The position numbers and the translations under genes are program-made. Below are positions 1 through 64,000 of a stretch of 64,000 bases of DNA, piece after piece. The stretch spans positions 1,922,001 through 1,986,000 of the forward strand of contig NZ_CP145904.1 of NCBI RefSeq assembly GCF_036895565.1, read 5' to 3'. The stretch comes from Flavobacterium sp. KS-LB2 (GTDB lineage: Bacteria; Bacteroidota; Bacteroidia; Flavobacteriales; Flavobacteriaceae). Below the pieces are notes generated by a model that was not told the DNA's origin, searched no databases, and saw only the letters and a list, made by a program, of their open reading frames with translations. How positions within the stretch are numbered: the stretch's first letter is position 1; each line of letters opens with the position of its first letter.

Positions 1-1
1 G

Positions 2-76
2 GTTTGTAGTGAAAAGGACTTAAAACAGTATTTAAAGAACTGTCCAGATCCGAATATCTTATTAAAAATTATATGA
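2..76 (+). CDS. C-terminal end of an unidentified protein (cut by window edge)
   Basis: An open frame enters from the left edge and stops with TGA at 74-76. Only about 24 residues are visible (ending CPDPNILLKII). The stop overlaps the ATG at 73 of the next gene in an ATGA arrangement, which suggests translational coupling within one operon. Too little is present to name a family. Confidence 0.45.
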   Translation, partial: VCSEKDLKQYLKNCPDPNILLKII

Positions 77-555
77 ATATGAAAAAAATAATTATTGTCT
101 TTAGTATTCTACTGCTTATTGGATGTAAATCAAAAAAGGTTGTTGTTGCTCCTGAACCGGAAAAGGTTAAAATTGAAAAACTTGGTCTGTCAGAAGTGAA
201 CGAAAGTCAAAAGAGTAAAGCGTATGAATTAGGAAAAAGAGTCTTAATGACTTGTAATACCTCTAAATTCAAACCCTTCAACCAAAGTGAGGCTACAGCA
301 TCAGTAATTAATAATACTACTGAAGAAAGACTAACTAAAACCTGTACCAGATTTCGCCAATATTATGGTACTTTTATTGATCTTCAATTAGTTGAAATCT
401 ATAAAAACAATTTTGACGGAACAACAATTTTTCGCTACAAAGCATTGTATTCAAAAAAAGTAGCCAATAAGGAACTTCGTGTTTCAATGAATCAAGAGAA
501 TAAAGTTTCGGCTATTAAATCATTAGATTGGGCAAATCCTTTCTCGATGAAATAA
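73..555 (+). CDS. small putative lipoprotein of unknown function
   Basis: The protein of about 160 residues begins with a short basic stretch, a hydrophobic core and the lipobox LLIGC, so it is probably a lipoprotein with acylated Cys18 (Cys16 if the start is the second ATG at 79). The mature part is charged and includes a CTRFRQYYGTFIDLQLVEIY segment followed by a strand-rich region. That is reminiscent of DUF3887-type small periplasmic proteins, but I do not recognise it firmly. The first ATG overlaps the stop of the preceding frame. The ATG at 79 gives a more typical signal peptide, and the sequence does not decide between them. A strong terminator follows, so this is the last gene of its operon. 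Confidence 0.75.
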   Translation: MNMKKIIIVFSILLLIGCKSKKVVVAPEPEKVKIEKLGLSEVNESQKSKAYELGKRVLMTCNTSKFKPFNQSEATASVINNTTEERLTKTCTRFRQYYGTFIDLQLVEIYKNNFDGTTIFRYKALYSKKVANKELRVSMNQENKVSAIKSLDWANPFSMK

Positions 556-603
556 TTTTAAATAAAAACGATTCCTATTTACGCTCCCTTTTATCCCCAA
601 GGG

Positions 604-642
604 AAAGCCTCTTTAATCCATTTTTGGACTAAAGAGGCTTTT
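604..642 (+). terminator. Rho-independent terminator
   Basis: AAAGCCTCTTTA (604-615) pairs with TAAAGAGGCTTT (630-641) and T residues follow. It ends the lipoprotein operon. Confidence 0.85.
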
Positions 643-844
643 GTAATTTATCACCTATAGGTTTTAATATTGAAATAAAATATTTCGTTTATAAACATCT
701 TTGCTTTTTCCAACAAATTATTGGCTTGGTTATTGAATATTTATACAAAAAACAAACTCTTTTAAACATTATATAACAAAATTGACATTAAAGCGAGTAC
801 CTTCACAAAATTTAAATTTATAGCTAAGCAATTAAATAGCCAAT

Positions 845-1207
845 ATGCAACATAAAAATACCCCCATAGATAATTCTGACTTAACAAAAGCTGAATCACA
901 CATCATAGTTGAAATCATACAATACATACCAAATGCAGTTTTAAGTAGAACTATAATAAAAAAAACTACCGGAAACATTACGGCTTTATCATTTGATGCA
1001 GGTGAAGAATTATCAGAAAGAACATCTCCTTTTGACAACTACATCCAAATAATTGATGGAACTGCTGAGATTTTTATAAATGAAACAAAACATTTACTAA
1101 AATTAGGTGAAGGAATAATAATTCCCGCTCACTCCACACATTCATTTAATGCAAGTGTACAATTTAAAATGATTTCAACAACTATAAAGAGCGGCTATGA
1201 AAATTAA
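845..1207 (+). CDS. cupin-domain protein
   Basis: A 120-residue single cupin barrel. The core runs from about residue 45 to 115, with the glycine-rich inter-motif stretch (IIDGTAEIFI) and the second cupin motif LGEGIIIPAHSTHSF (residues 87-101). Relatives that I recall from flavobacteria have LSEHTxPFD in motif 1. Here the segment reads LSERTSPFD, so the usual metal-binding histidine is replaced by Arg59 and metal binding may be weakened. Ligand and function are unknown. The gene stands alone. A degenerate version of the stress-promoter architecture described elsewhere lies upstream (TACCTTCA at 798, TATAAC at 772, one base off the usual spacing). Confidence 0.85.
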   Translation: MQHKNTPIDNSDLTKAESHIIVEIIQYIPNAVLSRTIIKKTTGNITALSFDAGEELSERTSPFDNYIQIIDGTAEIFINETKHLLKLGEGIIIPAHSTHSFNASVQFKMISTTIKSGYEN

Positions 1208-1400
1208 TAATACTTCTATAATAGCATTATTAAGCCATTTTTTTCAAAAAAATAATGCACTATGTCCTACAACTTACTACTAACAATAATTACCATTTAG
1301 CCGTATCTTACATGGATATATTTCTAATTCAGTGTTCATTAGAATATATAATGTAACTTTAACGTGAAAAAAAAATAATTTTTCTAAAACGTAAACGAAA

Positions 1401-1408
1401 TATCTTTG
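1401..1408 (+). promoter_or_regulatory. -7 promoter box TATCTTTG before the AraC-type gene
   Basis: TATCTTTG fits the Bacteroidota TAnnTTTG box and lies 18 bp before the ATG at 1427. It overlaps the in-frame TTG at 1406, which argues against that TTG as the start codon. No clear -33 element is visible. Confidence 0.5.
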
Positions 1409-1426
1409 AAACTATACATAAAATAC

Positions 1427-1978
1427 ATGGTAAGTAATCGCTGCAAAATGGCGGTTAAAGAAGAGTTAAAAAAACTCCAATTGCACTTCATGGTTGTTGA
1501 TCTAGGCGAAGTCGAAATCATGGAAAACATTTCGATGGACCAGAGACAACAATTAAAAATTGCACTTTTAGACTCTGGTCTAGAATTAATGGATGATAAA
1601 AAATCCATGCTGATCGAAAAGATTAAGAATGTGATTATTCAAATGGTGCATCATTCAACAGAAAATATAAAAATTAATTTTTCTGATTATCTGAGTCAAC
1701 AACTAAATCATGACTATACCTATCTCTCCAACTTGTTTTCAGAAGTACAAGGAACTACTATTGAGCAGTTTATAATTTCCCATAAAACAGAGCGAATAAA
1801 AGAATTGATTATTTATGGTGAATTAAACATCACTGAAATCGCATGGAAAATGAACTACAGTAGTGTAGCACATTTATCCAGCCAGTTTAAAAAAGTTACT
1901 GGCCTCTCTCCTTCTCATTTTAAACAATTAAAAGATAAAAGGCGAAGCCCTATTGAAGAAATTGGCAATTTAAAATAA
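1427..1978 (+). CDS. AraC-family transcriptional regulator
   Basis: About 183 residues. The N-terminal half (MVSNRCKMAVKEEL onward) is a small domain of the type I associate with flavobacterial stress loci. The C-terminal half (about residues 85-175) is an AraC/XylS double helix-turn-helix, ending in the canonical second HTH (ITEIAWKMNYSSVAHLSSQF, then KKVTGLSPSHFK). The ATG at 1427 is preferred over the in-frame TTG at 1406, because the TTG lies in the promoter box. A PAS-kinase reading frame follows directly in the same frame, separated only by this gene's TAA. It is the only DNA-binding regulator in the stress locus, so it is the natural candidate reader of the shared 66-bp promoters. That link is inference. 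Confidence 0.9.
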   Translation: MVSNRCKMAVKEELKKLQLHFMVVDLGEVEIMENISMDQRQQLKIALLDSGLELMDDKKSMLIEKIKNVIIQMVHHSTENIKINFSDYLSQQLNHDYTYLSNLFSEVQGTTIEQFIISHKTERIKELIIYGELNITEIAWKMNYSSVAHLSSQFKKVTGLSPSHFKQLKDKRRSPIEEIGNLK

Positions 1979-2290
1979 AAAAGAAATTCGAATCAATTTT
2001 ATAAAAAAATAGAAATTATAAAAAATCAAGAATCACAATACGCTAGAAGTCTCATTGAGGCTAGTTTAGACCCATTAATTACAATAAATACTGAAGGGAA
2101 AATTACCGATGTAAATCAAGCCACAGTAAATATTACGGGATTAGATCGAGGTCATTTAATTAACTCTGATTTTTTCAGTTATTTTACTGAAAAACAAAAA
2201 GCACACGAAGTATATCAAGAAGTTTTTGAAAAAGGTTCAGTAGCTGATTCTCCGCTAACACTTCGTCATAAAGAAGGTAAACTAACGGAT
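1979..2290 (+). pseudogene. start-less PAS-domain segment, in frame with the kinase
   Basis: From the AraC stop codon to 2290 the frame stays open and encodes a PAS sensor domain (SLIEASLDPLITINTEGKIT, then TDVNQATVNITGLD). It runs straight into the histidine kinase. No ATG, GTG or TTG occurs in this frame before the GTG at 2291, which lies inside the PAS domain. Either the kinase was truncated at its 5' end and joined to the AraC gene, or it starts at an unusual codon or by read-through of the single TAA. Kinases of this type that I recall carry several PAS domains at the N-terminus, so an internal deletion is the simplest reading. Confidence 0.6.
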
Positions 2291-4027
2291 GTGTTATTCA
2301 ATGGTTCCGTTTATAAAGATGATAAAGGAAATGTACTGGGAGTAGTAATTGTAGCTCGCGATGTAACAGAACAAAATAGAATTGCCTCAGAGTTAATAGA
2401 AGCTAGAGTATTTGCTGAATTAGCCACTGAAATTGCCGAAGAAGCTAAAATAAATGCTGAAAATGCGACTATAATAGCTGAAAATGCAGTAAAAGCAAAG
2501 CAACAATTTTTGTCTAATATGAGCCATGAAATACGTACGCCGATGAACGCGATTATCGGTTTTACTAAAGTGGTTTTAAAAACAGATTTGACAGAAAAAC
2601 AAAAAGAATATTTAAACGCAATTAAAATAAGTGGTGATGCTTTAATCGTTCTTATAAATGATATTCTTGATTTAGCAAAAGTGGATGCCGGTAAGATGAC
2701 TTTTGAAAAAACACCTTTCAAAATGAAATCTTCTGTTTCTGCAATGCTTCATTTATTTGAAACAAAAATTCAAGAAAAAAATTTAAAATTAATTACGGAA
2801 TACGACAGTAAAATTCCTGAGGTTCTAGTAGGCGACCCTGTTCGTTTACACCAAATTGTTTTAAACTTAGTAAGTAATGCTGTAAAATTTACTACAACTG
2901 GAAAAATTACAGTAAGTGTACATTTATTGCATGAGGATGATGATAAAGTGGTTATAGAATTTGCTGTAATTGACACAGGAATAGGTATTCCAGAGGAAAA
3001 AATTGGGAAGATATTTGAAAATTTTCAACAAGCCTCCAGCGGTACATCAAGAATATATGGAGGAACAGGATTAGGCCTAGCCATAGTAAAACAATTAGTA
3101 GAACCGCAAGGTGGAAATATTAGAGTAAGAAGTACCGTTAATGAAGGATCTACATTTAGTTTTACTTTAAGTTTTCAAAAAACAAATGCCGATGCTGAAT
3201 TAGAAAATGAACTATTAGAATTAGATACTGAAATAAAAAATATTAAAGTATTAGTAGTTGAGGACATACCTCTTAATCAATTGCTAATGAAGACATTATT
3301 GGATGATTTTGGATTTTCCAGAGATATTGCCGAAAATGGAAAAATAGCCATTGATAAATTAAAAGAAAATGATTACGACATCATTCTTATGGACTTACAA
3401 ATGCCTGAAATGAATGGATTTGAAGCTACAGAATACATTCGTACAACAATGAATTCTAAAATTCCTATAATTGCATTAACGGCTGATGTTACAACTGTGG
3501 ATTTAGCCAAATGCAAAGCGGTAGGAATGAATGATTATCTAGCAAAACCAGTTGACGAAAGACTATTGTATAGCAAAATTGTTGGAATATTAAAAAAGCC
3601 AAAACTTGAAAAACTTAGTGCTAAACTAAATGAGACCATAGAGGATACTAACTCTAAAGAGAAAAAAATAAAATGTATTGATTTGATTTATTTAAATCAA
3701 CGGACAAAATCAAATCCTACCCTAATGATGGAAATGATTTCCCTGTATTTATCACAAACTCCGTCGCTAATCAATACTCTAAAACAAAGTTTACAGGATA
3801 AAAACTGGCAATTATTAGGTGCCGCAGCACATAAAATGATACCATCTTTTGCCATAATGGGAATGAATTCCAACTTTGAAAATATGGCCAAAAAAATTCA
3901 GGAATTTGCAATTGCACAAGAAAAACTGGAAGGAATAGATGACCTAGTGCTACAACTTGAAGAAATTTGTTTACAAGCATGCCAAGAATTACAAGAAGAA
4001 TTTAATATAATCAAAAAGACCATATAA
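2291..4027 (+). CDS. hybrid sensor histidine kinase with receiver and HPt domains (5' end defective or non-canonical)
   Basis: From the GTG at 2291 the product has 578 residues. It contains the end of a PAS domain (1-30), an alanine/glutamate coiled coil (31-70), HisKA with phospho-acceptor His79 (MSHEIRTPMNAIIGF), a HATPase_c domain (N box HQIVLNLVSNAVKFT, G boxes DTGIGIPEEK and GGTGLGLAIV), a receiver domain (DIILMDLQMPEMNGF, LAKPVD) and a C-terminal HPt domain with AAHKMIPSFAIMG. All phosphorelay residues look intact, so the phosphotransfer half should work if translated. The PAS half continues upstream without a start codon. The stop overlaps the response regulator's ATG by one base (TAATG), which implies coupling. 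It probably feeds phosphate through its receiver and HPt to the next gene. Confidence 0.8.
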   Translation: MLFNGSVYKDDKGNVLGVVIVARDVTEQNRIASELIEARVFAELATEIAEEAKINAENATIIAENAVKAKQQFLSNMSHEIRTPMNAIIGFTKVVLKTDLTEKQKEYLNAIKISGDALIVLINDILDLAKVDAGKMTFEKTPFKMKSSVSAMLHLFETKIQEKNLKLITEYDSKIPEVLVGDPVRLHQIVLNLVSNAVKFTTTGKITVSVHLLHEDDDKVVIEFAVIDTGIGIPEEKIGKIFENFQQASSGTSRIYGGTGLGLAIVKQLVEPQGGNIRVRSTVNEGSTFSFTLSFQKTNADAELENELLELDTEIKNIKVLVVEDIPLNQLLMKTLLDDFGFSRDIAENGKIAIDKLKENDYDIILMDLQMPEMNGFEATEYIRTTMNSKIPIIALTADVTTVDLAKCKAVGMNDYLAKPVDERLLYSKIVGILKKPKLEKLSAKLNETIEDTNSKEKKIKCIDLIYLNQRTKSNPTLMMEMISLYLSQTPSLINTLKQSLQDKNWQLLGAAAHKMIPSFAIMGMNSNFENMAKKIQEFAIAQEKLEGIDDLVLQLEEICLQACQELQEEFNIIKKTI

Positions 4028-4461
4028 TGAAAAATGATACTAAAATAAAGATTTTCCTAGTAGATGATGATGCCTTATTTTTAAAATCTTTAGAAATTGA
4101 ATTTTTAGAAAATGCTGATTTTATAGTAGAGACTTTTTCTACCGGAGAGCTTTGCATCGCAAATATAAATAATAATCCAGATGTTGTAATTTTAGATTAT
4201 CAACTAGATGGCATTGTTGAAAATGCCATGAACGGAATTGAAACATTGGATAAAATAAAGGCTTTCAATCCTGAAATTCCAGTAATTATGTTATCGTCTC
4301 AAGACAAAATTGAAGTTGCCATAAACTGCATGCACCATAAAGCTGTAGACTATGTTGTGAAAAGCGAAACTGCTTTTGTTCGCTTGCAAAAAATAATTAC
4401 TTCTGTTTTTAAATTTCAAAAAATGGAAAAGGAACTAAATTGGTACATGGATAGAATGTAG
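4027..4461 (+). CDS. single-domain response regulator
   Basis: The 144-residue protein is a CheY-like receiver without an output domain. It has the acidic pocket DDD (13-15), phospho-acceptor Asp57 (VVILDYQLD), a switch serine in IMLSSQD and the conserved lysine in VVKSE. A short helical tail follows. It overlaps the hybrid kinase by one base. Without a DNA-binding domain it must act through a protein partner. A link to the AraC-type regulator two genes upstream is plausible but not shown. Confidence 0.9.
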   Translation: MKNDTKIKIFLVDDDALFLKSLEIEFLENADFIVETFSTGELCIANINNNPDVVILDYQLDGIVENAMNGIETLDKIKAFNPEIPVIMLSSQDKIEVAINCMHHKAVDYVVKSETAFVRLQKIITSVFKFQKMEKELNWYMDRM

Positions 4462-4471
4462 TTTTTTTAGT

Positions 4472-4537
4472 GTGTGAATGATATAACTTTTGTTTACAAT
4501 TATGTAACTCTTTTAGAGTTTAACCGAATTACCTTTG
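4472..4537 (+). promoter_or_regulatory. 66-bp stress-locus promoter, copy 1
   Basis: GTGTGAAT, 2 bp, TATAAC, 15 bp, TGTAAC, 21 bp, TACCTTTG. The last octamer is a -7 box, and the second hexamer sits where a -33 box would be. It precedes the small membrane protein at 4667 with a leader of about 130 nt that contains a 9-codon upstream ORF (4625-4654). Confidence 0.75.
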
Positions 4538-4666
4538 CTTTGTAATCAACTCAAATACAAATATTTGAAGTTAATTAAATCAAAGGTATTTCTTTTTTTA
4601 TTAAGTAGGCTTTGAAAGTTAAATATGAAAATCAATCACAATATCAATCCTTAAAAAAACAAAAAA

Positions 4667-4861
4667 ATGAATCTTAAAAGAATCTTTGGAGCATTACTTA
4701 CAGCACTTGGAATAGGTGGTCTTATTTATACTGCAGTATTATTTGCTGAAACATCTGGCGACATGACAGATGTCAAGTCATTAATTATTTACGGTATTCT
4801 GGGTGTTATTTTCTTCTTTTCTGGAATCAGTTTGGTTCGTACTACAAAAGACGAATCATAA
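4667..4861 (+). CDS. small two-helix membrane protein
   Basis: 64 residues with two predicted membrane helices (about 7-27 and 38-58) joined by a short acidic loop (ETSGDMTDVKS). It ends in a charged tail. No named family is recognised. It is a single-gene unit between promoter copy 1 and a strong terminator, which makes it a member of the proposed stress regulon. Its role is unknown. Confidence 0.75.
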   Translation: MNLKRIFGALLTALGIGGLIYTAVLFAETSGDMTDVKSLIIYGILGVIFFFSGISLVRTTKDES

Positions 4862-4888
4862 AATAAAATCGATATAGCTTACAATACC

Positions 4889-4931
4889 AATAACCGCTCT
4901 CTTCTTTCTTATAGTCGAGAGCGGTTATTTG
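4889..4931 (+). terminator. Rho-independent terminator
   Basis: AATAACCGCTCTC (4889-4901) pairs perfectly with GAGAGCGGTTATT (4917-4929). Confidence 0.85.
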
Positions 4932-5038
4932 CGTTATATAAAAATTCCATAAATGAAGAGTAAACTAAATCAATTCAATCACTTTAAAACACACATGACA
5001 CTCATTTAAAGCGCATTAAAATGTAGTTTTCCGCCAAG

Positions 5039-5104
5039 GTGTGAATCATATAACTTATTTTTAAAATCTTGTAATACTTTTAAAAAGGAATAAAATCACC
5101 TTTG
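5039..5104 (+). promoter_or_regulatory. 66-bp stress-locus promoter, copy 2 (dps)
   Basis: GTGTGAAT, 2 bp, TATAAC, 15 bp, TGTAAT, 21 bp, CACCTTTG. The spacing is identical to copy 1. The leader to the dps ATG is about 108 nt. Confidence 0.75.
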
Positions 5105-5212
5105 TATTGTGCTTATTCTTTATTAATGATTGGACATCGTTTAAATCCTGTCAAAAAAAACTAATAATAAAGTCTTATTAGAATATCGATTCAATCATAA
5201 AATATAGAAAAT

Positions 5213-5686
5213 ATGAAACTACAAATTGGAATTACACAAGAACATTTAAAAAATAGTATTTCAATCCTATCTTCAATTTTAGCGAATGAAATGACATTAT
5301 ATGTTAAATTAAGAAAATTTCATTGGAATGTTTCAGGTGAAAGCTTTATGGAATTTCACAAATTATTTGAGGGTCAATATATAGAACTAGAAGCTTCTAT
5401 AGATGAAGTTGCAGAACGCATCAGCAAATTAGGTGGAAAAACTATTGGAACAATGAAAGAGTTTTCAGATTTGACCATAATCAAAGAGTCACCTAATCAT
5501 TACCCATCTCAAAAAGAAATGGTTAAAGAATTATTAGAAGATCATGAAATAGTTATCGTACAACTCCGAAAAGATGTTGATACCAGTTCTGAAGAAAATA
5601 AGGATGCTGCAACCGCTGATTTCCTTACTGGTTTGTTGGCTGCACATGAAACAATGGCTTGGACATTAAGACGATATTTAGAATAA
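5213..5686 (+). CDS. dps: Dps-family DNA-protection and iron-storage protein
   Basis: 157 residues, the usual length of a Dps four-helix bundle that assembles into a 12-mer, stores iron and protects DNA from peroxide. The ferroxidase signature is visible: His in RKFHWNVSG (about residue 38) and the D/E pair in the helix ELEASIDEVAERI. The C-terminal helix HETMAWTLRRYL is typical. It has its own promoter of the shared 66-bp type. A very short ORF follows before the terminator. Confidence 0.95.
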   Translation: MKLQIGITQEHLKNSISILSSILANEMTLYVKLRKFHWNVSGESFMEFHKLFEGQYIELEASIDEVAERISKLGGKTIGTMKEFSDLTIIKESPNHYPSQKEMVKELLEDHEIVIVQLRKDVDTSSEENKDAATADFLTGLLAAHETMAWTLRRYLE

Positions 5687-5703
5687 TAAAAAAATACAAA
5701 CAA

Positions 5704-5817
5704 ATGGAAAATCAGGAAAACGAAGTGTATTCAGCTTCAAAAAGTCATTGTAGGGTTGGTAAAATAACATCTAAAAAAATAGAAGAAGAGCAATCTACAA
5801 CAAATAAAGCTTTATAA
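5704..5817 (+). CDS. possible 37-residue peptide downstream of dps
   Basis: An ATG 17 bp after the dps stop opens a frame of 37 codons, rich in Lys, Glu and Ser with one Cys. It ends 38 bp before a terminator, so it would be co-transcribed with dps. No family is recognised and chance cannot be excluded. Confidence 0.3.
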   Translation: MENQENEVYSASKSHCRVGKITSKKIEEEQSTTNKAL

Positions 5818-5855
5818 AAATAGTAAAATTAGGTTAGTTTTTTTTGGGTTTGGTT

Positions 5856-5886
5856 AAGGGCTATTGTTTCTACAATAGCCCTTTTT
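5856..5886 (+). terminator. Rho-independent terminator after dps
   Basis: AAGGGCTATTGT (5856-5867) pairs with ACAATAGCCCTT (5872-5883) across a 4-base loop, followed by a T run. Confidence 0.9.
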
Positions 5887-6094
5887 GGTAGTGAGATTTA
5901 TGTTTTAATGAAAGATTCTTTTTCTTTTTTTACCCCAATTAATTCAGTTGACATTCCTATTTAGAAACATGTAAATTATATAATATTTTTGCAAATTAAT
6001 ATAATATTTTTTTAGATTAAATAGCTGAAATTTAAATAATTGTAATTCATTAATTATAAAAACAGTTTCAATACATAATACTAAAAAAATAAGT
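5887..6094. other. AT-rich intergenic region, no gene seen
   Basis: Very AT-rich leader region between the dps terminator and the next gene. A weak -7-like TATTTTTG occurs at 5984-5991, but the 66-bp promoter architecture is absent. No coding frame is apparent. Confidence 0.5.
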
Positions 6095-6477
6095 ATGAAA
6101 ACAACAAAAAAATTAGGCGTTTGGATGGATCATAACATGGCTCATTTAATGGAATTTACTTCTAAGCATTTTGAAATAGAAACTATTGAATCAAAACTTA
6201 ATGATCAAGAAAAAATTGAAAGTATAGTAAAATCAGATAATTCAAATTTCATCAAAGAGAAAAAACAACTTTTTGATTACTACAAGAGAATCGGAGAAGC
6301 CATAAAAAATTACAAACGCGTAATTCTATTTGGGCCAACTGATGCAAAATAGAACTCTTTGATCTTTTAAGTGAAGACATCCGTTTTTTAAAAATAAAAT
6401 TCGAGATTAAAGAAACTGATAAAATGGATGAAAATCAGCAACATAATTTTGTCAAAGAATACTTTTCAAGAGAATAA
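6095..6477 (+). pseudogene. frameshifted conserved hypothetical stress-locus protein
   Basis: The first 85 codons (MKTTKKLGVWMDHNMAHL, ending VILFGPTDAK) stop at TAG 6350-6352. The frame beginning GAA at 6352 then continues with a natural C-terminus (ELFDLLSEDI, then MDENQQHNFVKEYFSRE) up to TAA 6475-6477. Adding a single A to the AAAA run at 6346-6349 restores GAT GCA AAA ATA GAA CTC and joins both parts into about 127 residues, the length I recall for this family in flavobacteria. This is therefore a one-base deletion in a homopolymer: a real mutation, a sequencing error or, less likely, slippage. Function is unknown. Confidence 0.75.
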
Positions 6478-6522
6478 TAAAAATCTTTAATTGATTTATC
6501 CATAACCTTAAAAAAAACAAAA

Positions 6523-6744
6523 ATGAAAACAAAAACCATAGGATTAGCCATGATTATTTTAGGAATAGTTATGCTATTGTACACCAGTTTTAATTATGTA
6601 ACAACTGAAAACGTAGTTGATATTGGACCACTTCAAATCAATAAGGAGGTAAATCATCCTGTAAAATGGTCTCCAATTATAGGAATTATACTTGCTGTTG
6701 GAGGTGTTGTTTTAATTGTAGCAAGCAATAAAAGAGAAGCTTAA
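6523..6744 (+). CDS. small two-helix membrane protein
   Basis: 73 residues with a hydrophobic helix at 5-22, a central polar stretch (TTENVVDIGPLQINKEVNHP) and a second helix at about 50-67, ending in a basic tail. It is similar in build to the 64-residue protein at 4667. It lies 45 bp after the frameshifted gene, without a visible promoter of its own, so it is probably co-transcribed. Function is unknown. Confidence 0.8.
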   Translation: MKTKTIGLAMIILGIVMLLYTSFNYVTTENVVDIGPLQINKEVNHPVKWSPIIGIILAVGGVVLIVASNKREA

Positions 6745-6778
6745 TTCTGACGTTAGTTTTTTTTTTAATTCACTGAAT

Positions 6779-6844
6779 GTGTGAATAATGCAACATTAAT
6801 CAATAGTTATATAACACCTTCACTTACATTCATGACGACCTTTG
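6779..6844 (+). promoter_or_regulatory. 66-bp stress-locus promoter, copy 3
   Basis: GTGTGAAT, 2 bp, TGCAAC, 15 bp, TATAAC, 21 bp, GACCTTTG. The start codon of the DUF2383-like gene follows 28 bp later. The Mla operon downstream may also be read from here. Confidence 0.75.
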
Positions 6845-6872
6845 TATAGTAGTCAATTTAAAATAGAATACT

Positions 6873-7329
6873 ATGAATAAAGAGAAATCAATTGTTGTTT
6901 TAAATAATCTTATTGAAATCAATAATGATAGGATTCTGGTTTATGAAACTGCAACAGTAGCAACTGAAGAAAGTGATTTAAAAAATTTATTTTCTGAATG
7001 CCAAAAAACAAGTGAAATTTTTAAATCAGAACTACTAGAAGAAGTTCAAAAAATGGGTGGAAGTCCTGTTGATAAAATTAAAAAAAAACAGCTTTTTTAT
7101 AAGGCTTTGGATGATTTTTAAAGCAAAACTTATTGACAAAGACAGAGAAGATATTTTAAATACTATTGAATACAAAGAATTTGTAACCATAAAAAGCTAC
7201 AAAGAAACATTGGAAAATAATTTTGATTATCTAACCACTGAACTTCTCATCATCGTCAAATCCCAACAAATTTTATTAACTGCGCATCATGCCAAAGTTA
7301 AAAAATTAGGGGATTTGATACTATCTTAA
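6873..7329 (+). pseudogene. DUF2383/PA2169-type four-helix protein, frameshifted
   Basis: The first part (MNKEKSIVVLNNLIEINNDR to FYKALDDF) stops at TAA 7119-7121. The frame in the +1 register carries the rest of the family (FKAKLIDKDREDIL to HAKVKKLGDLI). Removing one T from the TTT run at 7105-7107 gives YKAWMIFKAKL and a continuous product of about 151 residues, the normal size for these ferritin-like helical bundles. Relatives occur in bacterial stress loci beside CsbD and YtxH proteins, but their function is not firmly known. As with the gene at 6095, a homopolymer indel is the cause, so sequencing error must be considered. Confidence 0.8.
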
Positions 7330-7393
7330 ATCAAGAAAACTCTTCTAGTTTATTTTAGTCCATTTCAATTTGCATCCATAAAAACAATGAATA

Positions 7394-8182
7394 ATGAATA
7401 GTATAATAGCCAAAAAAGAAAGTCTTACAACGTACTTGAAAGAAACGTTCAATGATGTAGGCAGCATTACATTATTTACAATTCGTTTTTTTAAAGAAGT
7501 GATAAAACCTCCTTATGAAATCAAGGAATTCATAAAACAATGTTACGTTATTGGGTATAAATCTTTGCCCTTAGTTACCATCACTGGCTTTATAATGGGC
7601 TTAGTGCTTACGTTACAATCAAGACCTACATTAGCCAAGTTTGGCGCCGAATCCTGGTTGCCGAGTATGGTTGCATTATCACTAATTAGAGAAATAGCAC
7701 CTGTGATTACTGCATTGATTTGCGCAGGAAAAGTTTCATCTGGTATTGGCGCTGAGTTAGGATCTATGAAAGTAACCGAGCAAATAGATGCAATGGAAGT
7801 TTCCGCAATAAATCCCTACAAATATTTAGTCGTTACAAGAATTTTAGCCACGACGCTTATGATTCCGTTATTAGTAATTTTTGCAGATGGCATTGGTATT
7901 ATTGGAGGATATGTAGGTATAAATATTCATAGTGATGTTAATTTATATCGCTACATCTCTCAAGTTTTAGAAGCCATTACATTTTTAGATATTTTTCCAG
8001 CGACTATGAAAACTTTTTTCTTTGGCTTTTTTATTGGAATGATTGGCTGTTATAAAGGGTTTAATGCTGCTAATGGAACTGAAAGTGTTGGTAAAGCAGC
8101 AAACTCTGCAGTAGTTACCGCGTCTCTTACCATATTTATTATTGATATGCTTGCTGTACAACTAACTGATTTATTTTTCTAA
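7394..8182 (+). CDS. mlaE: MlaE-type permease of an MCE lipid-transport ABC system
   Basis: 262 residues, about the usual length of MlaE/YrbE permeases. It has several membrane helices and the conserved stretch ALSLIREIAPVITALICAGK plus GAELGSMKVTEQIDAMEV. It is the first gene of a three-gene operon (permease, ATPase, MCE protein) that moves phospholipids between inner and outer membrane. The ATG at 7394 is used; the ATG at 7387 leads at once to a stop. No separate promoter is evident in the 64 bp after the DUF2383 gene, so transcription may come from promoter copy 3. Confidence 0.93.
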   Translation: MNSIIAKKESLTTYLKETFNDVGSITLFTIRFFKEVIKPPYEIKEFIKQCYVIGYKSLPLVTITGFIMGLVLTLQSRPTLAKFGAESWLPSMVALSLIREIAPVITALICAGKVSSGIGAELGSMKVTEQIDAMEVSAINPYKYLVVTRILATTLMIPLLVIFADGIGIIGGYVGINIHSDVNLYRYISQVLEAITFLDIFPATMKTFFFGFFIGMIGCYKGFNAANGTESVGKAANSAVVTASLTIFIIDMLAVQLTDLFF

Positions 8183-8183
8183 A

Positions 8184-8963
8184 ATGAGACAAGAAACAAC
8201 AACAATAAAAGCTCCTACCCCTATTTCTAAAACGAATAATTCAGTAATAGAAATAAAAGAACTTCATAAATCCTTTGGGAGCAATGAAGTGCTAAAAGGT
8301 GTTACTTTCAGTGTTAATAAAGGGGAAAATTTAGTGGTTTTGGGTAAATCAGGTTCGGGTAAGTCAATAACCATAAAATGTTTAGTTGGTTTATTGATTG
8401 CTGATGAAGGTGAAATCCATGTATTTGGCACAGATATAACAAAATTAGAAAACAATGAACTTAATGAAATTAGAGTTCGCATTGGTTTTCTTTTTCAAAA
8501 TGCTGCGCTATATGATTCCATGAGTGTTCGAGAAAATCTAGGATTTACATTGAAACGCCATGCTAAAGATTTATCTGCTGGAGAATTAGAAAGTGAAATA
8601 AAAGACGTTTTAGAAAGTGTAGGTTTGAGTGAAGCAATTGATAAAATGCCTTCGGAATTATCTGGGGGAATGCGAAAAAGAATTGGTCTTGCTAGAACTC
8701 TAATTTTGAAACCAGAAATAATATTATATGACGAACCTACAACTGGATTAGATACTATAACTTCTAGAGAAATCAGCGAATTAATACTAGAAATTCAGAA
8801 AAAAAATAAAACATCATCCATTATTATCACTCATGACATGGCTTGTGCAAAATACACTGCTGATCGATTGGTGATTCTAAAAGATGGCGTCATACATACT
8901 GAGGGAACATACCCAGAATTAGAAAAAAGTGAAGACGAATGGGTTCGTTCTTTCTTTATATAA
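8184..8963 (+). CDS. mlaF: MlaF-type ABC ATPase
   Basis: 259 residues. Walker A is GKSGSGKS (54-61), the Q-loop is FLFQN (about 103-107), the signature is LSGGM (159-163) and Walker B is ILYDEP (180-185). The initiation codon lies one base after the permease stop, so the two are tightly coupled. It powers lipid transfer by the MlaE/MCE complex at the inner membrane. The first 20 residues are a polar extension before the ABC core. Confidence 0.93.
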   Translation: MRQETTTIKAPTPISKTNNSVIEIKELHKSFGSNEVLKGVTFSVNKGENLVVLGKSGSGKSITIKCLVGLLIADEGEIHVFGTDITKLENNELNEIRVRIGFLFQNAALYDSMSVRENLGFTLKRHAKDLSAGELESEIKDVLESVGLSEAIDKMPSELSGGMRKRIGLARTLILKPEIILYDEPTTGLDTITSREISELILEIQKKNKTSSIIITHDMACAKYTADRLVILKDGVIHTEGTYPELEKSEDEWVRSFFI

Positions 8964-8981
8964 CCAATAAAAGAATAAAAA

Positions 8982-9866
8982 ATGAATAAAGAATCAGGAT
9001 ACCAATGGAAATTAGGAATGTTTGTCATTATCGGTTTAGTACTTTTTGTGACAACAATATATTTTGTTGGAAAACAGAAAAATTTATTTGGTGCTACATT
9101 TGAATTGAATTCAAAATTTAATTCGGTAAACGGACTTGAAGTAGGTAATAATGTTCGCTTTTCTGGAATTAATATTGGTACAGTGGAGGAGATTGAATTT
9201 CTTACAGATACTTCAGTAGTTATTAAATTAGTTATAAAAGAAGAAGTTCGTAAATACATCAAAAAAGATGCTATTGCAAGTATAAGCTCAGACGGTTTAA
9301 TGGGCGATAAAGTGCTCACAATATCTTCTGGTAGAGACTCTAATGTTATTGTAGAAGACAATGATAATATCGCTTCAAAGCAAGCTATAGAAATGGATGA
9401 TTTAATGGTTAGCGTTAAAAAAAGTGTAGATAATGCAGGTGTTATTACAGCTCAACTTGCTCAGTTTAGCTATAGCATGAATAACGGAAATGGCGCTTTA
9501 TCTAAACTAGTCTCGGATGAGGAATTTGGAAATAGTATAAAAAATATGGTTACTAACCTGGAAAATAGCTCCAACGAATTTGAAAAGTTTACAGTAAAAA
9601 TGAATAATGGAAAAGGGGCACTTTCAAAATTTGTAACTGACGAGAAGATGGGAAGAATGATTGATTCTACCTTAACTAATGTAAAAAAAGGAACAGAAGG
9701 GCTCAATGAAGTTATTGAAGCTGCAAAACATAATTTCCTTTTAAGAGGCTATTTTAATAAAAAGAAAAGAGCAGAAGATAAAAAACTAGATGATTTAGAA
9801 GATCAGGAAGAACTAGAAATGAAGAAAGAACTAAATATGGGTGTAAAATTTGATACTATAAAATAA
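8982..9866 (+). CDS. mlaD: MCE-domain (MlaD-type) substrate-binding protein
   Basis: 294 residues. One N-terminal membrane anchor (about 9-27) is followed by a single MCE domain (about 35-115, with VNGLEVGNNVRFSGINIG and SDGLMGDKVLTIS) and a long helical tail (130-290). The tail contains two related segments (MNNGNGALSKLVSDEEFG and MNNGKGALSKFVTDEKMG). The end is very charged. It completes the lipid-transport operon as the periplasmic ring-forming component. Confidence 0.92.
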   Translation: MNKESGYQWKLGMFVIIGLVLFVTTIYFVGKQKNLFGATFELNSKFNSVNGLEVGNNVRFSGINIGTVEEIEFLTDTSVVIKLVIKEEVRKYIKKDAIASISSDGLMGDKVLTISSGRDSNVIVEDNDNIASKQAIEMDDLMVSVKKSVDNAGVITAQLAQFSYSMNNGNGALSKLVSDEEFGNSIKNMVTNLENSSNEFEKFTVKMNNGKGALSKFVTDEKMGRMIDSTLTNVKKGTEGLNEVIEAAKHNFLLRGYFNKKKRAEDKKLDDLEDQEELEMKKELNMGVKFDTIK

Positions 9867-9958
9867 TTTTTTACAAATAACTATAGCTATCAAGAACTTG
9901 AAACAGATTTTAAAAAACTGGCTATATTAAGAAAATACTTGTTTATAAGTGACTGAAA

Positions 9959-10024
9959 GTGAAAATTCTACAACTTAATAGTAAAGTAGTATAACATTTG
10001 ATTTTGGAGTACATAGTACCTTTA
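9959..10024 (+). promoter_or_regulatory. 66-bp stress-locus promoter, copy 4
   Basis: GTGAAAAT, 2 bp, TACAAC, 15 bp, TATAAC, 21 bp, TACCTTTA. The DUF4382 start codon lies 36 bp downstream. Confidence 0.7.
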
Positions 10025-10060
10025 CAAAACTATACAATTATTTTGAATCCCTAAATTTAA

Positions 10061-10831
10061 ATGAAAATGAAAAAAATGAAATTTATCTTGTCTTTCATCA
10101 TGCTTGGATTATTAATTTATTCCTGTAACAATGATGATACCAATGCTAGTTATCCTTATGCTGTAAGATTGACTGATGCACCCGGCCCTTACGACGAAGT
10201 GAATATAGACCTCCAAGGTGTAGAAGTAATAGGAGATGATGGTAAAACTATAGCATTAAATGTAGAAAAAGGCATTTATAATTTACTAGAATTATCTAAT
10301 GGTGTAGATGCATTAATTGCGACTGATTCACTAGAAATTTCTTCCGTGAAACAAATAAGGCTTATTCTTGGTGCAGCTAACACGGTAGTACTTGATGGTG
10401 TAAGTTATCCTTTGAGCACTCCTAGTGCTGAACAAAGCGGTTTAAAACTTCAAGTTAATCAAACGCTTCAAGCAGGAATTTTATATACTGTTCTTTTGGA
10501 TTTTGATGCTAACAAATCGGTAGTTAAATTAGGAAATGGAGGATATCAATTGAAACCCGTTATTCGAACTATAGAAAAACCAATTAGCGGTTCCATAAAA
10601 GGTAAAATCACTCCAATAGGAACAATGGCAGTGGTTGAAGCTACTTCATCAACAGCTGTAAGTTATACAAGTAATGTTAATGAAAACGGTGATTTCTTAG
10701 TTATGGGACTTCCTCCTGGAATCTACACTATTACTATAACTCCTGCGTTACCGTTATTACCTATAACAAAAACGGATATAGAAGTTACAGCCGGTATCAC
10801 TACTGATATAGGAGCATTTATCATACTATAA
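10061..10831 (+). CDS. DUF4382 lipoprotein with carboxypeptidase-like C-terminal domain
   Basis: 256 residues. The signal peptide ends in a lipobox-like LIYSC (Cys22). Residues about 30-165 match a DUF4382 domain (YAVRLTDAPGPYDEVNIDLQ, GVYNLLELSNG-type core), a cell-envelope domain of unknown function. The last 85 residues form a carboxypeptidase-regulatory-like beta sandwich (SGSIKGKITP, GLPPGIYTITI). It has its own 66-bp type promoter and a terminator behind it. It is probably surface-exposed; its role in stress is inferred only from the promoter. Confidence 0.88.
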   Translation: MKMKKMKFILSFIMLGLLIYSCNNDDTNASYPYAVRLTDAPGPYDEVNIDLQGVEVIGDDGKTIALNVEKGIYNLLELSNGVDALIATDSLEISSVKQIRLILGAANTVVLDGVSYPLSTPSAEQSGLKLQVNQTLQAGILYTVLLDFDANKSVVKLGNGGYQLKPVIRTIEKPISGSIKGKITPIGTMAVVEATSSTAVSYTSNVNENGDFLVMGLPPGIYTITITPALPLLPITKTDIEVTAGITTDIGAFIIL

Positions 10832-10892
10832 AGATCATAATATGCTTTTTTTTTTAATTCAAAAAAGCTTTTACAAAACATTCAGTTCCATA

Positions 10893-10948
10893 AAAATCAT
10901 TAAAAACATCATTTTACCTTGCGATGTTTTTAATGATTTTATTTTTTA
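10893..10948 (+). terminator. Rho-independent terminator
   Basis: An 18-bp perfect stem (10893-10910 with 10923-10940) is followed by T-rich sequence. A weaker GCTTTTTT/AAAAAAGC hairpin lies just before it at 10844-10868. Confidence 0.85.
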
Positions 10949-10996
10949 AACTCCAATAAAAGTACCGTTCTAAAATAAACCTAAAAAATAACTCAC

Positions 10997-11215
10997 ATGA
11001 AAACTGAAAAAGAACTCAATGACGCTATTCTAAAAATAACATTGAAAATACAAAATGATTATCCTGAATTATCTAAGTACTTATCAGAGATTCCTGTGAC
11101 TATACCAAATATTTCAAATCCTGAAATAAATAATAAAGCACTAACTAATTATTACGAATCTTTAGAAAACATATTGGAAAAATACATTCCAAATCATATC
11201 GATAATTCAAATTAA
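10997..11215 (+). CDS. small hypothetical protein
   Basis: 72 residues, predicted mostly helical, soluble and acidic, with a central proline-rich turn (PVTIPNISNP). I recall similar short proteins beside CsbD genes in flavobacteria, but no family name or function. It lies after a terminator and before promoter copy 5. No promoter of the 66-bp type is found upstream. Confidence 0.75.
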   Translation: MKTEKELNDAILKITLKIQNDYPELSKYLSEIPVTIPNISNPEINNKALTNYYESLENILEKYIPNHIDNSN

Positions 11216-11299
11216 TAAAATTATTTATTCTCATTACCACTAAAGAACAATTAAATCATTTCATACAAACCAATTTATTTTTCATTTTTTATATAAAAT

Positions 11300-11365
11300 C
11301 AGTGAATAAAACAACTAATTATAAAAGTTATGCAACTGATTTTATCGGTAAACACCTCAACTTTG
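11300..11365 (+). promoter_or_regulatory. 66-bp stress-locus promoter, copy 5 (CsbD gene)
   Basis: CAGTGAAT, 2 bp, AACAAC, 15 bp, TGCAAC, 21 bp, CAACTTTG. The spacing is identical to the other copies. The start codon lies 39 bp downstream. Confidence 0.7.
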
Positions 11366-11404
11366 TAAAGTGAATATTATTTCACATACAATACATCTAA
11401 AAAA

Positions 11405-11590
11405 ATGAACTCAATAAAGCTAAAAGGAAATTGGGAAGAGCAAAAAGGAAAATTAAAACAAAAATTTGCCGCTTTAACCGATAATGATTTACTGTTTACA
11501 GAAGGTAAAAAAGAGGAAATGATGGAAAAACTCCAAATTAAATTGGGTAAATCCAAGGAAGAAATTCTTAAGATTATTCCATTTATCTAG
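11405..11590 (+). CDS. CsbD-family stress protein
   Basis: 61 residues, the family's usual size. The CsbD core is clear: KLKGNWEEQKGKLKQKFAAL followed by LLFTEGKKEEMMEKLQIKLG. CsbD proteins are strongly induced by general stress in many bacteria, but their biochemical role is unknown. The gene is monocistronic under promoter copy 5. Confidence 0.9.
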   Translation: MNSIKLKGNWEEQKGKLKQKFAALTDNDLLFTEGKKEEMMEKLQIKLGKSKEEILKIIPFI

Positions 11591-11876
11591 TACATTTATT
11601 GTATAAGAACTTGTTTAACACTAGTAATAGATTCCTAAATCTAAACCGTTGTATAATTCAGACTAGCAATATAAAAATATTCTAGTTTGAATTATAAAAT
11701 GACATCCAAAGCTATTTAAGCAGCTAGAAAGTAAAACATTTGACATTAAACATAATATAAGAAACTACAATAAGCAATAGTCAAAAAGAAGGACAAGTTT
11801 TTTTGCTCGTTTTTTTACATCTAAATCCTTTTTGATTAAAAATAGCTCCAAAATATTTACTGATCAATCATTTAAG
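11591..11876. other. intergenic region, no gene seen
   Basis: AT-rich, with stops in all frames and no convincing hairpin terminator. It ends at promoter copy 6. Confidence 0.5.
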
Positions 11877-11942
11877 GTGTGAATAATGTAAACTTAACCA
11901 AAAGTATTGTAACAAAGAAAGTGCGTAAGTTGATGATCTTTG
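11877..11942 (+). promoter_or_regulatory. 66-bp stress-locus promoter, copy 6
   Basis: GTGTGAAT, 2 bp, TGTAAA, 15 bp, TGTAAC, 21 bp, GATCTTTG. The start codon lies 34 bp downstream. It probably drives 11977-14057 as one operon. Confidence 0.75.
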
Positions 11943-11976
11943 TAATGTAATAATTCAATAACAAAAAACAATTAAT

Positions 11977-12600
11977 ATGAAAAATTCAAATAAACTGGTT
12001 TTCGCTTCTTTAGTGGCAGGCTTTATGTCTTTTACAAGTGTTCAAGCTCAAGATAAAACTGCTTCTTATGGTTTTAAGGGAGGCTTAAACTTCTCCAATC
12101 TATACACTGATAATGTAGATGATAATAATGTGTTGACCGGATTCAATGCAGGATTATACGCTAAATTTCCTATTACTAATTCTATCGCAATTCAACCTGA
12201 AATAAGCTATACTACCAAAGGTGCTGAATTAGTTTACAATAATACTTTTGCGCAAGGAACTGCTAAATTCAATATCAACTACATCGAAGTACCCGTTTTA
12301 TTAGTAATGAATATTACAGATAATTTTAATGTGCATGTAGGTCCATACGCAGCCTATATGGTTAGTGGAAAAACAACTAATGATTCTAATTTTGGATCAT
12401 CTCAAGCTGAATTAGATACTAATGACTTCAATAAGTTTGACGCTGGTCTTGCTGGTGGTGTTGGGATTGATTTAGATGTAGTGAACTTTGGAGTGCGATA
12501 CAATTATGGATTAACTAGAATTGGAAAAGAAGATAGCTTTATTTCCTCAGATGCAAAAAACAGTGTTTTAAGCGCTTATATAGGTCTTAAACTAAACTAA
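11977..12600 (+). CDS. PorT-type outer-membrane beta-barrel protein
   Basis: 207 residues with a signal peptide ending in SVQAQ. The mature part alternates short amphipathic strands typical of the small eight-stranded barrels of Bacteroidota (YGFKGGLNFSNL, AIQPEISYTTKGAEL, INYIEVPVLLVMN, VGPYAAYMVSG, FGVRYNYGLTRIG, ending in YIGLKLN). Such proteins sit in the outer membrane; the exact role is unknown. It is the first gene after promoter copy 6 and leads a run of small membrane-protein genes with short gaps. Confidence 0.9.
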   Translation: MKNSNKLVFASLVAGFMSFTSVQAQDKTASYGFKGGLNFSNLYTDNVDDNNVLTGFNAGLYAKFPITNSIAIQPEISYTTKGAELVYNNTFAQGTAKFNINYIEVPVLLVMNITDNFNVHVGPYAAYMVSGKTTNDSNFGSSQAELDTNDFNKFDAGLAGGVGIDLDVVNFGVRYNYGLTRIGKEDSFISSDAKNSVLSAYIGLKLN

Positions 12601-12630
12601 AAAATAATAATTCAAAAAAAAATCATAATC

Positions 12631-12783
12631 ATGAGCAATTTACTATACACAATCGCAGTAATATTAGTCCTTTTTTGGGCAATTGGATTCTTTGCATACA
12701 GCGTAGGATCAATTATTCACATTCTTCTTGTTATTGCAGTTATTGCAGTTATATTGAGAATCATTCAAGGCAAAAGAATCTAA
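12631..12783 (+). CDS. lmo0937-family small membrane protein, copy 1
   Basis: 50 residues: MSNLLYTIAVILVLFWAIGF is followed by a second hydrophobic helix and a short basic end (QGKRI). This matches the lmo0937 family of two-helix membrane proteins often found in stress loci; function is unknown. It is 30 bp after the barrel gene. Confidence 0.88.
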   Translation: MSNLLYTIAVILVLFWAIGFFAYSVGSIIHILLVIAVIAVILRIIQGKRI

Positions 12784-12853
12784 TATGATATGCCCTTATA
12801 ATTAACCTACAAAACGAATCAAGTAAAAATAAATTCATTAAAAACTAGAAATC

Positions 12854-13006
12854 ATGAGCAATCTTCTTTACACAATCGCAGTTATTTTAGTCATTTTTTG
12901 GGCAATTGGATTCTTTGCATTCAGCGTAGGTTCAATTATACACGTTCTTCTAGTCATTGCTGTTATTGCAATACTATTTAGACTTATACAAGGCAGAAGT
13001 CTCTAA
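12854..13006 (+). CDS. lmo0937-family small membrane protein, copy 2
   Basis: 50 residues and nearly identical to the preceding gene. Differences are a few conservative replacements, such as Leu/Ile in the first helix and Tyr/Phe in the loop, plus the tail GRSL in place of GKRI. The DNA is also closely similar, so this is a recent tandem duplication. It lies 70 bp after copy 1 in the same operon. Confidence 0.88.
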   Translation: MSNLLYTIAVILVIFWAIGFFAFSVGSIIHVLLVIAVIAILFRLIQGRSL

Positions 13007-13037
13007 ATCAAATCGTTAAATAATAAAATACATATTT

Positions 13038-13316
13038 ATGAAAGCAGATAAAATAATATTAGGAGTTTTAGGAGGCGTAGCCGTTGGAGCATTATTAGGA
13101 GTATTGTTTGCACCTGAAAAAGGGGACAAAACAAGAAAAAAAATTATGGACAAAAGCAACGATTATGCTGATGAATTAAAAGACAAATTAGATACTTTAT
13201 TGGGGACAATAAATAAAAAGTATGAGAAAATTTGGAATGAAAGTGAAAATTTAATCGCCGAAGGAAAATCAAAATTTGATGATGTGAAACATGAAATTAA
13301 AAACACGAGTATCTAG
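13038..13316 (+). CDS. YtxH-domain protein
   Basis: 92 residues. The N-terminus is a glycine-zipper-like membrane helix (ILGVLGGVAVGALLGVLFAP) followed by the EKGDKTRKKI motif of YtxH proteins and then a charged helical tail. YtxH proteins are general-stress membrane proteins in Firmicutes and Bacteroidota, and resemble DUF883/YqjD proteins in layout. The gene is placed directly before a holin-like gene, an order reminiscent of yqjD-yqjE-yqjK. Confidence 0.88.
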   Translation: MKADKIILGVLGGVAVGALLGVLFAPEKGDKTRKKIMDKSNDYADELKDKLDTLLGTINKKYEKIWNESENLIAEGKSKFDDVKHEIKNTSI

Positions 13317-13369
13317 AAAGACACTTGAATATTAAAATTTCACAAGTAAACACATTTACAATTTACACC

Positions 13370-13717
13370 ATGGAAAACAACGCAACAACAATAGAAATGC
13401 TTTTTGAGAAAGCAGAGGATTATACTAGAACAACTGTAGAATTAGTGAAGTTAAATGCAGTAGATAAAACTGCTGATGTCATGTCCTCACTCCTTTCTCG
13501 ATTAACTGTTTCTATTGTTTTTGTTATGTTTGCCTTTTTAGCTAATATTGGTCTTTCTTTATGGATAGGCGAATTATTAGGAAAAGTATATTTTGGTTTT
13601 TTTATGGTGTCTATTGGTTATTTCTTAATTTCATTAGTACTATATAAGTATAAAGATCAATGGCTAAAAATGCCAATCAGTAATTTTATCATTGTCAAAA
13701 TGCTTAAAAAAAGTTAA
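13370..13717 (+). CDS. YqjE/holin-superfamily-III-like membrane protein
   Basis: 115 residues from the ATG at 13370. The in-frame TTG at 13325 would add an unlikely polar leader. A polar N-terminal helix (EKAEDYTRTTVELVKLNAVDK) precedes two long membrane helices (about 45-65 and 75-95), the form of the phage_holin_3_6/YqjE family. Despite the family name, nothing suggests a prophage. It lies in the YtxH operon and its stop is followed after one base by the next ATG. Confidence 0.8.
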   Translation: MENNATTIEMLFEKAEDYTRTTVELVKLNAVDKTADVMSSLLSRLTVSIVFVMFAFLANIGLSLWIGELLGKVYFGFFMVSIGYFLISLVLYKYKDQWLKMPISNFIIVKMLKKS

Positions 13718-13718
13718 T

Positions 13719-14057
13719 ATGAAAACCATTAGCGAGACAGACATTCTTAAGGAAACAATACAATTGCTTAAAATAAAACAAGCTAACGAATTAGTACTTC
13801 TTAAAGACCAGTATTATCATACGTATGAAAGTTTAAAACCTTTGAATATAATCAAAAATGCTTTGGGCCAAATGGCAACCTCATCAGATTTTAAAGGAAA
13901 TATACTTAGTAATGTTATTGGTATTTCAACTGGTTATTTGACAAAAAAAGTTTTATTGGGATCATCACACAATCCTATCAAAAGAATATTGGGTACATTA
14001 CTACAATTTGTAATTACTAATGTAGTTACAAAACATTCCGATAGGTCAAAATCATAA
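13719..14057 (+). CDS. hypothetical protein (YqjK-like position)
   Basis: 112 residues from the ATG at 13719; the in-frame TTG at 13692 lies inside the preceding gene. The N-terminal half is helical and charged (ILKETIQLLKIKQANELVLLKDQYY). The C-terminal half is hydrophobic with glycines (GNILSNVIGISTGYLTKKV, then ILGTLLQFVITNVVTKH), so it is probably a membrane-associated protein. It is the last gene of the YtxH/holin-like operon. I do not recognise a named family. Confidence 0.78.
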   Translation: MKTISETDILKETIQLLKIKQANELVLLKDQYYHTYESLKPLNIIKNALGQMATSSDFKGNILSNVIGISTGYLTKKVLLGSSHNPIKRILGTLLQFVITNVVTKHSDRSKS

Positions 14058-14224
14058 TACCTATATTTTAGTTTTAAATTTATTTATCCGAATCTAATAA
14101 TGAACTACGAATTTACTTGTAACTCTTTATTTATTCTTGTTTTTTTTTAAATAAACTCAAAAACTAAGATTTTAATTGATACTTTATTTTATTTAAGATT
14201 CTATCTTTTACAACCAATTTAAGC

Positions 14225-14854
14225 ATGGAAAAAAGATTAAAAAAAGAAGCGTTATTAATTTTAAATAAAGAACTTGCTTTTCAAAACTTAAAAAAAGAAA
14301 AACAAGCTAAAGAACTGATTATAGCTTATAATGAACTTGCTTTTCAAAACTTAGAAAAGGAAAAACGTGCCGCTGAATTAATAATTGCAAATAAAGAACT
14401 AGCATTTCAAAACTTAGAAAAAGAAAAACGGGCCGCTGAATTAATAATTGCGAATAAAGAACTAGCATTTCAAAACTTAGAAAAAGAAAAACGTGCTGCT
14501 GAATTAATTATTGCTAACAGAGCACTTCTACTTCAAAATCAAGAAAGAGAAAAACAATCTGCTGAATTGATTATTGCCAATCAAGAACTAAAAAAAGCCG
14601 AAGAATATCAAATAGAATATATAAACGGACTAGAGCAAATTATGTTTATGACTTCTCATAAAGTTAGACAGCCCATTGCTAATATTTTAGGATTATCCTA
14701 TTTACTTCATCATCAATCTGTAAATTCCCCAGATGAATTAAGAGAATCTCTAGATTACATCAAACAATCTGCTTTGAAGCTTGATGCTTTTACAAAAGAG
14801 CTCACCCAATTCATTTTTACTTTGGGAGAAAAAGGAAAAATTGTGTCTAAGTAA
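14225..14854 (+). CDS. coiled-coil HisKA protein without a catalytic ATPase domain
   Basis: 209 residues. Residues 16-120 are five tandem 21-residue units (three heptads each) of the type ELAFQNLEKEKRAAELIIANK; units 2-4 are almost identical. A HisKA-like dimerisation helix follows with candidate phospho-acceptor His145 (MTSHKVRQPIANILGLSYLL). The protein then ends after about 60 residues with no HATPase_c N or G boxes. It could be a phosphotransfer or decoy partner of the hybrid kinase, or a truncated kinase. Downstream sequence holds no missing ATPase: a terminator follows at once, so the short form is not due to a nearby frameshift. Confidence 0.85.
   Translation: MEKRLKKEALLILNKELAFQNLKKEKQAKELIIAYNELAFQNLEKEKRAAELIIANKELAFQNLEKEKRAAELIIANKELAFQNLEKEKRAAELIIANRALLLQNQEREKQSAELIIANQELKKAEEYQIEYINGLEQIMFMTSHKVRQPIANILGLSYLLHHQSVNSPDELRESLDYIKQSALKLDAFTKELTQFIFTLGEKGKIVSK
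14270..14584 (+). repeat. five tandem 63-bp repeats inside the HisKA protein gene
   Basis: The units encode 21 residues each. The three central units differ by only a few synonymous bases, which implies recent duplication and possible length variation by slippage or recombination. Confidence 0.85.
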
Positions 14855-14880
14855 ACATTTAGGGTAATAAAATTTAAAAA

Positions 14881-14925
14881 AAACAGGGTTTAACTTTTTC
14901 ATTAAAGTTAAACCCTGTTTTTTTG
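14881..14925 (+). terminator. Rho-independent terminator
   Basis: A 17-bp perfect stem (14881-14897 with 14904-14920) with a 6-base loop and a T run. Confidence 0.92.
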
Positions 14926-15073
14926 TCTTTAGCAGTATTTACTACTGGTTTTTTCTTTAAATTATTTTTTTAGCACCTCTAAATTTAATCGGTAAAAAAA
15001 ATCAAATAAGGTAATTCTTGCTTATTTTTTTTTTAAAAATTAATCTATTGACAATCATCAATAAATTTAAAAT

Positions 15074-15139
15074 AAGTGAATTTAACAACTTCTATTTTTA
15101 ATTATATAATAGGTATCGGGGACAACAAAACAATCTTTG
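15074..15139 (+). promoter_or_regulatory. 66-bp stress-locus promoter, copy 7
   Basis: AAGTGAAT, 2 bp, AACAAC, 15 bp, TATAAT, 21 bp, AATCTTTG. The spacing is identical to copies 1-6. The start codon lies 35 bp downstream. Confidence 0.65.
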
Positions 15140-15174
15140 CAGTACAAAATAAATAAACCCCAAAATTAAAAAAA

Positions 15175-16866
15175 ATGAAAATTAAAAATTCACTAATCTC
15201 CTTTGCAATATTATGTATTGCATTAATTTCTGGATGTGCAAACGATGATTTCCAGGAGACAATTGGCGTATGTCCAGTTGTAGAATCGACAAGCCCAATA
15301 AATGGAGCTATTAATGTTCCATTAGACCAAACGATTACAGTAATCTTTAATGAAGAGATGAATGTTGCCTCCTTTAATCAATCATCTTTTACTTTACAAG
15401 GTACTACGGCAGTTGCAGGAACAGTTACATTTAGCGGAAAAACTGCTTCGTTTGACCCTACGAGCCCACTTGCACCAAATACAACTTACACTGGCGTAAT
15501 TAAAACATCAGTTAAGGATATCATGGGTAATGCTCTACAGGAAGATTATGTATGGACATTTAGTACAGGTTCAACTGTAACACCAATGGTAATTTCTACA
15601 GATCCAGCTAATAATGCAACGAATGTATTCCTTAATAAAATTGTTAGTGCAAATTTTAATATGCCTATGAATCAGGCAACTCTAAACACCACAACTTTTA
15701 CATTAAAACAAGGGTCTACATCAGTAGCAGGAGCAGTTTCGTATAACGGAACAACTGCTAATTTTACTCCGAACGCTCTTCTAGTGTCTAATACTATTTA
15801 TACAGCTACGATAACAACCGGAGCAAAAAATGTTCAAGGAACAACAACAACCAGCAACTATACCTGGACATTTACTACGGGATCTATTACAGCTCCTAAC
15901 GTAACTACTACTGATCCTGCCAACAATGCTTCTGGTGTTCCACTTAATAAAAACATTATAGCTAATTTTAGTATGGTAATGGACCCTTTGACTATTAACA
16001 CTACTACATTTACACTAAAAAACGGTTCGGCAATAGTTACTGGAACAGTATCCTATTTAGGAACAACTGCTACATTTAACCCCAATAGTGATTTACTACC
16101 TGGAACTACTTATACAGCTACAATTAATACTGGTGCTAGAAACTTATCAAGTGTTCCATTAGCAAACGATTACGTTTGGGAATTCAGTACTAATACAGCA
16201 GTAGTTGGAAATACAGTAAATCTTGGGTCTGCTGAAAGATTTGGGATTTTAGCAGGAGTTGGAGTAAGTAATAATGCTGGTTTCAGTATAATCAATAATA
16301 TGGACGTTGGTATAAGCCCCGGAGTTCGTTCTTCTATCACAGGATTTCCTCCTGCAGTTATAGTTAATGGTGCTATTTATGCTTCTGATGATATTGCCCC
16401 TGTAGGAATTGCTGCTATGTTAACACAAGCTAAACTAGACCTTACTAACGCGTATCTTTTTGCCGAAGGAGCTTCATATAGCGCGCCTATAACGGTTTCT
16501 GGAGATCAGGGTGGAAAAACACTTGTTGCAGGTATTTACAAATCAACATCTACACTTTTAGTTCAAAATGGTGATTTAACTCTTAGCGGTAGTGCAACTG
16601 ACGTTTGGATTTTCCAAATAGCCTCTGCATTCACAACTGTTGGTGGAGCTGGTGGAAATATAAAGCTTACAGGTGGAGCACTTGCTAAAAATGTCTTTTG
16701 GCAAACGGGGAGTTCAGCAACTATTGGAGATTACACTTCTTTTGTAGGCAATATATTGGCCCTACAATCTATTACAATGGGATCGTATTCTACTGCACAA
16801 GGTAGAATGCTTGCAAGAAATGGAGCTGTTGTAATGACTCATACTAACATAATCACAAAGCCTTAA
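15175..16866 (+). CDS. lipoprotein with three Ig-like domains and a C-terminal ice-binding-type DUF3494 domain
   Basis: 563 residues. The signal peptide ends in ALISGC, giving a lipidated Cys21. Three bacterial Ig-like (Big_5 type) domains follow (about 36-130, 136-235, 240-338), each with STDPANNATNVFLNK- and FTTGS-type borders. Residues about 355-560 form a DUF3494 domain (FGILAGVGVSNN, DVGISPG, VNGAIYASDD, ending near GRMLARNGAVVMTHT), the beta-helix fold of known ice-binding proteins. In other species this fold inhibits ice recrystallisation or binds ice, but many members have no tested activity. It is under promoter copy 7 and two bases before an OmpA gene. Confidence 0.9.
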   Translation: MKIKNSLISFAILCIALISGCANDDFQETIGVCPVVESTSPINGAINVPLDQTITVIFNEEMNVASFNQSSFTLQGTTAVAGTVTFSGKTASFDPTSPLAPNTTYTGVIKTSVKDIMGNALQEDYVWTFSTGSTVTPMVISTDPANNATNVFLNKIVSANFNMPMNQATLNTTTFTLKQGSTSVAGAVSYNGTTANFTPNALLVSNTIYTATITTGAKNVQGTTTTSNYTWTFTTGSITAPNVTTTDPANNASGVPLNKNIIANFSMVMDPLTINTTTFTLKNGSAIVTGTVSYLGTTATFNPNSDLLPGTTYTATINTGARNLSSVPLANDYVWEFSTNTAVVGNTVNLGSAERFGILAGVGVSNNAGFSIINNMDVGISPGVRSSITGFPPAVIVNGAIYASDDIAPVGIAAMLTQAKLDLTNAYLFAEGASYSAPITVSGDQGGKTLVAGIYKSTSTLLVQNGDLTLSGSATDVWIFQIASAFTTVGGAGGNIKLTGGALAKNVFWQTGSSATIGDYTSFVGNILALQSITMGSYSTAQGRMLARNGAVVMTHTNIITKP

Positions 16867-16868
16867 AA

Positions 16869-18902
16869 ATGAAAACTAAAACAAATCTTAAAGATGGATC
16901 ATGTATTGCATGGTCCACTAATAAACTAACTTTCAAAAGTATTGCAATACTTACTTTAGCATGGTTAGGCGTTCAAACATCAATACAAGCACAAGAAGTT
17001 CAAGAGGTTAAATTTGCAAAACCTTCTTGGTATTTTGGACTTGCTGGAGGAGCTAATTTTAATTTTTATCGTGGTTCAACAAATCAGTTAAATGCTGGTT
17101 TTACTCCGCCTGCAACATTTCATGATGGAAATGGCACCGGGCTTTTTATAGCACCACTTTTAGAATATCGTCCAGCTGATTCCAAATGGGGAGTTATGTT
17201 ACAAGCAGGTTATGATAGCCGCAAAGGTTCTTTTGACCAAGTAGTTACAGCATGTGATTGTCCTGCTGATTTATCTACTAATCTTAGTTACATAACAGTA
17301 GAACCAAGTGTACGTTTTGCTCCTTTTAAATCTAATTTTTATCTGTATGGTGGTCCTCGTTTGGCTTTCAATATGGACAAATCATTTTCGTATCAATTAG
17401 GTGTAAATCCGGCATTTCCTAATCAAGTAGTTTCTCCTGAAGTAACAGGTGAATTTAGTGAAATTGAAAAAACTATTTTATCCATGCAAATTGGCGCTGG
17501 ATATGATATTCCGCTTTCTTCAGATCGCAATAAAACACAATTTGTATTGTCTCCTTTTGTTTCTTTCCAACCTTATTTTGGTCAAAATCCTCGCGCCACA
17601 GAAACTTGGAACATAACTACTATCAGAGCTGGAGTTGCACTTAAATTTGGACAAGGAAAAAACATTCAAGAAGCAACGGATATGGTTAAAGACCGTGAAG
17701 TGCAGTTCTCCGTAAATTCTCCTAGTAATGTTCCTGCAGAAAGACAAATGACTGAAATTTTCCCGCTTAGAAACTATGTTTTCTTTAATGAAGGATCAAC
17801 AGAGATTCCAAATCGTTATGTTTTACTGACAAAAAATCAAGTAAAAGACTTTAAAGAAGACCAATTAGAGACATTTGCGCCAAAAAATTTATCAGATCGT
17901 TCTAAACGCCAAATGACTGTTTATTATAACGTTCTGAATATTCTTGGAGACCGCATGCAAAAAAATCCTTCATCGACAATTACTTTGGTAGGATCATCTA
18001 ATAATGGAAATACAGATGGTCTTACTATGGCAGAATCTGTAAAAACCTATTTGGTAAATGTGTTTATAATAAATCCAGGTAGAATTACAACTAAAGGTCA
18101 AAGTAAACCAAATATCCCATCAGAACAGCCAGGAGCAACACTAGAATTAGTTTTACTACGTGAAGGAGATCGTAGAGTTTCTATCGAAAGTAATTCTGCT
18201 GATTTGTTGATGGAGTTTCAAAGTGGTTCAGATGCGCCATTGAAACCAGTTCAAATTATAGCTCCAAAAGAAGCACCTTTGGAAAGTTATGTTACTTTCA
18301 ATAATAAAGGAGCTGGGGAAGCATTATCGTCTTGGTCAATACAAATAACTGACGAGCAGGGAAAAATTCAGTCTTTTGGACCTTACACGCAAGATGAGGT
18401 AAGTATTCCAGGAAAAACAATTTTAGGTACCCGTCCAGAAGGAGATTACAAAGTAAAAATGATTGGCCAGACTAAAAGTGGTAAAATTATAGAAAAGGAA
18501 ACTCCTGTTCACATAGTACTTTGGACTCCTGCAAAAATGGAGGAAGGCATTAGATATAGTATCATCTATGAATTCAATAACTCTAAAGCGATTTCATTGT
18601 ATGAAAAATATCTTAATGAAGTAGTTACACCTAAAATTCCTGTTGGAGCAACTGTAATTATTAAAGGTCATACCGATATTATTGGTGAAGAAGTTTACAA
18701 TAAAGATTTGTCATTAGCTCGTGCAAACGATACAAAAACTATCATTGAAAACGCTTTAAATAAAGCAGGTAGAAAAGATGTAAAATTCGATGTATCAGGT
18801 TATGGTGAAAATGAAAATAAATCTCCTTTTGAGAACAAAACTCCAGAAGAACGTTTTTACAATCGTACTGTAATAATAGATATTATTCCTGCTATTAAAT
18901 AA
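16869..18902 (+). CDS. OmpA-family outer-membrane protein
   Basis: 677 residues. The signal peptide is long (cleavage near SIQAQ, about residue 40) and is followed by an N-terminal beta-barrel (about 50-265). A middle region with a duplicated OmpA-like and PEGA-like build comes next. The C-terminal OmpA peptidoglycan-binding domain (about 560-670) has VIIKGHTDIIGEE, LSLARANDTKTII and a late NRTVIIDI. Such proteins anchor the outer membrane to peptidoglycan. It lies two bases after the DUF3494 gene in the same operon and a terminator follows. Confidence 0.9.
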   Translation: MKTKTNLKDGSCIAWSTNKLTFKSIAILTLAWLGVQTSIQAQEVQEVKFAKPSWYFGLAGGANFNFYRGSTNQLNAGFTPPATFHDGNGTGLFIAPLLEYRPADSKWGVMLQAGYDSRKGSFDQVVTACDCPADLSTNLSYITVEPSVRFAPFKSNFYLYGGPRLAFNMDKSFSYQLGVNPAFPNQVVSPEVTGEFSEIEKTILSMQIGAGYDIPLSSDRNKTQFVLSPFVSFQPYFGQNPRATETWNITTIRAGVALKFGQGKNIQEATDMVKDREVQFSVNSPSNVPAERQMTEIFPLRNYVFFNEGSTEIPNRYVLLTKNQVKDFKEDQLETFAPKNLSDRSKRQMTVYYNVLNILGDRMQKNPSSTITLVGSSNNGNTDGLTMAESVKTYLVNVFIINPGRITTKGQSKPNIPSEQPGATLELVLLREGDRRVSIESNSADLLMEFQSGSDAPLKPVQIIAPKEAPLESYVTFNNKGAGEALSSWSIQITDEQGKIQSFGPYTQDEVSIPGKTILGTRPEGDYKVKMIGQTKSGKIIEKETPVHIVLWTPAKMEEGIRYSIIYEFNNSKAISLYEKYLNEVVTPKIPVGATVIIKGHTDIIGEEVYNKDLSLARANDTKTIIENALNKAGRKDVKFDVSGYGENENKSPFENKTPEERFYNRTVIIDIIPAIK

Positions 18903-18935
18903 GCCAGAGTAAAAGAATGCCAATTAATAAATTAT

Positions 18936-18975
18936 AAAAGAGGATAGACTATTAAGTTTCTATCCTCTTTTTTTA
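18936..18975 (+). terminator. Rho-independent terminator
   Basis: AAAGAGGATAGA (18937-18948) pairs with TCTATCCTCTTT (18959-18970), followed by a T run. Confidence 0.9.
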
Positions 18976-19133
18976 TATAAAATTGAGAATCTTTCCCCGA
19001 ATATAATCTGATGAAAATTAATCTTAGTATTTTAAAAAAGTTATAATTTAGCTTCAATTTTTTATACATTCCTTTTTCAAAACCTGAATTTTAACAAAAT
19101 AATTATTATTTTTACTATTTACTTTATGCAGAT

Positions 19134-19613
19134 ATGACCCAAAACGAAAAAACCCTCATTAAGTTCTATACCGCTTTTGCCAATGCCGATGCTTCAACTA
19201 TGTGTGAATGCTATAATTCTAAAATTGAGTTTCGCGATCCTGCCTTTGGTTTATTAAAAGGAAAAGATGTTTGCCAAATGTGGAACATGCTCATTGAAAA
19301 AAGTAAAGGAAATATAAAAATTGAATTCTCAGCTATAAAAGCCGATGAATACATTGGTTCCGCACAATGGATTGCTACCTATAACTTTAGTAAAACAAAT
19401 AGAAAAGTGGTAAATGTTATTCGTGCACAGTTTCAGTTTAAAGATGGACTAATCATAAAACATACGGATGATTTTGATATCTGGAAATGGTCCAAACAAG
19501 CTTTTGGAATTACAGGATATTTATTAGGTTGGACTGGTTATTTTCAGAAAAGAATACAACAACAAGCATTACTATCGTTGAAGAAATATAAAGAGGCTAA
19601 AAATGCCAATTGA
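19134..19613 (+). CDS. SnoaL/NTF2-like protein
   Basis: 159 residues with the SnoaL-like pattern: N-terminal helices (LIKFYTAFANADASTMCECY), then IEFRDPAFGLLKGKDVCQMWNML, a strand-rich half and the terminal HTDDFDIWKW. NTF2-fold proteins of this group include isomerases, cyclases and many of unknown substrate; none can be chosen here. The C-terminal tail is basic. It overlaps the next gene by 11 bp, so the two are co-expressed. Confidence 0.85.
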   Translation: MTQNEKTLIKFYTAFANADASTMCECYNSKIEFRDPAFGLLKGKDVCQMWNMLIEKSKGNIKIEFSAIKADEYIGSAQWIATYNFSKTNRKVVNVIRAQFQFKDGLIIKHTDDFDIWKWSKQAFGITGYLLGWTGYFQKRIQQQALLSLKKYKEAKNAN

Positions 19614-20049
19614 AAGTTTAAAAATACTATTTAACAGAGATTTAAATCAGCTAAAAACCGAAATAGAGTTGTATCAAAATGAAAGTGATATTTGGACAAT
19701 CCAAAAAGGTATCTCTAATTCAGCCGGAAATCTTTGCTTGCATTTAGTGGGAAATCTAAATACATATATTGGTGCCCAATTTGGAAATACTGGATATATA
19801 AGAAACCGTCCATTAGAATTTTCGCTGAAAAATATTCCAAAAACAGAATTACTATCAAAAATTGAAGCAACTATTATGATTGTTGATAATTCGTTAACAA
19901 ACATCTCCGAAGAAGATTTGAAAATGGAATTTCCACTTTTAGTTTTTAAAGAAAAAACTTCAACCGAGTTTATGCTTATCCATTTGACCACACACCTAGC
20001 TTATCATTTGGGGCAAATCAATTACCACAGGCGATTATTGGAATCTTAA
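19603..20049 (+). CDS. DinB/DUF1572-family protein
   Basis: 148 residues, a four-helix DinB-like fold. Candidate metal ligands are His47 (AGNLCLHLVGN) and histidines in the C-terminal helix (LTTHLAYHLGQINYHRR). Members are predicted metal-dependent enzymes or thiol transferases, often damage-inducible, with substrates mostly unknown. It overlaps the SnoaL-like gene by 11 bp in another frame. Confidence 0.85.
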   Translation: MPIESLKILFNRDLNQLKTEIELYQNESDIWTIQKGISNSAGNLCLHLVGNLNTYIGAQFGNTGYIRNRPLEFSLKNIPKTELLSKIEATIMIVDNSLTNISEEDLKMEFPLLVFKEKTSTEFMLIHLTTHLAYHLGQINYHRRLLES

Positions 20050-20212
20050 AATCCAATTTAAAGACTATCTTCAAAATTAATATGTAACTTTCATTAAAAA
20101 ATAATTGAGAAATCGTTTATCTCTATCGTATGTACTTAAAAATTAGTTTTTTTTTGTAAATACTTAACTAGCAATTGAGACACAAATAACGAGATAAATT
20201 AAAAAATCTATA

Positions 20213-21955
20213 ATGAAAACAATAGTACATAAAAAATTAAATGAATTGCAAGCAACCGCTATTTGTGGAAATGATATTAGTTCGTCCTGTCTTTATGTTT
20301 CGGCTCTTACCATTATGTATGCGGGACAATATGCGTGGATTTCATTACTTTTTGTAGCAGTTGTCCTTTTTTTATTCAGAAAAATTTATGGTGAAGTAGT
20401 AGGTGCCATTCCACTGAACGGTGGCGCTTATAACGTATTATTAAACACTTCTTCCAAAAGAATGGCATCGCTTGCAGCTACATTAACAGTTTTGTCATAT
20501 ATGGCTACGGCGGTAATCTCCGCTTCAGAAGGCATGCATTATCTCCATGGGATAGTCCCTGGAATTGATATCACAATAACTACAATACTTGTTTTAGTCG
20601 CTTTTACCGGTTTGGCAATTTTAGGAATTGGAGAATCATCTTTTGTCGCTGTCTTTATTTTTCTGACTCATATAATCACACTTAGCTTATTAGTATTCGC
20701 CTCTGTATGGTTTCTTTTTAATCATGGTTTACAAACTTTTCATATCAATTGGAATCTTCCTTTTACTTCAAGCGGGATTGTTAGGGCACTTTTCTTAGGT
20801 TTTTCTGCTGCAATGTTAGGGATTTCAGGTTTTGAAAGTTCTTCAAATTTTGTTGAAGAACAAGAACAAGGTGTCTTTCCAAAAACACTCCGTAATATGT
20901 GGGCTGTAGTGAGTTTCTTCAACCCTTTGCTAGCTTTGTTATTAATTTGCATCATCCCCCTGGCAGAAGTTGGTGAACATAGAGAATCTTTACTTGCCTT
21001 TTTGGGACAAACAACTGGTGGAACGTGGCTTGCTTACCTTATTTCCATCGATGCTGTTTTGGTATTATGTGGAGCCGTACTAACATCATTTGTGGGGGTT
21101 TCCGGATTGCTGAATCGTATGACTTTAGACAGAATCCTACCCAATTACTTTTTAAAACAAAATAAGAAAGGATCTAACTATAGAATAATTATTACTTTTC
21201 TAATATTATGCATTTCTGTATTATTTGTTACCGGTGGAAATCTAGTGGCACTTGCCGGTGTTTATACATTCTCTTTTCTGGCAGTAATGGGATTATTTGG
21301 CATTGGAAATTTATTACTGAAATTTAAACGAAAAAAACTGCCCAGACCTGAAAAAGCTCGTGGAATTTCTGTAATTATTGCCGTCTCATTAGTAATTGCT
21401 GCTTTTGTAGGTAATATCCAATTAAATGTTGATTCCTTTTATACTTTTATCAAATATCTTATTCCTTCATTGTTATTTGTTGGTATCATGTTAAATAGAT
21501 CATTTTTAATACAACTATCTATGGATGCCTTAGAATATTTTTACAAACCTCTGCGGCGATTCGTTATATTCAGTAATCGCTATTTGATTAAAATGAATAA
21601 AAAAATTCATTCACAGGAATTTGTTTTCTTTACGAAAGGTGACGATGTAGCTATATTAAACAAGGTTATGCAATATGTAGAAAATAATGAAACGACAAAA
21701 AAATTAAAAATTGTCAATATAAAACGGGAAGGCGAAAATAATGAGTCACTCATTATTGATCTTAAAGTTCTAGACCGTGCTTACCCAGAAATTGATATTG
21801 AGTTCATTGAATTAGAAGGTACTTTTGGTCCAGAAATCATTGATGATTTATCAAAAAAATGGAATATTCCTAAAAATTTCATGTTTATTGGCTCTCCTGG
21901 TAACCGATTCTCCTATAGAGTTTCAGAATTAGGTGGTGTTCGTTTAATTATGTAG
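20213..21955 (+). CDS. APC-superfamily amino-acid permease
   Basis: 580 residues. About 12 membrane helices fill the first 440 residues, beginning with the substrate-motif helix ATAICGNDISSSCLYVSAL and including VGAIPLNGGAYNVLL. The last 130 residues are a soluble cytoplasmic domain (HSQEFVFFTKGDDVAILN to the end) with a Rossmann-like feel, perhaps regulatory. Substrate is unknown. It is a single-gene unit. Confidence 0.88.
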   Translation: MKTIVHKKLNELQATAICGNDISSSCLYVSALTIMYAGQYAWISLLFVAVVLFLFRKIYGEVVGAIPLNGGAYNVLLNTSSKRMASLAATLTVLSYMATAVISASEGMHYLHGIVPGIDITITTILVLVAFTGLAILGIGESSFVAVFIFLTHIITLSLLVFASVWFLFNHGLQTFHINWNLPFTSSGIVRALFLGFSAAMLGISGFESSSNFVEEQEQGVFPKTLRNMWAVVSFFNPLLALLLICIIPLAEVGEHRESLLAFLGQTTGGTWLAYLISIDAVLVLCGAVLTSFVGVSGLLNRMTLDRILPNYFLKQNKKGSNYRIIITFLILCISVLFVTGGNLVALAGVYTFSFLAVMGLFGIGNLLLKFKRKKLPRPEKARGISVIIAVSLVIAAFVGNIQLNVDSFYTFIKYLIPSLLFVGIMLNRSFLIQLSMDALEYFYKPLRRFVIFSNRYLIKMNKKIHSQEFVFFTKGDDVAILNKVMQYVENNETTKKLKIVNIKREGENNESLIIDLKVLDRAYPEIDIEFIELEGTFGPEIIDDLSKKWNIPKNFMFIGSPGNRFSYRVSELGGVRLIM

Positions 21956-22119
21956 ACTAGAAGCGGTTAGGACAAAAATATTGAAATTCAAACAAATAGA
22001 TAAATTAATTTTAATCCGCTATATTTGTTAAACTAGAAAAATGTCATTTTCGTTTCAAAAAAATAGCATCCATACTTTTATAAAAGGAATTTGAAATAAC
22101 GGTTATAATACATATTTAT

Positions 22120-23190
22120 ATGTTAGAATCTTCTAAAATACCCATTCCATTTCAATCTAACAGGAAATTTTCTATTTTAGAAATCCTTCAGTTTATCGTA
22201 TTATCAGCTTTGATTTTGTACTTTGGAAAAACACTATTTATTCCGCTAAGTTTTTCATTGCTTATTAGTTTTATTTTATATCCAATCTGTAAATGGATGG
22301 AAACAAAAGGAATTAATAAAGGAATGACCATTATTATTTCAATCTTAGGCGTTACACTTGTGGTAAGTGCTTTACTTTATCTATTATTTGTACAGTTCTC
22401 AGAGTTTTTACACGAATGGCAATCTTTAAGAACCAAAATCACTGAAACAACACAGCAATTGAGTCTTTTTGTTTCAGAGCGATTTGATATTAGTTTAGAA
22501 AAACAAAGGGATTTTATCAACAATACACTCAACAACTCCGGTTCGCAAGCTTTTTCTATAGTACGAAATACCGCATATTCCTTATCCGAAGGAGTATTTT
22601 TTCTGATAATGATACCTATTTTTTCAGCATTGATACTTTTTCACCGCAACTTACTATCAAAAGCTTTGTATGAACTTTTCCCTTCAGAACAAAAAAACAC
22701 CATTCATGAAATCCTTATCGGAACCATTCATGAATACTATAATTTTATCAAAGGAATGCTATTAGTATATTTGATAGTAGGCTTATTAAACAGCATTGGG
22801 CTATGGATTATAGGGGTACCAAATCCCTTCTTATTTGGTTTTATTGCTTCTATACTCACCTTTATTCCCTATGTCGGAATCATGATCTCATCACTCTTGC
22901 CTATTGCCGTTTCTTGGATAACATACAATTCTATTTGGTATCCATTGGCCGTTATTGCAGTTTTTTCTATTGTTCAAGCACTCGAAGCCTATATTATATT
23001 TCCATTTGCGGTAGGAAGCCGCTTAAAAATAAATACGCTAGTCATTATTATTGTAGTAATCGTGGGAGGGATTTTATGGGGTGCCGCTGGCATGATACTG
23101 TTCATTCCATTTACAAGTATTATAAAACTGATTGCAGACCGCACACCAAGCCTAAAGACATTATCGCTTTTGTTAGATGATGGTGAATAG
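22120..23190 (+). CDS. AI-2E-family transporter (PerM/YdiK-like)
   Basis: 356 residues with the family layout: an N-terminal helix pair, a central soluble loop with helices (RTKITETTQQLSLFVSERFD) and a cluster of C-terminal helices with the signature GLWIIGVPNPFLFGFIASIL and FIPYVG. Members export small molecules or ions (AI-2, sodium); the substrate cannot be told here. It converges on menC. Confidence 0.9.
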   Translation: MLESSKIPIPFQSNRKFSILEILQFIVLSALILYFGKTLFIPLSFSLLISFILYPICKWMETKGINKGMTIIISILGVTLVVSALLYLLFVQFSEFLHEWQSLRTKITETTQQLSLFVSERFDISLEKQRDFINNTLNNSGSQAFSIVRNTAYSLSEGVFFLIMIPIFSALILFHRNLLSKALYELFPSEQKNTIHEILIGTIHEYYNFIKGMLLVYLIVGLLNSIGLWIIGVPNPFLFGFIASILTFIPYVGIMISSLLPIAVSWITYNSIWYPLAVIAVFSIVQALEAYIIFPFAVGSRLKINTLVIIIVVIVGGILWGAAGMILFIPFTSIIKLIADRTPSLKTLSLLLDDGE

Positions 23191-23209
23191 AAGTAAACGG
23201 AACAATAAT

Positions 23210-24256
23210 CTATTCCAAAAGATCAAAATCAAACGCCCAATCCAACTCCTTTTTATACCACAATTGCCCTTGCGAAACTTCCAGCGGACAATCAAAATTA
23301 TTGGTATAAAGTGCTCCAGTTCCTAATCCTTGTGGCATTAAACTGTGTTGTAAAAACGTCCATTGTGCAATGGCATTGAGTCCAATATTACTCTCTAATG
23401 CTGAGGTAATCCACCACCCGATTTTATGCTTTTCAGCTAATGAAATCCATTCTTGCGTACCTCGAAAACCACCCACAAAACTAGGCTTCAAAATGATGTA
23501 TTGCGGCTTGATTTTTTCTAACAATTGCTCTTTTTCAGCCAAAGTAAACACACCAATCAACTCTTCATCCAAAGCAATAGGAAAAGGAGTGACTTTACAT
23601 AACTCTGCCATCCTGTCAGTATGATTTTTTTGTATTGGCTGCTCTATGCTATGTAATTTAAATTCAGACAGTTGTATTAATCTATTTAAAGCCAAGTCTG
23701 AATCAAAAGCGCCATTAGCATCTACCCGAATTTCGACTTGTTCCGGAGTAAAATGCTCCCGAATAAAACGCAATAATTGCAGTTCTTTATCGAAATCTAT
23801 CGCTCCAATTTTGAGTTTGATACATGTGAAACCCTGTGCTAGTTTTTCCTCAATTTGTTGCTTCATAAAAGCCTCCTCGCCCATCCAAACCAAACCGTTA
23901 ATCACCATTGATTTTGTACCATTTGTAAAGTCCGAAGGAAAGAGTAAAAAAGGAGTCGCGCTCACTAAAGATTGGAACGCCATTTCCACTCCAAATTGTA
24001 TCGAAGGAAAGTCCAATAATGCTTCCCAAAGTTGCTCTTTCCCTAAGTGAATATTAGCGCAAGTCCATTGCAATTTTTCTTCATAATCTGGCCGATCATC
24101 AATACTCAATCCACGCAGTATGCCGCACTCGCCAATCCCTTTTTTACCATCTTTTTCTAAGACAATAAACCAAGTTTCCTTTTCGGTCATCACGCCACGG
24201 GAAGTTCCTGATGGACGTTTAAAATTAAGAATGTATTTGTGGTAGGTTGCTTTCAA
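23210..24256 (-). CDS. menC: o-succinylbenzoate synthase (MenC)
   Basis: 348 residues of the enolase superfamily. Catalytic residues are visible: Lys147/Lys149 in CIKLKIG, metal ligands Asp179 (VDAN), Glu205 (SIEQP) and Asp230 (ALDEE), and Lys257 (ILKPSF). OSBS and dipeptide epimerases share this fold; menA, menB and menD in the same window decide for MenC, which dehydrates SHCHC to o-succinylbenzoate in menaquinone synthesis. The start is a TTG: no in-frame ATG lies upstream, and the next internal ATG would remove the conserved N-terminal strand (YHKYILNFKRPSGTSRG). Confidence 0.92.
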   Translation of the reverse strand: MKATYHKYILNFKRPSGTSRGVMTEKETWFIVLEKDGKKGIGECGILRGLSIDDRPDYEEKLQWTCANIHLGKEQLWEALLDFPSIQFGVEMAFQSLVSATPFLLFPSDFTNGTKSMVINGLVWMGEEAFMKQQIEEKLAQGFTCIKLKIGAIDFDKELQLLRFIREHFTPEQVEIRVDANGAFDSDLALNRLIQLSEFKLHSIEQPIQKNHTDRMAELCKVTPFPIALDEELIGVFTLAEKEQLLEKIKPQYIILKPSFVGGFRGTQEWISLAEKHKIGWWITSALESNIGLNAIAQWTFLQHSLMPQGLGTGALYTNNFDCPLEVSQGQLWYKKELDWAFDFDLLE

Positions 24257-24345
24257 TTTTATTTTGGATTTAAGATTTTAGAAAATAGATAGTAGAATTC
24301 AGAAACACCTGTCTTTTTACTCCTTACTCTTTGTTCTTTGTTTGC

Positions 24346-25551
24346 CTAGTCTATTAACTTCAAAACGCGTTCAAAATCCTTATTCTGAATTCCCATTTTT
24401 TTGAAAGCCTCAAAATCTTGTTTTATTTTCTGAGTCCAACTCAAGCTATCTGTTACGTTTTGCGATTGGTATTTTTTATAAATAGCTTTTGCTGACGAAA
24501 AGTTATCATTTAATAAATAAGCGTGTGCCAAATTTAGTTTAATCAATAACTCCGCATTATCCAGCTTCTCGCCTTCTTTTAGGAATTTAATCGCTTTTCC
24601 ATATTGCTTTGTCAAAAGATAACTACTCCCAATAGTATTGTAATCCAAAGCAGTTGCTTTACCATCATTGATTATCGTTGTCAGTTTTACTATAGCTTCA
24701 CCGTGCTTTCCTTGCTTGGTTAATCCAGTAGCTTGCTTGCGCAAATCGTCATACACACTTTTTGAGAGACTGCTTTCGCCAAAACAACTGTTACCAAAAT
24801 CTTTAAATGCCTTAGCGCGCTCTACAGCTAATAATTTTTGAAATTCCTTAAAAGTGTACTTCGATTGGATTTTATCCGAAATACAGACACAAAAATCATC
24901 CGAATTGGTCATTTTTTGAGCCAAGTTAGAAGTTTTACACTGATCTATGATTGCTTTTCTGTTTTCAACAGTCCAACCTCGACTGAGTTTGTTATCAACC
25001 CAAGGCACTACTTCTAGAATGATTTTTTGGTTCATGATCCAGTTTTTACTCTCGAAACCAAACCACAAATTCCCAGCATTCAATTTCATACAAGCCGATT
25101 TATCTGCAGATAGCAGTTTTGCATCTTTGCTAATTGGAGTATCTTGAACTAAACAAGCATCAGCTGTTTTTCCGTTTTCTTTATATTTCGAAGCCAAGTC
25201 AGCACTGGAAAAAACTACATATTTACATTTGTCATCTCCTGAGATTTTAGACAAAATAAAAACTGCTCCTGCTGACCCTTGACTGATTCCCGTTGGGTCT
25301 GGAATCGCCTTTAACACCGAAACTAAACTGCCCGCCATTTGCTGATTTTTATCCAAAAGTGTTATCCTGAAAACAACTTCAGTAGTTCCTTCTGGGAAAT
25401 CTTGGGTTTTGATAACGATTCGGTCTCTCGCCGAAACTGTAATTTCTTCGGTTGTAGCACGGGTTTTATCCCAATAGCCGTCTTTTTGAGAGAAACTAGT
25501 CTGAAAAGCGAGTGCAGTTACCAGCAAAAAAATTCCTTTTATCCTATTCAT
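24346..25551 (-). CDS. secreted TPR protein of unknown function
   Basis: 401 residues with a signal peptide (cleavage after FQTSFS). Residues 25-210 are a strand-rich domain I do not recognise. Residues 205-260 contain a Cys-containing helical segment (FCVCISDKIQSKYTFKEFQK). Residues about 268-385 are TPR-like helices (GEAIVKLTTIINDGKATALD, then YGKAIKFLKEGEKLDNAELL). It probably acts in the periplasm as a scaffold. It sits between the hydrolase and menC genes on the same strand. Confidence 0.8.
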   Translation of the reverse strand: MNRIKGIFLLVTALAFQTSFSQKDGYWDKTRATTEEITVSARDRIVIKTQDFPEGTTEVVFRITLLDKNQQMAGSLVSVLKAIPDPTGISQGSAGAVFILSKISGDDKCKYVVFSSADLASKYKENGKTADACLVQDTPISKDAKLLSADKSACMKLNAGNLWFGFESKNWIMNQKIILEVVPWVDNKLSRGWTVENRKAIIDQCKTSNLAQKMTNSDDFCVCISDKIQSKYTFKEFQKLLAVERAKAFKDFGNSCFGESSLSKSVYDDLRKQATGLTKQGKHGEAIVKLTTIINDGKATALDYNTIGSSYLLTKQYGKAIKFLKEGEKLDNAELLIKLNLAHAYLLNDNFSSAKAIYKKYQSQNVTDSLSWTQKIKQDFEAFKKMGIQNKDFERVLKLID

Positions 25552-25572
25552 GTTTTTGATTAACGAGTTTTT

Positions 25573-25654
25573 TAGCCCTGATAGCAGCGGTATCCTTTAC
25601 TTGCTTTTTTTTTTAAGCAAGTAAAGATACTAGCGGATAGCAGGAAACAGCTCC
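25573..25654. repeat. intergenic imperfect-palindrome repeat element, copy 1
   Basis: It begins TAGCCCTGATAGCAGCGG, continues TATCC, has a perfect 11-bp stem (TTTACTTGCTT at 25596 with AAGCAAGTAAA at 25615), then GATAC, AGCGGATAGCAGG and CAGCTCC. The same order of blocks occurs, reversed, at 33343-33408. Confidence 0.7.
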
Positions 25655-25662
25655 AAAAAAAA

Positions 25663-26340
25663 TTACAATTCGATTGAACTCCCTATTTCCAGCAACATTA
25701 AATCTTTTCCTTTATTGAAAAATTTACGGATAGATTCCTCATGATCAATTTCGATATAACCGAAAGTATCGTAATGATACCCCAGAATTTTATCGCAATC
25801 CAAGAAATCAGAAGCGATGATGGCATCCTCGACATCCATGGTGAAATTATCGCCAATTGGCAAAATCGCCAAATCCAATTTAGTGCGCATCGGAATGAGT
25901 TTCATGTCCATAGTAAGCGCGGTGTCACCTGCAATATAGATATTTTTATGTTCGCCCTCAATAACAAAACCACCCGGATTTCCTCCGTAGCTACCATCAG
26001 GAAATGAACTGGAATGAATGGCGTTTACGTATTTCAGTTTTCCAAAATCGAAATTCCAACTTCCACCGTGATTCATGGGATGCGATTGAAAACCTTTTGC
26101 ACCATAAAAACCCGCAATTTCAGCATTGGAAACAATTACTGCATTCGTTCTTTTAGCAATGGCCTCAACGTCGAGAATGTGATCTCCATGCGCATGCGTT
26201 ACTAAAATATAATCTGCTTGCAAAGTATCAATGTCTATGTGTGCTGCATTTGGATTAGCTGAAATATAAGGATCTACAATAATATGCTTCCCACCCACTT
26301 CTATTCCTAATGATGCATGACCGTAAAATGTTATTTTCAT
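25663..26340 (-). CDS. UPF0173-type metal-dependent hydrolase (metallo-beta-lactamase fold)
   Basis: 225 residues, the usual family length. The zinc motif HAHGDH is at 49-54, further ligands are in the GSWNFDFGKL/HSSSFPDG region, IAGDTALTMD supplies the bridging Asp, and YHYDTFG gives a late His. Substrate is unknown. It lies between menA and a TPR gene on the same strand. Confidence 0.93.
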   Translation of the reverse strand: MKITFYGHASLGIEVGGKHIIVDPYISANPNAAHIDIDTLQADYILVTHAHGDHILDVEAIAKRTNAVIVSNAEIAGFYGAKGFQSHPMNHGGSWNFDFGKLKYVNAIHSSSFPDGSYGGNPGGFVIEGEHKNIYIAGDTALTMDMKLIPMRTKLDLAILPIGDNFTMDVEDAIIASDFLDCDKILGYHYDTFGYIEIDHEESIRKFFNKGKDLMLLEIGSSIEL

Positions 26341-26385
26341 ATTAATTAATTTAAAAATTGAATGATTAAGTATTTGATTTTTATT

Positions 26386-27345
26386 TTATCTTCCGCCTAA
26401 AAAGAGATTCACAATTATATCTTGAATCAAGGAAACCATACACAACGCCAATAGAATAGAAAGTGCAAAAGTACTCAAGGCAAGTTTCTTTAATTCAGGA
26501 TCTAATTCCTTAGGATTTTGATTCTTATAGACCGTAATTAAATGTTTAGTTAAAGGAATGTAAGCCAATAAAAACAAGTATTGATCCAAACGATATTCGC
26601 TTAAAATTGCAAAAATCAAAATCAAAATCATTGCTGAAACAATTAGAAAATAGTGGTATTTTTTAGCTTTGGCTCCACCAATTTGAACTACGATTGTATT
26701 TTTATTTGATTTTCTATCAGACGCTTCATCTCGCATATTATTCAAGTTTAAAACCCCAGTACTCAACAAACCAATGGCAGCCGCCGGTAAAAATAAATCA
26801 AAATCCAATTGCTTGGAATATAAAAAATTGACTCCAAGTGTACTGACCAATCCAAAGAATACAAAAACGAATGCATCTCCAAAGCCACGATAACCATAAG
26901 CAGTATTTCCAACGGTATATCGAATTGCCGACACTATAGAAAGAATTCCCAATACTAAATAGAATAAGGAATACCATAAATTTGTATCCGTAAACGCATA
27001 ATAAATCAGCAACATAGCCGAAAACAATGTCAATGTAGATGTGATTATAATAGCACGTTTCATAGCTTGTGGTGTTATCACACCGCTTTGTATCGCACGC
27101 TTTGGACCTACTCGATCCTCATTATCTGTTCCTTTTACGCCATCGCCGTAATCATTAGCAAAATTAGAGAGTATTTGCAAACCTAAAGTGGTTAGTATAG
27201 CAAATCCAAAAATGGTCCAACTAAAGACTTCTGTAGGAGTTTCAATATTTTCTGTAGGTCTCAACGCATACATACTACCTACTATTATTCCAGAAACCGA
27301 TAAGGGCAATGTACGTAATCGTGCGGCTTCAATCCAATGTTTCAT
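26386..27345 (-). CDS. menA: 1,4-dihydroxy-2-naphthoate polyprenyltransferase (MenA)
   Basis: 319 residues, a UbiA-superfamily membrane protein with about nine helices. The two Asp-rich prenyl-diphosphate motifs are present: NFANDYGDGVKGTDNEDR (about 63-80) and NLNNMRDEASDRKSNKNT (about 200-217). It attaches the isoprenoid tail to DHNA in menaquinone synthesis. It is 45 bp upstream of the hydrolase gene and downstream of the PH-domain pair. Confidence 0.95.
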   Translation of the reverse strand: MKHWIEAARLRTLPLSVSGIIVGSMYALRPTENIETPTEVFSWTIFGFAILTTLGLQILSNFANDYGDGVKGTDNEDRVGPKRAIQSGVITPQAMKRAIIITSTLTLFSAMLLIYYAFTDTNLWYSLFYLVLGILSIVSAIRYTVGNTAYGYRGFGDAFVFVFFGLVSTLGVNFLYSKQLDFDLFLPAAAIGLLSTGVLNLNNMRDEASDRKSNKNTIVVQIGGAKAKKYHYFLIVSAMILILIFAILSEYRLDQYLFLLAYIPLTKHLITVYKNQNPKELDPELKKLALSTFALSILLALCMVSLIQDIIVNLFLGGR

Positions 27346-27429
27346 ATTTTTTATTTAAAAGTTTGAGGTCTAAAACTCAAGATTTATTGCGCAAACAACT
27401 TTAAACCTTACACTTTAAACCATTTTATT

Positions 27430-28944
27430 TTACATCCAATTACTATCAGAAGTTTCTATTTCGTACAACCAAAGGTTGACTTGTTGTTTTACTATTGAAT
27501 AATTCGCTAACTGAAAAGCAATATTTCCTCCTGCAGTATGCAATGTTATGGAACCAATATTCAACTTTTTATGCCAGAAAAGCTGCGAAGTTGTAATTGC
27601 TTGTATTTTACTGGGCTCAATAATATCATTGCTGATGTCCCAAGCGCCACTTTGCTTTATTATAAAATTCTCGTGAATGAATAATCGGTTATTCTTAAAT
27701 TTAAAATACTGTACGAGTCCAATAAAAGCAATATAAATGGGCACTACATACGGATATTCAAAAATCATAGGCTCAAGCCAATATCCAATCCCTAAAAATC
27801 CAAACAAAGGTAATCCTATTGAAAGAAAAACAGAAAAAATAAGTTTACGAAAATTAGGTTGCAACATCAACCCTTTTTCAGGAATTTTATGAAACAATAA
27901 TCTCAATATCGAATCTCTCTCAGTCTCACTGCAGCCAGGAATTTCTATTAGCGACTTGCGTTCTTCTTTTTCTCCGCTTGTCGCTTGTTTGATTTTAAGT
28001 TCTAAAATCCCCATTTTCTTTTGGAAATAATTCCTTTTAACGGTCGTAATCTGAACTTTTTCAGGCTTGATAATAGTGCTTTTTGTGTTTAACAACCCAA
28101 AAGACAACAACAAAGACCCTTTTTGTCGGGTTATTTTGTAATCATAATATCTGAAAACAGTACGAATTACATTCACAACCAAAACCACTACAAACAACAA
28201 CACTATCGATGTTAAAATAGTTTGCAGCACTAAGTTTTTATCGATGTACGAACCTACTTTTTCTTTATAAACATTGCTTTCGTCTCCAAAATTTTGAAAA
28301 TTCTCGTAAATCGTACTAAAGAAAATCACTAATAAAGCTATACTTCTTCCATAATTAGACGTAATTCCAACTTTCAACAAACTCAAAAAACTGATTTTAA
28401 TAAAAGGATGCGCGGCTTCAAATAGTTTTTGCTCAGTTTCCTCCAATGAAGTTTTTTCATTCCCAATTACACTCTTTATTGCCTCATTTTCCAATAAACG
28501 GAATTTCAACTCCAAAGCAAGTTCATGCGAAATCGCTTTGATGGCGCCTTCCTTTTTATTGCTTCCGGCTGTGTCTACATCCAATTCATAAACACTGACT
28601 AACTTTTGAATAAAGGACTGATTGATATTTACTTGTTGAATTTTACGAAGCTGAATCGCTGTTTTGGTTTTATTGAAAACGCCATCTGTAATGATAAATT
28701 CTTCGTTTTCGGCATCCAAAAAGAAAGTAAAATTCAGGTATTTCAAATAAGAAACAACTCCAATACTTACAAAAATGGTAAGCATTCCAAGGAAAAAATA
28801 CAATTTATTAACCTCGTCAAACTTAAAAATCCAAATCACAATCATAGGCCACAACGCTCTGGCGTATTGCTGAAGCGTGTAAAAAAACATCACCAAAATC
28901 CCTATTGAAGATTGCCTTTGTGGTTGACTAAAATCAGCACTCAT
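27430..28944 (-). CDS. YdbT-like PH-domain membrane protein
   Basis: 504 residues with paired membrane helices (about 13-60, 195-260, 365-400) and bacterial PH (bPH2) domains between and after them (about 65-150, 265-350, 410-495). Each has the ITT/VN-type strand and a helix ending in L. YdbT proteins act with YdbS at the membrane; in Bacillus ydbST is linked to bacteriocin resistance, but the function in Bacteroidota is unknown. The start overlaps the ydbS-like stop by one base. Confidence 0.88.
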   Translation of the reverse strand: MSADFSQPQRQSSIGILVMFFYTLQQYARALWPMIVIWIFKFDEVNKLYFFLGMLTIFVSIGVVSYLKYLNFTFFLDAENEEFIITDGVFNKTKTAIQLRKIQQVNINQSFIQKLVSVYELDVDTAGSNKKEGAIKAISHELALELKFRLLENEAIKSVIGNEKTSLEETEQKLFEAAHPFIKISFLSLLKVGITSNYGRSIALLVIFFSTIYENFQNFGDESNVYKEKVGSYIDKNLVLQTILTSIVLLFVVVLVVNVIRTVFRYYDYKITRQKGSLLLSFGLLNTKSTIIKPEKVQITTVKRNYFQKKMGILELKIKQATSGEKEERKSLIEIPGCSETERDSILRLLFHKIPEKGLMLQPNFRKLIFSVFLSIGLPLFGFLGIGYWLEPMIFEYPYVVPIYIAFIGLVQYFKFKNNRLFIHENFIIKQSGAWDISNDIIEPSKIQAITTSQLFWHKKLNIGSITLHTAGGNIAFQLANYSIVKQQVNLWLYEIETSDSNWM

Positions 28945-29465
28945 TATAATTGCTTTTGTATTTTACCCATCAACAATTGTTTGATATTTTCAGCTTGTTC
29001 TTTTTCGATTCCCGGAATTTCAATATCACTGGAACTTCCGCCAGCTGTAAAAATTTCAATTTTGGCCAGACCAAAAAAACGTGACATTAATCCTTCATGC
29101 AATGCCACATGCTGCACTCTATTATAAGGAATTACGATTGTATTTGTAGCAATTATTCCGTACCTAAAAAGCACATCGTGTTCTCTGAATGCAAATCCTT
29201 TTTTCTTAAATCCAATAATAGAAAACACTACCAACAAAACTGATAATATAGGAATAACGACACCTATGATCAACCAGACTCTTCCGGAAAACAGTTCGGG
29301 TTTAAACATGGAAACCAATATTGGAACAAGAATAAGTATGCCAATAAATAACGCCAAATTAATCAATACCACCCAAATGTATTTAGGATGCAAATTCGTA
29401 AAAGTCACTTCCTCAAATTTTGGAAGTTGGCGCGTATCAATCGTTTCGTTTGTGAAATTTTCCAT
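28944..29465 (-). CDS. YdbS-like PH-domain membrane protein
   Basis: 173 residues with two membrane helices (about 30-52 and 62-87), followed by one bPH2 domain (FRYGIIATNTIVIPYNRVQH, VEIFTAGGSSSDIEIPGI). It overlaps the next gene by one base (TAATG), so the two form a coupled pair. It lies downstream of menB but is separated from it by a large palindrome. Confidence 0.9.
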   Translation of the reverse strand: MENFTNETIDTRQLPKFEEVTFTNLHPKYIWVVLINLALFIGILILVPILVSMFKPELFSGRVWLIIGVVIPILSVLLVVFSIIGFKKKGFAFREHDVLFRYGIIATNTIVIPYNRVQHVALHEGLMSRFFGLAKIEIFTAGGSSSDIEIPGIEKEQAENIKQLLMGKIQKQL

Positions 29466-29480
29466 TTTTTATTTTGTTTC

Positions 29481-29535
29481 AAGTTTCAAGTTTTAAGTTT
29501 CAAGTTCTAAACTTGAAACTTAAAACTTGAAACTT
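29481..29535. repeat. 26-bp perfect palindrome with a 3-base loop
   Basis: Arms 29481-29506 and 29510-29535 are perfectly complementary and are built from AAGTTTCAAG/CTTGAAACTT units. T residues follow on the plus strand. Short direct repeats ACTGAACACT at 29553-29578 lie between it and menB. The minus-strand transcript from menB to ydbS would have to cross this hairpin. Confidence 0.85.
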
Positions 29536-29586
29536 TTTTACCTTGTTTTGTGACTGAACACTAAAAACTGAACACTGATTACTGAA

Positions 29587-30417
29587 TTACGGCAACCATT
29601 TTTTCTCAAAATTCGGCTTTCTTTTCTCGAGGAATGCATTTCTTCCTTCTTTAGCTTCTTCGGTCATGTAAGCAAGTCTTGTAGCTTCACCAGCAAAAAC
29701 TTGCTGTCCCACCATTCCATCATCGGTAAGATTCATCGCAAATTTTAGCATTTTAATCGCCATTGGAGATTTTTGCAAAATTTCCTGAGCCCATTCGTAA
29801 GCCGTATCTTCTAGTTCAGCATGCGGAATCACAGCGTTCACCATTCCCATATCCATTGCGTCTTGTGCCGAATAATTACGTCCCAAGAAGAAAATCTCGC
29901 GTGCTTTTTTCTGTCCCACCATTTTAGCCAAATAAGCAGAACCGTACCCGCCGTCAAAACTCGTTACATCAGCATCGGTTTGTTTGAAAATCGCACGTTC
30001 TTTACTCGCCAAAGTCAAATCGCATACTACATGCAAACTGTGTCCACCGCCTACAGCCCAGCCCGGAACTACAGCAATAACAACTTTTGGCATGAATCGG
30101 ATTAAACGTTGCACTTCTAAGATATTCAAACGATGCTGTCCGTCATCGCCCACATAGCCTTGATGTCCGCGAGCATTTTGATCGCCTCCACTGCAAAAAG
30201 AATACACACCATCTTTAGACGACGGTCCTTCGGCAGAAAGCAAAACAACACCAATAGAAGTGTCTTCTTGTGCATCATAAAAGGCATTATACAATTCGGC
30301 AGTTGTTTTAGGACGAAACGCATTGCGCACATCCGGTCTGTTGAAAGCAATTCTGGCAACGCCATTGCATTTCTTATAAGTGATATCTTCGTATTCTTTA
30401 GCAGTGATCCAATCCAT
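29587..30417 (-). CDS. menB: 1,4-dihydroxy-2-naphthoyl-CoA synthase (MenB)
   Basis: 276 residues of the crotonase superfamily, full length. The oxyanion-hole and active-site segments are visible: CSGGDQNARGHQGY, VPGWAVGGGHSLHVVCDL (bicarbonate-binding type Gly) and TSFDGGYGSAYLAKMVG, with the C-terminal FLEKRKPNF. It cyclises o-succinylbenzoyl-CoA in menaquinone synthesis. The sequence directly upstream is a kilobase without recognisable genes. Confidence 0.96.
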   Translation of the reverse strand: MDWITAKEYEDITYKKCNGVARIAFNRPDVRNAFRPKTTAELYNAFYDAQEDTSIGVVLLSAEGPSSKDGVYSFCSGGDQNARGHQGYVGDDGQHRLNILEVQRLIRFMPKVVIAVVPGWAVGGGHSLHVVCDLTLASKERAIFKQTDADVTSFDGGYGSAYLAKMVGQKKAREIFFLGRNYSAQDAMDMGMVNAVIPHAELEDTAYEWAQEILQKSPMAIKMLKFAMNLTDDGMVGQQVFAGEATRLAYMTEEAKEGRNAFLEKRKPNFEKKWLP

Positions 30418-31110
30418 TACAATTGATTTTAATTATTTTAGTGTAAAAATAAATCATTTTTTACATTTTATCTATTCTATTTCAAGAAGCTATGGTAATC
30501 CTTCTCTGATTAAAGCCTTTTAAACGTTAAAAAACAATTAAAAAAAAGCATTTTAACAGTAAGCAATTCAAATTATTTTTAATTTTAAATCAAGCTAATC
30601 AGATGAATACACAAATTATTTATCTGGATTAATTATTGATTCTTCACTGATTTATTAACCTAAAAAAAGAATGTATTGAATGCAATTAAAAATGTTGTCG
30701 CTCCTTTTTCTACGGTAATAACTTATAAAAAAAATATCAAAGCCCCGATAAAAGAGCTAATGATACTTCCATTTGCTACAGCAGTAAAAAATAAAAAGTA
30801 ACACCGACGGTTCCATTAAAGATCTATTTTTCTTGTTCTTGCAAAAGTGAAACATTAATAAAATTGTTTTAGAAAATTATCTTCGAATATATTGAAAACC
30901 AACGGCCTTATTGTGAAATTATTTCTTAGCTAGAAAGCAAGTGAATGTACATTTAAAGACAAAACTATCTTTTAAAGTACTTACACTTAAGTTAATCTTA
31001 TTAAAATAGTATCGAGGATACTATTACGCTTAGAAGTGGATAAAGCTACTTTGAACTTCAAAATTATTTTTTTAAATGCTGCTAGAAATAAATATTCTAA
31101 AACAGCATTA
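30418..31110. other. long region without a recognisable gene
   Basis: Both strands carry frequent stops. A minus-strand stretch near 30700-30790 reads like a glycine-zipper or membrane-helix fragment (TAVANGSIISSFIGALIFF) but has no complete frame, so it may be a gene remnant. Small stem-loops occur at 31006-31022 (TAGTATC/GATACTA) and 31076-31108 (ATGCTG/CAGCAT) just before an orphan terminator. A structured RNA or decayed gene is possible. Confidence 0.4.
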
Positions 31111-31154
31111 AAAAGAGAAAGACTAATCGCTACGATTAGTCTTTCTTTTTTTTT
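31111..31154 (+). terminator. orphan Rho-independent terminator
   Basis: GAAAGACTAATCG (31117-31129) pairs with CGATTAGTCTTTC (31133-31145) across CTA, followed by eight T. No plus-strand gene precedes it, so it implies an unseen plus-strand transcript. Confidence 0.8.
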
Positions 31155-31460
31155 AGGACGTAACCTAATCCATGTTTCTAATCCATTTTTGTTTTTGTTA
31201 AACCATAATTGAAAAAATATTGTATTATGGGTTTTAATATAGTTTAATGACCTACAAAATAATCTAGACTATACCAACAAACTAATTTAGCCATTGAGTC
31301 CTTTCAATAACAAAACTTAAAAAAAGCTACAATAACACAAAATAAATATTTCTACCAAAGCTTTTAAATTTTTTCATCTTACTTTTACTATAAATTTATT
31401 ATATTTACGATAGAGAACCACTTGCTTATCCTCTAGTTATTAACTTAGTACACTAAACGA

Positions 31461-32297
31461 ATGGGAATTTGGAAAAAATATACTTCGGTTATAAAGAGTA
31501 CTATCTTAAAATCTTTACATCAAAATAAAGATTTGAAATATTGGCGTGATGATATGTTCTCTAATATTATCATTTTCATCATACCCTTAAGTCTTATTGC
31601 ATTAATCCCATCTATTATATGGGCATTAGACTCTGGATATTACATAATGACTTTCATTGATTTATTAAGTGTATTAATCATTGTAATAGTAGGCTTCAAA
31701 AAAGGGATAAAAATAAAATACCGAAAATTACTATTCATTGCCAATATTTACACACTAAGTTTCTTCCTTTTGTACTATGTTGGTATCAACAGTACTCTTT
31801 ATCTACTCGCTTCCTGTTTTTTATCAGTTTTTGTATATCCATTTAAATACAAATACACACCTGCTCTTTTAAATGTATACATTTCTATCGTTTATATTCT
31901 TTTGTATTACTTAGATTTCATAACAATTCAAGACAAACACTTCAAAACGAATGAACTTTTTGCCGTTTTTTCAAACTTAATTTTTCTTAGTCTTTTAATA
32001 TGTTCTTTGATTCCAAAACTATTTAAAGGGCTAGACGACCATTTCAAAGAAAGTATTCATTATGTAAAGAAAATAGAAAAACAAAACGACTTATTAAAAG
32101 AAATAACCTGGATACAGTCCCACGTAGTTAGAGCTCCATTATCCCGTTTACTAGCTATTGCTTATCATTTAAAAAACACAAGCACAACTGAGGAGGAAAA
32201 AATATTTTTTTTAGACAACCTAATTACTTCGAGCAACGAACTCGATGATGTTATTAAGGATATTGTACTAAAATCTGAAAATGTAAATAATACTTAA
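31461..32297 (+). CDS. membrane protein with a HisKA-like domain but no ATPase domain
   Basis: 278 residues. About six membrane helices fill residues 33-190 (MFSNIIIFIIPLSLIALIP onward), followed by a coiled-coil linker and a HisKA-like helix pair with His221 (WIQSHVVRAPLSRLLAIAYH). The H-box matches the SHxVRAPLxR form common in Bacteroidota kinases. The protein stops about 40 residues later, without HATPase_c boxes. It may be a receptor that passes phosphate to or dimerises with another kinase, or a truncated kinase. It is the second such protein in this window. Confidence 0.82.
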   Translation: MGIWKKYTSVIKSTILKSLHQNKDLKYWRDDMFSNIIIFIIPLSLIALIPSIIWALDSGYYIMTFIDLLSVLIIVIVGFKKGIKIKYRKLLFIANIYTLSFFLLYYVGINSTLYLLASCFLSVFVYPFKYKYTPALLNVYISIVYILLYYLDFITIQDKHFKTNELFAVFSNLIFLSLLICSLIPKLFKGLDDHFKESIHYVKKIEKQNDLLKEITWIQSHVVRAPLSRLLAIAYHLKNTSTTEEEKIFFLDNLITSSNELDDVIKDIVLKSENVNNT

Positions 32298-32320
32298 TTT
32301 ATTCTAAAAACAACTTCTAC

Positions 32321-32355
32321 AAAAAAAAGCTAATCACATTGATTAGCTTTTTTTT
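32321..32355. terminator. bidirectional terminator
   Basis: AGCTAATCA and TGATTAGCT form the stem, with A and T runs outside on both sides. It serves the two converging genes. Confidence 0.9.
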
Positions 32356-33208
32356 ACTCTTTAACCAAGTAAATTCCATCTTCCTTGATTTCGATTAACT
32401 TCTCTCGGTACAAAGCACCTATAGCTTTCTTAAAGGTTTTCTTGCTCATTTTCAAAACCGTTTTAATGTCTTCGGGATGTGAATTATCAGTCAACCTCAA
32501 GAAACCTCTGCTGGCTCTTAATTCATCCAGAATTTTTTCTGCATTCGGTTCGATACTTTGATAGCCTTGAACTTGCAATGCCACATCAATCTTATTATCC
32601 GGACGAATCGTTTTGATGTATCCTCTCATGCGGTCTCCCGTACGAATAGCATCATCATACACTTCATCTTTGTACAACAAACCTTTGTACTTTTCGTTGA
32701 TGATAACATTAATTCCTAATTCAGTAATATGAGAAACTATTAAATCTACCTCTTCTCCTTTTTCAACCGTTAGGTGATCATTTTTTAAAAACTGATTCAA
32801 TTTACTGGAAGCCACCAAGCGATTGGTTTTTTCGTCCATATAAAGATACACCAAGTAGCGTTTCCCTTTTTCCATTGGACGTGCCTGCTCTTTAAACGGA
32901 ACCAAAATATCTTTTTCCATTCCCCAATCCATAAAAGCACCAATCTGATTGGTATAATTCACACGCAAAAGTGCGAATTCATTCAATAATATATAAGGCT
33001 CTAATGTTGTGGCAACGGGTCTTTCTTCGTGGTCCAAGTACACAAAAACAATCAACCCCTCACCTATTTCAAATTCGTTTGGAACGTATTTGTTAGGCAA
33101 TAGAATGTCATGAATTCCTTCGGGATCTTTTTCTGGATTCCCCAGAAACAAACCCACTTTGGTATCGCGTAAAATGGTAAGCGTATTGTATTTTCCTATT
33201 TCAATCAT
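32354..33208 (-). CDS. cvfB: CvfB-type S1 RNA-binding protein
   Basis: 284 residues with the CvfB/YitL layout: tandem S1-like OB domains (about 1-60, 65-135, 145-215, with LILRDTKVGLFLG-type and NYTNQIGAFMDWGM signatures) and a C-terminal winged helix (IKTVLKMSKKTFKKAIGALYREKLIEI). Members bind RNA and influence gene expression. In this window it lies between the menB side and the menD side on the men-gene strand. Confidence 0.92.
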   Translation of the reverse strand: MIEIGKYNTLTILRDTKVGLFLGNPEKDPEGIHDILLPNKYVPNEFEIGEGLIVFVYLDHEERPVATTLEPYILLNEFALLRVNYTNQIGAFMDWGMEKDILVPFKEQARPMEKGKRYLVYLYMDEKTNRLVASSKLNQFLKNDHLTVEKGEEVDLIVSHITELGINVIINEKYKGLLYKDEVYDDAIRTGDRMRGYIKTIRPDNKIDVALQVQGYQSIEPNAEKILDELRASRGFLRLTDNSHPEDIKTVLKMSKKTFKKAIGALYREKLIEIKEDGIYLVKE

Positions 33209-33342
33209 TTTCTTTCAATTTCTAAAGCGCAAAGGTACGAAGTTTGAAAATAGTAAATTAAGAAACTGTCCACAAAAAAACAAAGCTCAAATTCGATGGA
33301 TATATTCTTTTTTAGGAGCATAACTTTCCACTTTTTTCAAAA

Positions 33343-33408
33343 CGAGTTGTCCCGCTGTCCGCAGTATCCACGCCCAAAAGCGAGGGATACTTACTTCCAT
33401 CGGGGCTA
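33343..33408. repeat. intergenic imperfect-palindrome repeat element, copy 2 (reversed)
   Basis: Read on the minus strand it gives TAGCCCCGATGGAAG, GTATCC, a short inner hairpin (CTCGCTTTTGGGCG), GGATACTGCGGACAGCGGG and ACAACTCG. This is the same order of blocks as at 25573-25654. Confidence 0.65.
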
Positions 33409-33474
33409 GATTAGAACGTTTTGTTTTTCAGAATGAGTTATATTAGCAGTAGCTCAATAAATTTTATAAAAAAT

Positions 33475-33523
33475 AATTCGTTTACGGAAAACCGTAAGGA
33501 TACTAGATTAACATAAACGAATT
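33475..33523. repeat. nested inverted repeat upstream of the Dnd-like cassette
   Basis: Outer arms AATTCGTTTA (33475-33484) and TAAACGAATT (33514-33523) are perfect. ACGGAAAACCGT (33484-33495) forms an inner hairpin. It could be an operator for the cassette or a remnant of insertion. Confidence 0.5.
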
Positions 33524-33659
33524 TTACAAAAAGACAATACTAGTAAAAGCAATTTAATTAAAAAACTATTAATCAAATAACAATTTTGTTTTTCATTGCT
33601 TTTGTCCTATTTTTTTTATAATATTTGAAACGAAAGAAATTTAATTATTTTAAATACAA

Positions 33660-35861
33660 ATGAATACAATGACTATTGAATCAATTTTTTTAAGAGGTGA
33701 AATATCTGTAAGATCTTACCACAGTTGTAGATCCTCAGAAATAGACACTATAGAAGAGTTGATAAAATATTATGAAAAATTTAATTCTTTTTTAAAATTA
33801 AGAATGTGTGGCGAAAAGTCAAATTTAGAGTTGATCAAAATATGTCAAATTTATTCTGACTGTTTTCAAAATACAGAAAATGGAGTTGCTGAGGAGAAAT
33901 TAGACGATCTAAAAGACAAAATTTTAAAATTAAATCGCCTGCAAAGGCAAATTGTGAATCATCATATTTCTATTCAAATATCTAAACTTTCAGTTAGAAG
34001 TAGAAACGCTTTAATATTTTTTTTAGAAAAGGAGATCAATATAATTAATCTTTTTGACAGAATTTTTTCAAAAACCCATTTTAAATTTAATAGTATCGAA
34101 AATGTAGGCTTAGCATCAATCGGAGAATTGGAGCTTTTCACTAATGAAATTAAACTTTTTGTAATTGATATTTCTGAATTAACAGAAGAAAAAAAAATGA
34201 CTGAATTACAGTTGAAATTATTTTTACAAAAAGAATTTAATAACTTAGAAATTCCAAGTGATTTAATATCTAGAAGTTCAATTTTCAGTTTAATTCAATT
34301 TATTATCAGCAAACATCTTGTTTTTGGTAAAAATGAAAGTTACATATTAGAAAACGCAATCAATATTTATAATAATTCAGTTCTTCAGAATTTAGATGAA
34401 TTGAGTGAAAACATTCATCTAACTAGGGAAAGATGCAGACAAATAAGAGTCAAGATTTTAGACGAGTTGGAGTCGAAATTTTTATTTCTTACTAAATTTG
34501 ATCAAAACTTATTCGTTGGATATAAAATTGATTTTAACGACCCATTTATTATAATTACTGATGAAATTGCTTTAAATATTAATTCATCAGATGAAACTAA
34601 TTTTTCAAAACATTTCATAACTTTAATTTCATCTTTTTTTTATAATAACGAATTTGAATTATTAGGAAATCAAGACGATGTCTTTATAGCGAAAGATTTT
34701 AAAGCAAGAGCAAGACATAATTGGAAAAATTTATATTTAGTGAGTAAAATACTAAATACAAATTTTGACTTTGTCAAATTTATTGAAGACATAGAAATTA
34801 GGAATTTAGAATTTATCGACGAAACATATCAGTTTAATTTCAAAAGTTACCTCTCTAACTTCTTAAAATTAGATGATTTTAATTTATTAGAAATACTCGC
34901 TGATGTTTGTGAAAAATTATTAAATGAGGAATTTAATATTTATTTAAACATTGAAGAAAATATTGTTTTCGAAAGAAAAACATTTAAAACATTACCCGAA
35001 TACGCTTTTGAAGCACTCGAAGTTTTAGGGAAACCTTCTCATATAGATGAAATTAACAATCAAATAAAAATATTGAAGCCTGATTACATAAATGTTATAA
35101 AAAACACAACTTTAAAAAGAGAATTTGGTTTTGTACCATTTGGCAGAGCCAGTATTTTTGGACTAAAGAAATGGGATACTGAAAAAGCAAATATAAAAGG
35201 GGGGACAATTAGAAGTATTGCTGAAGAATTTCTTTCTAAATATTCTGAACCAATGAATATAAAGGATATCGCAAAATTTGTATTAAAATATCGCCCAAAA
35301 AGTAATGAAAAAAGCATTATTTATAATTTAAAAATGGAAGATAATAATAGATTTGTTTTTTTTAAAAATGCCTTTATTGGACTTAAATCAAAAAAATACA
35401 ACCTTGATAAATATTTACTATTGAAGGATAATGAAAAGATAACTACACGAACTTGGGAAGAAAATCTTCAAGAATTATTAAATTTTATTTCAAATAATAA
35501 TAAATTACCATCATCTATTAATTGTCCCCTAGAAGAAGTAAGAATAAGTCGATGGCTTTATACTCAAAAAAGTAAAATTAATAGAGGGTTACTCGATAAT
35601 TCACAAACTGAATTAATTATAGGAATAACTTCTAAATTTAACTTAAGAGATAATAAAAAAACTTTATTTAGAACTGATGGTTATAGAAGACTAAATGAAT
35701 TTATTGAAAAAGAAAAAAGATTACCTTCAGCAAATAAAAATCAAGAAAGCCAATTATATGCTTTTTTCTATAAGCAAAGAAAACTATACGAAGATTCTAA
35801 ATTAGATATAGAAGATGAGTTAAATTTTTTAGAGGTCGCTAAATTAATTCAAAATTTTTAA
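33660..35861 (+). CDS. large multi-HTH protein (RpoA-CTD-like, sigma-4-like, HARE-HTH-like, helicase-associated-like segments)
   Basis: 733 residues with no signal or membrane segment. Residues 12-62 resemble the alpha C-terminal domain of RNA polymerase (ISVRSYHSCRSSEIDTIEEL, then RMCGEKSNLELIKI). A shorter related piece is at 141-168. Residues 247-275 resemble the sigma region-4 HTH (IHLTRERCRQIRVKILDEL). Residues 446-505 and 515-577 look like two HARE-HTH winged helices (FEALEVLGKPSHIDEINNQI; IAEEFLSKYSEPMNIKDIAK). Residues 597-655 and 670-725 look like helicase-associated repeats (RISRWLYTQKSKINRGLLD). No catalytic domain is seen. It is the first gene of a four-gene cassette, two bases before a small protein, and probably supplies DNA recognition or transcription control. 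Domain calls rest on motif reading. Confidence 0.75.
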   Translation: MNTMTIESIFLRGEISVRSYHSCRSSEIDTIEELIKYYEKFNSFLKLRMCGEKSNLELIKICQIYSDCFQNTENGVAEEKLDDLKDKILKLNRLQRQIVNHHISIQISKLSVRSRNALIFFLEKEINIINLFDRIFSKTHFKFNSIENVGLASIGELELFTNEIKLFVIDISELTEEKKMTELQLKLFLQKEFNNLEIPSDLISRSSIFSLIQFIISKHLVFGKNESYILENAINIYNNSVLQNLDELSENIHLTRERCRQIRVKILDELESKFLFLTKFDQNLFVGYKIDFNDPFIIITDEIALNINSSDETNFSKHFITLISSFFYNNEFELLGNQDDVFIAKDFKARARHNWKNLYLVSKILNTNFDFVKFIEDIEIRNLEFIDETYQFNFKSYLSNFLKLDDFNLLEILADVCEKLLNEEFNIYLNIEENIVFERKTFKTLPEYAFEALEVLGKPSHIDEINNQIKILKPDYINVIKNTTLKREFGFVPFGRASIFGLKKWDTEKANIKGGTIRSIAEEFLSKYSEPMNIKDIAKFVLKYRPKSNEKSIIYNLKMEDNNRFVFFKNAFIGLKSKKYNLDKYLLLKDNEKITTRTWEENLQELLNFISNNNKLPSSINCPLEEVRISRWLYTQKSKINRGLLDNSQTELIIGITSKFNLRDNKKTLFRTDGYRRLNEFIEKEKRLPSANKNQESQLYAFFYKQRKLYEDSKLDIEDELNFLEVAKLIQNF

Positions 35862-35863
35862 AT

Positions 35864-36046
35864 ATGAATGCTAAAGAAATAAAAATGGATCAAATCCAAA
35901 AACTAAAAGAAGAATGTGAAAACAAAGGAATTAGTTTCGATTCAATTCAAAAATTACTGGATTCTGAAAAAATAAAAAAGTTACAGAAAAGAAATCATTA
36001 TATCCAACAAACAATTATTAATGAAATTGAAAAAGCAATAAAATGA
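35864..36046 (+). CDS. 60-residue helical protein of the Dnd-like cassette
   Basis: A 60-residue, lysine- and glutamate-rich helical protein (LKEECENKGISFDSIQKLLD, then LQKRNHYIQQTIINEIEKAI). Short proteins of this look occur beside DndD-type ATPases in databases, as small proteins of DNA-modification systems, as far as I recall. It begins two bases after the large HTH gene and overlaps the DndD gene by four bases (ATGA), so it is clearly part of the operon. It may be a bridge or a toxin/antitoxin-like partner; nothing in the sequence decides. Confidence 0.75.
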   Translation: MNAKEIKMDQIQKLKEECENKGISFDSIQKLLDSEKIKKLQKRNHYIQQTIINEIEKAIK

Positions 36047-38139
36047 AATTCAGCTCAATAAACATAGAAAATTTCAGACAATATTACGGTAATGTCTTTA
36101 TCGATTTGGGTACAGAGCAAAACAAAAATATTGTTTTAATCGGTGGTAGAAATGGTTATGGTAAAACCAACTTTTTGATATCATTAGTTTGGTGCCTTTA
36201 TGGTGAGAAAATATCTCAAGTTGATGAAAATTTCAAGAAAGAAATTCAAAAAGAAAAGAACTATTCTCAATTTATGAAACAATCTTTGAATTGGACAGCT
36301 ACAAACGAAAATAATTGTTCCTTTTCAATTCAATTAAAAATTACTGACCTAGAACTTCCTGAAATAAAATTATTCAATAAAACAATTACAGGAATTGTTA
36401 TTAAACGAGATTTTAATGTTCAAACAATGCAAGAAAATTTGTCTATTAAAGATGAGCTTTCTGGTGATGAGCTTTTTGAAGATAATGAAGACAAAATTAA
36501 TTTCATTAATGATTATATCATACCCTTAGATGCAGCAAAATTTGTCTTTTTTGATGCTGAAAAAATTGCTGCAATGGCTGAATTGTCAACCAAAGAAGAA
36601 GGAAGCGTTTTGAATGATGCTTTAGGAAAGATACTAGGATTAGATATTTATGAAGATCTAATTGGAGATTTAGATTTATATTCAAACAATTTAAGAAAAG
36701 AGGGAGCAACTAAAAATATTCAAGATCAGATCAATGATAGAGAAAATGCAATAAAAATTAACCAAATTAATATTGATAAGATTGATGAAAATATTGCTGA
36801 ACTAATCAAAGACCTTACTAATATAAAATTTAGAATTAAAGAATATGATAGCTTTATTAATCAAAACAGTAAAGGGAATGCAGTTCAATTCGATAGAGAA
36901 AGTTACTTAATAAGAAAAGAATTATTACAGCAAAAAGAAAGCGATCTTGAGCATGCTTTTAATGAATTAAGCGAACTTATTCCATTAGCAATATTAACAG
37001 GAAAATTAGAAGAAGTAAGTGAGCATCTTTTATTACAAGATCAAAATCAAATGTTAATCAATTCGTCTTCTGAAATTATTGGAAAAATTGATACCTTCAT
37101 CGAGCGTCTTTTTAACCAGGCTCCGGAGCCTGTTAATAGTTCAATGACTCTAAGAGACAAAATGTTTTACTATGAAAAAGCACAAAATTTAAGTTCTGAA
37201 TTATTTGAAGAAAAATCAGAACAAGTTGACCTTGAATTCGAACATGATTTAAATAATTCTGAAAAAAGCTTAATTAATAATGCAATAAATGCCGTTAATA
37301 TTCAATCAAAAGAATTGTTTGAAAACACAATGGACAATTATAATACTATTAAAATTGAGCTAAAAGAAGTTAACCAAACTCTTAGTAAAATTGATTCAGA
37401 TTTAGTTGATGATTATATCATTGAAAAAATGATTGAAAAAGAGAAGGCCGAAAGATCATTAAGTGAGAAAGATCAAAATATCGGTAGTTATATTGCTAAT
37501 AAAGAAAAACTTAAGAAAGATATATCACGATTAAATCAGGAATATCATAGTTTGCTTCAAAAAGTTGAAGTCACACAGCTAAACAAAACAAAATTTCAAA
37601 AAACAAGAGAATATATAAGTGTATTACAATCATTTGTTGATTCACAGAAAAGAGCAAAAAAGGAAAGTTTAGAAAAAAACATTTTATCTGAATTGAAAAA
37701 ATTATTGCACAAATTACAAGGAGAAGTTGAATCCTCAAAATTCATATCAGATGTGTCGGTTAGTATTTTACCCGATAATGGGGGAATGAAAATAACTTTA
37801 TTTGATTCAAATGATAATGAGGTCAAAAAAGAAATTTTAGGCGCTGGTGAAAAACAAATTTATATTTCTTGTTTAATTAAGGCTATATTAAAAGAGTCTG
37901 TACAGAGTTTACCAATATTTATTGATACTCCACTAGGACGTTTAGATGATGAACATATTAAAAACATATTACTTTATTACTATCCAGACTTATCCGAACA
38001 AGTTGTGATTCTTTCAACGAATAATGAGATAACTCCACGCCGTTTTAAAGACATTGAACTAAATGTATCTAAAACTTATTTGTTAGAAAATGATGGAATA
38101 AGAACTAATGTTAAACCTGGTTATTTTAAAAGCGTTTAG
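36043..38139 (+). CDS. dndD: DndD-type SMC/Rad50-like ATPase
   Basis: 698 residues with split ATPase halves around a long coiled coil. Walker A is GGRNGYGKT (34-42). After it comes a DndD-type GKILGLDIYEDLIGDLDLYS segment (about 200-220). Coiled coil spans about 225-560 and holds a hinge-like region near 340-370 (no CxxC zinc hook seen). The C-terminal half has LGAGEKQIYISCLIKAIL (signature) and PIFIDTPLGRLDDEH (Walker B and D-loop), then EQVVILSTNNEI. The IDTPLGRLD motif is a hallmark of DndD. In Dnd systems DndD supports phosphorothioate modification of DNA. Here no DndC or cysteine desulfurase accompanies it, so its job may differ. Confidence 0.88.
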   Translation: MKFSSINIENFRQYYGNVFIDLGTEQNKNIVLIGGRNGYGKTNFLISLVWCLYGEKISQVDENFKKEIQKEKNYSQFMKQSLNWTATNENNCSFSIQLKITDLELPEIKLFNKTITGIVIKRDFNVQTMQENLSIKDELSGDELFEDNEDKINFINDYIIPLDAAKFVFFDAEKIAAMAELSTKEEGSVLNDALGKILGLDIYEDLIGDLDLYSNNLRKEGATKNIQDQINDRENAIKINQINIDKIDENIAELIKDLTNIKFRIKEYDSFINQNSKGNAVQFDRESYLIRKELLQQKESDLEHAFNELSELIPLAILTGKLEEVSEHLLLQDQNQMLINSSSEIIGKIDTFIERLFNQAPEPVNSSMTLRDKMFYYEKAQNLSSELFEEKSEQVDLEFEHDLNNSEKSLINNAINAVNIQSKELFENTMDNYNTIKIELKEVNQTLSKIDSDLVDDYIIEKMIEKEKAERSLSEKDQNIGSYIANKEKLKKDISRLNQEYHSLLQKVEVTQLNKTKFQKTREYISVLQSFVDSQKRAKKESLEKNILSELKKLLHKLQGEVESSKFISDVSVSILPDNGGMKITLFDSNDNEVKKEILGAGEKQIYISCLIKAILKESVQSLPIFIDTPLGRLDDEHIKNILLYYYPDLSEQVVILSTNNEITPRRFKDIELNVSKTYLLENDGIRTNVKPGYFKSV

Positions 38140-38141
38140 TT

Positions 38142-39716
38142 ATGATAAGATTTAAAATAGATAATGAGAATACTGATTTATTAGATAGAATAACGAATGT
38201 TTATAGTTTTAAAAGAGACACAATAGCGGCACGAATAGCCATTTCATTAAGCATAAATAAAGGATCTCATTTTGATCTAAGTGTTGAAAATATCCCATCA
38301 AACGGAAGAGAATATACACCTACGAGTAATTTTTTCGGTAAGATAATTGACACTACCGATAATTATATAATTTACAAAACAATTTTAGATCAACATTATC
38401 AAAGGATATTATCAGAAAATGACATAATTAAATTAATGAAATTTCATCTAGACGAAGGTCTGAATATCTGGAATAAAGAGTTAAACGAAAAATCAATTTC
38501 TAATGGTAGTCATATAGATTTCTTAATGAAAACTGTAAAAAACAGTTTGACACTGAGAAAAAATCTTGTAAAAATCAACACTAATACAAATAAGATTTCG
38601 GACGTTCCTGAGTTCAAAGATCCTTTATCTTTTATTATTGGTAATTACGAAGATGGTACTGATGTTGAAATTAAAATTAATGATTTAAGAGAGTTTGATA
38701 ATAGGAATATTGCTATAGCAGGTATGGCAGGATCAGGTAAAACTCAATTAATGAAGGATATTTTATATCAGATTTCAAAAAATTCTAAAAACCAATTAAA
38801 GTTTATTTTCTTCGATTATAAAGGAGAAGGCAATCCGGAACAATTAAAAGCATTTTTAAATGCAACAGATTGTGAATTTATTGATATTGTAAAAGATGGC
38901 GGTATAAAATTTAATCCTTTTTCTTCTATTAGTTTAGATGAAAGAGAAAGACCTTTTAGTATAAATGCATTTGTTGATACTATTGCAACATTTGTTCCAG
39001 GCATTGGCGTTGTTCAAAAAAATAATTTAAAAACTATATTAAGGGAACTTCTTGATGATAAAAAAGGAGCATATCCAACAATAAATGAATTGTTTCAGAA
39101 TCTTGAAGAGTATTATGAAACAAATAAAATTAAGCCAGATTCATTATATTCAGCTATACAAAATCTGACAGAAAATCTTTTTAATGTTAAGCAAGAAGAT
39201 GTTCTGAAGAAAAGTCTTTATTTAAATTTACCTCCAAACCTATCCGATGTATTAAGACAATTATTAGTGTTTTTATTACTAAGATATTTCAATACACATT
39301 TTAGTTCTACAAATGATGTAGAGCCAGTTGATAATATTATTCCTTTGAGATATGTTATTGTTATAGACGAAGCTCATGTATATTTAAAGAATAAAAATGC
39401 AAGAAAGGCGTTGGAGGAACTACTGAGATTATTAAGATCTAAGGGCGTGGTTGTTGTAATGTTATCTCAAGGTGTTGAAGATTATAGAACAAAAGATTTT
39501 GATTTTGCTTCTCAAGTAAAACTCCCGATCTGTCTTAATGTTCAAAACAAAGATTACAAAATGATTGAGGCATTTTTAGGAACACCAAATAGCAAATACA
39601 AACTTGAAACAGAAATTAAAAAATTGGATTCCGGAAAAGGTTTAATTAGGCTAAATGATCCGAGAATTATTCATTTGAGACAGTTTTGGAAAACCATTAA
39701 CAACGAGAATAATTAA
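38142..39716 (+). CDS. DndE-like domain fused to a HerA/FtsK-type ATPase
   Basis: 524 residues. Residues 1-110 resemble DndE (LLDRITNVYSFKRDTIAARI, AISLSINKGSHF), a small DNA-binding helical protein of phosphorothioation systems. Residues about 160-520 form a RecA-fold ATPase of the HerA/FtsK type: Walker A GMAGSGKT (194-201), FFDYKGEGN (223-231), Walker B VIVIDEAH (405-412) and VVMLSQG (438-444), plus a late ICLNVQNKD. It begins two bases after the dndD stop. The motor may translocate DNA for the DndD-type ATPase. The N-terminal assignment is by motif only; the ATPase is firm. Confidence 0.82.
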   Translation: MIRFKIDNENTDLLDRITNVYSFKRDTIAARIAISLSINKGSHFDLSVENIPSNGREYTPTSNFFGKIIDTTDNYIIYKTILDQHYQRILSENDIIKLMKFHLDEGLNIWNKELNEKSISNGSHIDFLMKTVKNSLTLRKNLVKINTNTNKISDVPEFKDPLSFIIGNYEDGTDVEIKINDLREFDNRNIAIAGMAGSGKTQLMKDILYQISKNSKNQLKFIFFDYKGEGNPEQLKAFLNATDCEFIDIVKDGGIKFNPFSSISLDERERPFSINAFVDTIATFVPGIGVVQKNNLKTILRELLDDKKGAYPTINELFQNLEEYYETNKIKPDSLYSAIQNLTENLFNVKQEDVLKKSLYLNLPPNLSDVLRQLLVFLLLRYFNTHFSSTNDVEPVDNIIPLRYVIVIDEAHVYLKNKNARKALEELLRLLRSKGVVVVMLSQGVEDYRTKDFDFASQVKLPICLNVQNKDYKMIEAFLGTPNSKYKLETEIKKLDSGKGLIRLNDPRIIHLRQFWKTINNENN

Positions 39717-39764
39717 ACAATGCCTAAAACTTAATTTCGTTTATACTTTGTTTTTCTTTTTTAC

Positions 39765-39772
39765 TAACTTTG
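39765..39772 (+). promoter_or_regulatory. -7 promoter box TAACTTTG of the M28 peptidase gene
   Basis: TAACTTTG fits the TAnnTTTG box, 22 bp before the ATG at 39795. It suggests the peptidase is transcribed separately from the Dnd-like cassette. No terminator is seen between the two. Confidence 0.55.
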
Positions 39773-39794
39773 AGAAAACTAAAAAAACCTATTA

Positions 39795-41147
39795 ATGAAA
39801 CCAACCTCAATTCTCTGTTTGTTCCTACTACTATTCATTTCTCATACCAATTACGCACAAACTACAGTCGATGATCCCGAAATAAAAAAAATGGTTGCCG
39901 AAGTAAAATCCGAAAACATGGAAGCTACAGTTCGAAAACTCGTATCTTTTGGAACCCGACATACATTAAGTGACACAAAAAGCAACACCCGCGGTATTGG
40001 CGCAGCACAACGCTGGGTAAAATCAGAATTTGATAAATATGCACTAGCTTCAAATGGAAGACTGACTTCTGTGATTGATTTTTTCACCATCAAAGCCGAT
40101 GGAAGACGTATTGCCACCGACAGCCAATTGGGTAATGTAATGGCAACCTTAAAAGGAACTGACCCTACAGATGATCGTGTAATGATTATAAGCGGCCATT
40201 TAGATTCTCGTGCTTCGGATGTTATGGATGCTAAATCTGATGCACCAGGTGCTAATGATGATGCTTCCGGAGTTGCAGCGATGATGGAACTTGCCCGAAT
40301 AATGAGCCAAAGAGAATTCCCTTTTACCTTAATTTTTGTAGCTGTTGTTGGTGAAGAGCAAGGATTGTACGGAGCCAAACATTTAGCCGATGTTGCCAAA
40401 CAAGGAAAATGGAATGTTATTGCGATGATCAATAATGACATGATTGGAAACAGTTTATCCAGCGGTACTTTATTGCGTGATAATACTAAAGTCCGCGTTT
40501 TCAGTGAGACAATTCCATTTTTAGAAACGGAAGCGGAGTCAAAAATGCGTAAGTCAACCAATCGTGATAATGACAGTCCATCGAGACAATTAGCTCGATA
40601 CATCAAAACGGTGACCAATCAATATGTAGAACAATTAGACATTAATTTAGTGTATCGCAACGACCGTTTCTTACGTGGTGGCGATCACACTCCTTTCAGT
40701 CAAAATGGATTTACAGCCATTCGTTTTTGTGAAATGAACGAAAACTACGATCACCAACATCAAAACGTGCGAAAAGAAAACAACATCCAGTACGGTGATT
40801 TAGCAGAATTTATGGACTTTGAATACATGAAGAAAGTAACATGTTCTAACTTGGCTACATTCAGCAATTTGGCTTGGTCCCCAAAAGCACCAACAAACGT
40901 AGGAATTGAAGTGAAGGACTTGACTAATTTCTCTACTTTAGTTTGGACCGCTCCTGAAGGGAAATCAGTTTATGGATATAACATTCTGATTAGAGAAACT
41001 TCATCACAACATTGGGAAAAAACAATTTTTGTAAAAGACACTAAAGCTGAAATCCCATATTCTAAAGACAATTTTTTCTTCGCTGTTCAAGCTGTAGATG
41101 CATTAGGACATTCCAGTTTACCAGTTTTCCCAATACCAATTCGTTAA
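39795..41147 (+). CDS. M28-family zinc aminopeptidase with C-terminal FN3-like domain
   Basis: 450 residues with a signal peptide (cleavage after TNYAQ). The catalytic domain carries the M28 zinc ligands and general base: SGHLDSR (His), PGANDDASG (bridging Asp), GEEQG (Glu pair), NNDMIG (Asp) and GGDHTPF (His). Residues about 365-450 form a fibronectin-III-like domain (APTNVGIEVKDLTNFSTLVW). It is a secreted metallopeptidase. It is not obviously linked to the cassette before it. Confidence 0.93.
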   Translation: MKPTSILCLFLLLFISHTNYAQTTVDDPEIKKMVAEVKSENMEATVRKLVSFGTRHTLSDTKSNTRGIGAAQRWVKSEFDKYALASNGRLTSVIDFFTIKADGRRIATDSQLGNVMATLKGTDPTDDRVMIISGHLDSRASDVMDAKSDAPGANDDASGVAAMMELARIMSQREFPFTLIFVAVVGEEQGLYGAKHLADVAKQGKWNVIAMINNDMIGNSLSSGTLLRDNTKVRVFSETIPFLETEAESKMRKSTNRDNDSPSRQLARYIKTVTNQYVEQLDINLVYRNDRFLRGGDHTPFSQNGFTAIRFCEMNENYDHQHQNVRKENNIQYGDLAEFMDFEYMKKVTCSNLATFSNLAWSPKAPTNVGIEVKDLTNFSTLVWTAPEGKSVYGYNILIRETSSQHWEKTIFVKDTKAEIPYSKDNFFFAVQAVDALGHSSLPVFPIPIR

Positions 41148-41159
41148 ACAATAATAAAC

Positions 41160-41192
41160 AAAAAAGCGTTTGCCAAGGCAAACGCTTTTTTT
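41160..41192. terminator. bidirectional terminator
   Basis: AAAAAGCGTTTGCC (41161-41174) pairs with GGCAAACGCTTTTT (41177-41190). It serves the converging M28 and DUF2853 genes. Confidence 0.92.
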
Positions 41193-41219
41193 ATACATAA
41201 AAAATTTTAAATTTAAATA

Positions 41220-41561
41220 TTAATTATAAATACTCTCTTTTTTGAAGTGAACTGTCAGTAAATAATAAATTACCACTCTATATTTATTTCTGTTGGAGCG
41301 ACCGTATTTTTCCATAACGGCATCTATTGCAGCATCTAATTCCGGTCCGTCACTAAGTCCTAATTTCTTGATTAAGAAATTGTTTTTTACCGTATCTAAT
41401 TCGGCTTGTTGACTTCCAGCCACAGTTGCTGAATCATCATTATAAATTGACGGTCCGCAACCAATGGTTACTTTTGTCAACAAATCCATGTCTGGATTTA
41501 CACCACATTTGTCTTTCAAATCGGCAACATACTTTACAATTAATTCGTCTCTTGCACTCAT
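41220..41561 (-). CDS. DUF2853-family protein
   Basis: 113 residues, predicted helical and soluble, with the DUF2853 pattern (MSARDELIVKYVADLKDKCG at the start, TKVTIGCGPSIYNDDSATVA, then LIKKLG). Function is unknown. It lies downstream of menD on the same strand, in a place where I would expect it next to men genes in related flavobacteria. Confidence 0.9.
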   Translation of the reverse strand: MSARDELIVKYVADLKDKCGVNPDMDLLTKVTIGCGPSIYNDDSATVAGSQQAELDTVKNNFLIKKLGLSDGPELDAAIDAVMEKYGRSNRNKYRVVIYYLLTVHFKKESIYN

Positions 41562-41649
41562 AAATAAAAGTTTAATATTTGGTTAATAGATTTTTACAAT
41601 CTCAAATTTAAACAATTAATCATGCCTTTCAACGAACATTACAAAATAA

Positions 41650-43311
41650 TTAAACCAATTCTTTAAAATATTGCAGTAAAATACTGTCGTTTTTCAAAGT
41701 TGGCGTGAAAATTTCTAAAATACTTGGTTTTTCATTTTGAGCATACAAAGCAGTCAAACTTGTTGCTAAACTCGCTTCATCGCTGGCAATACTATATTCA
41801 AAACCATACATTTTAGCCAAATGTTCCGCAGTTAAACAATGAGAAGTCTCAAAGAAGGTGTTAAAAACAGGGCTTTCTTCGTGTCCAGGTAAAATCCTAA
41901 AAATTCCGCCACCACCATTATTGATTAGAATAATCTTGAAGTTCTTTGGGATATAATTGTTCCATAACGCATTGCTGTCATATAAAAATCCAATATCTCC
42001 CGTTATGAAAACAGTTTGTTTTTCATTGGCAACAGCCGCACCAATAGCCGTTGAAGTACTTCCATCAATTCCACTGGTACCGCGATTACAATACACTTCA
42101 ATAGACGGATCAATGTCAATCAATTGTGCGTAACGAATGGCTGAACTATTGCTTATTTGCAATTGACTGTTGTTTGGTAAACCTTCTATCACTTTCTCAA
42201 ACACTTTAAAATCTGAAAAAGGAATTTTGTCTAAATAAATATCGCTTTTTAGCTTTCGCAACACTTTTACAGCGTCTAATTGCTTGAAATAATTACTTTC
42301 TATTGCGTTTGTAAGCGGTAAGAAAGTTTCAAAAAACACATTAGGATGCACTTCAAAATGTTTGGTCAAAGCGCCAAAAGTATCATAGGCTCTCCGATTA
42401 TCAACATGCCAATGGTGTTTTGGTTTGTATTTTCTTAAAAAAGCCTTGATTCGTTTCGAAACTACCATTCCACCAAAAGTGACTAAAATATCAGGTCTAA
42501 AATTTTCAAAATCCACTTCAGTAAAAGGCGTAATTATGGTGTCTATATTGCTAATAAAAGTATCGTGATGCAAATTAGATGTGGTTTCGGTCAACACGAC
42601 AACTGATTCGTCTTTTGCGAAAGCCTCTATTATATTTGTATTGATGCCATTTGGTTCATTCACACCAACCAAAATCATTTTTTTTGGAACATTATTCCAA
42701 ATCGTTGCAAATTCCGAAACGTCTTTAATGGAAATCGTCTGAGTCACATTTGCGGAAGCGATAGTTTTTACTTCTACTGAAAGCTCCGAAACGGTTTCGT
42801 ACAAAGGCTCTTCAAAAGGCGCATTGATGTGAACAGGTCCTTTTTGAGTTATAGCCGTATTGATGGCTTCATTGATTTTTAAATCATTTTCGATTGAAAC
42901 ATCCTCATGCAAATTAGCATTGTATAACGAATGATTTTCGAAAACATTTTCTTGCCGGATGGTTTGGCCGTCACCAATATCAATTTTGCTTTGTGGGCGA
43001 TCTGCAGAAATTACAATTAAGGGAATCTGACTGTAAAATGCTTCTGCAAAAGCCGGATAATAATTCAACAAAGCAGAACCGGAAGTACATACCAAAACCA
43101 CTGGCTGCTTGGTTTGTTGTGCAATACCCAAACCGAAAAAAGCAGCTGTTCGCTCATCGGCAATGCTGTAACATTGAAAAGTAGGATTGCTAGCAAAACC
43201 GATAGTTAAAGGTGCATTTCTAGAGCCTGGAGAAATAATTATGGTAGTGATTCCTTTGGCCAAACAAATTTCAATAATGCTTTGTGCTAAAGGTATTTTG
43301 GGGTAAATCAT
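41650..43311 (-). CDS. menD: SEPHCHC synthase (MenD)
   Basis: About 553 residues from the ATG at 43311. An in-frame TTG at 43350 is rejected because it lies upstream of the promoter box at 43332-43339. The ThDP-enzyme fold is clear: N-terminal pyrimidine domain (IIISPGSRNAPLTIGF, GLGIAQQTKQPVVLVCTSGSA) and C-terminal pyrophosphate domain with GDIGFLYDSNALWN and INNGGGGIF. It joins 2-oxoglutarate to isochorismate in menaquinone synthesis. It is divergent from a GNAT gene. Confidence 0.95.
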   Translation of the reverse strand: MIYPKIPLAQSIIEICLAKGITTIIISPGSRNAPLTIGFASNPTFQCYSIADERTAAFFGLGIAQQTKQPVVLVCTSGSALLNYYPAFAEAFYSQIPLIVISADRPQSKIDIGDGQTIRQENVFENHSLYNANLHEDVSIENDLKINEAINTAITQKGPVHINAPFEEPLYETVSELSVEVKTIASANVTQTISIKDVSEFATIWNNVPKKMILVGVNEPNGINTNIIEAFAKDESVVVLTETTSNLHHDTFISNIDTIITPFTEVDFENFRPDILVTFGGMVVSKRIKAFLRKYKPKHHWHVDNRRAYDTFGALTKHFEVHPNVFFETFLPLTNAIESNYFKQLDAVKVLRKLKSDIYLDKIPFSDFKVFEKVIEGLPNNSQLQISNSSAIRYAQLIDIDPSIEVYCNRGTSGIDGSTSTAIGAAVANEKQTVFITGDIGFLYDSNALWNNYIPKNFKIILINNGGGGIFRILPGHEESPVFNTFFETSHCLTAEHLAKMYGFEYSIASDEASLATSLTALYAQNEKPSILEIFTPTLKNDSILLQYFKELV

Positions 43312-43331
43312 TGTATCATTTTTCTGAACTA

Positions 43332-43339
43332 CAAAGTTA
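43332..43339 (-). promoter_or_regulatory. -7 promoter box of menD
   Basis: TAACTTTG on the minus strand, 20 bp before the menD ATG. Confidence 0.55.
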
Positions 43340-43382
43340 CAAACTTGCAAGGCTTTTTCCTTTATTTTTACCTCTTTTTTCT

Positions 43383-43390
43383 TAATTTTG
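43383..43390 (+). promoter_or_regulatory. -7 promoter box of the GNAT gene
   Basis: TAATTTTG, 17 bp before the ATG at 43408. The in-frame upstream codon at 43345 lies before it and so cannot be the start. Confidence 0.5.
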
Positions 43391-43407
43391 AAACAAATAA
43401 ACTATTC

Positions 43408-43911
43408 ATGGAAATCACCATTAGACCTTATAAATCCGAAGATACACAAGCTATACTCGATATTATCAATTATAATATTTTGAACTCCACAGCGCTCTAT
43501 GACTATAACATTAGAACGTTTGAACAACAAAAAAATATTTTAGAAGAAAAAATCAGTAAACAATTTCCTGTAATTGTAGCTGCTGTAGATGGAATTGCTA
43601 TGGGTTTTGGAATGTATAGCGAATTCCGTTTTCGGGAGGCGTATAAATTTACTGTTGAACATTCTGTTTACGTAAATGAAAGCCATCATGGAAAAGGCAT
43701 AGGGAAAATGCTATTACAAGAATTAATTGAACTTGCCAAAAAACAAAAATTGCATACTATGATAGCTGTGATTGATTCCGAAAATCAGAGTAGCGTTGAA
43801 TTTCATGAAAAATTTGGTTTCAAAACTGTGGGAATCATCAAAGAATCTGGTTATAAATTTGACCGCTGGTTGCACTCCGTTTTTATGCAATTGATTTTGG
43901 ATAAAAAATAA
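43408..43911 (+). CDS. GNAT acetyltransferase (phosphinothricin-acetyltransferase-like)
   Basis: 167 residues. The GNAT fold is visible with the acetyl-CoA loop HHGKGIGKMLLQELIELAK (about 93-111), preceded by EHSVYVNESHHG and followed by DSENQSSVEFHEKFGFKTVG. The N-terminus MEITIRPYKSEDTQAILDI matches the Pat/MddA group of amino-compound N-acetyltransferases. The substrate cannot be read from sequence. It has its own promoter between menD and the dus gene. Confidence 0.92.
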   Translation: MEITIRPYKSEDTQAILDIINYNILNSTALYDYNIRTFEQQKNILEEKISKQFPVIVAAVDGIAMGFGMYSEFRFREAYKFTVEHSVYVNESHHGKGIGKMLLQELIELAKKQKLHTMIAVIDSENQSSVEFHEKFGFKTVGIIKESGYKFDRWLHSVFMQLILDKK

Positions 43912-43996
43912 TTTCCTCAACAAATTTTTACAAATTGTTTTTTTTTTTGCAATTGCAATTGAATATTATTAGCTAAAGCCAAGTACATTTAAAGTG

Positions 43997-44004
43997 TATC
44001 TTTG
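43997..44004 (+). promoter_or_regulatory. -7 promoter box TATCTTTG of the dus gene
   Basis: TATCTTTG, 16 bp before the ATG at 44021. It excludes the in-frame GTG at 43994 as the start. Confidence 0.55.
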
Positions 44005-44020
44005 CGACTTTATAATTATT

Positions 44021-44971
44021 ATGAGCTTTACTCTTCTTTCATCGCCTTTACAAGGATTTACCGACTTTCGTTTTAGAAATGCCCAAAACAAGCTTTTTGG
44101 CGGAATTGACACTTTTTACTCGCCATACATCCGGTTAAACGGAAAAATGGTAATTAAACCATCATACGAACGCGACCTACTTCTTGAAAACAATTTGGAT
44201 TTAGAGGTTATACCGCAAGTGATAACAAATGATGCCGATGAATTTTTATTTGTGGCCAAGTATGTTCGAGAATTAGGTTATAAAGAATTAAACTGGAATT
44301 TAGGTTGTCCGTATCCAATGGTAACCAAGTCTGGTATGGGTTCTGGTTTGATCAGTAATCCAGAAAAGATCAATAACATCCTTCATAGAGCGCACACTGA
44401 ATCAGATATTCTAGTTTCGATGAAAATGCGTTTGGGATATGAAAACAGTGAAGAAATTCTTGATGTTTTGCCTATTTTAGATACCTACCCTATCAAAAAC
44501 ATTGCGATTCATGCGCGCATTGGAAAACAACTTTATAAAGGTGGTGTAAACTTAGATGCGTTCCAAATTTGTATTGACAACACGAAACATAAACTCTATT
44601 ATAATGGCGATATAACCTCAGTGGCTAAGTTTCAAGAAATGCAACAACGTTTTCCGAGTATTGATCATTGGATGATTGGACGAGGATTAATTTCGGATCC
44701 ATTTTTACCCAATATGATAAAAAACAATACTTCAGAATATCCTGCAAACAAAATAGAATTATTCAGTGCGTTTCACGATACTTTGTATGCTATTTATAGC
44801 GAATCCCTTTCTGGTTCGACACATATTTTATTGAAAATGTATCATTTATGGGAATACTTTTCGGCTACGTTTTCAAATCCGCATAAGGTTTTAAAGAAAA
44901 TAAAAAAAGCGCAAAGTATTCGGAATTATGAAGCTGCTGTTGCGGAAATTTTTAAAAATGAAAAATTCTAG
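44021..44971 (+). CDS. tRNA-dihydrouridine synthase
   Basis: 316 residues from the ATG at 44021. An FMN TIM barrel of the Dus family: SSPLQGFTDFRFRN at the start, catalytic Cys96 in NWNLGCPYPMVTKSGMGSGL, ILVSMKMRLGY, the phosphate-binding IAIHARIGKQLYKGGV and WMIGRGLISDP. It reduces uridines of tRNA to dihydrouridine; the position specificity cannot be decided. It converges on the glutathione peroxidase gene over a shared terminator. Confidence 0.95.
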   Translation: MSFTLLSSPLQGFTDFRFRNAQNKLFGGIDTFYSPYIRLNGKMVIKPSYERDLLLENNLDLEVIPQVITNDADEFLFVAKYVRELGYKELNWNLGCPYPMVTKSGMGSGLISNPEKINNILHRAHTESDILVSMKMRLGYENSEEILDVLPILDTYPIKNIAIHARIGKQLYKGGVNLDAFQICIDNTKHKLYYNGDITSVAKFQEMQQRFPSIDHWMIGRGLISDPFLPNMIKNNTSEYPANKIELFSAFHDTLYAIYSESLSGSTHILLKMYHLWEYFSATFSNPHKVLKKIKKAQSIRNYEAAVAEIFKNEKF

Positions 44972-45056
44972 AAAAAAACTATTAAGTAATTAAAAATCAA
45001 CCCTTAATTATTTTAATGGCTTAAATTCAAGAAAATCTTCAATACTTACTTAAACA

Positions 45057-45094
45057 AAAAAAGAGATTTTCATTTAACTGAAAATCTCTTTTAA
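45057..45094. terminator. bidirectional terminator
   Basis: AAAAGAGATTTTCA (45059-45072) pairs with TGAAAATCTCTTTT (45079-45092). Confidence 0.9.
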
Positions 45095-45127
45095 AATATT
45101 TTATTTTGTAAGATTAGCTATAACATA

Positions 45128-45715
45128 TTAGGCTTTGATCCAATTTACCACCTCAGGATCTGTTACTAATATTCTTGGAGCAATCACTTTTTCCAATTCT
45201 CCTTTTTCGTTGATTAGATATTTTTGAAAATTCCATTCCACAGTTGAATCTTGTAATCCATTTTTAGCTTTTTGAGTTAAAAACTGATAAATAGCTGCCA
45301 TATCATCTCCTTTTACAGAAACTTTGTCCATCATAGGGAAAGTAACACCATAATTCATTTGGCAAAAAGTAGCAATTTCCTCATTTGTTCCTGGCTCTTG
45401 TGAAGCAAAATTATTAGCTGGAAAACCAACAATTACTAATCCTTTGTCTTTGTATTCTTTGTAAGTAGCTTCAAGATCTTTGTATTGTGGAGTCAATCCA
45501 CATTTAGAAGCGGTGTTTACAATTATGATTTTCTTTCCTTTCAAAGAAGCAAAATCAAAACTTTTTCCTGATAAATCTTCTACTTTGAACTGATAAATCG
45601 TTTCTTTAGCTATCGATGGCATATTCATATTGGTTTCAGATTTTTTAGGTTGTGCTTGGTTTTGACAACTAAACAAGAGTAGAGCAAAAGTGGCAATACA
45701 TACTAGATTTTTCAT
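45128..45715 (-). CDS. lipoprotein glutathione-peroxidase family protein
   Basis: 195 residues. A lipobox (LLFSC, Cys17) precedes a complete GPx domain (about 38-193). The peroxidatic Cys72 is in NTASKCGLTPQY, the conserved FPANNFASQEPG supplies Gln, and VEWNFQKYL supplies Trp and Asn. The active residue is Cys, not selenocysteine. Bacterial members mostly use thioredoxin and reduce peroxides. The lipid anchor suggests action at the envelope, which is less common for the family. Confidence 0.92.
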   Translation of the reverse strand: MKNLVCIATFALLLFSCQNQAQPKKSETNMNMPSIAKETIYQFKVEDLSGKSFDFASLKGKKIIIVNTASKCGLTPQYKDLEATYKEYKDKGLVIVGFPANNFASQEPGTNEEIATFCQMNYGVTFPMMDKVSVKGDDMAAIYQFLTQKAKNGLQDSTVEWNFQKYLINEKGELEKVIAPRILVTDPEVVNWIKA

Positions 45716-45784
45716 ATTTGAAATTTTTTATAAAAATAGACAATTATTTGTTTTAATAAAATTTATTTTCGTTAAACACACGTT

Positions 45785-45823
45785 AAAAAAAAAGAAGCCT
45801 GACACTATGAAATGCCAGACTTC
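45785..45823 (-). terminator. terminator of the TonB-receptor operon
   Basis: On the minus strand AAGTCTGGCA and TGTCAGGCTT pair, with two G-U pairs, followed by nine T. Confidence 0.75.
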
Positions 45824-45856
45824 CAAACAAATAAACAACAAATCTTAATAGAATAT

Positions 45857-48070
45857 TTAAAACGTATAGGTAATTTTTCCTTTCATGAAGAAAGGCGTTC
45901 CCGGAGTAAAATGAATTTCTTCAACACTTTCAGGCTCATTTTGCAACCTAGATTCTGTAGCAAATTGAGTTTCATTCCATTCTGTGTTAAAAATATTCTC
46001 TACTGCAATTCCGAAATTGATATTCTTATATTGATAATTAACATTTAAATCGGATATAAAATAGCCTTTGGCAACTATAGAATTATCTTCATTTGCTGGA
46101 CGATTTTTCAAATATCGGTAGCGAATTCCACCCGAAAAACCATTCAAATTTTGAAAACTTAAGCCACCTGTTGTCGTAAAATCTGGTGCTAAAGGAATGT
46201 AATCCTGACCTTTTGATTCGTCAATACTTCTGGCGTAGGTATAATTGGCATCCGCATCAAAATACAACCAATCGTTCAATTGGTAACGTAAACCAAGCTC
46301 TGCTCCCATACGTTTTGATTTTCCGCTTGGTTCAATAATTCCAGCATCTCCCACGTAAACAAACTCCTGTTCTAAAAATAAATACCACAATGCAGAATTC
46401 ACGATCAACTTGGGAAATGGTTTCCAAATGGTACCAACATCAGTTCCTATTGCGGTTGGTAAAATTTGTTTTCCACTATTTTGAACGACAACACGAGCAT
46501 CATTCGAATGGAATCCCATCCCTGATTTTATAAAAAATTGTAAATTATTATTCTGCGAATAAATGAAATTCAGTTTTGGAGAAAACTTCACTTTTGATTC
46601 CGATTGTGTTTTGTAATTCTCCATCAATTTATCTTGATAATTGAATTTGAAATAATCCAATCTAATGGCAGGATTAATCATCAGTTTTCCAAAATTGAAT
46701 TCGGAATTCAAATACGTAAACAAATTAGACTCATCAATATCTCCTAATTTTATATTCTCAAGAACCGTTCTTCTATTCAAAGTGTGTGAAAGTTCTGTAT
46801 CAGTTGTCGCATCGGCACGAAAACCAGCTCCAAATTGCAACAATACATTAGTATCATTAATTTTCGTCTTCTTATTCAACTCCGCATTCATTCCATAGAT
46901 ATTGCGGTCTTCTTTTTGTTTAATTTGGTCTCCATTTATTGGATCATCTAAAAAGAACGTAAAATTAGAATACAATTCAAATTGATAATTCGAATAAAAA
47001 GCATTGGCTTTCAAAAATGTATTTTCATCAATTGGTTTGCTCAAACTTGCATTAAAATTGGTTCGCGATGTATTCCCTCCTTCGGTATCATCAACAGCAC
47101 CAAATCTTGAAATCATTCCATTATCAACCAATCGCTGCGGTATTTGTCCCGAAGCGTCCCATTTGCTTGAAAAGCGTGAAGCCAAGATTGAGAACTTACT
47201 ATTGTCACTTAAAATAGCTGAATATTTCCCTAACAAATTTATTCTGTTAAAATTTTGGGGAGAATCAAAAGGACCATCTGTTAGAATATATTCTGTGGCA
47301 ATGTAGGCGCTTTGGGTTTTTTGGTTTCCCAAAAGATTAAAAAGTCCTACCGTTCTCAGCGTGTTAAACTGTCCGACTTCGACACCAATACTACTTTTTT
47401 CAATTTTATCTTTAGTTTGGAAAGCAACGTATCCTGCGGTTGCAAAATCCCCTTTGTTGGCATAATACGTTCCTTTTCCAAAATCTATTTTTTCAACGGT
47501 TTCCGGAATTACAAAATGCAAATCGGCATAGCCTTGACCATGAGCATGAGAAACCATATTTACTGGAATTCCATCTACCGAAATAGCAATGTCAGTTCCG
47601 TGGTCGATATCAAAACCTCTTAAAAATATTTGTTCCGCTTTTCCTCCACCTGCATGTTGCCCGATGAATAATCCCGGTACTTTTCGCAAAATTTCCTGAG
47701 AAGAATTTACCGGAGTAGTTTGCAAATCTATTTTAGAAATGACATTCATAGCCGACAGTTTCGGTTGGATTACTATCTCATTCAATCTAAATATATCATC
47801 TTCCAGAATGATTATATCATCCGAAGAAACAATGGTGAAATTTGACTTTTTATATCCTAAAGCTGTTATTTTGATAACGTCTCCTAAAACCGTTTTATCT
47901 AAACTAAACAACCCAAATTCATTGGTATGCGCATGACTTTCAGAATTTGTATTTACTAAATAAGCGTTTTCAACAGGATTACCATCACTATCCAACACTT
48001 TCCCTTTTTGTATTTGACCATACGAAGACAACCCAAAAAGGGTAATCATCACTAAAATAATATTTTTCAT
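45857..48070 (-). CDS. TonB-dependent outer-membrane receptor
   Basis: 737 residues with a signal peptide (cleavage after LSSYG). A carboxypeptidase-like N-terminal domain follows (GKVLDSDGNPVENAYLVNTN), then a plug (about 115-225, with QEILRKVPGLFIGQHAGGGK and IFLRGFDIDHGTDIAISVDG) and a 22-stranded type barrel ending in FMKGKITYTF. The HAHGQGYADLHF segment gives a His-rich plug loop, so the ligand may be a metal or metal complex; this is a guess. It lies three bases after the TPR lipoprotein gene. Confidence 0.93.
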   Translation of the reverse strand: MKNIILVMITLFGLSSYGQIQKGKVLDSDGNPVENAYLVNTNSESHAHTNEFGLFSLDKTVLGDVIKITALGYKKSNFTIVSSDDIIILEDDIFRLNEIVIQPKLSAMNVISKIDLQTTPVNSSQEILRKVPGLFIGQHAGGGKAEQIFLRGFDIDHGTDIAISVDGIPVNMVSHAHGQGYADLHFVIPETVEKIDFGKGTYYANKGDFATAGYVAFQTKDKIEKSSIGVEVGQFNTLRTVGLFNLLGNQKTQSAYIATEYILTDGPFDSPQNFNRINLLGKYSAILSDNSKFSILASRFSSKWDASGQIPQRLVDNGMISRFGAVDDTEGGNTSRTNFNASLSKPIDENTFLKANAFYSNYQFELYSNFTFFLDDPINGDQIKQKEDRNIYGMNAELNKKTKINDTNVLLQFGAGFRADATTDTELSHTLNRRTVLENIKLGDIDESNLFTYLNSEFNFGKLMINPAIRLDYFKFNYQDKLMENYKTQSESKVKFSPKLNFIYSQNNNLQFFIKSGMGFHSNDARVVVQNSGKQILPTAIGTDVGTIWKPFPKLIVNSALWYLFLEQEFVYVGDAGIIEPSGKSKRMGAELGLRYQLNDWLYFDADANYTYARSIDESKGQDYIPLAPDFTTTGGLSFQNLNGFSGGIRYRYLKNRPANEDNSIVAKGYFISDLNVNYQYKNINFGIAVENIFNTEWNETQFATESRLQNEPESVEEIHFTPGTPFFMKGKITYTF

Positions 48071-48073
48071 ACG

Positions 48074-49369
48074 CTATAATTGATTTACCTTTTTGTCAAA
48101 ATTAGGTCCTAATTCATACAAACTGGATAGTAATTCTTCCTTAATAGGTTTCGCTTTAAGCGCTAAATTATTTGATTTGTATATCATTGCCAAGTGGTAT
48201 TGTACCTTAGGTTCAAAGGATTTTCCAACCACATGATTCTGAGCAATTTCTAATGCTTTTTTATTATCACCAACATTTAAGTACGCCCAAGCCAATAAAT
48301 CATAGGAATCAGCAGTAGGTCTGTGGTCTACTTCAATTTTAGCAATTCCTAATGCTTTTTGAGCGGTTTGTTTATCATCAGCATAAATCAAAGCATTATA
48401 TTTATTGTACATCGCACCATAATTATTTTTCTCCATCATAGAAAAATAGGCATTTCTGTTTTTTATTTCCTCACTATTATTACCCTCAAATTGAGCAATT
48501 TGAGCTTTCAATAGATAAAAATCGGGCGTGTTATGAGTCACGGCTATAGCATCAATTATTCTATTTGCCTCTTTTGTATTTCTTTCTTTTGAGAAAACAA
48601 TCCAAGCTATTCCTTTTAAAGCATAAGAATAGTTAGGGTCTAATGCTAATGTTTTTAGGAAACTATCATAGGATTCTTGAATTCTTCCAGCATGTCCATA
48701 AAAATCACCTAAATTAGAATACGACCAAATTTTAAGTGTTTTATTGTCGTCTTTTTCAGCAATATCTCTTGCCTTTTCCATGAAAGTTATAGCAGTATTC
48801 AAATCCCCTTTGTGATCGTTCCATTTTGCTAAGCGAATCAAATAATCAAAACTATTCATATCTCTAATGGCATTCAAATTTTTAACTGCTTCGGGATAAT
48901 TTCCCAATTCCATTTGAATATCAAACAATAATTTTTGAGTTTCTTTTTTTCCTTCGCCTATTGCTAATGCTTTATTAGCTAATTCCAAGGCTTCTTTAAA
49001 ACGGTGTTGTGAAATGTAATTTCTTGCTAATGATCGAATAGTTGAAACTCTCGAATAATTATTAGCTTCATTCGCTTTTGTTAGTAATTCTTCGGTTTTG
49101 TATAGATTATTAATATTTCCTGTATGTTCAAAAAGCATACTATAATTTGATGCCAACTGACTTAAGTAACTGAATTGATTTGGGGCTGCATCGAATTTTT
49201 TTTGCCAAAAATCAATTTCTTTATGAGCAAAAGACAAGGATTTATTTTCTTTTAAAGCCAAGTACTTATTGTAGTCTTCTGATTTTGTAATCTGTTCTGA
49301 TTTAGTATCGCAACCGAATATGAATAGGATTGTGAAAACTAAAAATGATAGTGTTTTTAAAGTTTTCAT
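48074..49369 (-). CDS. TPR lipoprotein
   Basis: 431 residues with lipobox FIFGC (Cys20). Most of the rest is built from tetratricopeptide helices (for example NLYKTEELLTKANEANNYSR, FKEALELANKALAIGEGKK, YSNLGDFYGHAGRIQESYDS). It precedes a TonB receptor gene by three bases and follows the two DUF4331 genes. It probably helps the receptor or the DUF4331 proteins at the outer membrane. A CAAA tetranucleotide repeat stands immediately before its ATG. Confidence 0.9.
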   Translation of the reverse strand: MKTLKTLSFLVFTILFIFGCDTKSEQITKSEDYNKYLALKENKSLSFAHKEIDFWQKKFDAAPNQFSYLSQLASNYSMLFEHTGNINNLYKTEELLTKANEANNYSRVSTIRSLARNYISQHRFKEALELANKALAIGEGKKETQKLLFDIQMELGNYPEAVKNLNAIRDMNSFDYLIRLAKWNDHKGDLNTAITFMEKARDIAEKDDNKTLKIWSYSNLGDFYGHAGRIQESYDSFLKTLALDPNYSYALKGIAWIVFSKERNTKEANRIIDAIAVTHNTPDFYLLKAQIAQFEGNNSEEIKNRNAYFSMMEKNNYGAMYNKYNALIYADDKQTAQKALGIAKIEVDHRPTADSYDLLAWAYLNVGDNKKALEIAQNHVVGKSFEPKVQYHLAMIYKSNNLALKAKPIKEELLSSLYELGPNFDKKVNQL

Positions 49370-49376
49370 ACTCTAA

Positions 49377-49408
49377 TTGTTTGTTTGTTTGTTTGTTTGT
49401 TTGTTTTG
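49377..49408. repeat. TTTG tetranucleotide microsatellite at the TPR gene start
   Basis: Six uninterrupted TTTG units with partial units on both sides. On the minus strand this is a CAAA tract about 8 to 39 bases before the ATG at 49369, so unit number would alter leader length or promoter spacing. Confidence 0.85.
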
Positions 49409-49453
49409 AAAAAAAACAGAGCGAAAAGTATAGCAATCGCTCTGTTTTTTTTT
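49409..49453 (-). terminator. terminator between the DUF4331 and TPR genes
   Basis: AACAGAGCGA pairs with TCGCTCTGTT with A and T runs outside. It separates the DUF4331 pair from the TPR/TonB genes, allowing attenuation or partial read-through. Confidence 0.85.
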
Positions 49454-49460
49454 GAAAATA

Positions 49461-50015
49461 TTACCAAGCAGAAGCTAAGTAAGGGAAAGTTGTTCCAAAT
49501 GCTTTATCATTTGCATTCACATTATCTTTAGTAAGACCTGGGTTGGAAGTTCCAGCAGATCCACCAAAAATCAATAATAATTCGACATCAATTACATCAT
49601 CTGCCAAAGCTCTTCCTGTTAGAATATTAGTTCCATCAAAGAAAGTAGTAGGTGCAGTTTTAGATACTCCTAGTACATCAGTTGCCAAAAGACCTGTAAG
49701 TTGAGCAGCAGTTTGCCCCAAAGCATTAGTAGTATATGCTGGATTCAAAGCCAATAATCTAGATTGAAAAATAGATTGATATGTCGCTCCCATCGCTGAA
49801 GGAATTGCGGCATTAAACGCATCTTTAGGTTGTCCCGAAGCAACGAATACCGTATTGATTGCTGGTCTTGCCATTTGATCTTGCTGAACAAAAGTTCCTG
49901 AAAAATCTTGATTTACAGTAGAATCACCGTTTGAATCGTCATTATCACAATTTACTGAAACAACTGCAGCAACTAGCGCGATTGTTATAATTTTGAATTT
50001 ATTTGTTTTACTCAT
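49461..50015 (-). CDS. DUF4331-family protein, C-terminal-half type
   Basis: 184 residues with a lipoprotein-like signal (VVSVNC, Cys23). The mature part matches the second half of DUF4331 (GTFVQQDQMARPAINTVFVA, KDAFNAAIPSAMG, then DVIDVELLLIFGG). DUF4331 proteins are usually a single chain of about 400-500 residues. Here the neighbour upstream encodes the first half, each with its own export signal. Function is unknown. Confidence 0.85.
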   Translation of the reverse strand: MSKTNKFKIITIALVAAVVSVNCDNDDSNGDSTVNQDFSGTFVQQDQMARPAINTVFVASGQPKDAFNAAIPSAMGATYQSIFQSRLLALNPAYTTNALGQTAAQLTGLLATDVLGVSKTAPTTFFDGTNILTGRALADDVIDVELLLIFGGSAGTSNPGLTKDNVNANDKAFGTTFPYLASAW

Positions 50016-50080
50016 GATGTTTGAATTTAAGAAATCGTGAATTTCGATTTCATGTTTTTACTTTTTTTAAATAAAATTAA

Positions 50081-50734
50081 TTATTGTTTTTTCTTAGTTT
50101 CAGCCCAAACATTTATTGTACTTGAAGAGCCTAACATTGCTTTTGGAACTTCTACTACAATTGACATTACATTAGTTCCTGCAAATGTGTCTGTACCTGG
50201 ATTTTTAAATCCTGTTGCTGTCCCTCCAAGGATTGCTTGAAATTGACCTAAATCAAAAAAGAAAGGATCATCTCTTGGACCTGCGAAAAATTTCATTCCG
50301 TTTTGCTCCGCTGTTAAAGCTGTTGAACCATATTGAGATATAGTAACATTTCCTGAAGCAGCAGTAGTTTTAATTGTACTTGTTGTTCCTGTTGTTCCCG
50401 GAGCTACTGGTCCAAAGAAATACATCTTGTCATCTCTCTTGATGGCTTGAATCACTAAGTCTTCAACATTGTCACCTGTGTTATCAATGTTAATTTCTAC
50501 CAATACATTATCTTTAAATGTAGCAGCACCTGTAGCATTAGGACTTAACAATCCTTGTGTGTTTACTGCAAATACTAGATTGCTAGTATTTTGACCTTGA
50601 AAAGCGTATACATCAGTAATATCGCCTGCATCGCCACTCATTGTTGCTGGAGCATCTATGTGATCCGCAGCTACTAATATTAAGCCCGAAATCGCCACTA
50701 GCGACAGACCTAAAATCATTTTTGTTTTTTTCAT
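50081..50734 (-). CDS. DUF4331-family protein, N-terminal-half type
   Basis: 217 residues with a signal peptide (LSLVAISGLILVAA). The mature part begins DHIDAPATMSGDAGDITDVYAFQ, the DUF4331 start pattern, and continues with IKRDDKMYFFGPV and FAGPRDDPFFFDLGQFQAIL. It ends near VVEVPKAMLGSSSTINVWAE, where the full-length family would continue into the half encoded by the next gene. It is the first gene of the minus-strand unit divergent from the ECF sigma gene and is probably controlled by it. Confidence 0.88.
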   Translation of the reverse strand: MKKTKMILGLSLVAISGLILVAADHIDAPATMSGDAGDITDVYAFQGQNTSNLVFAVNTQGLLSPNATGAATFKDNVLVEINIDNTGDNVEDLVIQAIKRDDKMYFFGPVAPGTTGTTSTIKTTAASGNVTISQYGSTALTAEQNGMKFFAGPRDDPFFFDLGQFQAILGGTATGFKNPGTDTFAGTNVMSIVVEVPKAMLGSSSTINVWAETKKKQ

Positions 50735-50964
50735 TTTTGTTTTAATTTAAAAGGTTATAAAAGCATTTACGGAATTGTATTTCTTTTGGTTTTAAAAATG
50801 GTAATAAAAAATTAAATTATTTTTTAAATAACTGTTATTCAGGTATTTAAAAACTTAAATAAAACACAATTATTTTATTTTTATTTTTTTATTATCATGA
50901 CAATCGTAAAATCAATAATTTGTAAATAAGATTGTATAAGTTTGTAATTGTAAAATAGTAAGAT

Positions 50965-51495
50965 ATGAGTCAAGAAGAATTATTAGTATTAATTTATAAG
51001 AAGGATGAAAGGGCATTTACACATCTCTATGATATGTATTCCAAAAGTTTATTTTCAGTCATCAACGTTCTTGTAAAGAATAGAGAAGAAGCTGAAGACG
51101 TCCTTCAGGAAGTGTTTGTAAAAATCTGGAAGAACATTGATTCCTATCACGAAAGCAAAGGACGCTTCTACACCTGGATTCTCAATATTGCTAGAAATAC
51201 TTCAATTGATAAATTGCGTTCTAAAAATTTTAATAACAGTCAAAAAAACCTTTCAACCGATAATTTCGTAAATCACTTTGAAGACAGTTCTAAACTGGTT
51301 GACAAAATGGATACTATTGGCTTGCAAGAGTTTGTAAAAAGACTAAAACCAAAATGTATTCAAATAATTGATTTATTGTTCTTTAAAGGGTATACCCAAC
51401 AAGAAGCTTCTGATGAATTGGCAATTCCTTTAGGAACGGTAAAAACACAAAATAGAAATTGTATTAACGATCTACGAAATTATTTGAAAGTATAA
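50965..51495 (+). CDS. ECF-type RNA polymerase sigma factor
   Basis: 176 residues. Region 2 is LYDMYSKSLFSVINVL to AEDVLQEVFVKIWKNIDSY and GRFYTWILNIARNTSIDKLR. Region 4 is KGYTQQEASDELAIPLGTVKTQNRNC (HTH). It overlaps the anti-sigma gene by one base. It is divergent from the DUF4331 unit, its likely target. A possible -7 box TAAGTTTG lies at 50937-50944. Confidence 0.95.
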   Translation: MSQEELLVLIYKKDERAFTHLYDMYSKSLFSVINVLVKNREEAEDVLQEVFVKIWKNIDSYHESKGRFYTWILNIARNTSIDKLRSKNFNNSQKNLSTDNFVNHFEDSSKLVDKMDTIGLQEFVKRLKPKCIQIIDLLFFKGYTQQEASDELAIPLGTVKTQNRNCINDLRNYLKV

Positions 51496-52280
51496 TGGAA
51501 ACAAAAGAATATATTGAATCAGGAATACTGGAGCTCTATGTTTATGGTTTACTAAGTGAAACCGAAAACGAGGAAGTTACCAACATGGCAAAAAATAATC
51601 CGGAAATAAATGCGGAAATAATCGCTATTGAAAAAGCCATTGTGGCTCTGTCAGCAAGCTTTTCACCTTTTCATTCAGTTGCCAACTATGAAAAAATTAA
51701 GGCGAAGCTTGAATTGAAGCATGCGGCTGTGGTACAATTAGAGCCTACTAGTAATAGGTCCCAATACATAGGTTGGGCAGCAGCTGTACTATTATTAGTT
51801 GGAATTGGTTATCAATACAATGAATTGGATAAAACCACTACACAAGTTGCCAATACTGAAATTGAGAAAGCCAAACTAGAGAAAGAGTTTAACGTCTTAA
51901 AATTAAAAAACACAACTAACGAAACCAGTTTAGCAGTTGTAAGAGATACTAAAAATACTGTCGTAGCACTTGGTGGACAAGCAGTAGCACCAGCATCTTT
52001 TGCAAAAGTATATTGGAATCAAGACACTAAAGTTGTCTATATTGATGCAGCCGGTTTGCCTGAACCACCTGAAGGAATGGTATATCAGGTTTGGGCATTA
52101 AAATTAAGCCCTTTAACCCCAACTAGCATTGGATTATTGGAAAACTTTGATGTAAATGAACAAAAATTATTTGCTGTAAATAATGCTAATGAAGCGGAAG
52201 CATTTGGAATCACACTTGAGCCTAAAGGAGGAAGTTTGACTCCTACAATGGAACAATTATATACGTTAGGAAAAGTGTAA
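51495..52280 (+). CDS. RskA-type anti-sigma factor
   Basis: 261 residues. The N-terminal cytoplasmic helical domain (ESGILELYVYGLLSETENEE, about 7-75) matches anti-sigma-K (RskA) proteins. One membrane helix is at about 91-107 (YIGWAAAVLLLVGIGYQY). The periplasmic C-terminal domain has AKVYWNQDTKVVYIDAAGLP and EGMVYQVWALK. No zinc-binding HxxxCxxC motif is seen. It should hold the preceding sigma factor until a signal arrives. Confidence 0.93.
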   Translation: METKEYIESGILELYVYGLLSETENEEVTNMAKNNPEINAEIIAIEKAIVALSASFSPFHSVANYEKIKAKLELKHAAVVQLEPTSNRSQYIGWAAAVLLLVGIGYQYNELDKTTTQVANTEIEKAKLEKEFNVLKLKNTTNETSLAVVRDTKNTVVALGGQAVAPASFAKVYWNQDTKVVYIDAAGLPEPPEGMVYQVWALKLSPLTPTSIGLLENFDVNEQKLFAVNNANEAEAFGITLEPKGGSLTPTMEQLYTLGKV

Positions 52281-52305
52281 TTGTTTTAAAAAATCAATTC
52301 GTATT

Positions 52306-52340
52306 AAAACCAGACTTCCATTGAAGATCTGGTTTTTTTA
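52306..52340 (+). terminator. terminator after the anti-sigma gene
   Basis: AAACCAGACTTC pairs with GAAGATCTGGTTT with one bulged base, followed by a T run. Confidence 0.85.
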
Positions 52341-52414
52341 TATCAGTTATAGTGCTTTTTTTGATACCTACTATGAAGTTGTACAATTTTAATAAAGTAA
52401 CTTTTAAATTATAC

Positions 52415-55400
52415 CTACAAGCCGTACCTTGTTTTAAGATTGTTAAAGTTTTGAATAATCTCTTCTGGACTTAAAACTCTATTATGAACTTGGAAATTCC
52501 CGATCGAACCGTTCCATAGCCACCCGCCATTAGAGCCTCCAATATATAATTTAGTATTAGTTGAGGCATCTTTATAAACGGCAGTCCCATAAAGAACACC
52601 GTCATAATACAATCGTGCTGTATTAGACACAGCATCATTAACCACCACATAATTATGCCAATTACCATCTGCTGCTGAAGCAGGTATATTTCCAAAAGGA
52701 TTATTGGAGCTGTCCCACGTATTCCAACTCAGAACCCCACCATAAAAAAATAAATCTGGACCAGAACCATCATTTCCAGCGTTAAACAACATATTAGTTG
52801 CATTAGTTGTTTTTGTCCATACTGAAAATGTACATGAAGCGGTTTTTATAAGTGGTGCATTTACATACGTATTGGAGCCATTAAACACCAAGCTACCTCC
52901 ATTCGAAGAATTATAAACAGGATTATTTACTAATATTCCATTATTTCCTGAACCACTTACATCGGTCCAAGTAGCACCAGTTCCTGGATAGCTGGATGAA
53001 TTACCAGCATCTAAATTCATTACTAAACCAGTTAATAAATCGTAAGATTTTGTTTGAATAGAGAGCCCATTTTTATTAACCCCAAAATCAGCCCTTATAG
53101 CCCCATTTTTATTAACATAATTGAAATCAGTTGTAGAAAATTGCCCATTTTTTGTTAAAACTGCAACACTATTTACTGTCAAAGTTGTATTTATAGAACT
53201 TTCATAATGTGTTGCTGTGCCCTGTTGTGTAGCTGTAATGGTAGTAGAACCAGATCCAACTATACTTACAGTTGTTCCACTAATAGTGGCTACTGCCATA
53301 TTACTGCTAGTGTATGTTATAGCACCTGTACTTACAGTATTGGGGGGTGAAATTGTAAAAGTCCCATCAAAATAAGTTTTTACTTGTGAACTAAAATTAC
53401 TTAATTCTGGACTTTTTAGTACAGTCACCACTACATCTTCAGAATCATAACAGCCTCCATTTGATGAGTAACCAGTTACTGAATATGAAGTTGTTTCAGT
53501 TGGAGACACTATAATTGATGCCGAATTTCCTAATGGCGCTGCACCATAAATCCCATAATAAGAGGCCGTACTTTTTTCGACGGCCAATCTATCGTTAGTT
53601 GATAATACAGAATCGAAAGCGAAAATCTCTGCAACATCAACATCGGAAGGTTCACTTTCGTTAATTCTCAACCCATTTGGACCAGTTAAACCACCATTTG
53701 GATTGTTAGTTTTAGAAATCCCATTTTCATAAAATGCCGATGCAATTCCGGTTCCTGTTCCAGTATACACATAGGGATTATTATCTGCTACTATTCCTCC
53801 TGCTTGGGAAACCCAGCCATCAAAATGTGCTTGACTTTTGCTTCCATTCCACCATCCTAATAACCAGTTATTATTCGCATTTAAAACTCTACCTCTATTA
53901 GATCCTGTTTGTTTTGCGCCATAAATCACGGTGTAAGGAGGAGAAAAATTCACATTGTTTTTTATGTTTTGACTTGTATTAAATCTTAAAATAGGTTTAT
54001 TATTTAACCCATCAAAAACATAAAGCGGTTGTGCGCCAAACGATGAAGGAATCATATCATTTCCATTTCCTGATTGATCGTACAATTTCACACAATACCC
54101 ACCAGATCCGTTTAACCATGTATTTATAGCAACCGTGTTTAAATCTGTTCCTGAAAATCCAAAATCAGCTTCCACATCATCAATAGCTCTTCTTAATCGA
54201 ATCGAAGGACCAGAATATGCAGACCTTAAAAGTCGTAATCCTACTGCTAATTTATAATTAGAAACATTATCTAAAGGAGTTGCATTGTTAAATCCCCAAA
54301 AATAACTGCTTGCTCCAGAAGCCGTAAGTGTTATAGAATCACCCGCATTTATAGTAGCTATTGATGGAGTTATAGTAACTGCTGATAGGCTTTCGACTAT
54401 TATTGCACCAGAAATAGTACTGGTAACATCAGGGCCTTTAGAACCCGAAACAACAACATAATAATAAGTCGTTCCTATGGCTGTAGTTGGTGGTATAAAA
54501 GTAGCTTCAGTGGCACCGTCAATTAAAGTTCCACCACTTGTACTTGAAGTAGAACTACTATACCATTGATAGGAAAGATTAGGCCCTAACGCATAAACAG
54601 TTAATGGTGTGGCAACAGTTCCCAAACATTCAAAATGATTTGATGATGAAGGATTAATACTTATTGCTGTAGAACATAATGTCATATTAACTCCATAATA
54701 AACTCCCTGATTACATTCCATTGATTGGCGAACATCGGATGTGTTTAAAGTAGAAAATGCTATAGCTTCACTTTCTAAAATGGAACCTCCACTACCACCT
54801 CCATCATAATTACCGATGAACATTTGATATAAGTTATCAGTTCGAGGACTAATGGATAAAATCATACCTTCATTAACAGGCGCAAGAGATTCAGAGGCTG
54901 TTTTCGAAATTCCATTTCTCCATATCTCAAGTGGATATACATTCGGATGAAATGTAGTTCCTCCAGATTCTAGTATTCCTCCTATCCTTGGACTTCCCTC
55001 AAGAATAGTATGATAACTTGGCCAATTAGTACTTTCTGATCTTATAACACTAGTAATACTTGCTAAACTTAATGAACCTGAATAAACCAGCCCCTTATTT
55101 CCTGAAAAATCAATCGCCACTTTAGTTCCAATGTATTTGAACGATCCATTAAATACTATTTGTGGTTGAATATTATTATCGGTTTTAATCAAATTCCTTG
55201 CATTCCCACTTTGATCGTACCAAATAGTCACGAAACCATTATTTGCACCGACAAAAGTCAACAAAGCAGCCGTATCTAAATCTCCATTACCATCAAAACC
55301 AATATCTTGAGTGGTATTATCGGTACTACGACGCACTTGTATCGCATCACCACTATAGGAAGTACTTAATTTTCGTAAACTATAAGCAACTGTTGCAGGT

Positions 55401-55501
55401 GTAGTATTGTCCATACCTAAAACATCTAATGTATTTTGAGCATATCCTTCTAAAGTAGCAACAATCAAAAAAAAGAAAACTATTTTTTTATAAAACTTCA
55501 T
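52415..55501 (-). CDS. secreted protein with two arabinofuranosidase-like domains, Ig-like segment and C-terminal LamG domain
   Basis: 1028 residues with a signal peptide (cleavage after LEGYAQ). Residues about 32-280 and 405-655 are related domains with AYSLRKLSTSYSGDAIQVRR or GLRLLRSAYSGPSIRLRR, then WYDQSGN or LYDQSGN. They resemble the concanavalin-like core of GH54 alpha-L-arabinofuranosidases. An Ig-like stretch covers about 660-790. A LamG-type lectin domain lies at about 830-1025 (LVMNLDAGNSSSYPGTG, FNGSNTYVN). No T9SS sorting tail is seen at the C-terminus, which ends just after the LamG fold. Polysaccharide binding is likelier than proven catalysis. It is the last gene of a four-gene surface operon. 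Confidence 0.85.
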   Translation of the reverse strand: MKFYKKIVFFFLIVATLEGYAQNTLDVLGMDNTTPATVAYSLRKLSTSYSGDAIQVRRSTDNTTQDIGFDGNGDLDTAALLTFVGANNGFVTIWYDQSGNARNLIKTDNNIQPQIVFNGSFKYIGTKVAIDFSGNKGLVYSGSLSLASITSVIRSESTNWPSYHTILEGSPRIGGILESGGTTFHPNVYPLEIWRNGISKTASESLAPVNEGMILSISPRTDNLYQMFIGNYDGGGSGGSILESEAIAFSTLNTSDVRQSMECNQGVYYGVNMTLCSTAISINPSSSNHFECLGTVATPLTVYALGPNLSYQWYSSSTSSTSGGTLIDGATEATFIPPTTAIGTTYYYVVVSGSKGPDVTSTISGAIIVESLSAVTITPSIATINAGDSITLTASGASSYFWGFNNATPLDNVSNYKLAVGLRLLRSAYSGPSIRLRRAIDDVEADFGFSGTDLNTVAINTWLNGSGGYCVKLYDQSGNGNDMIPSSFGAQPLYVFDGLNNKPILRFNTSQNIKNNVNFSPPYTVIYGAKQTGSNRGRVLNANNNWLLGWWNGSKSQAHFDGWVSQAGGIVADNNPYVYTGTGTGIASAFYENGISKTNNPNGGLTGPNGLRINESEPSDVDVAEIFAFDSVLSTNDRLAVEKSTASYYGIYGAAPLGNSASIIVSPTETTSYSVTGYSSNGGCYDSEDVVVTVLKSPELSNFSSQVKTYFDGTFTISPPNTVSTGAITYTSSNMAVATISGTTVSIVGSGSTTITATQQGTATHYESSINTTLTVNSVAVLTKNGQFSTTDFNYVNKNGAIRADFGVNKNGLSIQTKSYDLLTGLVMNLDAGNSSSYPGTGATWTDVSGSGNNGILVNNPVYNSSNGGSLVFNGSNTYVNAPLIKTASCTFSVWTKTTNATNMLFNAGNDGSGPDLFFYGGVLSWNTWDSSNNPFGNIPASAADGNWHNYVVVNDAVSNTARLYYDGVLYGTAVYKDASTNTKLYIGGSNGGWLWNGSIGNFQVHNRVLSPEEIIQNFNNLKTRYGL

Positions 55502-55526
55502 GATATAACTTTTTTAGAAGTCACTA

Positions 55527-58500
55527 TTAATAAAAATAATCAAACTGAACTCTATCATTAACAGATAATGTGTAAGAACCATTATTAGCTGGAATGTAGG
55601 TTAATGTTGTTCCACTTACACTATAAGCAGCATTACTGATTCTAATTCCATTAACATACATTTTTACTTTACTATTAATTGATGGAGTTTGAGTCAATGT
55701 AAAACTATCTTGACTTGCTGCAGCAGATGTTTCGTCTGCAACTTCACGTACAGGAGCAGCACCCGTTGAAACACTTCCATCTGCCATTAAATATTGTGCT
55801 GAAGTTCCTCCTGATTTCACAAAAGAATTTCCAGTAACTGTACTACTAAATGTTTTTGCCCCAGCTATAGTTTGTGTGGTAGTTAAGTCAACAAACTCAT
55901 TGCTTGAAGCAACAACAGGTGCAACCCAACTAGCATTACCGAAGGCATCTGAAGTAAGAACTTTTCCATTTCCTGGACTTCCTGCTGTTACCGCTAATTT
56001 AGTAATAGAAACCAATCCGTTATTGTCAATATGCATAGATTCAATATCAGTACCATCAGCATTTTTATAATATGAAAAAGTCAGTTTTTCTAACACTCCG
56101 CTGTTTTGATTTGTTTTAATTCTAAACTCATTTTGTCTAAAACCAAATTTTAAAGCTCCTTCACCAGACCCATATCCATAATCATATTTAAGTGGATTAT
56201 CAAAATTACCATCACCACCAATTTGGAATTTAGAAGTGGGACTATCGGTAAAAAATCCAACTGTATTTGTAGAACTATTTACATTAAGCTGACTGTTATT
56301 AACGTTTAAGCTGGATAAAGTTGCTGCTCCTCCATTAACGGTGCCAGTCACATTTAATTTTCCTGGGATATAAATTCCATCATTTGCAATTACAAAACGA
56401 TCACTATCCACTCCTGTACTTTGATTATAATATGAAAATGTCAAATTTTCTAAAACGCCACTATTCTGATTTGATTTTATTCTGTATTCGTATTGTCTAA
56501 AACCAAATTTCAAAGCGCCGTTACCGCCGCCATCATAGTCATATTTAAGTGGATTATCTCCCGAACCATTACCTCCTATTTGAAACAAAGAAGTAGGCGC
56601 ATTAGTTCCAATCCCTATTTGAGTTCCCGAATCAAAAATCAGACTATTCGCTAAAGCACTCGATGAAGAAAATTTTGGAATAAAATTAGTTGTCCCGTTC
56701 CCTGTAACACCTGTGGAAGTTAATGCGTCCACATAATTTTTAGTAGCTGCATCTTGAGGATTAGTTGGATCAGCTACTTCTGTTAATTTATTATTACCTA
56801 AAGCAACAGCACTAGTAGCTGCTCCAAAACCACTCAGAGGAATATTTGCTTTGTCTAATTTAGCATTGGTTATGTTACTATCAGCAATTTTAGTAGTTGT
56901 TATAACATTAGTAGCAATAGTGGTTAAGTTTCCAATACTTGTAACATCACCAGTTAAATTTGCATTTGTTGCGTTAGCAGCTGTAACAAAAGCAGTAGTT
57001 GCTATAGCTGTTGAATTATTTTCAGCAGATTGTGTTACAGCAATTGTTCCGGTTGGTAATGATGGTGTTCCTGTAAAGCTTGGTGAAGCCAAATTAGCTT
57101 TTAAGTCCAAATTCGTTGCTAAAGTAGTTTCCGCTAAAGTTGCACGATTAGTTTCGGAAGTAATTGCAGTTGCATTATTCGCTTCCGCTAAAGTGGCTCT
57201 TTCGGTTTCTGAAAGCAAATTCGTAGCGATTGTATTTTCTGCTAAAGTTGCTCTAGAAATCTCATTCGTTAAAGCCAAAGAATTCGATGAAGCGATTGCA
57301 TCCACATACGTTTTTGTCGCTTTTTCTGTTGGGAATTTCACATCTGAATTCGAAGTAAAACTTCCGTCTTTACTTTTATTTGCAGTATCTTCTTTAGTCG
57401 CTTCAGCAGCAGTCGCACGATTGGTTTCAGCAGTTATTGCCGTTGCATTTGTAGCTTCCGCTAAAGTTGCTCTTTCAGTTTCTGAAACCAAATTTGCTGC
57501 GATAGTATTTTCTGCTAAAGTCGCTCTTGAAATTTCATTGGTCAAAGCCAAAGAACTGGATGAAGCAGATGCGTCAACATAGGTTTTCGTGGCTTTTTCG
57601 GTTGGGAATTTCACATCTGAATTTGAAGTAAAACTTCCGTCTGTACTTTTATTTACTGCATCTTCCTTAGTCGCTTCAGCAGCAGTTGCTCGGTTAACTT
57701 CAGTACTTAAATTCGTTGCTAAAGCAGTTTCCGCTAAAGTCGCACGAGTTGTTTCCGAAGTAATTGCATTCGCATTAGTCGTTTCTGCCAAAGTTGCTCT
57801 TTCGGATTCTGTAACCAAATTTGCTGCGATAGAATTTTCAGCTGTTGTTGCTCTTGAAATTTCATTAGTCAAAGCCAAAGAATTTGAAGATAAACTTGCA
57901 TCAACATAAGTTTTTGTCGCTTTCTCGGTTGGAAATTTCACATCCGAATTAGTAGCAAAAGTGCCATCTGTACTTTTATTTACCGCATCTTCTTTGGTTG
58001 CTTCGGCGGTTGTTGCACGTGCTACTTCAGTTGCTAGATTCGCTGTTAAAGTTACTTCTGCTAATGTAGCACGAGTTGTTTCGGTACTAATTGCAGTCGC
58101 ATTAGTTCCTTCCGCTATAGTAGCTCTTGTAGTTTCTGAAACCAAATTACTTGCGATTGTATTTTCAGTAGTTGTAGCTCTGTTTATTTCTGTAGTTAAA
58201 GCAGTAGAAGCTGTTGCAGCTGCTCCATCAACATAGGTTTTTGTTGCTTTCTCGGTTGGAAATTTCACATCCGAATTAGTAGCAAAAGTTCCATCTGTAC
58301 TTTTATTTACCGCATCTTCTTTGGTTGCTTCGGCGGTTGTTGCACGTGCTACTTCAGTTGCTAGATTCGCTGTTAAAGTTACTTCTGCTAATGTAGCACG
58401 AGTTGTTTCGGCACTAATTGCAGTTGCATTAGTTCCTTCCGCTACAGTAGCCCTTGCAGTTTCTGAAACCAAATTACTTGCGATTGTATTTTCAGCAGTT

Positions 58501-60539
58501 GTAGCTCTGTTTATTTCTGTAGTTAAAGCAGTAGAAGCTATTGCAGCTGTTCCATCAACATAAGTTTTTGTCGCTTTTTCTGTTGGGAATTTCACATCCG
58601 AATTAGTAGCAAAAGTGCCATCTGTACTTTTATTTACCGCATCTTCTTTGGTTGCTTCGGCGGTTGTTGCACGTGCTACTTCAGTTGCTAGATTCGCTGT
58701 TAAAGTTACTTCTGCTAATGTAGCACGAGTTGTTTCGGTGCTAATTGCAGTCGCATTAGTTCCTTCCGCAACAGTAGCTCTTGTAATTTCTGAAACCAAA
58801 TTTGCAGCAATTGCATTTTCAGCAGTTGTAGCTCTATTTATTTCTGTGGCTAAAGCAGTAGAAGCTGTTGCAGCTGTTCCATCAACATAAGTTTTTGTCG
58901 CTTTCTCGGTTGGAAATTTCACATCCGAATTAGTAGCAAAAGTTCCATCTGTACTTTTATTTGCTGCATCTTCTTTAGTCGCTTCGGCGGTTGTTGCACG
59001 TGCTACTTCAGTTGCTAGATTCGCTGTTAGAGTTGTTTCTGCTAATGTTGCACGAGTTGTTTCGGTGCTAATTGCAGTCGCATTAGTTCCTTCCGCTACA
59101 GTAGCTCTTGCAGTTTCTGAAACCAAATTACTTGCGATTGTATTTTCAGCAGTTGTAGCTCTGTTTATTTCTGTAGTTAAAGCAGTAGAAGCTATTGCAG
59201 CTGTTCCATCAACATAGGTTTTTGTCGCTTTTTCTGTTGGGAATTTCACATCTGAATTCGAAGTAAAACTTCCATCTGTGCTTTTATTTATTGCATCTTC
59301 TTTGGTTGCTTCGGCGGTTGTTGCACGTGCTACTTCAGTTGCTAGATTCGCTGTTAGAGTTGTTTCTGCTAATGTTGCACGAATTGTTTCGGTGCTAATT
59401 GCAGTCGCATTAGTTCCTTCCGCTATAGTAGCTCTTGTAGTTTCTGAAACCAAATTACTTGCGATTGTATTTTCAGCAGTTGTAGCTCTGTTTATTTCTG
59501 TTGTTAAAGCAGTAGAAGCTGTTGCAGCTGTTCCATCAACATAAGTTTTTGTCGCTTTTTCTGTTGGGAATTTCACATCTGAATTCGAAGTAAAACTTCC
59601 ATCTGTGCTTTTATTTATTGCATCTTCTTTGGTTGCTTCGGCGGTTGTTGCACGTGCTACTTCAGTTGCTAGATTCGCTGTTAGAGTTGTTTCTGCTAAT
59701 GTTGCACGAATTGTTTCGGTGCTAATTGCAGTCGCATTAGTTCCTTCCGCTATAGTAGCCCTTGTAGTTTCTGAAACCAAATTACTTGCGATTGTATTTT
59801 CAGCAGTTGTAGCTCTATTTATTTCTGTAGTTAAAGCAATTCCATTTGATGAAATATTAGAATCAACATACGTTTTAACAGATTTTACACTTGGAAATTT
59901 TATATCAGAATTCCCGTCTGTAATTATACTAGTACTTTTGTTTGATCCATCTTCTTTTAAATCAAGTGCTACTTTTGTAGCATTACTAATTGGTTTATTT
60001 AAATCTGATGTATTATCAACGCTCTCTAATCCTAAATTTGTTTTAGCACCTAAAACAGTAATTGCATTTGTTCCACCATTTTCTACAGCAACAACACCTG
60101 TAACATTGACCGTATTTATTGCGGAATAAGCAAAAGGAACGTAATTGAAAGGTTGATTACTAATTTCCGTAAATGAAGAACAATCCCCAGTAACATTTAT
60201 ACCAACTACTAGACTCTTATCAACTGAATCCCATGAAATTTTTGAAAATGAAGTAGCATATCCTGAAGTTTGGGTTCCAGTTCCTATAATTAGATTTACC
60301 ATTCCGTATGGATCTGTTTTAGTTCTAATAATTTCTTGATACTCCACATTAGAAAACTCGTCCACAAATTTAAACAACATACAAATATCCTTACTAACAA
60401 GTGGCAAATTTGAATTATTCAAATCTGATGTTTTGACTCTATTCGGATTTAAAATTACAGCTTGATAGGTTATTCCATTGTTTTGCGCAAAACTCTTAGC
60501 GCATAAAAAAAATATAAAAAGTAAAATTATTTTTTTCAT
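55527..60539 (-). CDS. giant repetitive surface protein with tail-fibre-like repeats
   Basis: 1670 residues with a signal peptide (cleavage after AKSFAQ). Residues 20-145 are a non-repetitive N-terminal domain. About 200-1110 contain 109-residue repeats with the block DVKFPTEKATKTYVD (eight clear copies and a diverged first), rich in Ala, Thr and Glu and probably a trimeric coiled coil. About 1130-1250 hold tail-fibre-like segments (AENNSTAIATTAFVTAANAT). Two copies of a FKFGFRQYEYRIKSNQNSG-like motif follow. The C-terminus (SFTLTQTPSINSKVKMYVNG) forms a strand-rich cap. It is probably an extended adhesin-like fibre. It lies in an operon with T9SS and lectin-like genes. Confidence 0.88.
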   Translation of the reverse strand: MKKIILLFIFFLCAKSFAQNNGITYQAVILNPNRVKTSDLNNSNLPLVSKDICMLFKFVDEFSNVEYQEIIRTKTDPYGMVNLIIGTGTQTSGYATSFSKISWDSVDKSLVVGINVTGDCSSFTEISNQPFNYVPFAYSAINTVNVTGVVAVENGGTNAITVLGAKTNLGLESVDNTSDLNKPISNATKVALDLKEDGSNKSTSIITDGNSDIKFPSVKSVKTYVDSNISSNGIALTTEINRATTAENTIASNLVSETTRATIAEGTNATAISTETIRATLAETTLTANLATEVARATTAEATKEDAINKSTDGSFTSNSDVKFPTEKATKTYVDGTAATASTALTTEINRATTAENTIASNLVSETTRATIAEGTNATAISTETIRATLAETTLTANLATEVARATTAEATKEDAINKSTDGSFTSNSDVKFPTEKATKTYVDGTAAIASTALTTEINRATTAENTIASNLVSETARATVAEGTNATAISTETTRATLAETTLTANLATEVARATTAEATKEDAANKSTDGTFATNSDVKFPTEKATKTYVDGTAATASTALATEINRATTAENAIAANLVSEITRATVAEGTNATAISTETTRATLAEVTLTANLATEVARATTAEATKEDAVNKSTDGTFATNSDVKFPTEKATKTYVDGTAAIASTALTTEINRATTAENTIASNLVSETARATVAEGTNATAISAETTRATLAEVTLTANLATEVARATTAEATKEDAVNKSTDGTFATNSDVKFPTEKATKTYVDGAAATASTALTTEINRATTTENTIASNLVSETTRATIAEGTNATAISTETTRATLAEVTLTANLATEVARATTAEATKEDAVNKSTDGTFATNSDVKFPTEKATKTYVDASLSSNSLALTNEISRATTAENSIAANLVTESERATLAETTNANAITSETTRATLAETALATNLSTEVNRATAAEATKEDAVNKSTDGSFTSNSDVKFPTEKATKTYVDASASSSSLALTNEISRATLAENTIAANLVSETERATLAEATNATAITAETNRATAAEATKEDTANKSKDGSFTSNSDVKFPTEKATKTYVDAIASSNSLALTNEISRATLAENTIATNLLSETERATLAEANNATAITSETNRATLAETTLATNLDLKANLASPSFTGTPSLPTGTIAVTQSAENNSTAIATTAFVTAANATNANLTGDVTSIGNLTTIATNVITTTKIADSNITNAKLDKANIPLSGFGAATSAVALGNNKLTEVADPTNPQDAATKNYVDALTSTGVTGNGTTNFIPKFSSSSALANSLIFDSGTQIGIGTNAPTSLFQIGGNGSGDNPLKYDYDGGGNGALKFGFRQYEYRIKSNQNSGVLENLTFSYYNQSTGVDSDRFVIANDGIYIPGKLNVTGTVNGGAATLSSLNVNNSQLNVNSSTNTVGFFTDSPTSKFQIGGDGNFDNPLKYDYGYGSGEGALKFGFRQNEFRIKTNQNSGVLEKLTFSYYKNADGTDIESMHIDNNGLVSITKLAVTAGSPGNGKVLTSDAFGNASWVAPVVASSNEFVDLTTTQTIAGAKTFSSTVTGNSFVKSGGTSAQYLMADGSVSTGAAPVREVADETSAAASQDSFTLTQTPSINSKVKMYVNGIRISNAAYSVSGTTLTYIPANNGSYTLSVNDRVQFDYFY
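57290..59880 (-). repeat. tandem repeats of about 327 bp inside the giant surface-protein gene
   Basis: Units repeat at 327-bp spacing (for example equal positions near 58236, 58563 and 58890), with some units nearly identical. The downstream copies near 57.3-57.9 kb are more diverged and shorter. Recombination between units would change fibre length. Confidence 0.88.
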
Positions 60540-60672
60540 TTTAAGTTAATTTATGATGATATGAATTCAAAATTTGGTTCGAATAATACTAAATGACAAC
60601 TTTTTTTAGTCAGTACAGGAGTTATTTTATTTTAAAAAACAAACTCAATACTTTAAAGCATATTAGGAATTC

Positions 60673-60981
60673 CTATGCCGTTCTCCCTTTTCTCAAATAA
60701 CTAGTAGAACCTATAAATCCTGACCAAATTAAATTATCAAGATTTTTCGAGGAGTTAGTACAACAAGAAAAATATGAAACACATCCAAGATAATTAGATG
60801 AGCCCATAAAATTTAAATAATATGAATTATTGGAAAAGTGAAAAAGACCAGCATTTGATTTTCCAAATGAGGTTTTGCAAGTATATAGAGTAAAATTCTT
60901 TTCTATACTATTGAAAACTTCTCTAGAAAAGAGTTGACATGTTGCAATAAGTGTAATAAATAGAAAGTATTTTTTTATCAT
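60673..60981 (-). CDS. small secreted Ser/Cys-rich protein of unknown function
   Basis: 102 residues with a signal peptide (MIKKYFLFITLIATCQLFS). The mature part is rich in Ser, Asn, Phe and Tyr with several Cys (VSYFSCCTNSSKNLDN) and ends in a basic tail. The ATG overlaps the preceding T9SS gene's stop (ATGA), so it is translationally coupled and likely real. I do not recognise a family; a frameshifted remnant of a longer gene is also possible. Confidence 0.6.
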   Translation of the reverse strand: MIKKYFLFITLIATCQLFSREVFNSIEKNFTLYTCKTSFGKSNAGLFHFSNNSYYLNFMGSSNYLGCVSYFSCCTNSSKNLDNLIWSGFIGSTSYLRKGRTA

Positions 60982-61448
60982 AATTTAATAATTTTAGTAA
61001 AATAACTGAAGCTTGAAGTATTTAAGCGGACTAAATATTCTGAACTTGGCAATAAAGGAAGTAAAAATGTCAAAATCATATTCTCTGATTTTTTCTTTTG
61101 TTCAAATACCAATCGTCCACTTAAATCAAAAACATTGATGGTTATCTCATCGATAATCTCTTTAGAAAATTCAATGTTTACTGTTTGAATAAATGGATTA
61201 GGATAAGTTTTAGCTTGAATGACTTCGATTGGATTTGAAGCAATATATTTCCCCCAAAAACTTTGTTGAAATCCCTGCATAACAACAAAAGTATTATTTG
61301 AAGTTCCAATGCGACTTTGTTGCCCAATAGTTTGCATTACCACTATTCCATTAGGTAGTTTTTTAGATGTACCTTGTGAAGATAGCATTTGATGGTGTAA
61401 AACTTGTCCGTGAAAGGTTACGGTAAAAAATATAAGTAAGTACCTCAT
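60978..61448 (-). CDS. small protein with T9SS type A sorting domain
   Basis: 156 residues from the ATG at 61448 (an in-frame TTG at 61466 is less likely). The signal peptide is MRYLLIFFTVTFHG. Residues about 80-156 form a Por_Secre_tail sorting domain (AKTYPNPFIQTVNIEFSKE, INVFDLSGRLVFEQ, FTKIIKL), which directs export through the type IX system. The short middle part (NGIVVMQTIGQQSRIGTS) is typical of the first gene in such surface operons. It leads the minus-strand operon down to 52415 and is divergent from the AraC-type gene. Confidence 0.88.
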   Translation of the reverse strand: MRYLLIFFTVTFHGQVLHHQMLSSQGTSKKLPNGIVVMQTIGQQSRIGTSNNTFVVMQGFQQSFWGKYIASNPIEVIQAKTYPNPFIQTVNIEFSKEIIDEITINVFDLSGRLVFEQKKKSENMILTFLLPLLPSSEYLVRLNTSSFSYFTKIIKL

Positions 61449-61539
61449 GAAATTTATTTTAAACAATATTAAACTAAATTAATGTATTTCACCGATAAAA
61501 AATGCATTTAAACGATAATATAAGTAATTAGTAAGAACT

Positions 61540-61556
61540 TTTCAGTTATTAGTAAC
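61540..61556. promoter_or_regulatory. candidate operator, copy 1 (TTTCAGTTATTAGTAAC)
   Basis: It differs at one base from the site at 61670-61686. Both lie between the T9SS operon and the divergent AraC-type gene. Confidence 0.5.
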
Positions 61557-61669
61557 TAAAAAAATGTTAAAAGGTGAAAATAAAAGCTTCAAAAGAAGGA
61601 ATAAAAGCATGTTATTTTTCAATATCTAATATACAACAGTAAAGTATTTCACTACTGAAGTGTGTTGTT

Positions 61670-61686
61670 TTTCAGTTTTTAGTAAC
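61670..61686. promoter_or_regulatory. candidate operator, copy 2 (TTTCAGTTTTTAGTAAC)
   Basis: Second direct copy, 130 bp from the first. A further TTAGTAAG half-like site lies at 61528-61535. Confidence 0.5.
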
Positions 61687-61744
61687 GTATCAAACTAGTT
61701 TTAAAATAAAAATTGTAATTTTAAACTTGTAAAAAATAAACAAA

Positions 61745-62917
61745 ATGCTTTCAAATTTACTTTTCATTATCACTGGCATTATCGGTTCAATAACAGCTTT
61801 TTTAATTTTTACAAATTATAAATCCAATAGAATAATGAACCTCTACATCATTCTATTAATCCTTATAATTTCATTACGTTTTTTTCTATCGGGTTTAACC
61901 TATTTTATTTTTGATCCCGCTTTTAGAAATACTTATTTTAGATATTCGAATATATCATTGGTCGTAATCCCTATTTGCTATCTGTATTTTAAAAATTTAT
62001 CTGAGAACAAAAAGAAAATTAATCTAAAGGATCTATTGCATTTTATCTTTCCCATCACTTTTTTTCTATTTATAATTAATCGCAATCATTACTCTTTTGA
62101 TTATCAAAGCATCGAAATTATTTTATACGGGCTTTTTTTTATTTTTGCAATCGTATATGTTGTTTTATGTTTTCAATTTTTAAGAACTAAAATTTGGACT
62201 AGAAAAGGCGAAATCAAGGTAATCCAAAAACAAAATAAATTAATTAACAATTGGACATTATTTTTATTTATTGCACTTGTACTTACTATAACAAGGCTTT
62301 TCGTATCAGTCTTTATCGAAATATATTTTGACGAAACCATTAAAGGGCATAGTTATCAGTGGATATCCGCAGTGATTTGGTTAACTATTTTATTCAAAAT
62401 ATTAATTTCTCCTGAAATCCTTTATGGCTATAATGTTTTGCATCAAAAGATTAATGAGAATAAAAATAATAGTTTGGTATTGGATTTTATTTGGAAAATA
62501 ACTCCTGATATTGAATTAAATAACAGTCAACATTTGATTCTTAAAGAAAAAATAGATCCAAATATTATGAACTATATCAAAGAAATTGAGTCTGTATCAT
62601 TAAAATTTGAATTGTTTAGAAATGCAAATTTTACAATTACAGATTTAGCAAACAGCCTGCAAATTCCCAAAAGTCATATTTCGTATTTATTTAAATACCA
62701 TTCAACTATTTCCTTTTCTGAGTATAAAAAGGTTATCCGAATACACGATGCTATCAAACAAATCGAACTAAACTATCTAAAAAATAATACTCTCGATTCA
62801 TTATCAAAAAAAGTTGGATTTACCTCATACAACCCTTTCTTTACAAGCTTTAAAGAAATTGCAGGTGTTTCGCCATTAGAATATTATAAAATGAATAGAA
62901 GAGAATTTGAGGAATAA
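61745..62917 (+). CDS. membrane-anchored AraC-family transcriptional regulator
   Basis: 390 residues. Seven membrane helices fill residues 1-225, followed by a linker and an AraC-type double HTH (about 290-385): FTITDLANSLQIPKSHISYL, then LDSLSKKVGFTSYNPFFTSF and KEIAGVSPLEYYK. Membrane-bound AraC regulators of this form are common in Bacteroidota. It is divergent from the surface-protein operon and is its likely regulator. Ligand is unknown. A terminator shared with ccsA follows. Confidence 0.92.
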   Translation: MLSNLLFIITGIIGSITAFLIFTNYKSNRIMNLYIILLILIISLRFFLSGLTYFIFDPAFRNTYFRYSNISLVVIPICYLYFKNLSENKKKINLKDLLHFIFPITFFLFIINRNHYSFDYQSIEIILYGLFFIFAIVYVVLCFQFLRTKIWTRKGEIKVIQKQNKLINNWTLFLFIALVLTITRLFVSVFIEIYFDETIKGHSYQWISAVIWLTILFKILISPEILYGYNVLHQKINENKNNSLVLDFIWKITPDIELNNSQHLILKEKIDPNIMNYIKEIESVSLKFELFRNANFTITDLANSLQIPKSHISYLFKYHSTISFSEYKKVIRIHDAIKQIELNYLKNNTLDSLSKKVGFTSYNPFFTSFKEIAGVSPLEYYKMNRREFEE

Positions 62918-62950
62918 AAAAAGGTTCAACAATGAAGTTGAACCTTTTTA
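62917..62950. terminator. bidirectional terminator
   Basis: AAAGGTTCAAC pairs with GTTGAACCTTT with A and T runs outside. It serves the converging AraC-type and ccsA genes. Confidence 0.9.
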
Positions 62951-62970
62951 GTATCTAAAATAAACAAATC

Positions 62971-64000
62971 TTATTTCTTATAGTACTTTTTATATTTTGG
63001 ATAGGAAATAGCACCAAACAAAGTAATTGCTCCAAGAGAATACCAAATCCAACTCAACGAATGTGCTTCACCACTTGCGTAAGAATGCAATCCTACCAAG
63101 TGAAAATTTACTCCATAATACGTAAACAAAATAGATATAAAAGCAAACATGCTCATTAAATTGAAAATCCATTTTCCTCGTAAAGAAGGAACAAATCGAG
63201 CATGAATTACAAATGCATAGACCATAATACTGATCAAGGCCCAAGTTTCTTTTGGATCCCATCCCCAATAACGTCCCCAACTTTCATTGGCCCATTGTCC
63301 TCCAAGGAAGTTTCCAATAGTTAACATTATCAAACCTATCGTTAATGCTAATTCGTTGATATAAGTGATTTCCTGAATATTCAAATCCATTTTGACTTTG
63401 TTTTTTTCATTGGTAAAAGAAATCAGCAATAGTGAAACCGCACCTAAAATAAATCCTAATGCAAACGGACCATAACTAGCCACAATTACCGCAACGTGAA
63501 TCATCAACCAATAGGAATTCAGTACTGGTTGCAGATTTGCAATTTCGGGATCAATCCAGTTTAGATTTGCAGCCCAAAGAATCATTGCTGTTACAAAAGC
63601 TGATGAAGCCACAGTAAGTTTTGATTTTCTGTCGAAAGCCAAACCAAAAAACATAGTAGCCCACGCAATATAAATAATCGATTCATAGGCATTACTCCAA
63701 GGTGCGTGACCGGAAATATACCAACGCGCAATTAAGCCCACAGTATGCAATCCAAATAATAATCCTATAATAATATGCATTGTATTTACTGCTATAGCTA
63801 ATACTTTGCGCTCTTTGAAGATTTGCATTATTGTAAAAAACAACATCAAAATCGCCGCAAAAGCATACCAATAAAAAAGTTTATTGAAAACATCATATTT
63901 ATTATACAAGACTTCTGATGTAATTCTTTCTTCACTTGGTCTCACTTTACTGCCAAAACGTTTTTGGAAACCATTGATACTTTCCAGTAATTCATCCGCA
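62971..64000 (-). CDS. ccsA: cytochrome c biogenesis protein, CcsA-type C-terminal part (cut by window edge)
   Basis: The frame runs to the right edge (ADELLESINGFQKRFGSKVR at the edge side), so the gene is incomplete at its 5' end and the apparent GTG at 63945 is not the start. The visible 343 residues contain about eight membrane helices and the haem-handling WWD motif (WGRYWGWDPKETWALISIMV, about 265 residues in), preceded by the HAPWSNAYES motif. In Bacteroidota CcsA is often fused behind a ResB-like part, which would lie outside the window. It delivers and ligates haem to exported cytochromes c. Confidence 0.93.
   Translation of the reverse strand, partial: ADELLESINGFQKRFGSKVRPSEERITSEVLYNKYDVFNKLFYWYAFAAILMLFFTIMQIFKERKVLAIAVNTMHIIIGLLFGLHTVGLIARWYISGHAPWSNAYESIIYIAWATMFFGLAFDRKSKLTVASSAFVTAMILWAANLNWIDPEIANLQPVLNSYWLMIHVAVIVASYGPFALGFILGAVSLLLISFTNEKNKVKMDLNIQEITYINELALTIGLIMLTIGNFLGGQWANESWGRYWGWDPKETWALISIMVYAFVIHARFVPSLRGKWIFNLMSMFAFISILFTYYGVNFHLVGLHSYASGEAHSLSWIWYSLGAITLFGAISYPKYKKYYKK

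What the first reader, a model, noticed from the sequence alone, without database searches (positions are those of the whole stretch)
4472..15139. Seven promoters sharing one 66-bp architecture define a candidate stress regulon
Upstream of seven separate genes the sequence shows the order (A)GTGAAT-like octamer, 2 bp, hexamer of type TATAAC/TGYAAC, 15 bp, a second such hexamer, 21 bp, and a -7 octamer ending in CTTTG/CTTTA. All seven span exactly 66 bp: 4472-4537, 5039-5104, 6779-6844, 9959-10024, 11300-11365, 11877-11942, 15074-15139. The hexamers are 21 bp apart (two helical turns). The second replaces the usual -33 box, as expected for a class of promoter that needs an activator. The second hexamer is also preceded by an AA-T block like the first, so the site reads as a 16-bp direct repeat. 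Targets are dps, CsbD, DUF2383 (with the Mla operon), DUF4382, PorT-like/YtxH, DUF3494/OmpA and a small membrane protein. The nearby AraC-type factor (1427-1978) is the obvious candidate binder.
Basis: partly seen in the sequence, partly recalled or inferred. Interest (0 to 1): 0.87.

Follow-up and report, generated by a model that had tools for sequence, protein, structure and literature searches.

The report
AraC-type regulon with rigid 66-bp promoters
A run of stress-type genes in a Flavobacterium shares one rigid promoter layout, which recurs in other Bacteroidota together with one AraC-type regulator, making that protein the likely switch of a stress regulon whose controller was not known.

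Summary
In detail: all seven sites exist, each exactly 66 bp, and an eighth (5969-6034) was missed. A matrix built from 190 sites of other genomes scores these eight at 31-60 bits; nothing else in the window exceeds -10.5. The pattern has hits in 74 of 150 same-genus and 43 of 198 class-wide genomes, with no reversed-pattern control hit in either set. Spacings are rigid (21 bp between half-sites; 22 bp to the -7 core).

The AraC-type protein is probably the binder. A site precedes its own gene in 51 of 80 orthologue loci, though not in the window. All 13 class-wide genomes with a >=70% identical orthologue carry sites. Relatives of it carry such sites at or just after their own 3' ends. There, CxxC proteins drive metal genes (41 of 44 rows; mostly GTAAAT block), SxxC proteins none (0 of 20; mostly GTGAAT). 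The third base of the block largely tracks target class, although two of the window's eight sites have the metal-type A.

Mechanism: AraC/XylS-like class II activation from two direct repeats. Binding, start sites and a stress response are not shown. Three site-bearing genomes lack a detectable family member.

The parts
1406..1978 (+). AraC-type activator gene (TTG start): N-terminal ~80 aa with MVSNRC motif, C-terminal AraC double helix-turn-helix; proposed binder
   Evidence: Pfam HTH_18 5.2e-16, HTH_AraC 1e-8; start codon NTG in 78 of 78 readable relatives
1985..4027 (+). PAS-HisKA-HATPase-REC hybrid kinase frame after the AraC-type gene; no ATG/GTG/TTG before its PAS domain; possible input, role unproven
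   Evidence: tblastn hits in 76 of 80 loci, paralogous kinases may be among them
4027..4461 (+). single-domain response regulator
   Evidence: Pfam Response_reg 1.4e-19
4472..4537 (+). 66-bp site 1, before the 64-aa membrane protein
   Evidence: 60.1 bits
4667..4861 (+). target: 64-aa small protein (membrane, by eye)
   Evidence: 12 of 22 loci with a homologue have a site upstream of it
5039..5104 (+). 66-bp site 2, before dps
   Evidence: 56.7 bits
5213..5686 (+). target: Dps-like ferritin
   Evidence: Pfam Ferritin 3.2e-31; 7 of 13 loci with a homologue have a site
   Evidence: 32.4 bits with the matrix from other genomes, next non-site -10.5; 5 of 7 loci with a homologue of the downstream gene have a site
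6095..6352 (+). target of the eighth site: gene reading 85 aa here, 127 aa in relatives L073 and L120 (apparently interrupted)
6779..6844 (+). 66-bp site 3, before DUF2383 and the Mla-type genes
   Evidence: 59.8 bits
6873..7121 (+). target: DUF2383 gene (151 aa in relative L073; apparently interrupted here)
   Evidence: Pfam DUF2383 1.5e-9; 3 of 3 loci with a homologue have a site
7394..9866 (+). MlaE / ABC ATPase / MlaD-type genes, probably downstream in the same operon
   Evidence: ORFs; names follow the finding and were not scanned here; MlaE homologues have a site in 4 of 7 loci, the ATPase and MlaD ones in 0 of 11 and 0 of 6
9959..10024 (+). 66-bp site 4, before the DUF4382 protein; its block reads GAAAAT
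   Evidence: 31.1 bits
10061..10831 (+). target: DUF4382 protein
   Evidence: Pfam 2.3e-28; no homologue in the 80 loci at 1e-6
11300..11365 (+). 66-bp site 5, before CsbD
   Evidence: 44.4 bits
11405..11590 (+). target: CsbD-like protein
   Evidence: Pfam CsbD 7.5e-11; 14 of 16 loci with a homologue have a site
11877..11942 (+). 66-bp site 6, before the outer-membrane barrel / DUF5670 / YtxH genes
   Evidence: 43.5 bits
11977..12600 (+). target: outer-membrane beta-barrel protein; DUF5670 (12631-12783) and YtxH (13038-13316) follow
   Evidence: Pfam OMP_b-brl_2 6.4e-29, DUF5670, YtxH; barrel homologues have a site in 2 of 5 loci
15074..15139 (+). 66-bp site 7, before the ice-binding-like gene
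   Evidence: 30.9 bits
15175..16866 (+). target: Big_5 + Ice_binding (DUF3494) protein; OmpA-family gene 16869-18902 follows
   Evidence: Pfam Ice_binding 2.8e-48, Big_5 2.9e-63, OmpA 5.4e-10; homologues have a site in 6 of 20 loci

Best explanation
The eight 66-bp stretches are class II-type activator promoters. The AraC-type protein of 1406-1978 binds, as a dimer or pair of monomers, two direct half-sites (A-R-T-N-N-T-R-Y-A-A-C) one 21-bp period apart. The promoter-proximal half-site sits where the -33 box would be and positions RNA polymerase with the primary sigma at a weakened -7 box (mostly CAnCTTTG where ordinary promoters favour TAnnTTTG). The far half-site carries a GTG block that helps set which regulon it belongs to. 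The protein belongs to a Bacteroidota-wide family with two arms. A CxxC clade sits next to, and drives, metal genes (HMA proteins, mostly P-type ATPases) through GTAAAT-type sites. A stress clade, mostly SxxC, drives CsbD, Dps/ferritin, ice-binding, OmpA, response-regulator and YtxH genes through mostly GTGAAT sites, often including its own gene. Shown by sequence: architecture, rigidity, linkage, co-occurrence, clade-coupled base. Inferred: binding, activation, start sites, the signal, and that the output is a stress response.
For: Rigid spacings. No reversed-pattern control hit in 150 genus genomes, 198 class-wide genomes (345 distinct in all) or 1.36 Mb of orthologue loci. A site within 400 bp upstream of the AraC-type gene itself in 51 of 80 loci. 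33 of 35 same-genus genomes with a >=70% orthologue have sites (185 sites, median 5) against 41 of 115 without (70, median 0), Fisher 2e-10. All 13 class-wide genomes with a >=70% orthologue have sites. Searching from 150 bp before to 300 bp after the stop codon of relatives, 64 of 87 distinct AraC-type ORFs have a site followed by an ORF; 35 of them overlap the stop codon. CxxC proteins drive a metal gene in 41 of 44 rows, SxxC in 0 of 20; by Pfam 40 of the 41 have HMA (30 of the 41 match E1-E2 ATPase) and the other HMBD, while none of the 23 remaining targets matches a metal family at 1e-5. Third base of the GTGAAT block: metal targets 40 A, 1 T, 0 G; the rest 21 G, 2 A. Metal clade of 41 rows, support 100/94. 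Distance from -7 box to ATG: median 43 nt over 237 sites with an ORF. First base of NAnnTTTG is T in 135 of 240 other upstream matches (which include chance ones) but in 41 of 252 sites.
Against: Three genomes with 5, 4 and 1 sites (G280, G315, G273) have no family member at E<=1e-5, and G213's only hit is 29% identical. Two of 35 genus genomes with an orthologue have no site at <=2 mismatches (G003, G095). Thirteen of 80 orthologue loci have no site at <=3 mismatches within the DNA held. The window's own AraC-type gene lacks an upstream site. Two of the window's eight sites (5969, 9959) and 21 of 252 sites near orthologues have the metal-type A at the discriminating base, so one base cannot be the whole code. 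The clade/base coupling rests on about one split in the tree, so its P values overstate it. No binding or RNA data.
Confidence: 0.85

Rival explanations
1. An alternative (ECF-type) sigma factor reads the proximal TRYAAC and the CAnCTTTG box, and the AraC-type linkage is incidental.
For: TRYAAC resembles the AAC core of many ECF -35 elements (recalled), and the -7 box departs from TAnnTTTG at its first base.
Against: 24 bp lie between the hexamer and CTTTG, longer than ECF promoters allow (recalled). The core keeps the primary-sigma TTTG. Two half-sites at 21 bp and the distal GTGAAT block are not explained. The distal base largely follows the AraC clade.
Confidence: 0.06
2. Another DNA-binding protein binds the sites, for instance one acting with the neighbouring kinase/response-regulator pair; the AraC-type protein is only a co-inherited neighbour.
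For: The kinase and regulator genes lie between the AraC-type gene and site 1. Sites occur in three genomes without a detectable family member. Response regulators are common targets (14 of 146), and a kinase with a PAS segment like the window's has a site in L165.
Against: The window's response regulator has no DNA-binding domain. Among best hits in the 80 loci, the kinase and regulator homologues have no site upstream (0 of 76, 0 of 66), while the AraC-type gene does in 51 of 80. Relatives far from this island carry the site at their own 3' ends.
Confidence: 0.06
3. The sites are real and bound by the family, but the regulon is not a stress response: it could serve surface remodelling, biofilm or ice attachment, with CsbD and Dps as passengers.
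For: Ice_binding is the commonest target family (22 of 146), with Big_5 (8), OmpA (5) and barrel proteins frequent.
Against: CsbD (12 of 146), ferritins (4), YtxH (3) and single BON and YceI hits recall general-stress regulons of other phyla (recalled); CsbD homologues have a site in 14 of 16 loci.
Confidence: 0.3
4. The metal-clade relative in the same genome (G000:C1:469422-469967) also activates some of the eight promoters, so they are partly a metal response.
For: Same architecture and similar helix-turn-helix sequence (55-56% identity overall); it has its own site and metal-binding target. Two of the eight window sites have the metal-type A at the discriminating base.
Against: Six of the eight have G, as do 226 of 252 sites near orthologues, against 0 of 41 metal targets.
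Confidence: 0.1

Closest known systems
AraC araI1-I2 / XylS Pm class II promoters of enterobacteria and pseudomonads (recalled)
   Same: AraC-type double helix-turn-helix; two direct half-sites about 21 bp apart, the proximal one overlapping the -35/-33 region
   Different: Bacteroidota-type -7 box; a short (~80 aa) N-terminal part with MVSxRC instead of a cupin-type sugar-binding domain; up to 30 sites per genome (G248)
General-stress regulons of SigB, RpoS and PhyR-EcfG bacteria (recalled)
   Same: Shared kinds of targets: CsbD, Dps/ferritin, YtxH, BON, YceI
   Different: Apparently run by an activator on primary-sigma-like promoters, not by a sigma factor
Flavobacterium psychrophilum promoter map SM1-SM6 (PMC9723704; abstract, outline and passages seen)
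   Same: The primary-sigma -7 box TAnnTTTG at -12 to -5 that the 66-bp sites resemble at their end
   Different: 'AraC' and 'direct repeat' do not occur in its main text; no such regulon is described in the passages seen; its supplements were not seen
CueR/CsoR-type copper regulators (recalled)
   Same: The CxxC sister clade sits next to HMA/P-type ATPase genes
   Different: Unrelated protein family

Membership tests
AraC/XylS family (protein) | C-terminal AraC-type double helix-turn-helix | tested here: met
   HTH_18 5.2e-16, HTH_AraC 1e-8, both above cut-off
AraC/XylS class II promoters | Two direct half-sites ~21 bp apart | tested here: met
   129 pairs at 21 bp, at most 5 at any other offset from 12 to 32
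AraC/XylS class II promoters | Proximal half-site overlapping the -33/-35 position at fixed distance from the -7/-10 box | tested here: met
   22-bp gap to the A.CTTTR core in 94 cases, 21 in 6, none at other gaps from 14 to 31
AraC/XylS class II promoters | Regulator binds and activates | not testable with these tools
   only comparative support
Bacteroidota primary-sigma promoter | -7 box TAnnTTTG | tested here: inconclusive
   A and TTTG kept; first T in 41 of 252 sites
HMA-domain metal sensors | HMA domain with CxxC | tested here: not met
   No HMA match for the window protein; PF00403 only at E 0.21, below cut-off, in the CxxC relative L011; the first Cys is Ser in the window and in 78 of 79 readable relatives, Gly in one. 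Structure prediction could not be run.
General stress regulon | Induction of the set by several unrelated stresses | not testable with these tools
   target families only

The most novel reading that the evidence does not exclude
The Bacteroidota run a general stress response without a stress sigma factor: an AraC-type activator that arose from a metal-sensor lineage lost a metal-binding Cys and gained a private regulon, chiefly by a one-base-pair change (GTAAAT to GTGAAT) in an otherwise unchanged 66-bp promoter, while the metal arm persists beside it in the same genome.
Probability: 0.35. Interest if true: 0.85.

Novelty: new variant of a known kind. Interest (0 to 1): 0.68.

Why it matters
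SigB, RpoS and PhyR-EcfG, the known controllers of general stress responses, belong to other phyla (recalled), and how Bacteroidota co-ordinate CsbD, Dps and similar genes is open as far as I know. A motif with no control hit in 345 distinct genomes, plus a candidate regulator, makes that directly testable. The two-arm family is also a clear case of a duplicated regulator and its sites drifting apart: protein clade, site base and target class change largely together.

Tried and rejected
Considered and rejected: chance similarity; a site before the window's own AraC-type gene (matrix scores at 1335-1351 all negative); the octamer TATCTTTG at 1401-1408 as that gene's -7 box, since it overlaps the TTG start codon; the window's response regulator as binder (receiver domain only). 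An HMA fold for the N-terminal part stays unproven: Pfam gave E 0.21 for relative L011 only, and structure prediction was answered 'busy' twelve times. My first metal-type pattern (61 genomes) had one N too many and is uninformative; corrected, it gave 28 hits in 23 of 150 genomes, 0 controls, but it was drawn from rows already seen. Paper searches (PubMed Central open set only; supplements not searched): searches found nothing; others listed papers whose titles and abstract beginnings concern other matters; two gave background. So 'not in print' is only 'not found there'. The site-score threshold of -6 was chosen after seeing the list; at threshold 5 the result holds (third base: CxxC 34 A, 3 G; SxxC 2 A, 15 G). 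Of 87 distinct AraC-type ORFs, 23 (10 CxxC, 13 SxxC) were dropped from that count for lack of a site at that threshold or of an ORF after it. Of 169 distinct non-AraC targets, 146 were given to Pfam; the table shows 25 of 45 families.
Full report
What was checked. The window lies at 1922001-1986000 of a 3,408,714-bp single-contig genome. The closest named relatives of its AraC-type protein are in Flavobacterium (97-98% identity: Flavobacterium sp. 11, F. yafengii, F. rhamnosiphilum, F. glaciei).

Is it more than chance? A pattern from the seven (GTGAAT, RYAAC, ART, TRYAAY, A.CTTTR at fixed spacing) with up to 3 mismatches has 10 matches in the whole genome and none when reversed. Seven are the given sites. 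The others are before an 89-aa probably exported protein (L010), at the 3' end of an AraC-type relative and before a heavy-metal-binding protein (L011), and before an outer-membrane barrel (L012). In 150 genomes of the genus, 74 match at up to 2 mismatches (255 hits by my tally of the table), none in the reversed control. In a class-wide draw of 198 genomes (three of them shared with the genus draw), 43 match, control none.

The eighth site. In a leave-one-out scan, sites 9959 and 15074 were beaten by one place that was not among the seven; with the full matrix the only such place is 5969. A matrix built from 190 sites in other genomes' loci scores the window's eight at 30.9 to 60.1 bits and everything else at -10.5 or lower. 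Site 5969 precedes the gene at 6095, whose homologues also have a site upstream in 5 of 7 loci.

Shape of the site. The logo of 190 sites shows two similar half-sites, positions 5-15 and 26-36, joined by a poorly conserved linker, and a -7 region after another poorly conserved stretch. Spacing was tested without presupposing it: 129 pairs at 21 bp, at most 5 elsewhere; 94 at a 22-bp gap to the -7 core, 6 at 21, none elsewhere. Other upstream NAnnTTTG matches in these loci, chance ones included, begin with T in 135 of 240 cases (inside ORFs 127 of 523); the 252 sites do so in 41 and have C in 140. So these promoters lack the usual -33 box and mostly the first T of the -7 box, which is what an activator-dependent promoter should look like. 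The box ends a median 43 nt (quartiles 35-54) before the ATG in the 237 of 252 sites with an ORF assigned.

The regulator. The AraC-type protein was used to fetch 80 named loci, the best 80 of 424 (81-98% identity; Flavobacterium, Lutibacter, Labilibaculum, Prolixibacteraceae and various Bacteroidota bins, one labelled Ignavibacteria). They hold 191 sites at up to 3 mismatches; the reversed pattern has 0 even at 4 mismatches in 1,357,183 bp. Thirteen of the 80 have none at 3 mismatches in the DNA held. A site lies within 400 bp upstream of the AraC-type gene in 51 of 80, though not in the window. Its start is most likely TTG 1406: 68 TTG, 7 GTG, 3 ATG and no other codon among 78 readable relatives.

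Co-occurrence. Same genus: 33 of 35 genomes with a >=70% orthologue have sites (median 5), 41 of 115 others (median 0). Class-wide: all 13 genomes with a >=70% orthologue have sites; by my count of the tables, sites occur in 32 of 81 genomes with a hit at 1e-40 and in 11 of 117 without (Fisher). Of those 11, eight have a weaker hit at 1e-5 (G213's is doubtful), and three (G280, G315, G273) have none. One site of G280 precedes a response regulator and one of G315 a CsbD gene, so these look genuine; a missing contig or another binder are both possible.

The sister clade. Eighty further stretches around AraC-type relatives were taken, chosen from the listed hits and partly for a nearby site, so not a random sample; L011 was added. 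Sites were sought from 150 bp before to 300 bp after each stop codon, with the GTGAAT block masked. Of 87 distinct ORFs (54 CxxC, 33 SxxC), 64 had a site and an ORF after it. CxxC proteins: 41 of 44 drive a metal gene. SxxC proteins: 0 of 20 (14 other genes, 6 the next AraC-type gene). Pfam confirms the classes: of the 41, 40 have HMA, 30 match E1-E2 ATPase, and L011's has HMBD only; of the other 23, six are AraC-type, three CsbD, and no metal family is found at 1e-5. The third base of the block is A in 40, T in 1, G in 0 of the metal cases and G in 21, A in 2 of the rest. In 29 of the 64 rows the block does not overlap the stop codon and the split persists (CxxC 19 A, 2 G, 1 T; SxxC 7 G), so stop-codon choice is not the cause. 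The three CxxC exceptions (L187, L238, L254) have non-metal targets and G, and branch with the stress clade, though on long branches. Residue 126 is Q in all 41 metal rows and H in 17 of the 23 others; residue 115 is E in 40 of the 41, mostly K or T in the 23 (E in 2), and Q in the 80 orthologues: candidate determinants. The rows are not independent; the tree needs about one change. Near orthologues the base is G in 226, A in 21 and T in 5 of 252 sites, and in the window G in 6 and A in 2 of 8, so the base is a strong tendency, not a strict code.

What is regulated. Of 146 non-AraC targets scanned, Ice_binding is found in 22, response regulators 14, CsbD 12, Big_5 8, OMP_b-brl 6, OmpA 5, ferritins 4, YtxH 3, with single BON, YceI and BrkB hits. 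Targets conserved as such: CsbD in 14 of 16 loci with a homologue, DUF2383 3 of 3, Dps 7 of 13, the 64-aa protein 12 of 22; less so the ice-binding-like gene (6 of 20) and YtxH (3 of 10, it may be reached through an operon). That set recalls general-stress regulons elsewhere (recalled), with a strong surface and ice component.

Verdict. The proposed binder is strongly supported by comparison alone. Architecture and protein family are known in kind (AraC/XylS class II, recalled); a Bacteroidota family with two regulons on one promoter plan was not found in the library searched. Function under stress, binding and start sites remain to be shown.

Noticed in passing
window 6095-6352 and 6873-7329: Two genes about 0.7 kb apart (the eighth target and DUF2383) look interrupted compared with longer relatives (127 aa; 151 aa in L073), both near A-runs: decay or assembly error. 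Intact copies exist in relatives.
   Followed up: partly
window 1985-4027: The hybrid kinase frame follows the AraC-type stop codon in the same frame and has no ATG/GTG/TTG before its PAS domain; relatives L074 and L076 look alike.
   Followed up: partly
window 14225-14854; also after the AraC-type gene in L096, L098, L100, L101, L124: A protein of degenerate ~20-aa repeats (ANKELAFQNLEKEKR-like) ending in a weak HisKA match; similar repeats follow the AraC-type gene in other loci, in one or another frame.
   Followed up: no
L189-L194: Two AraC-type family genes in tandem; a site-like stretch near the 3' end of the first lies before the second, suggesting a cascade (scores vary, weakest in L189).
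   Followed up: partly
L180, L182, L184, L185, L186, L196 and others: CxxC members of the AraC-type family sit directly before HMA/P-type ATPase genes with the site at or near their stop codon: a candidate metal (copper) regulator of Bacteroidota.
   Followed up: partly
G248 (part of it in L163-L166): One genome has 30 sites at up to 2 mismatches, with large ice-binding-like surface proteins among the targets and, in L165, a kinase resembling the window's.
   Followed up: partly
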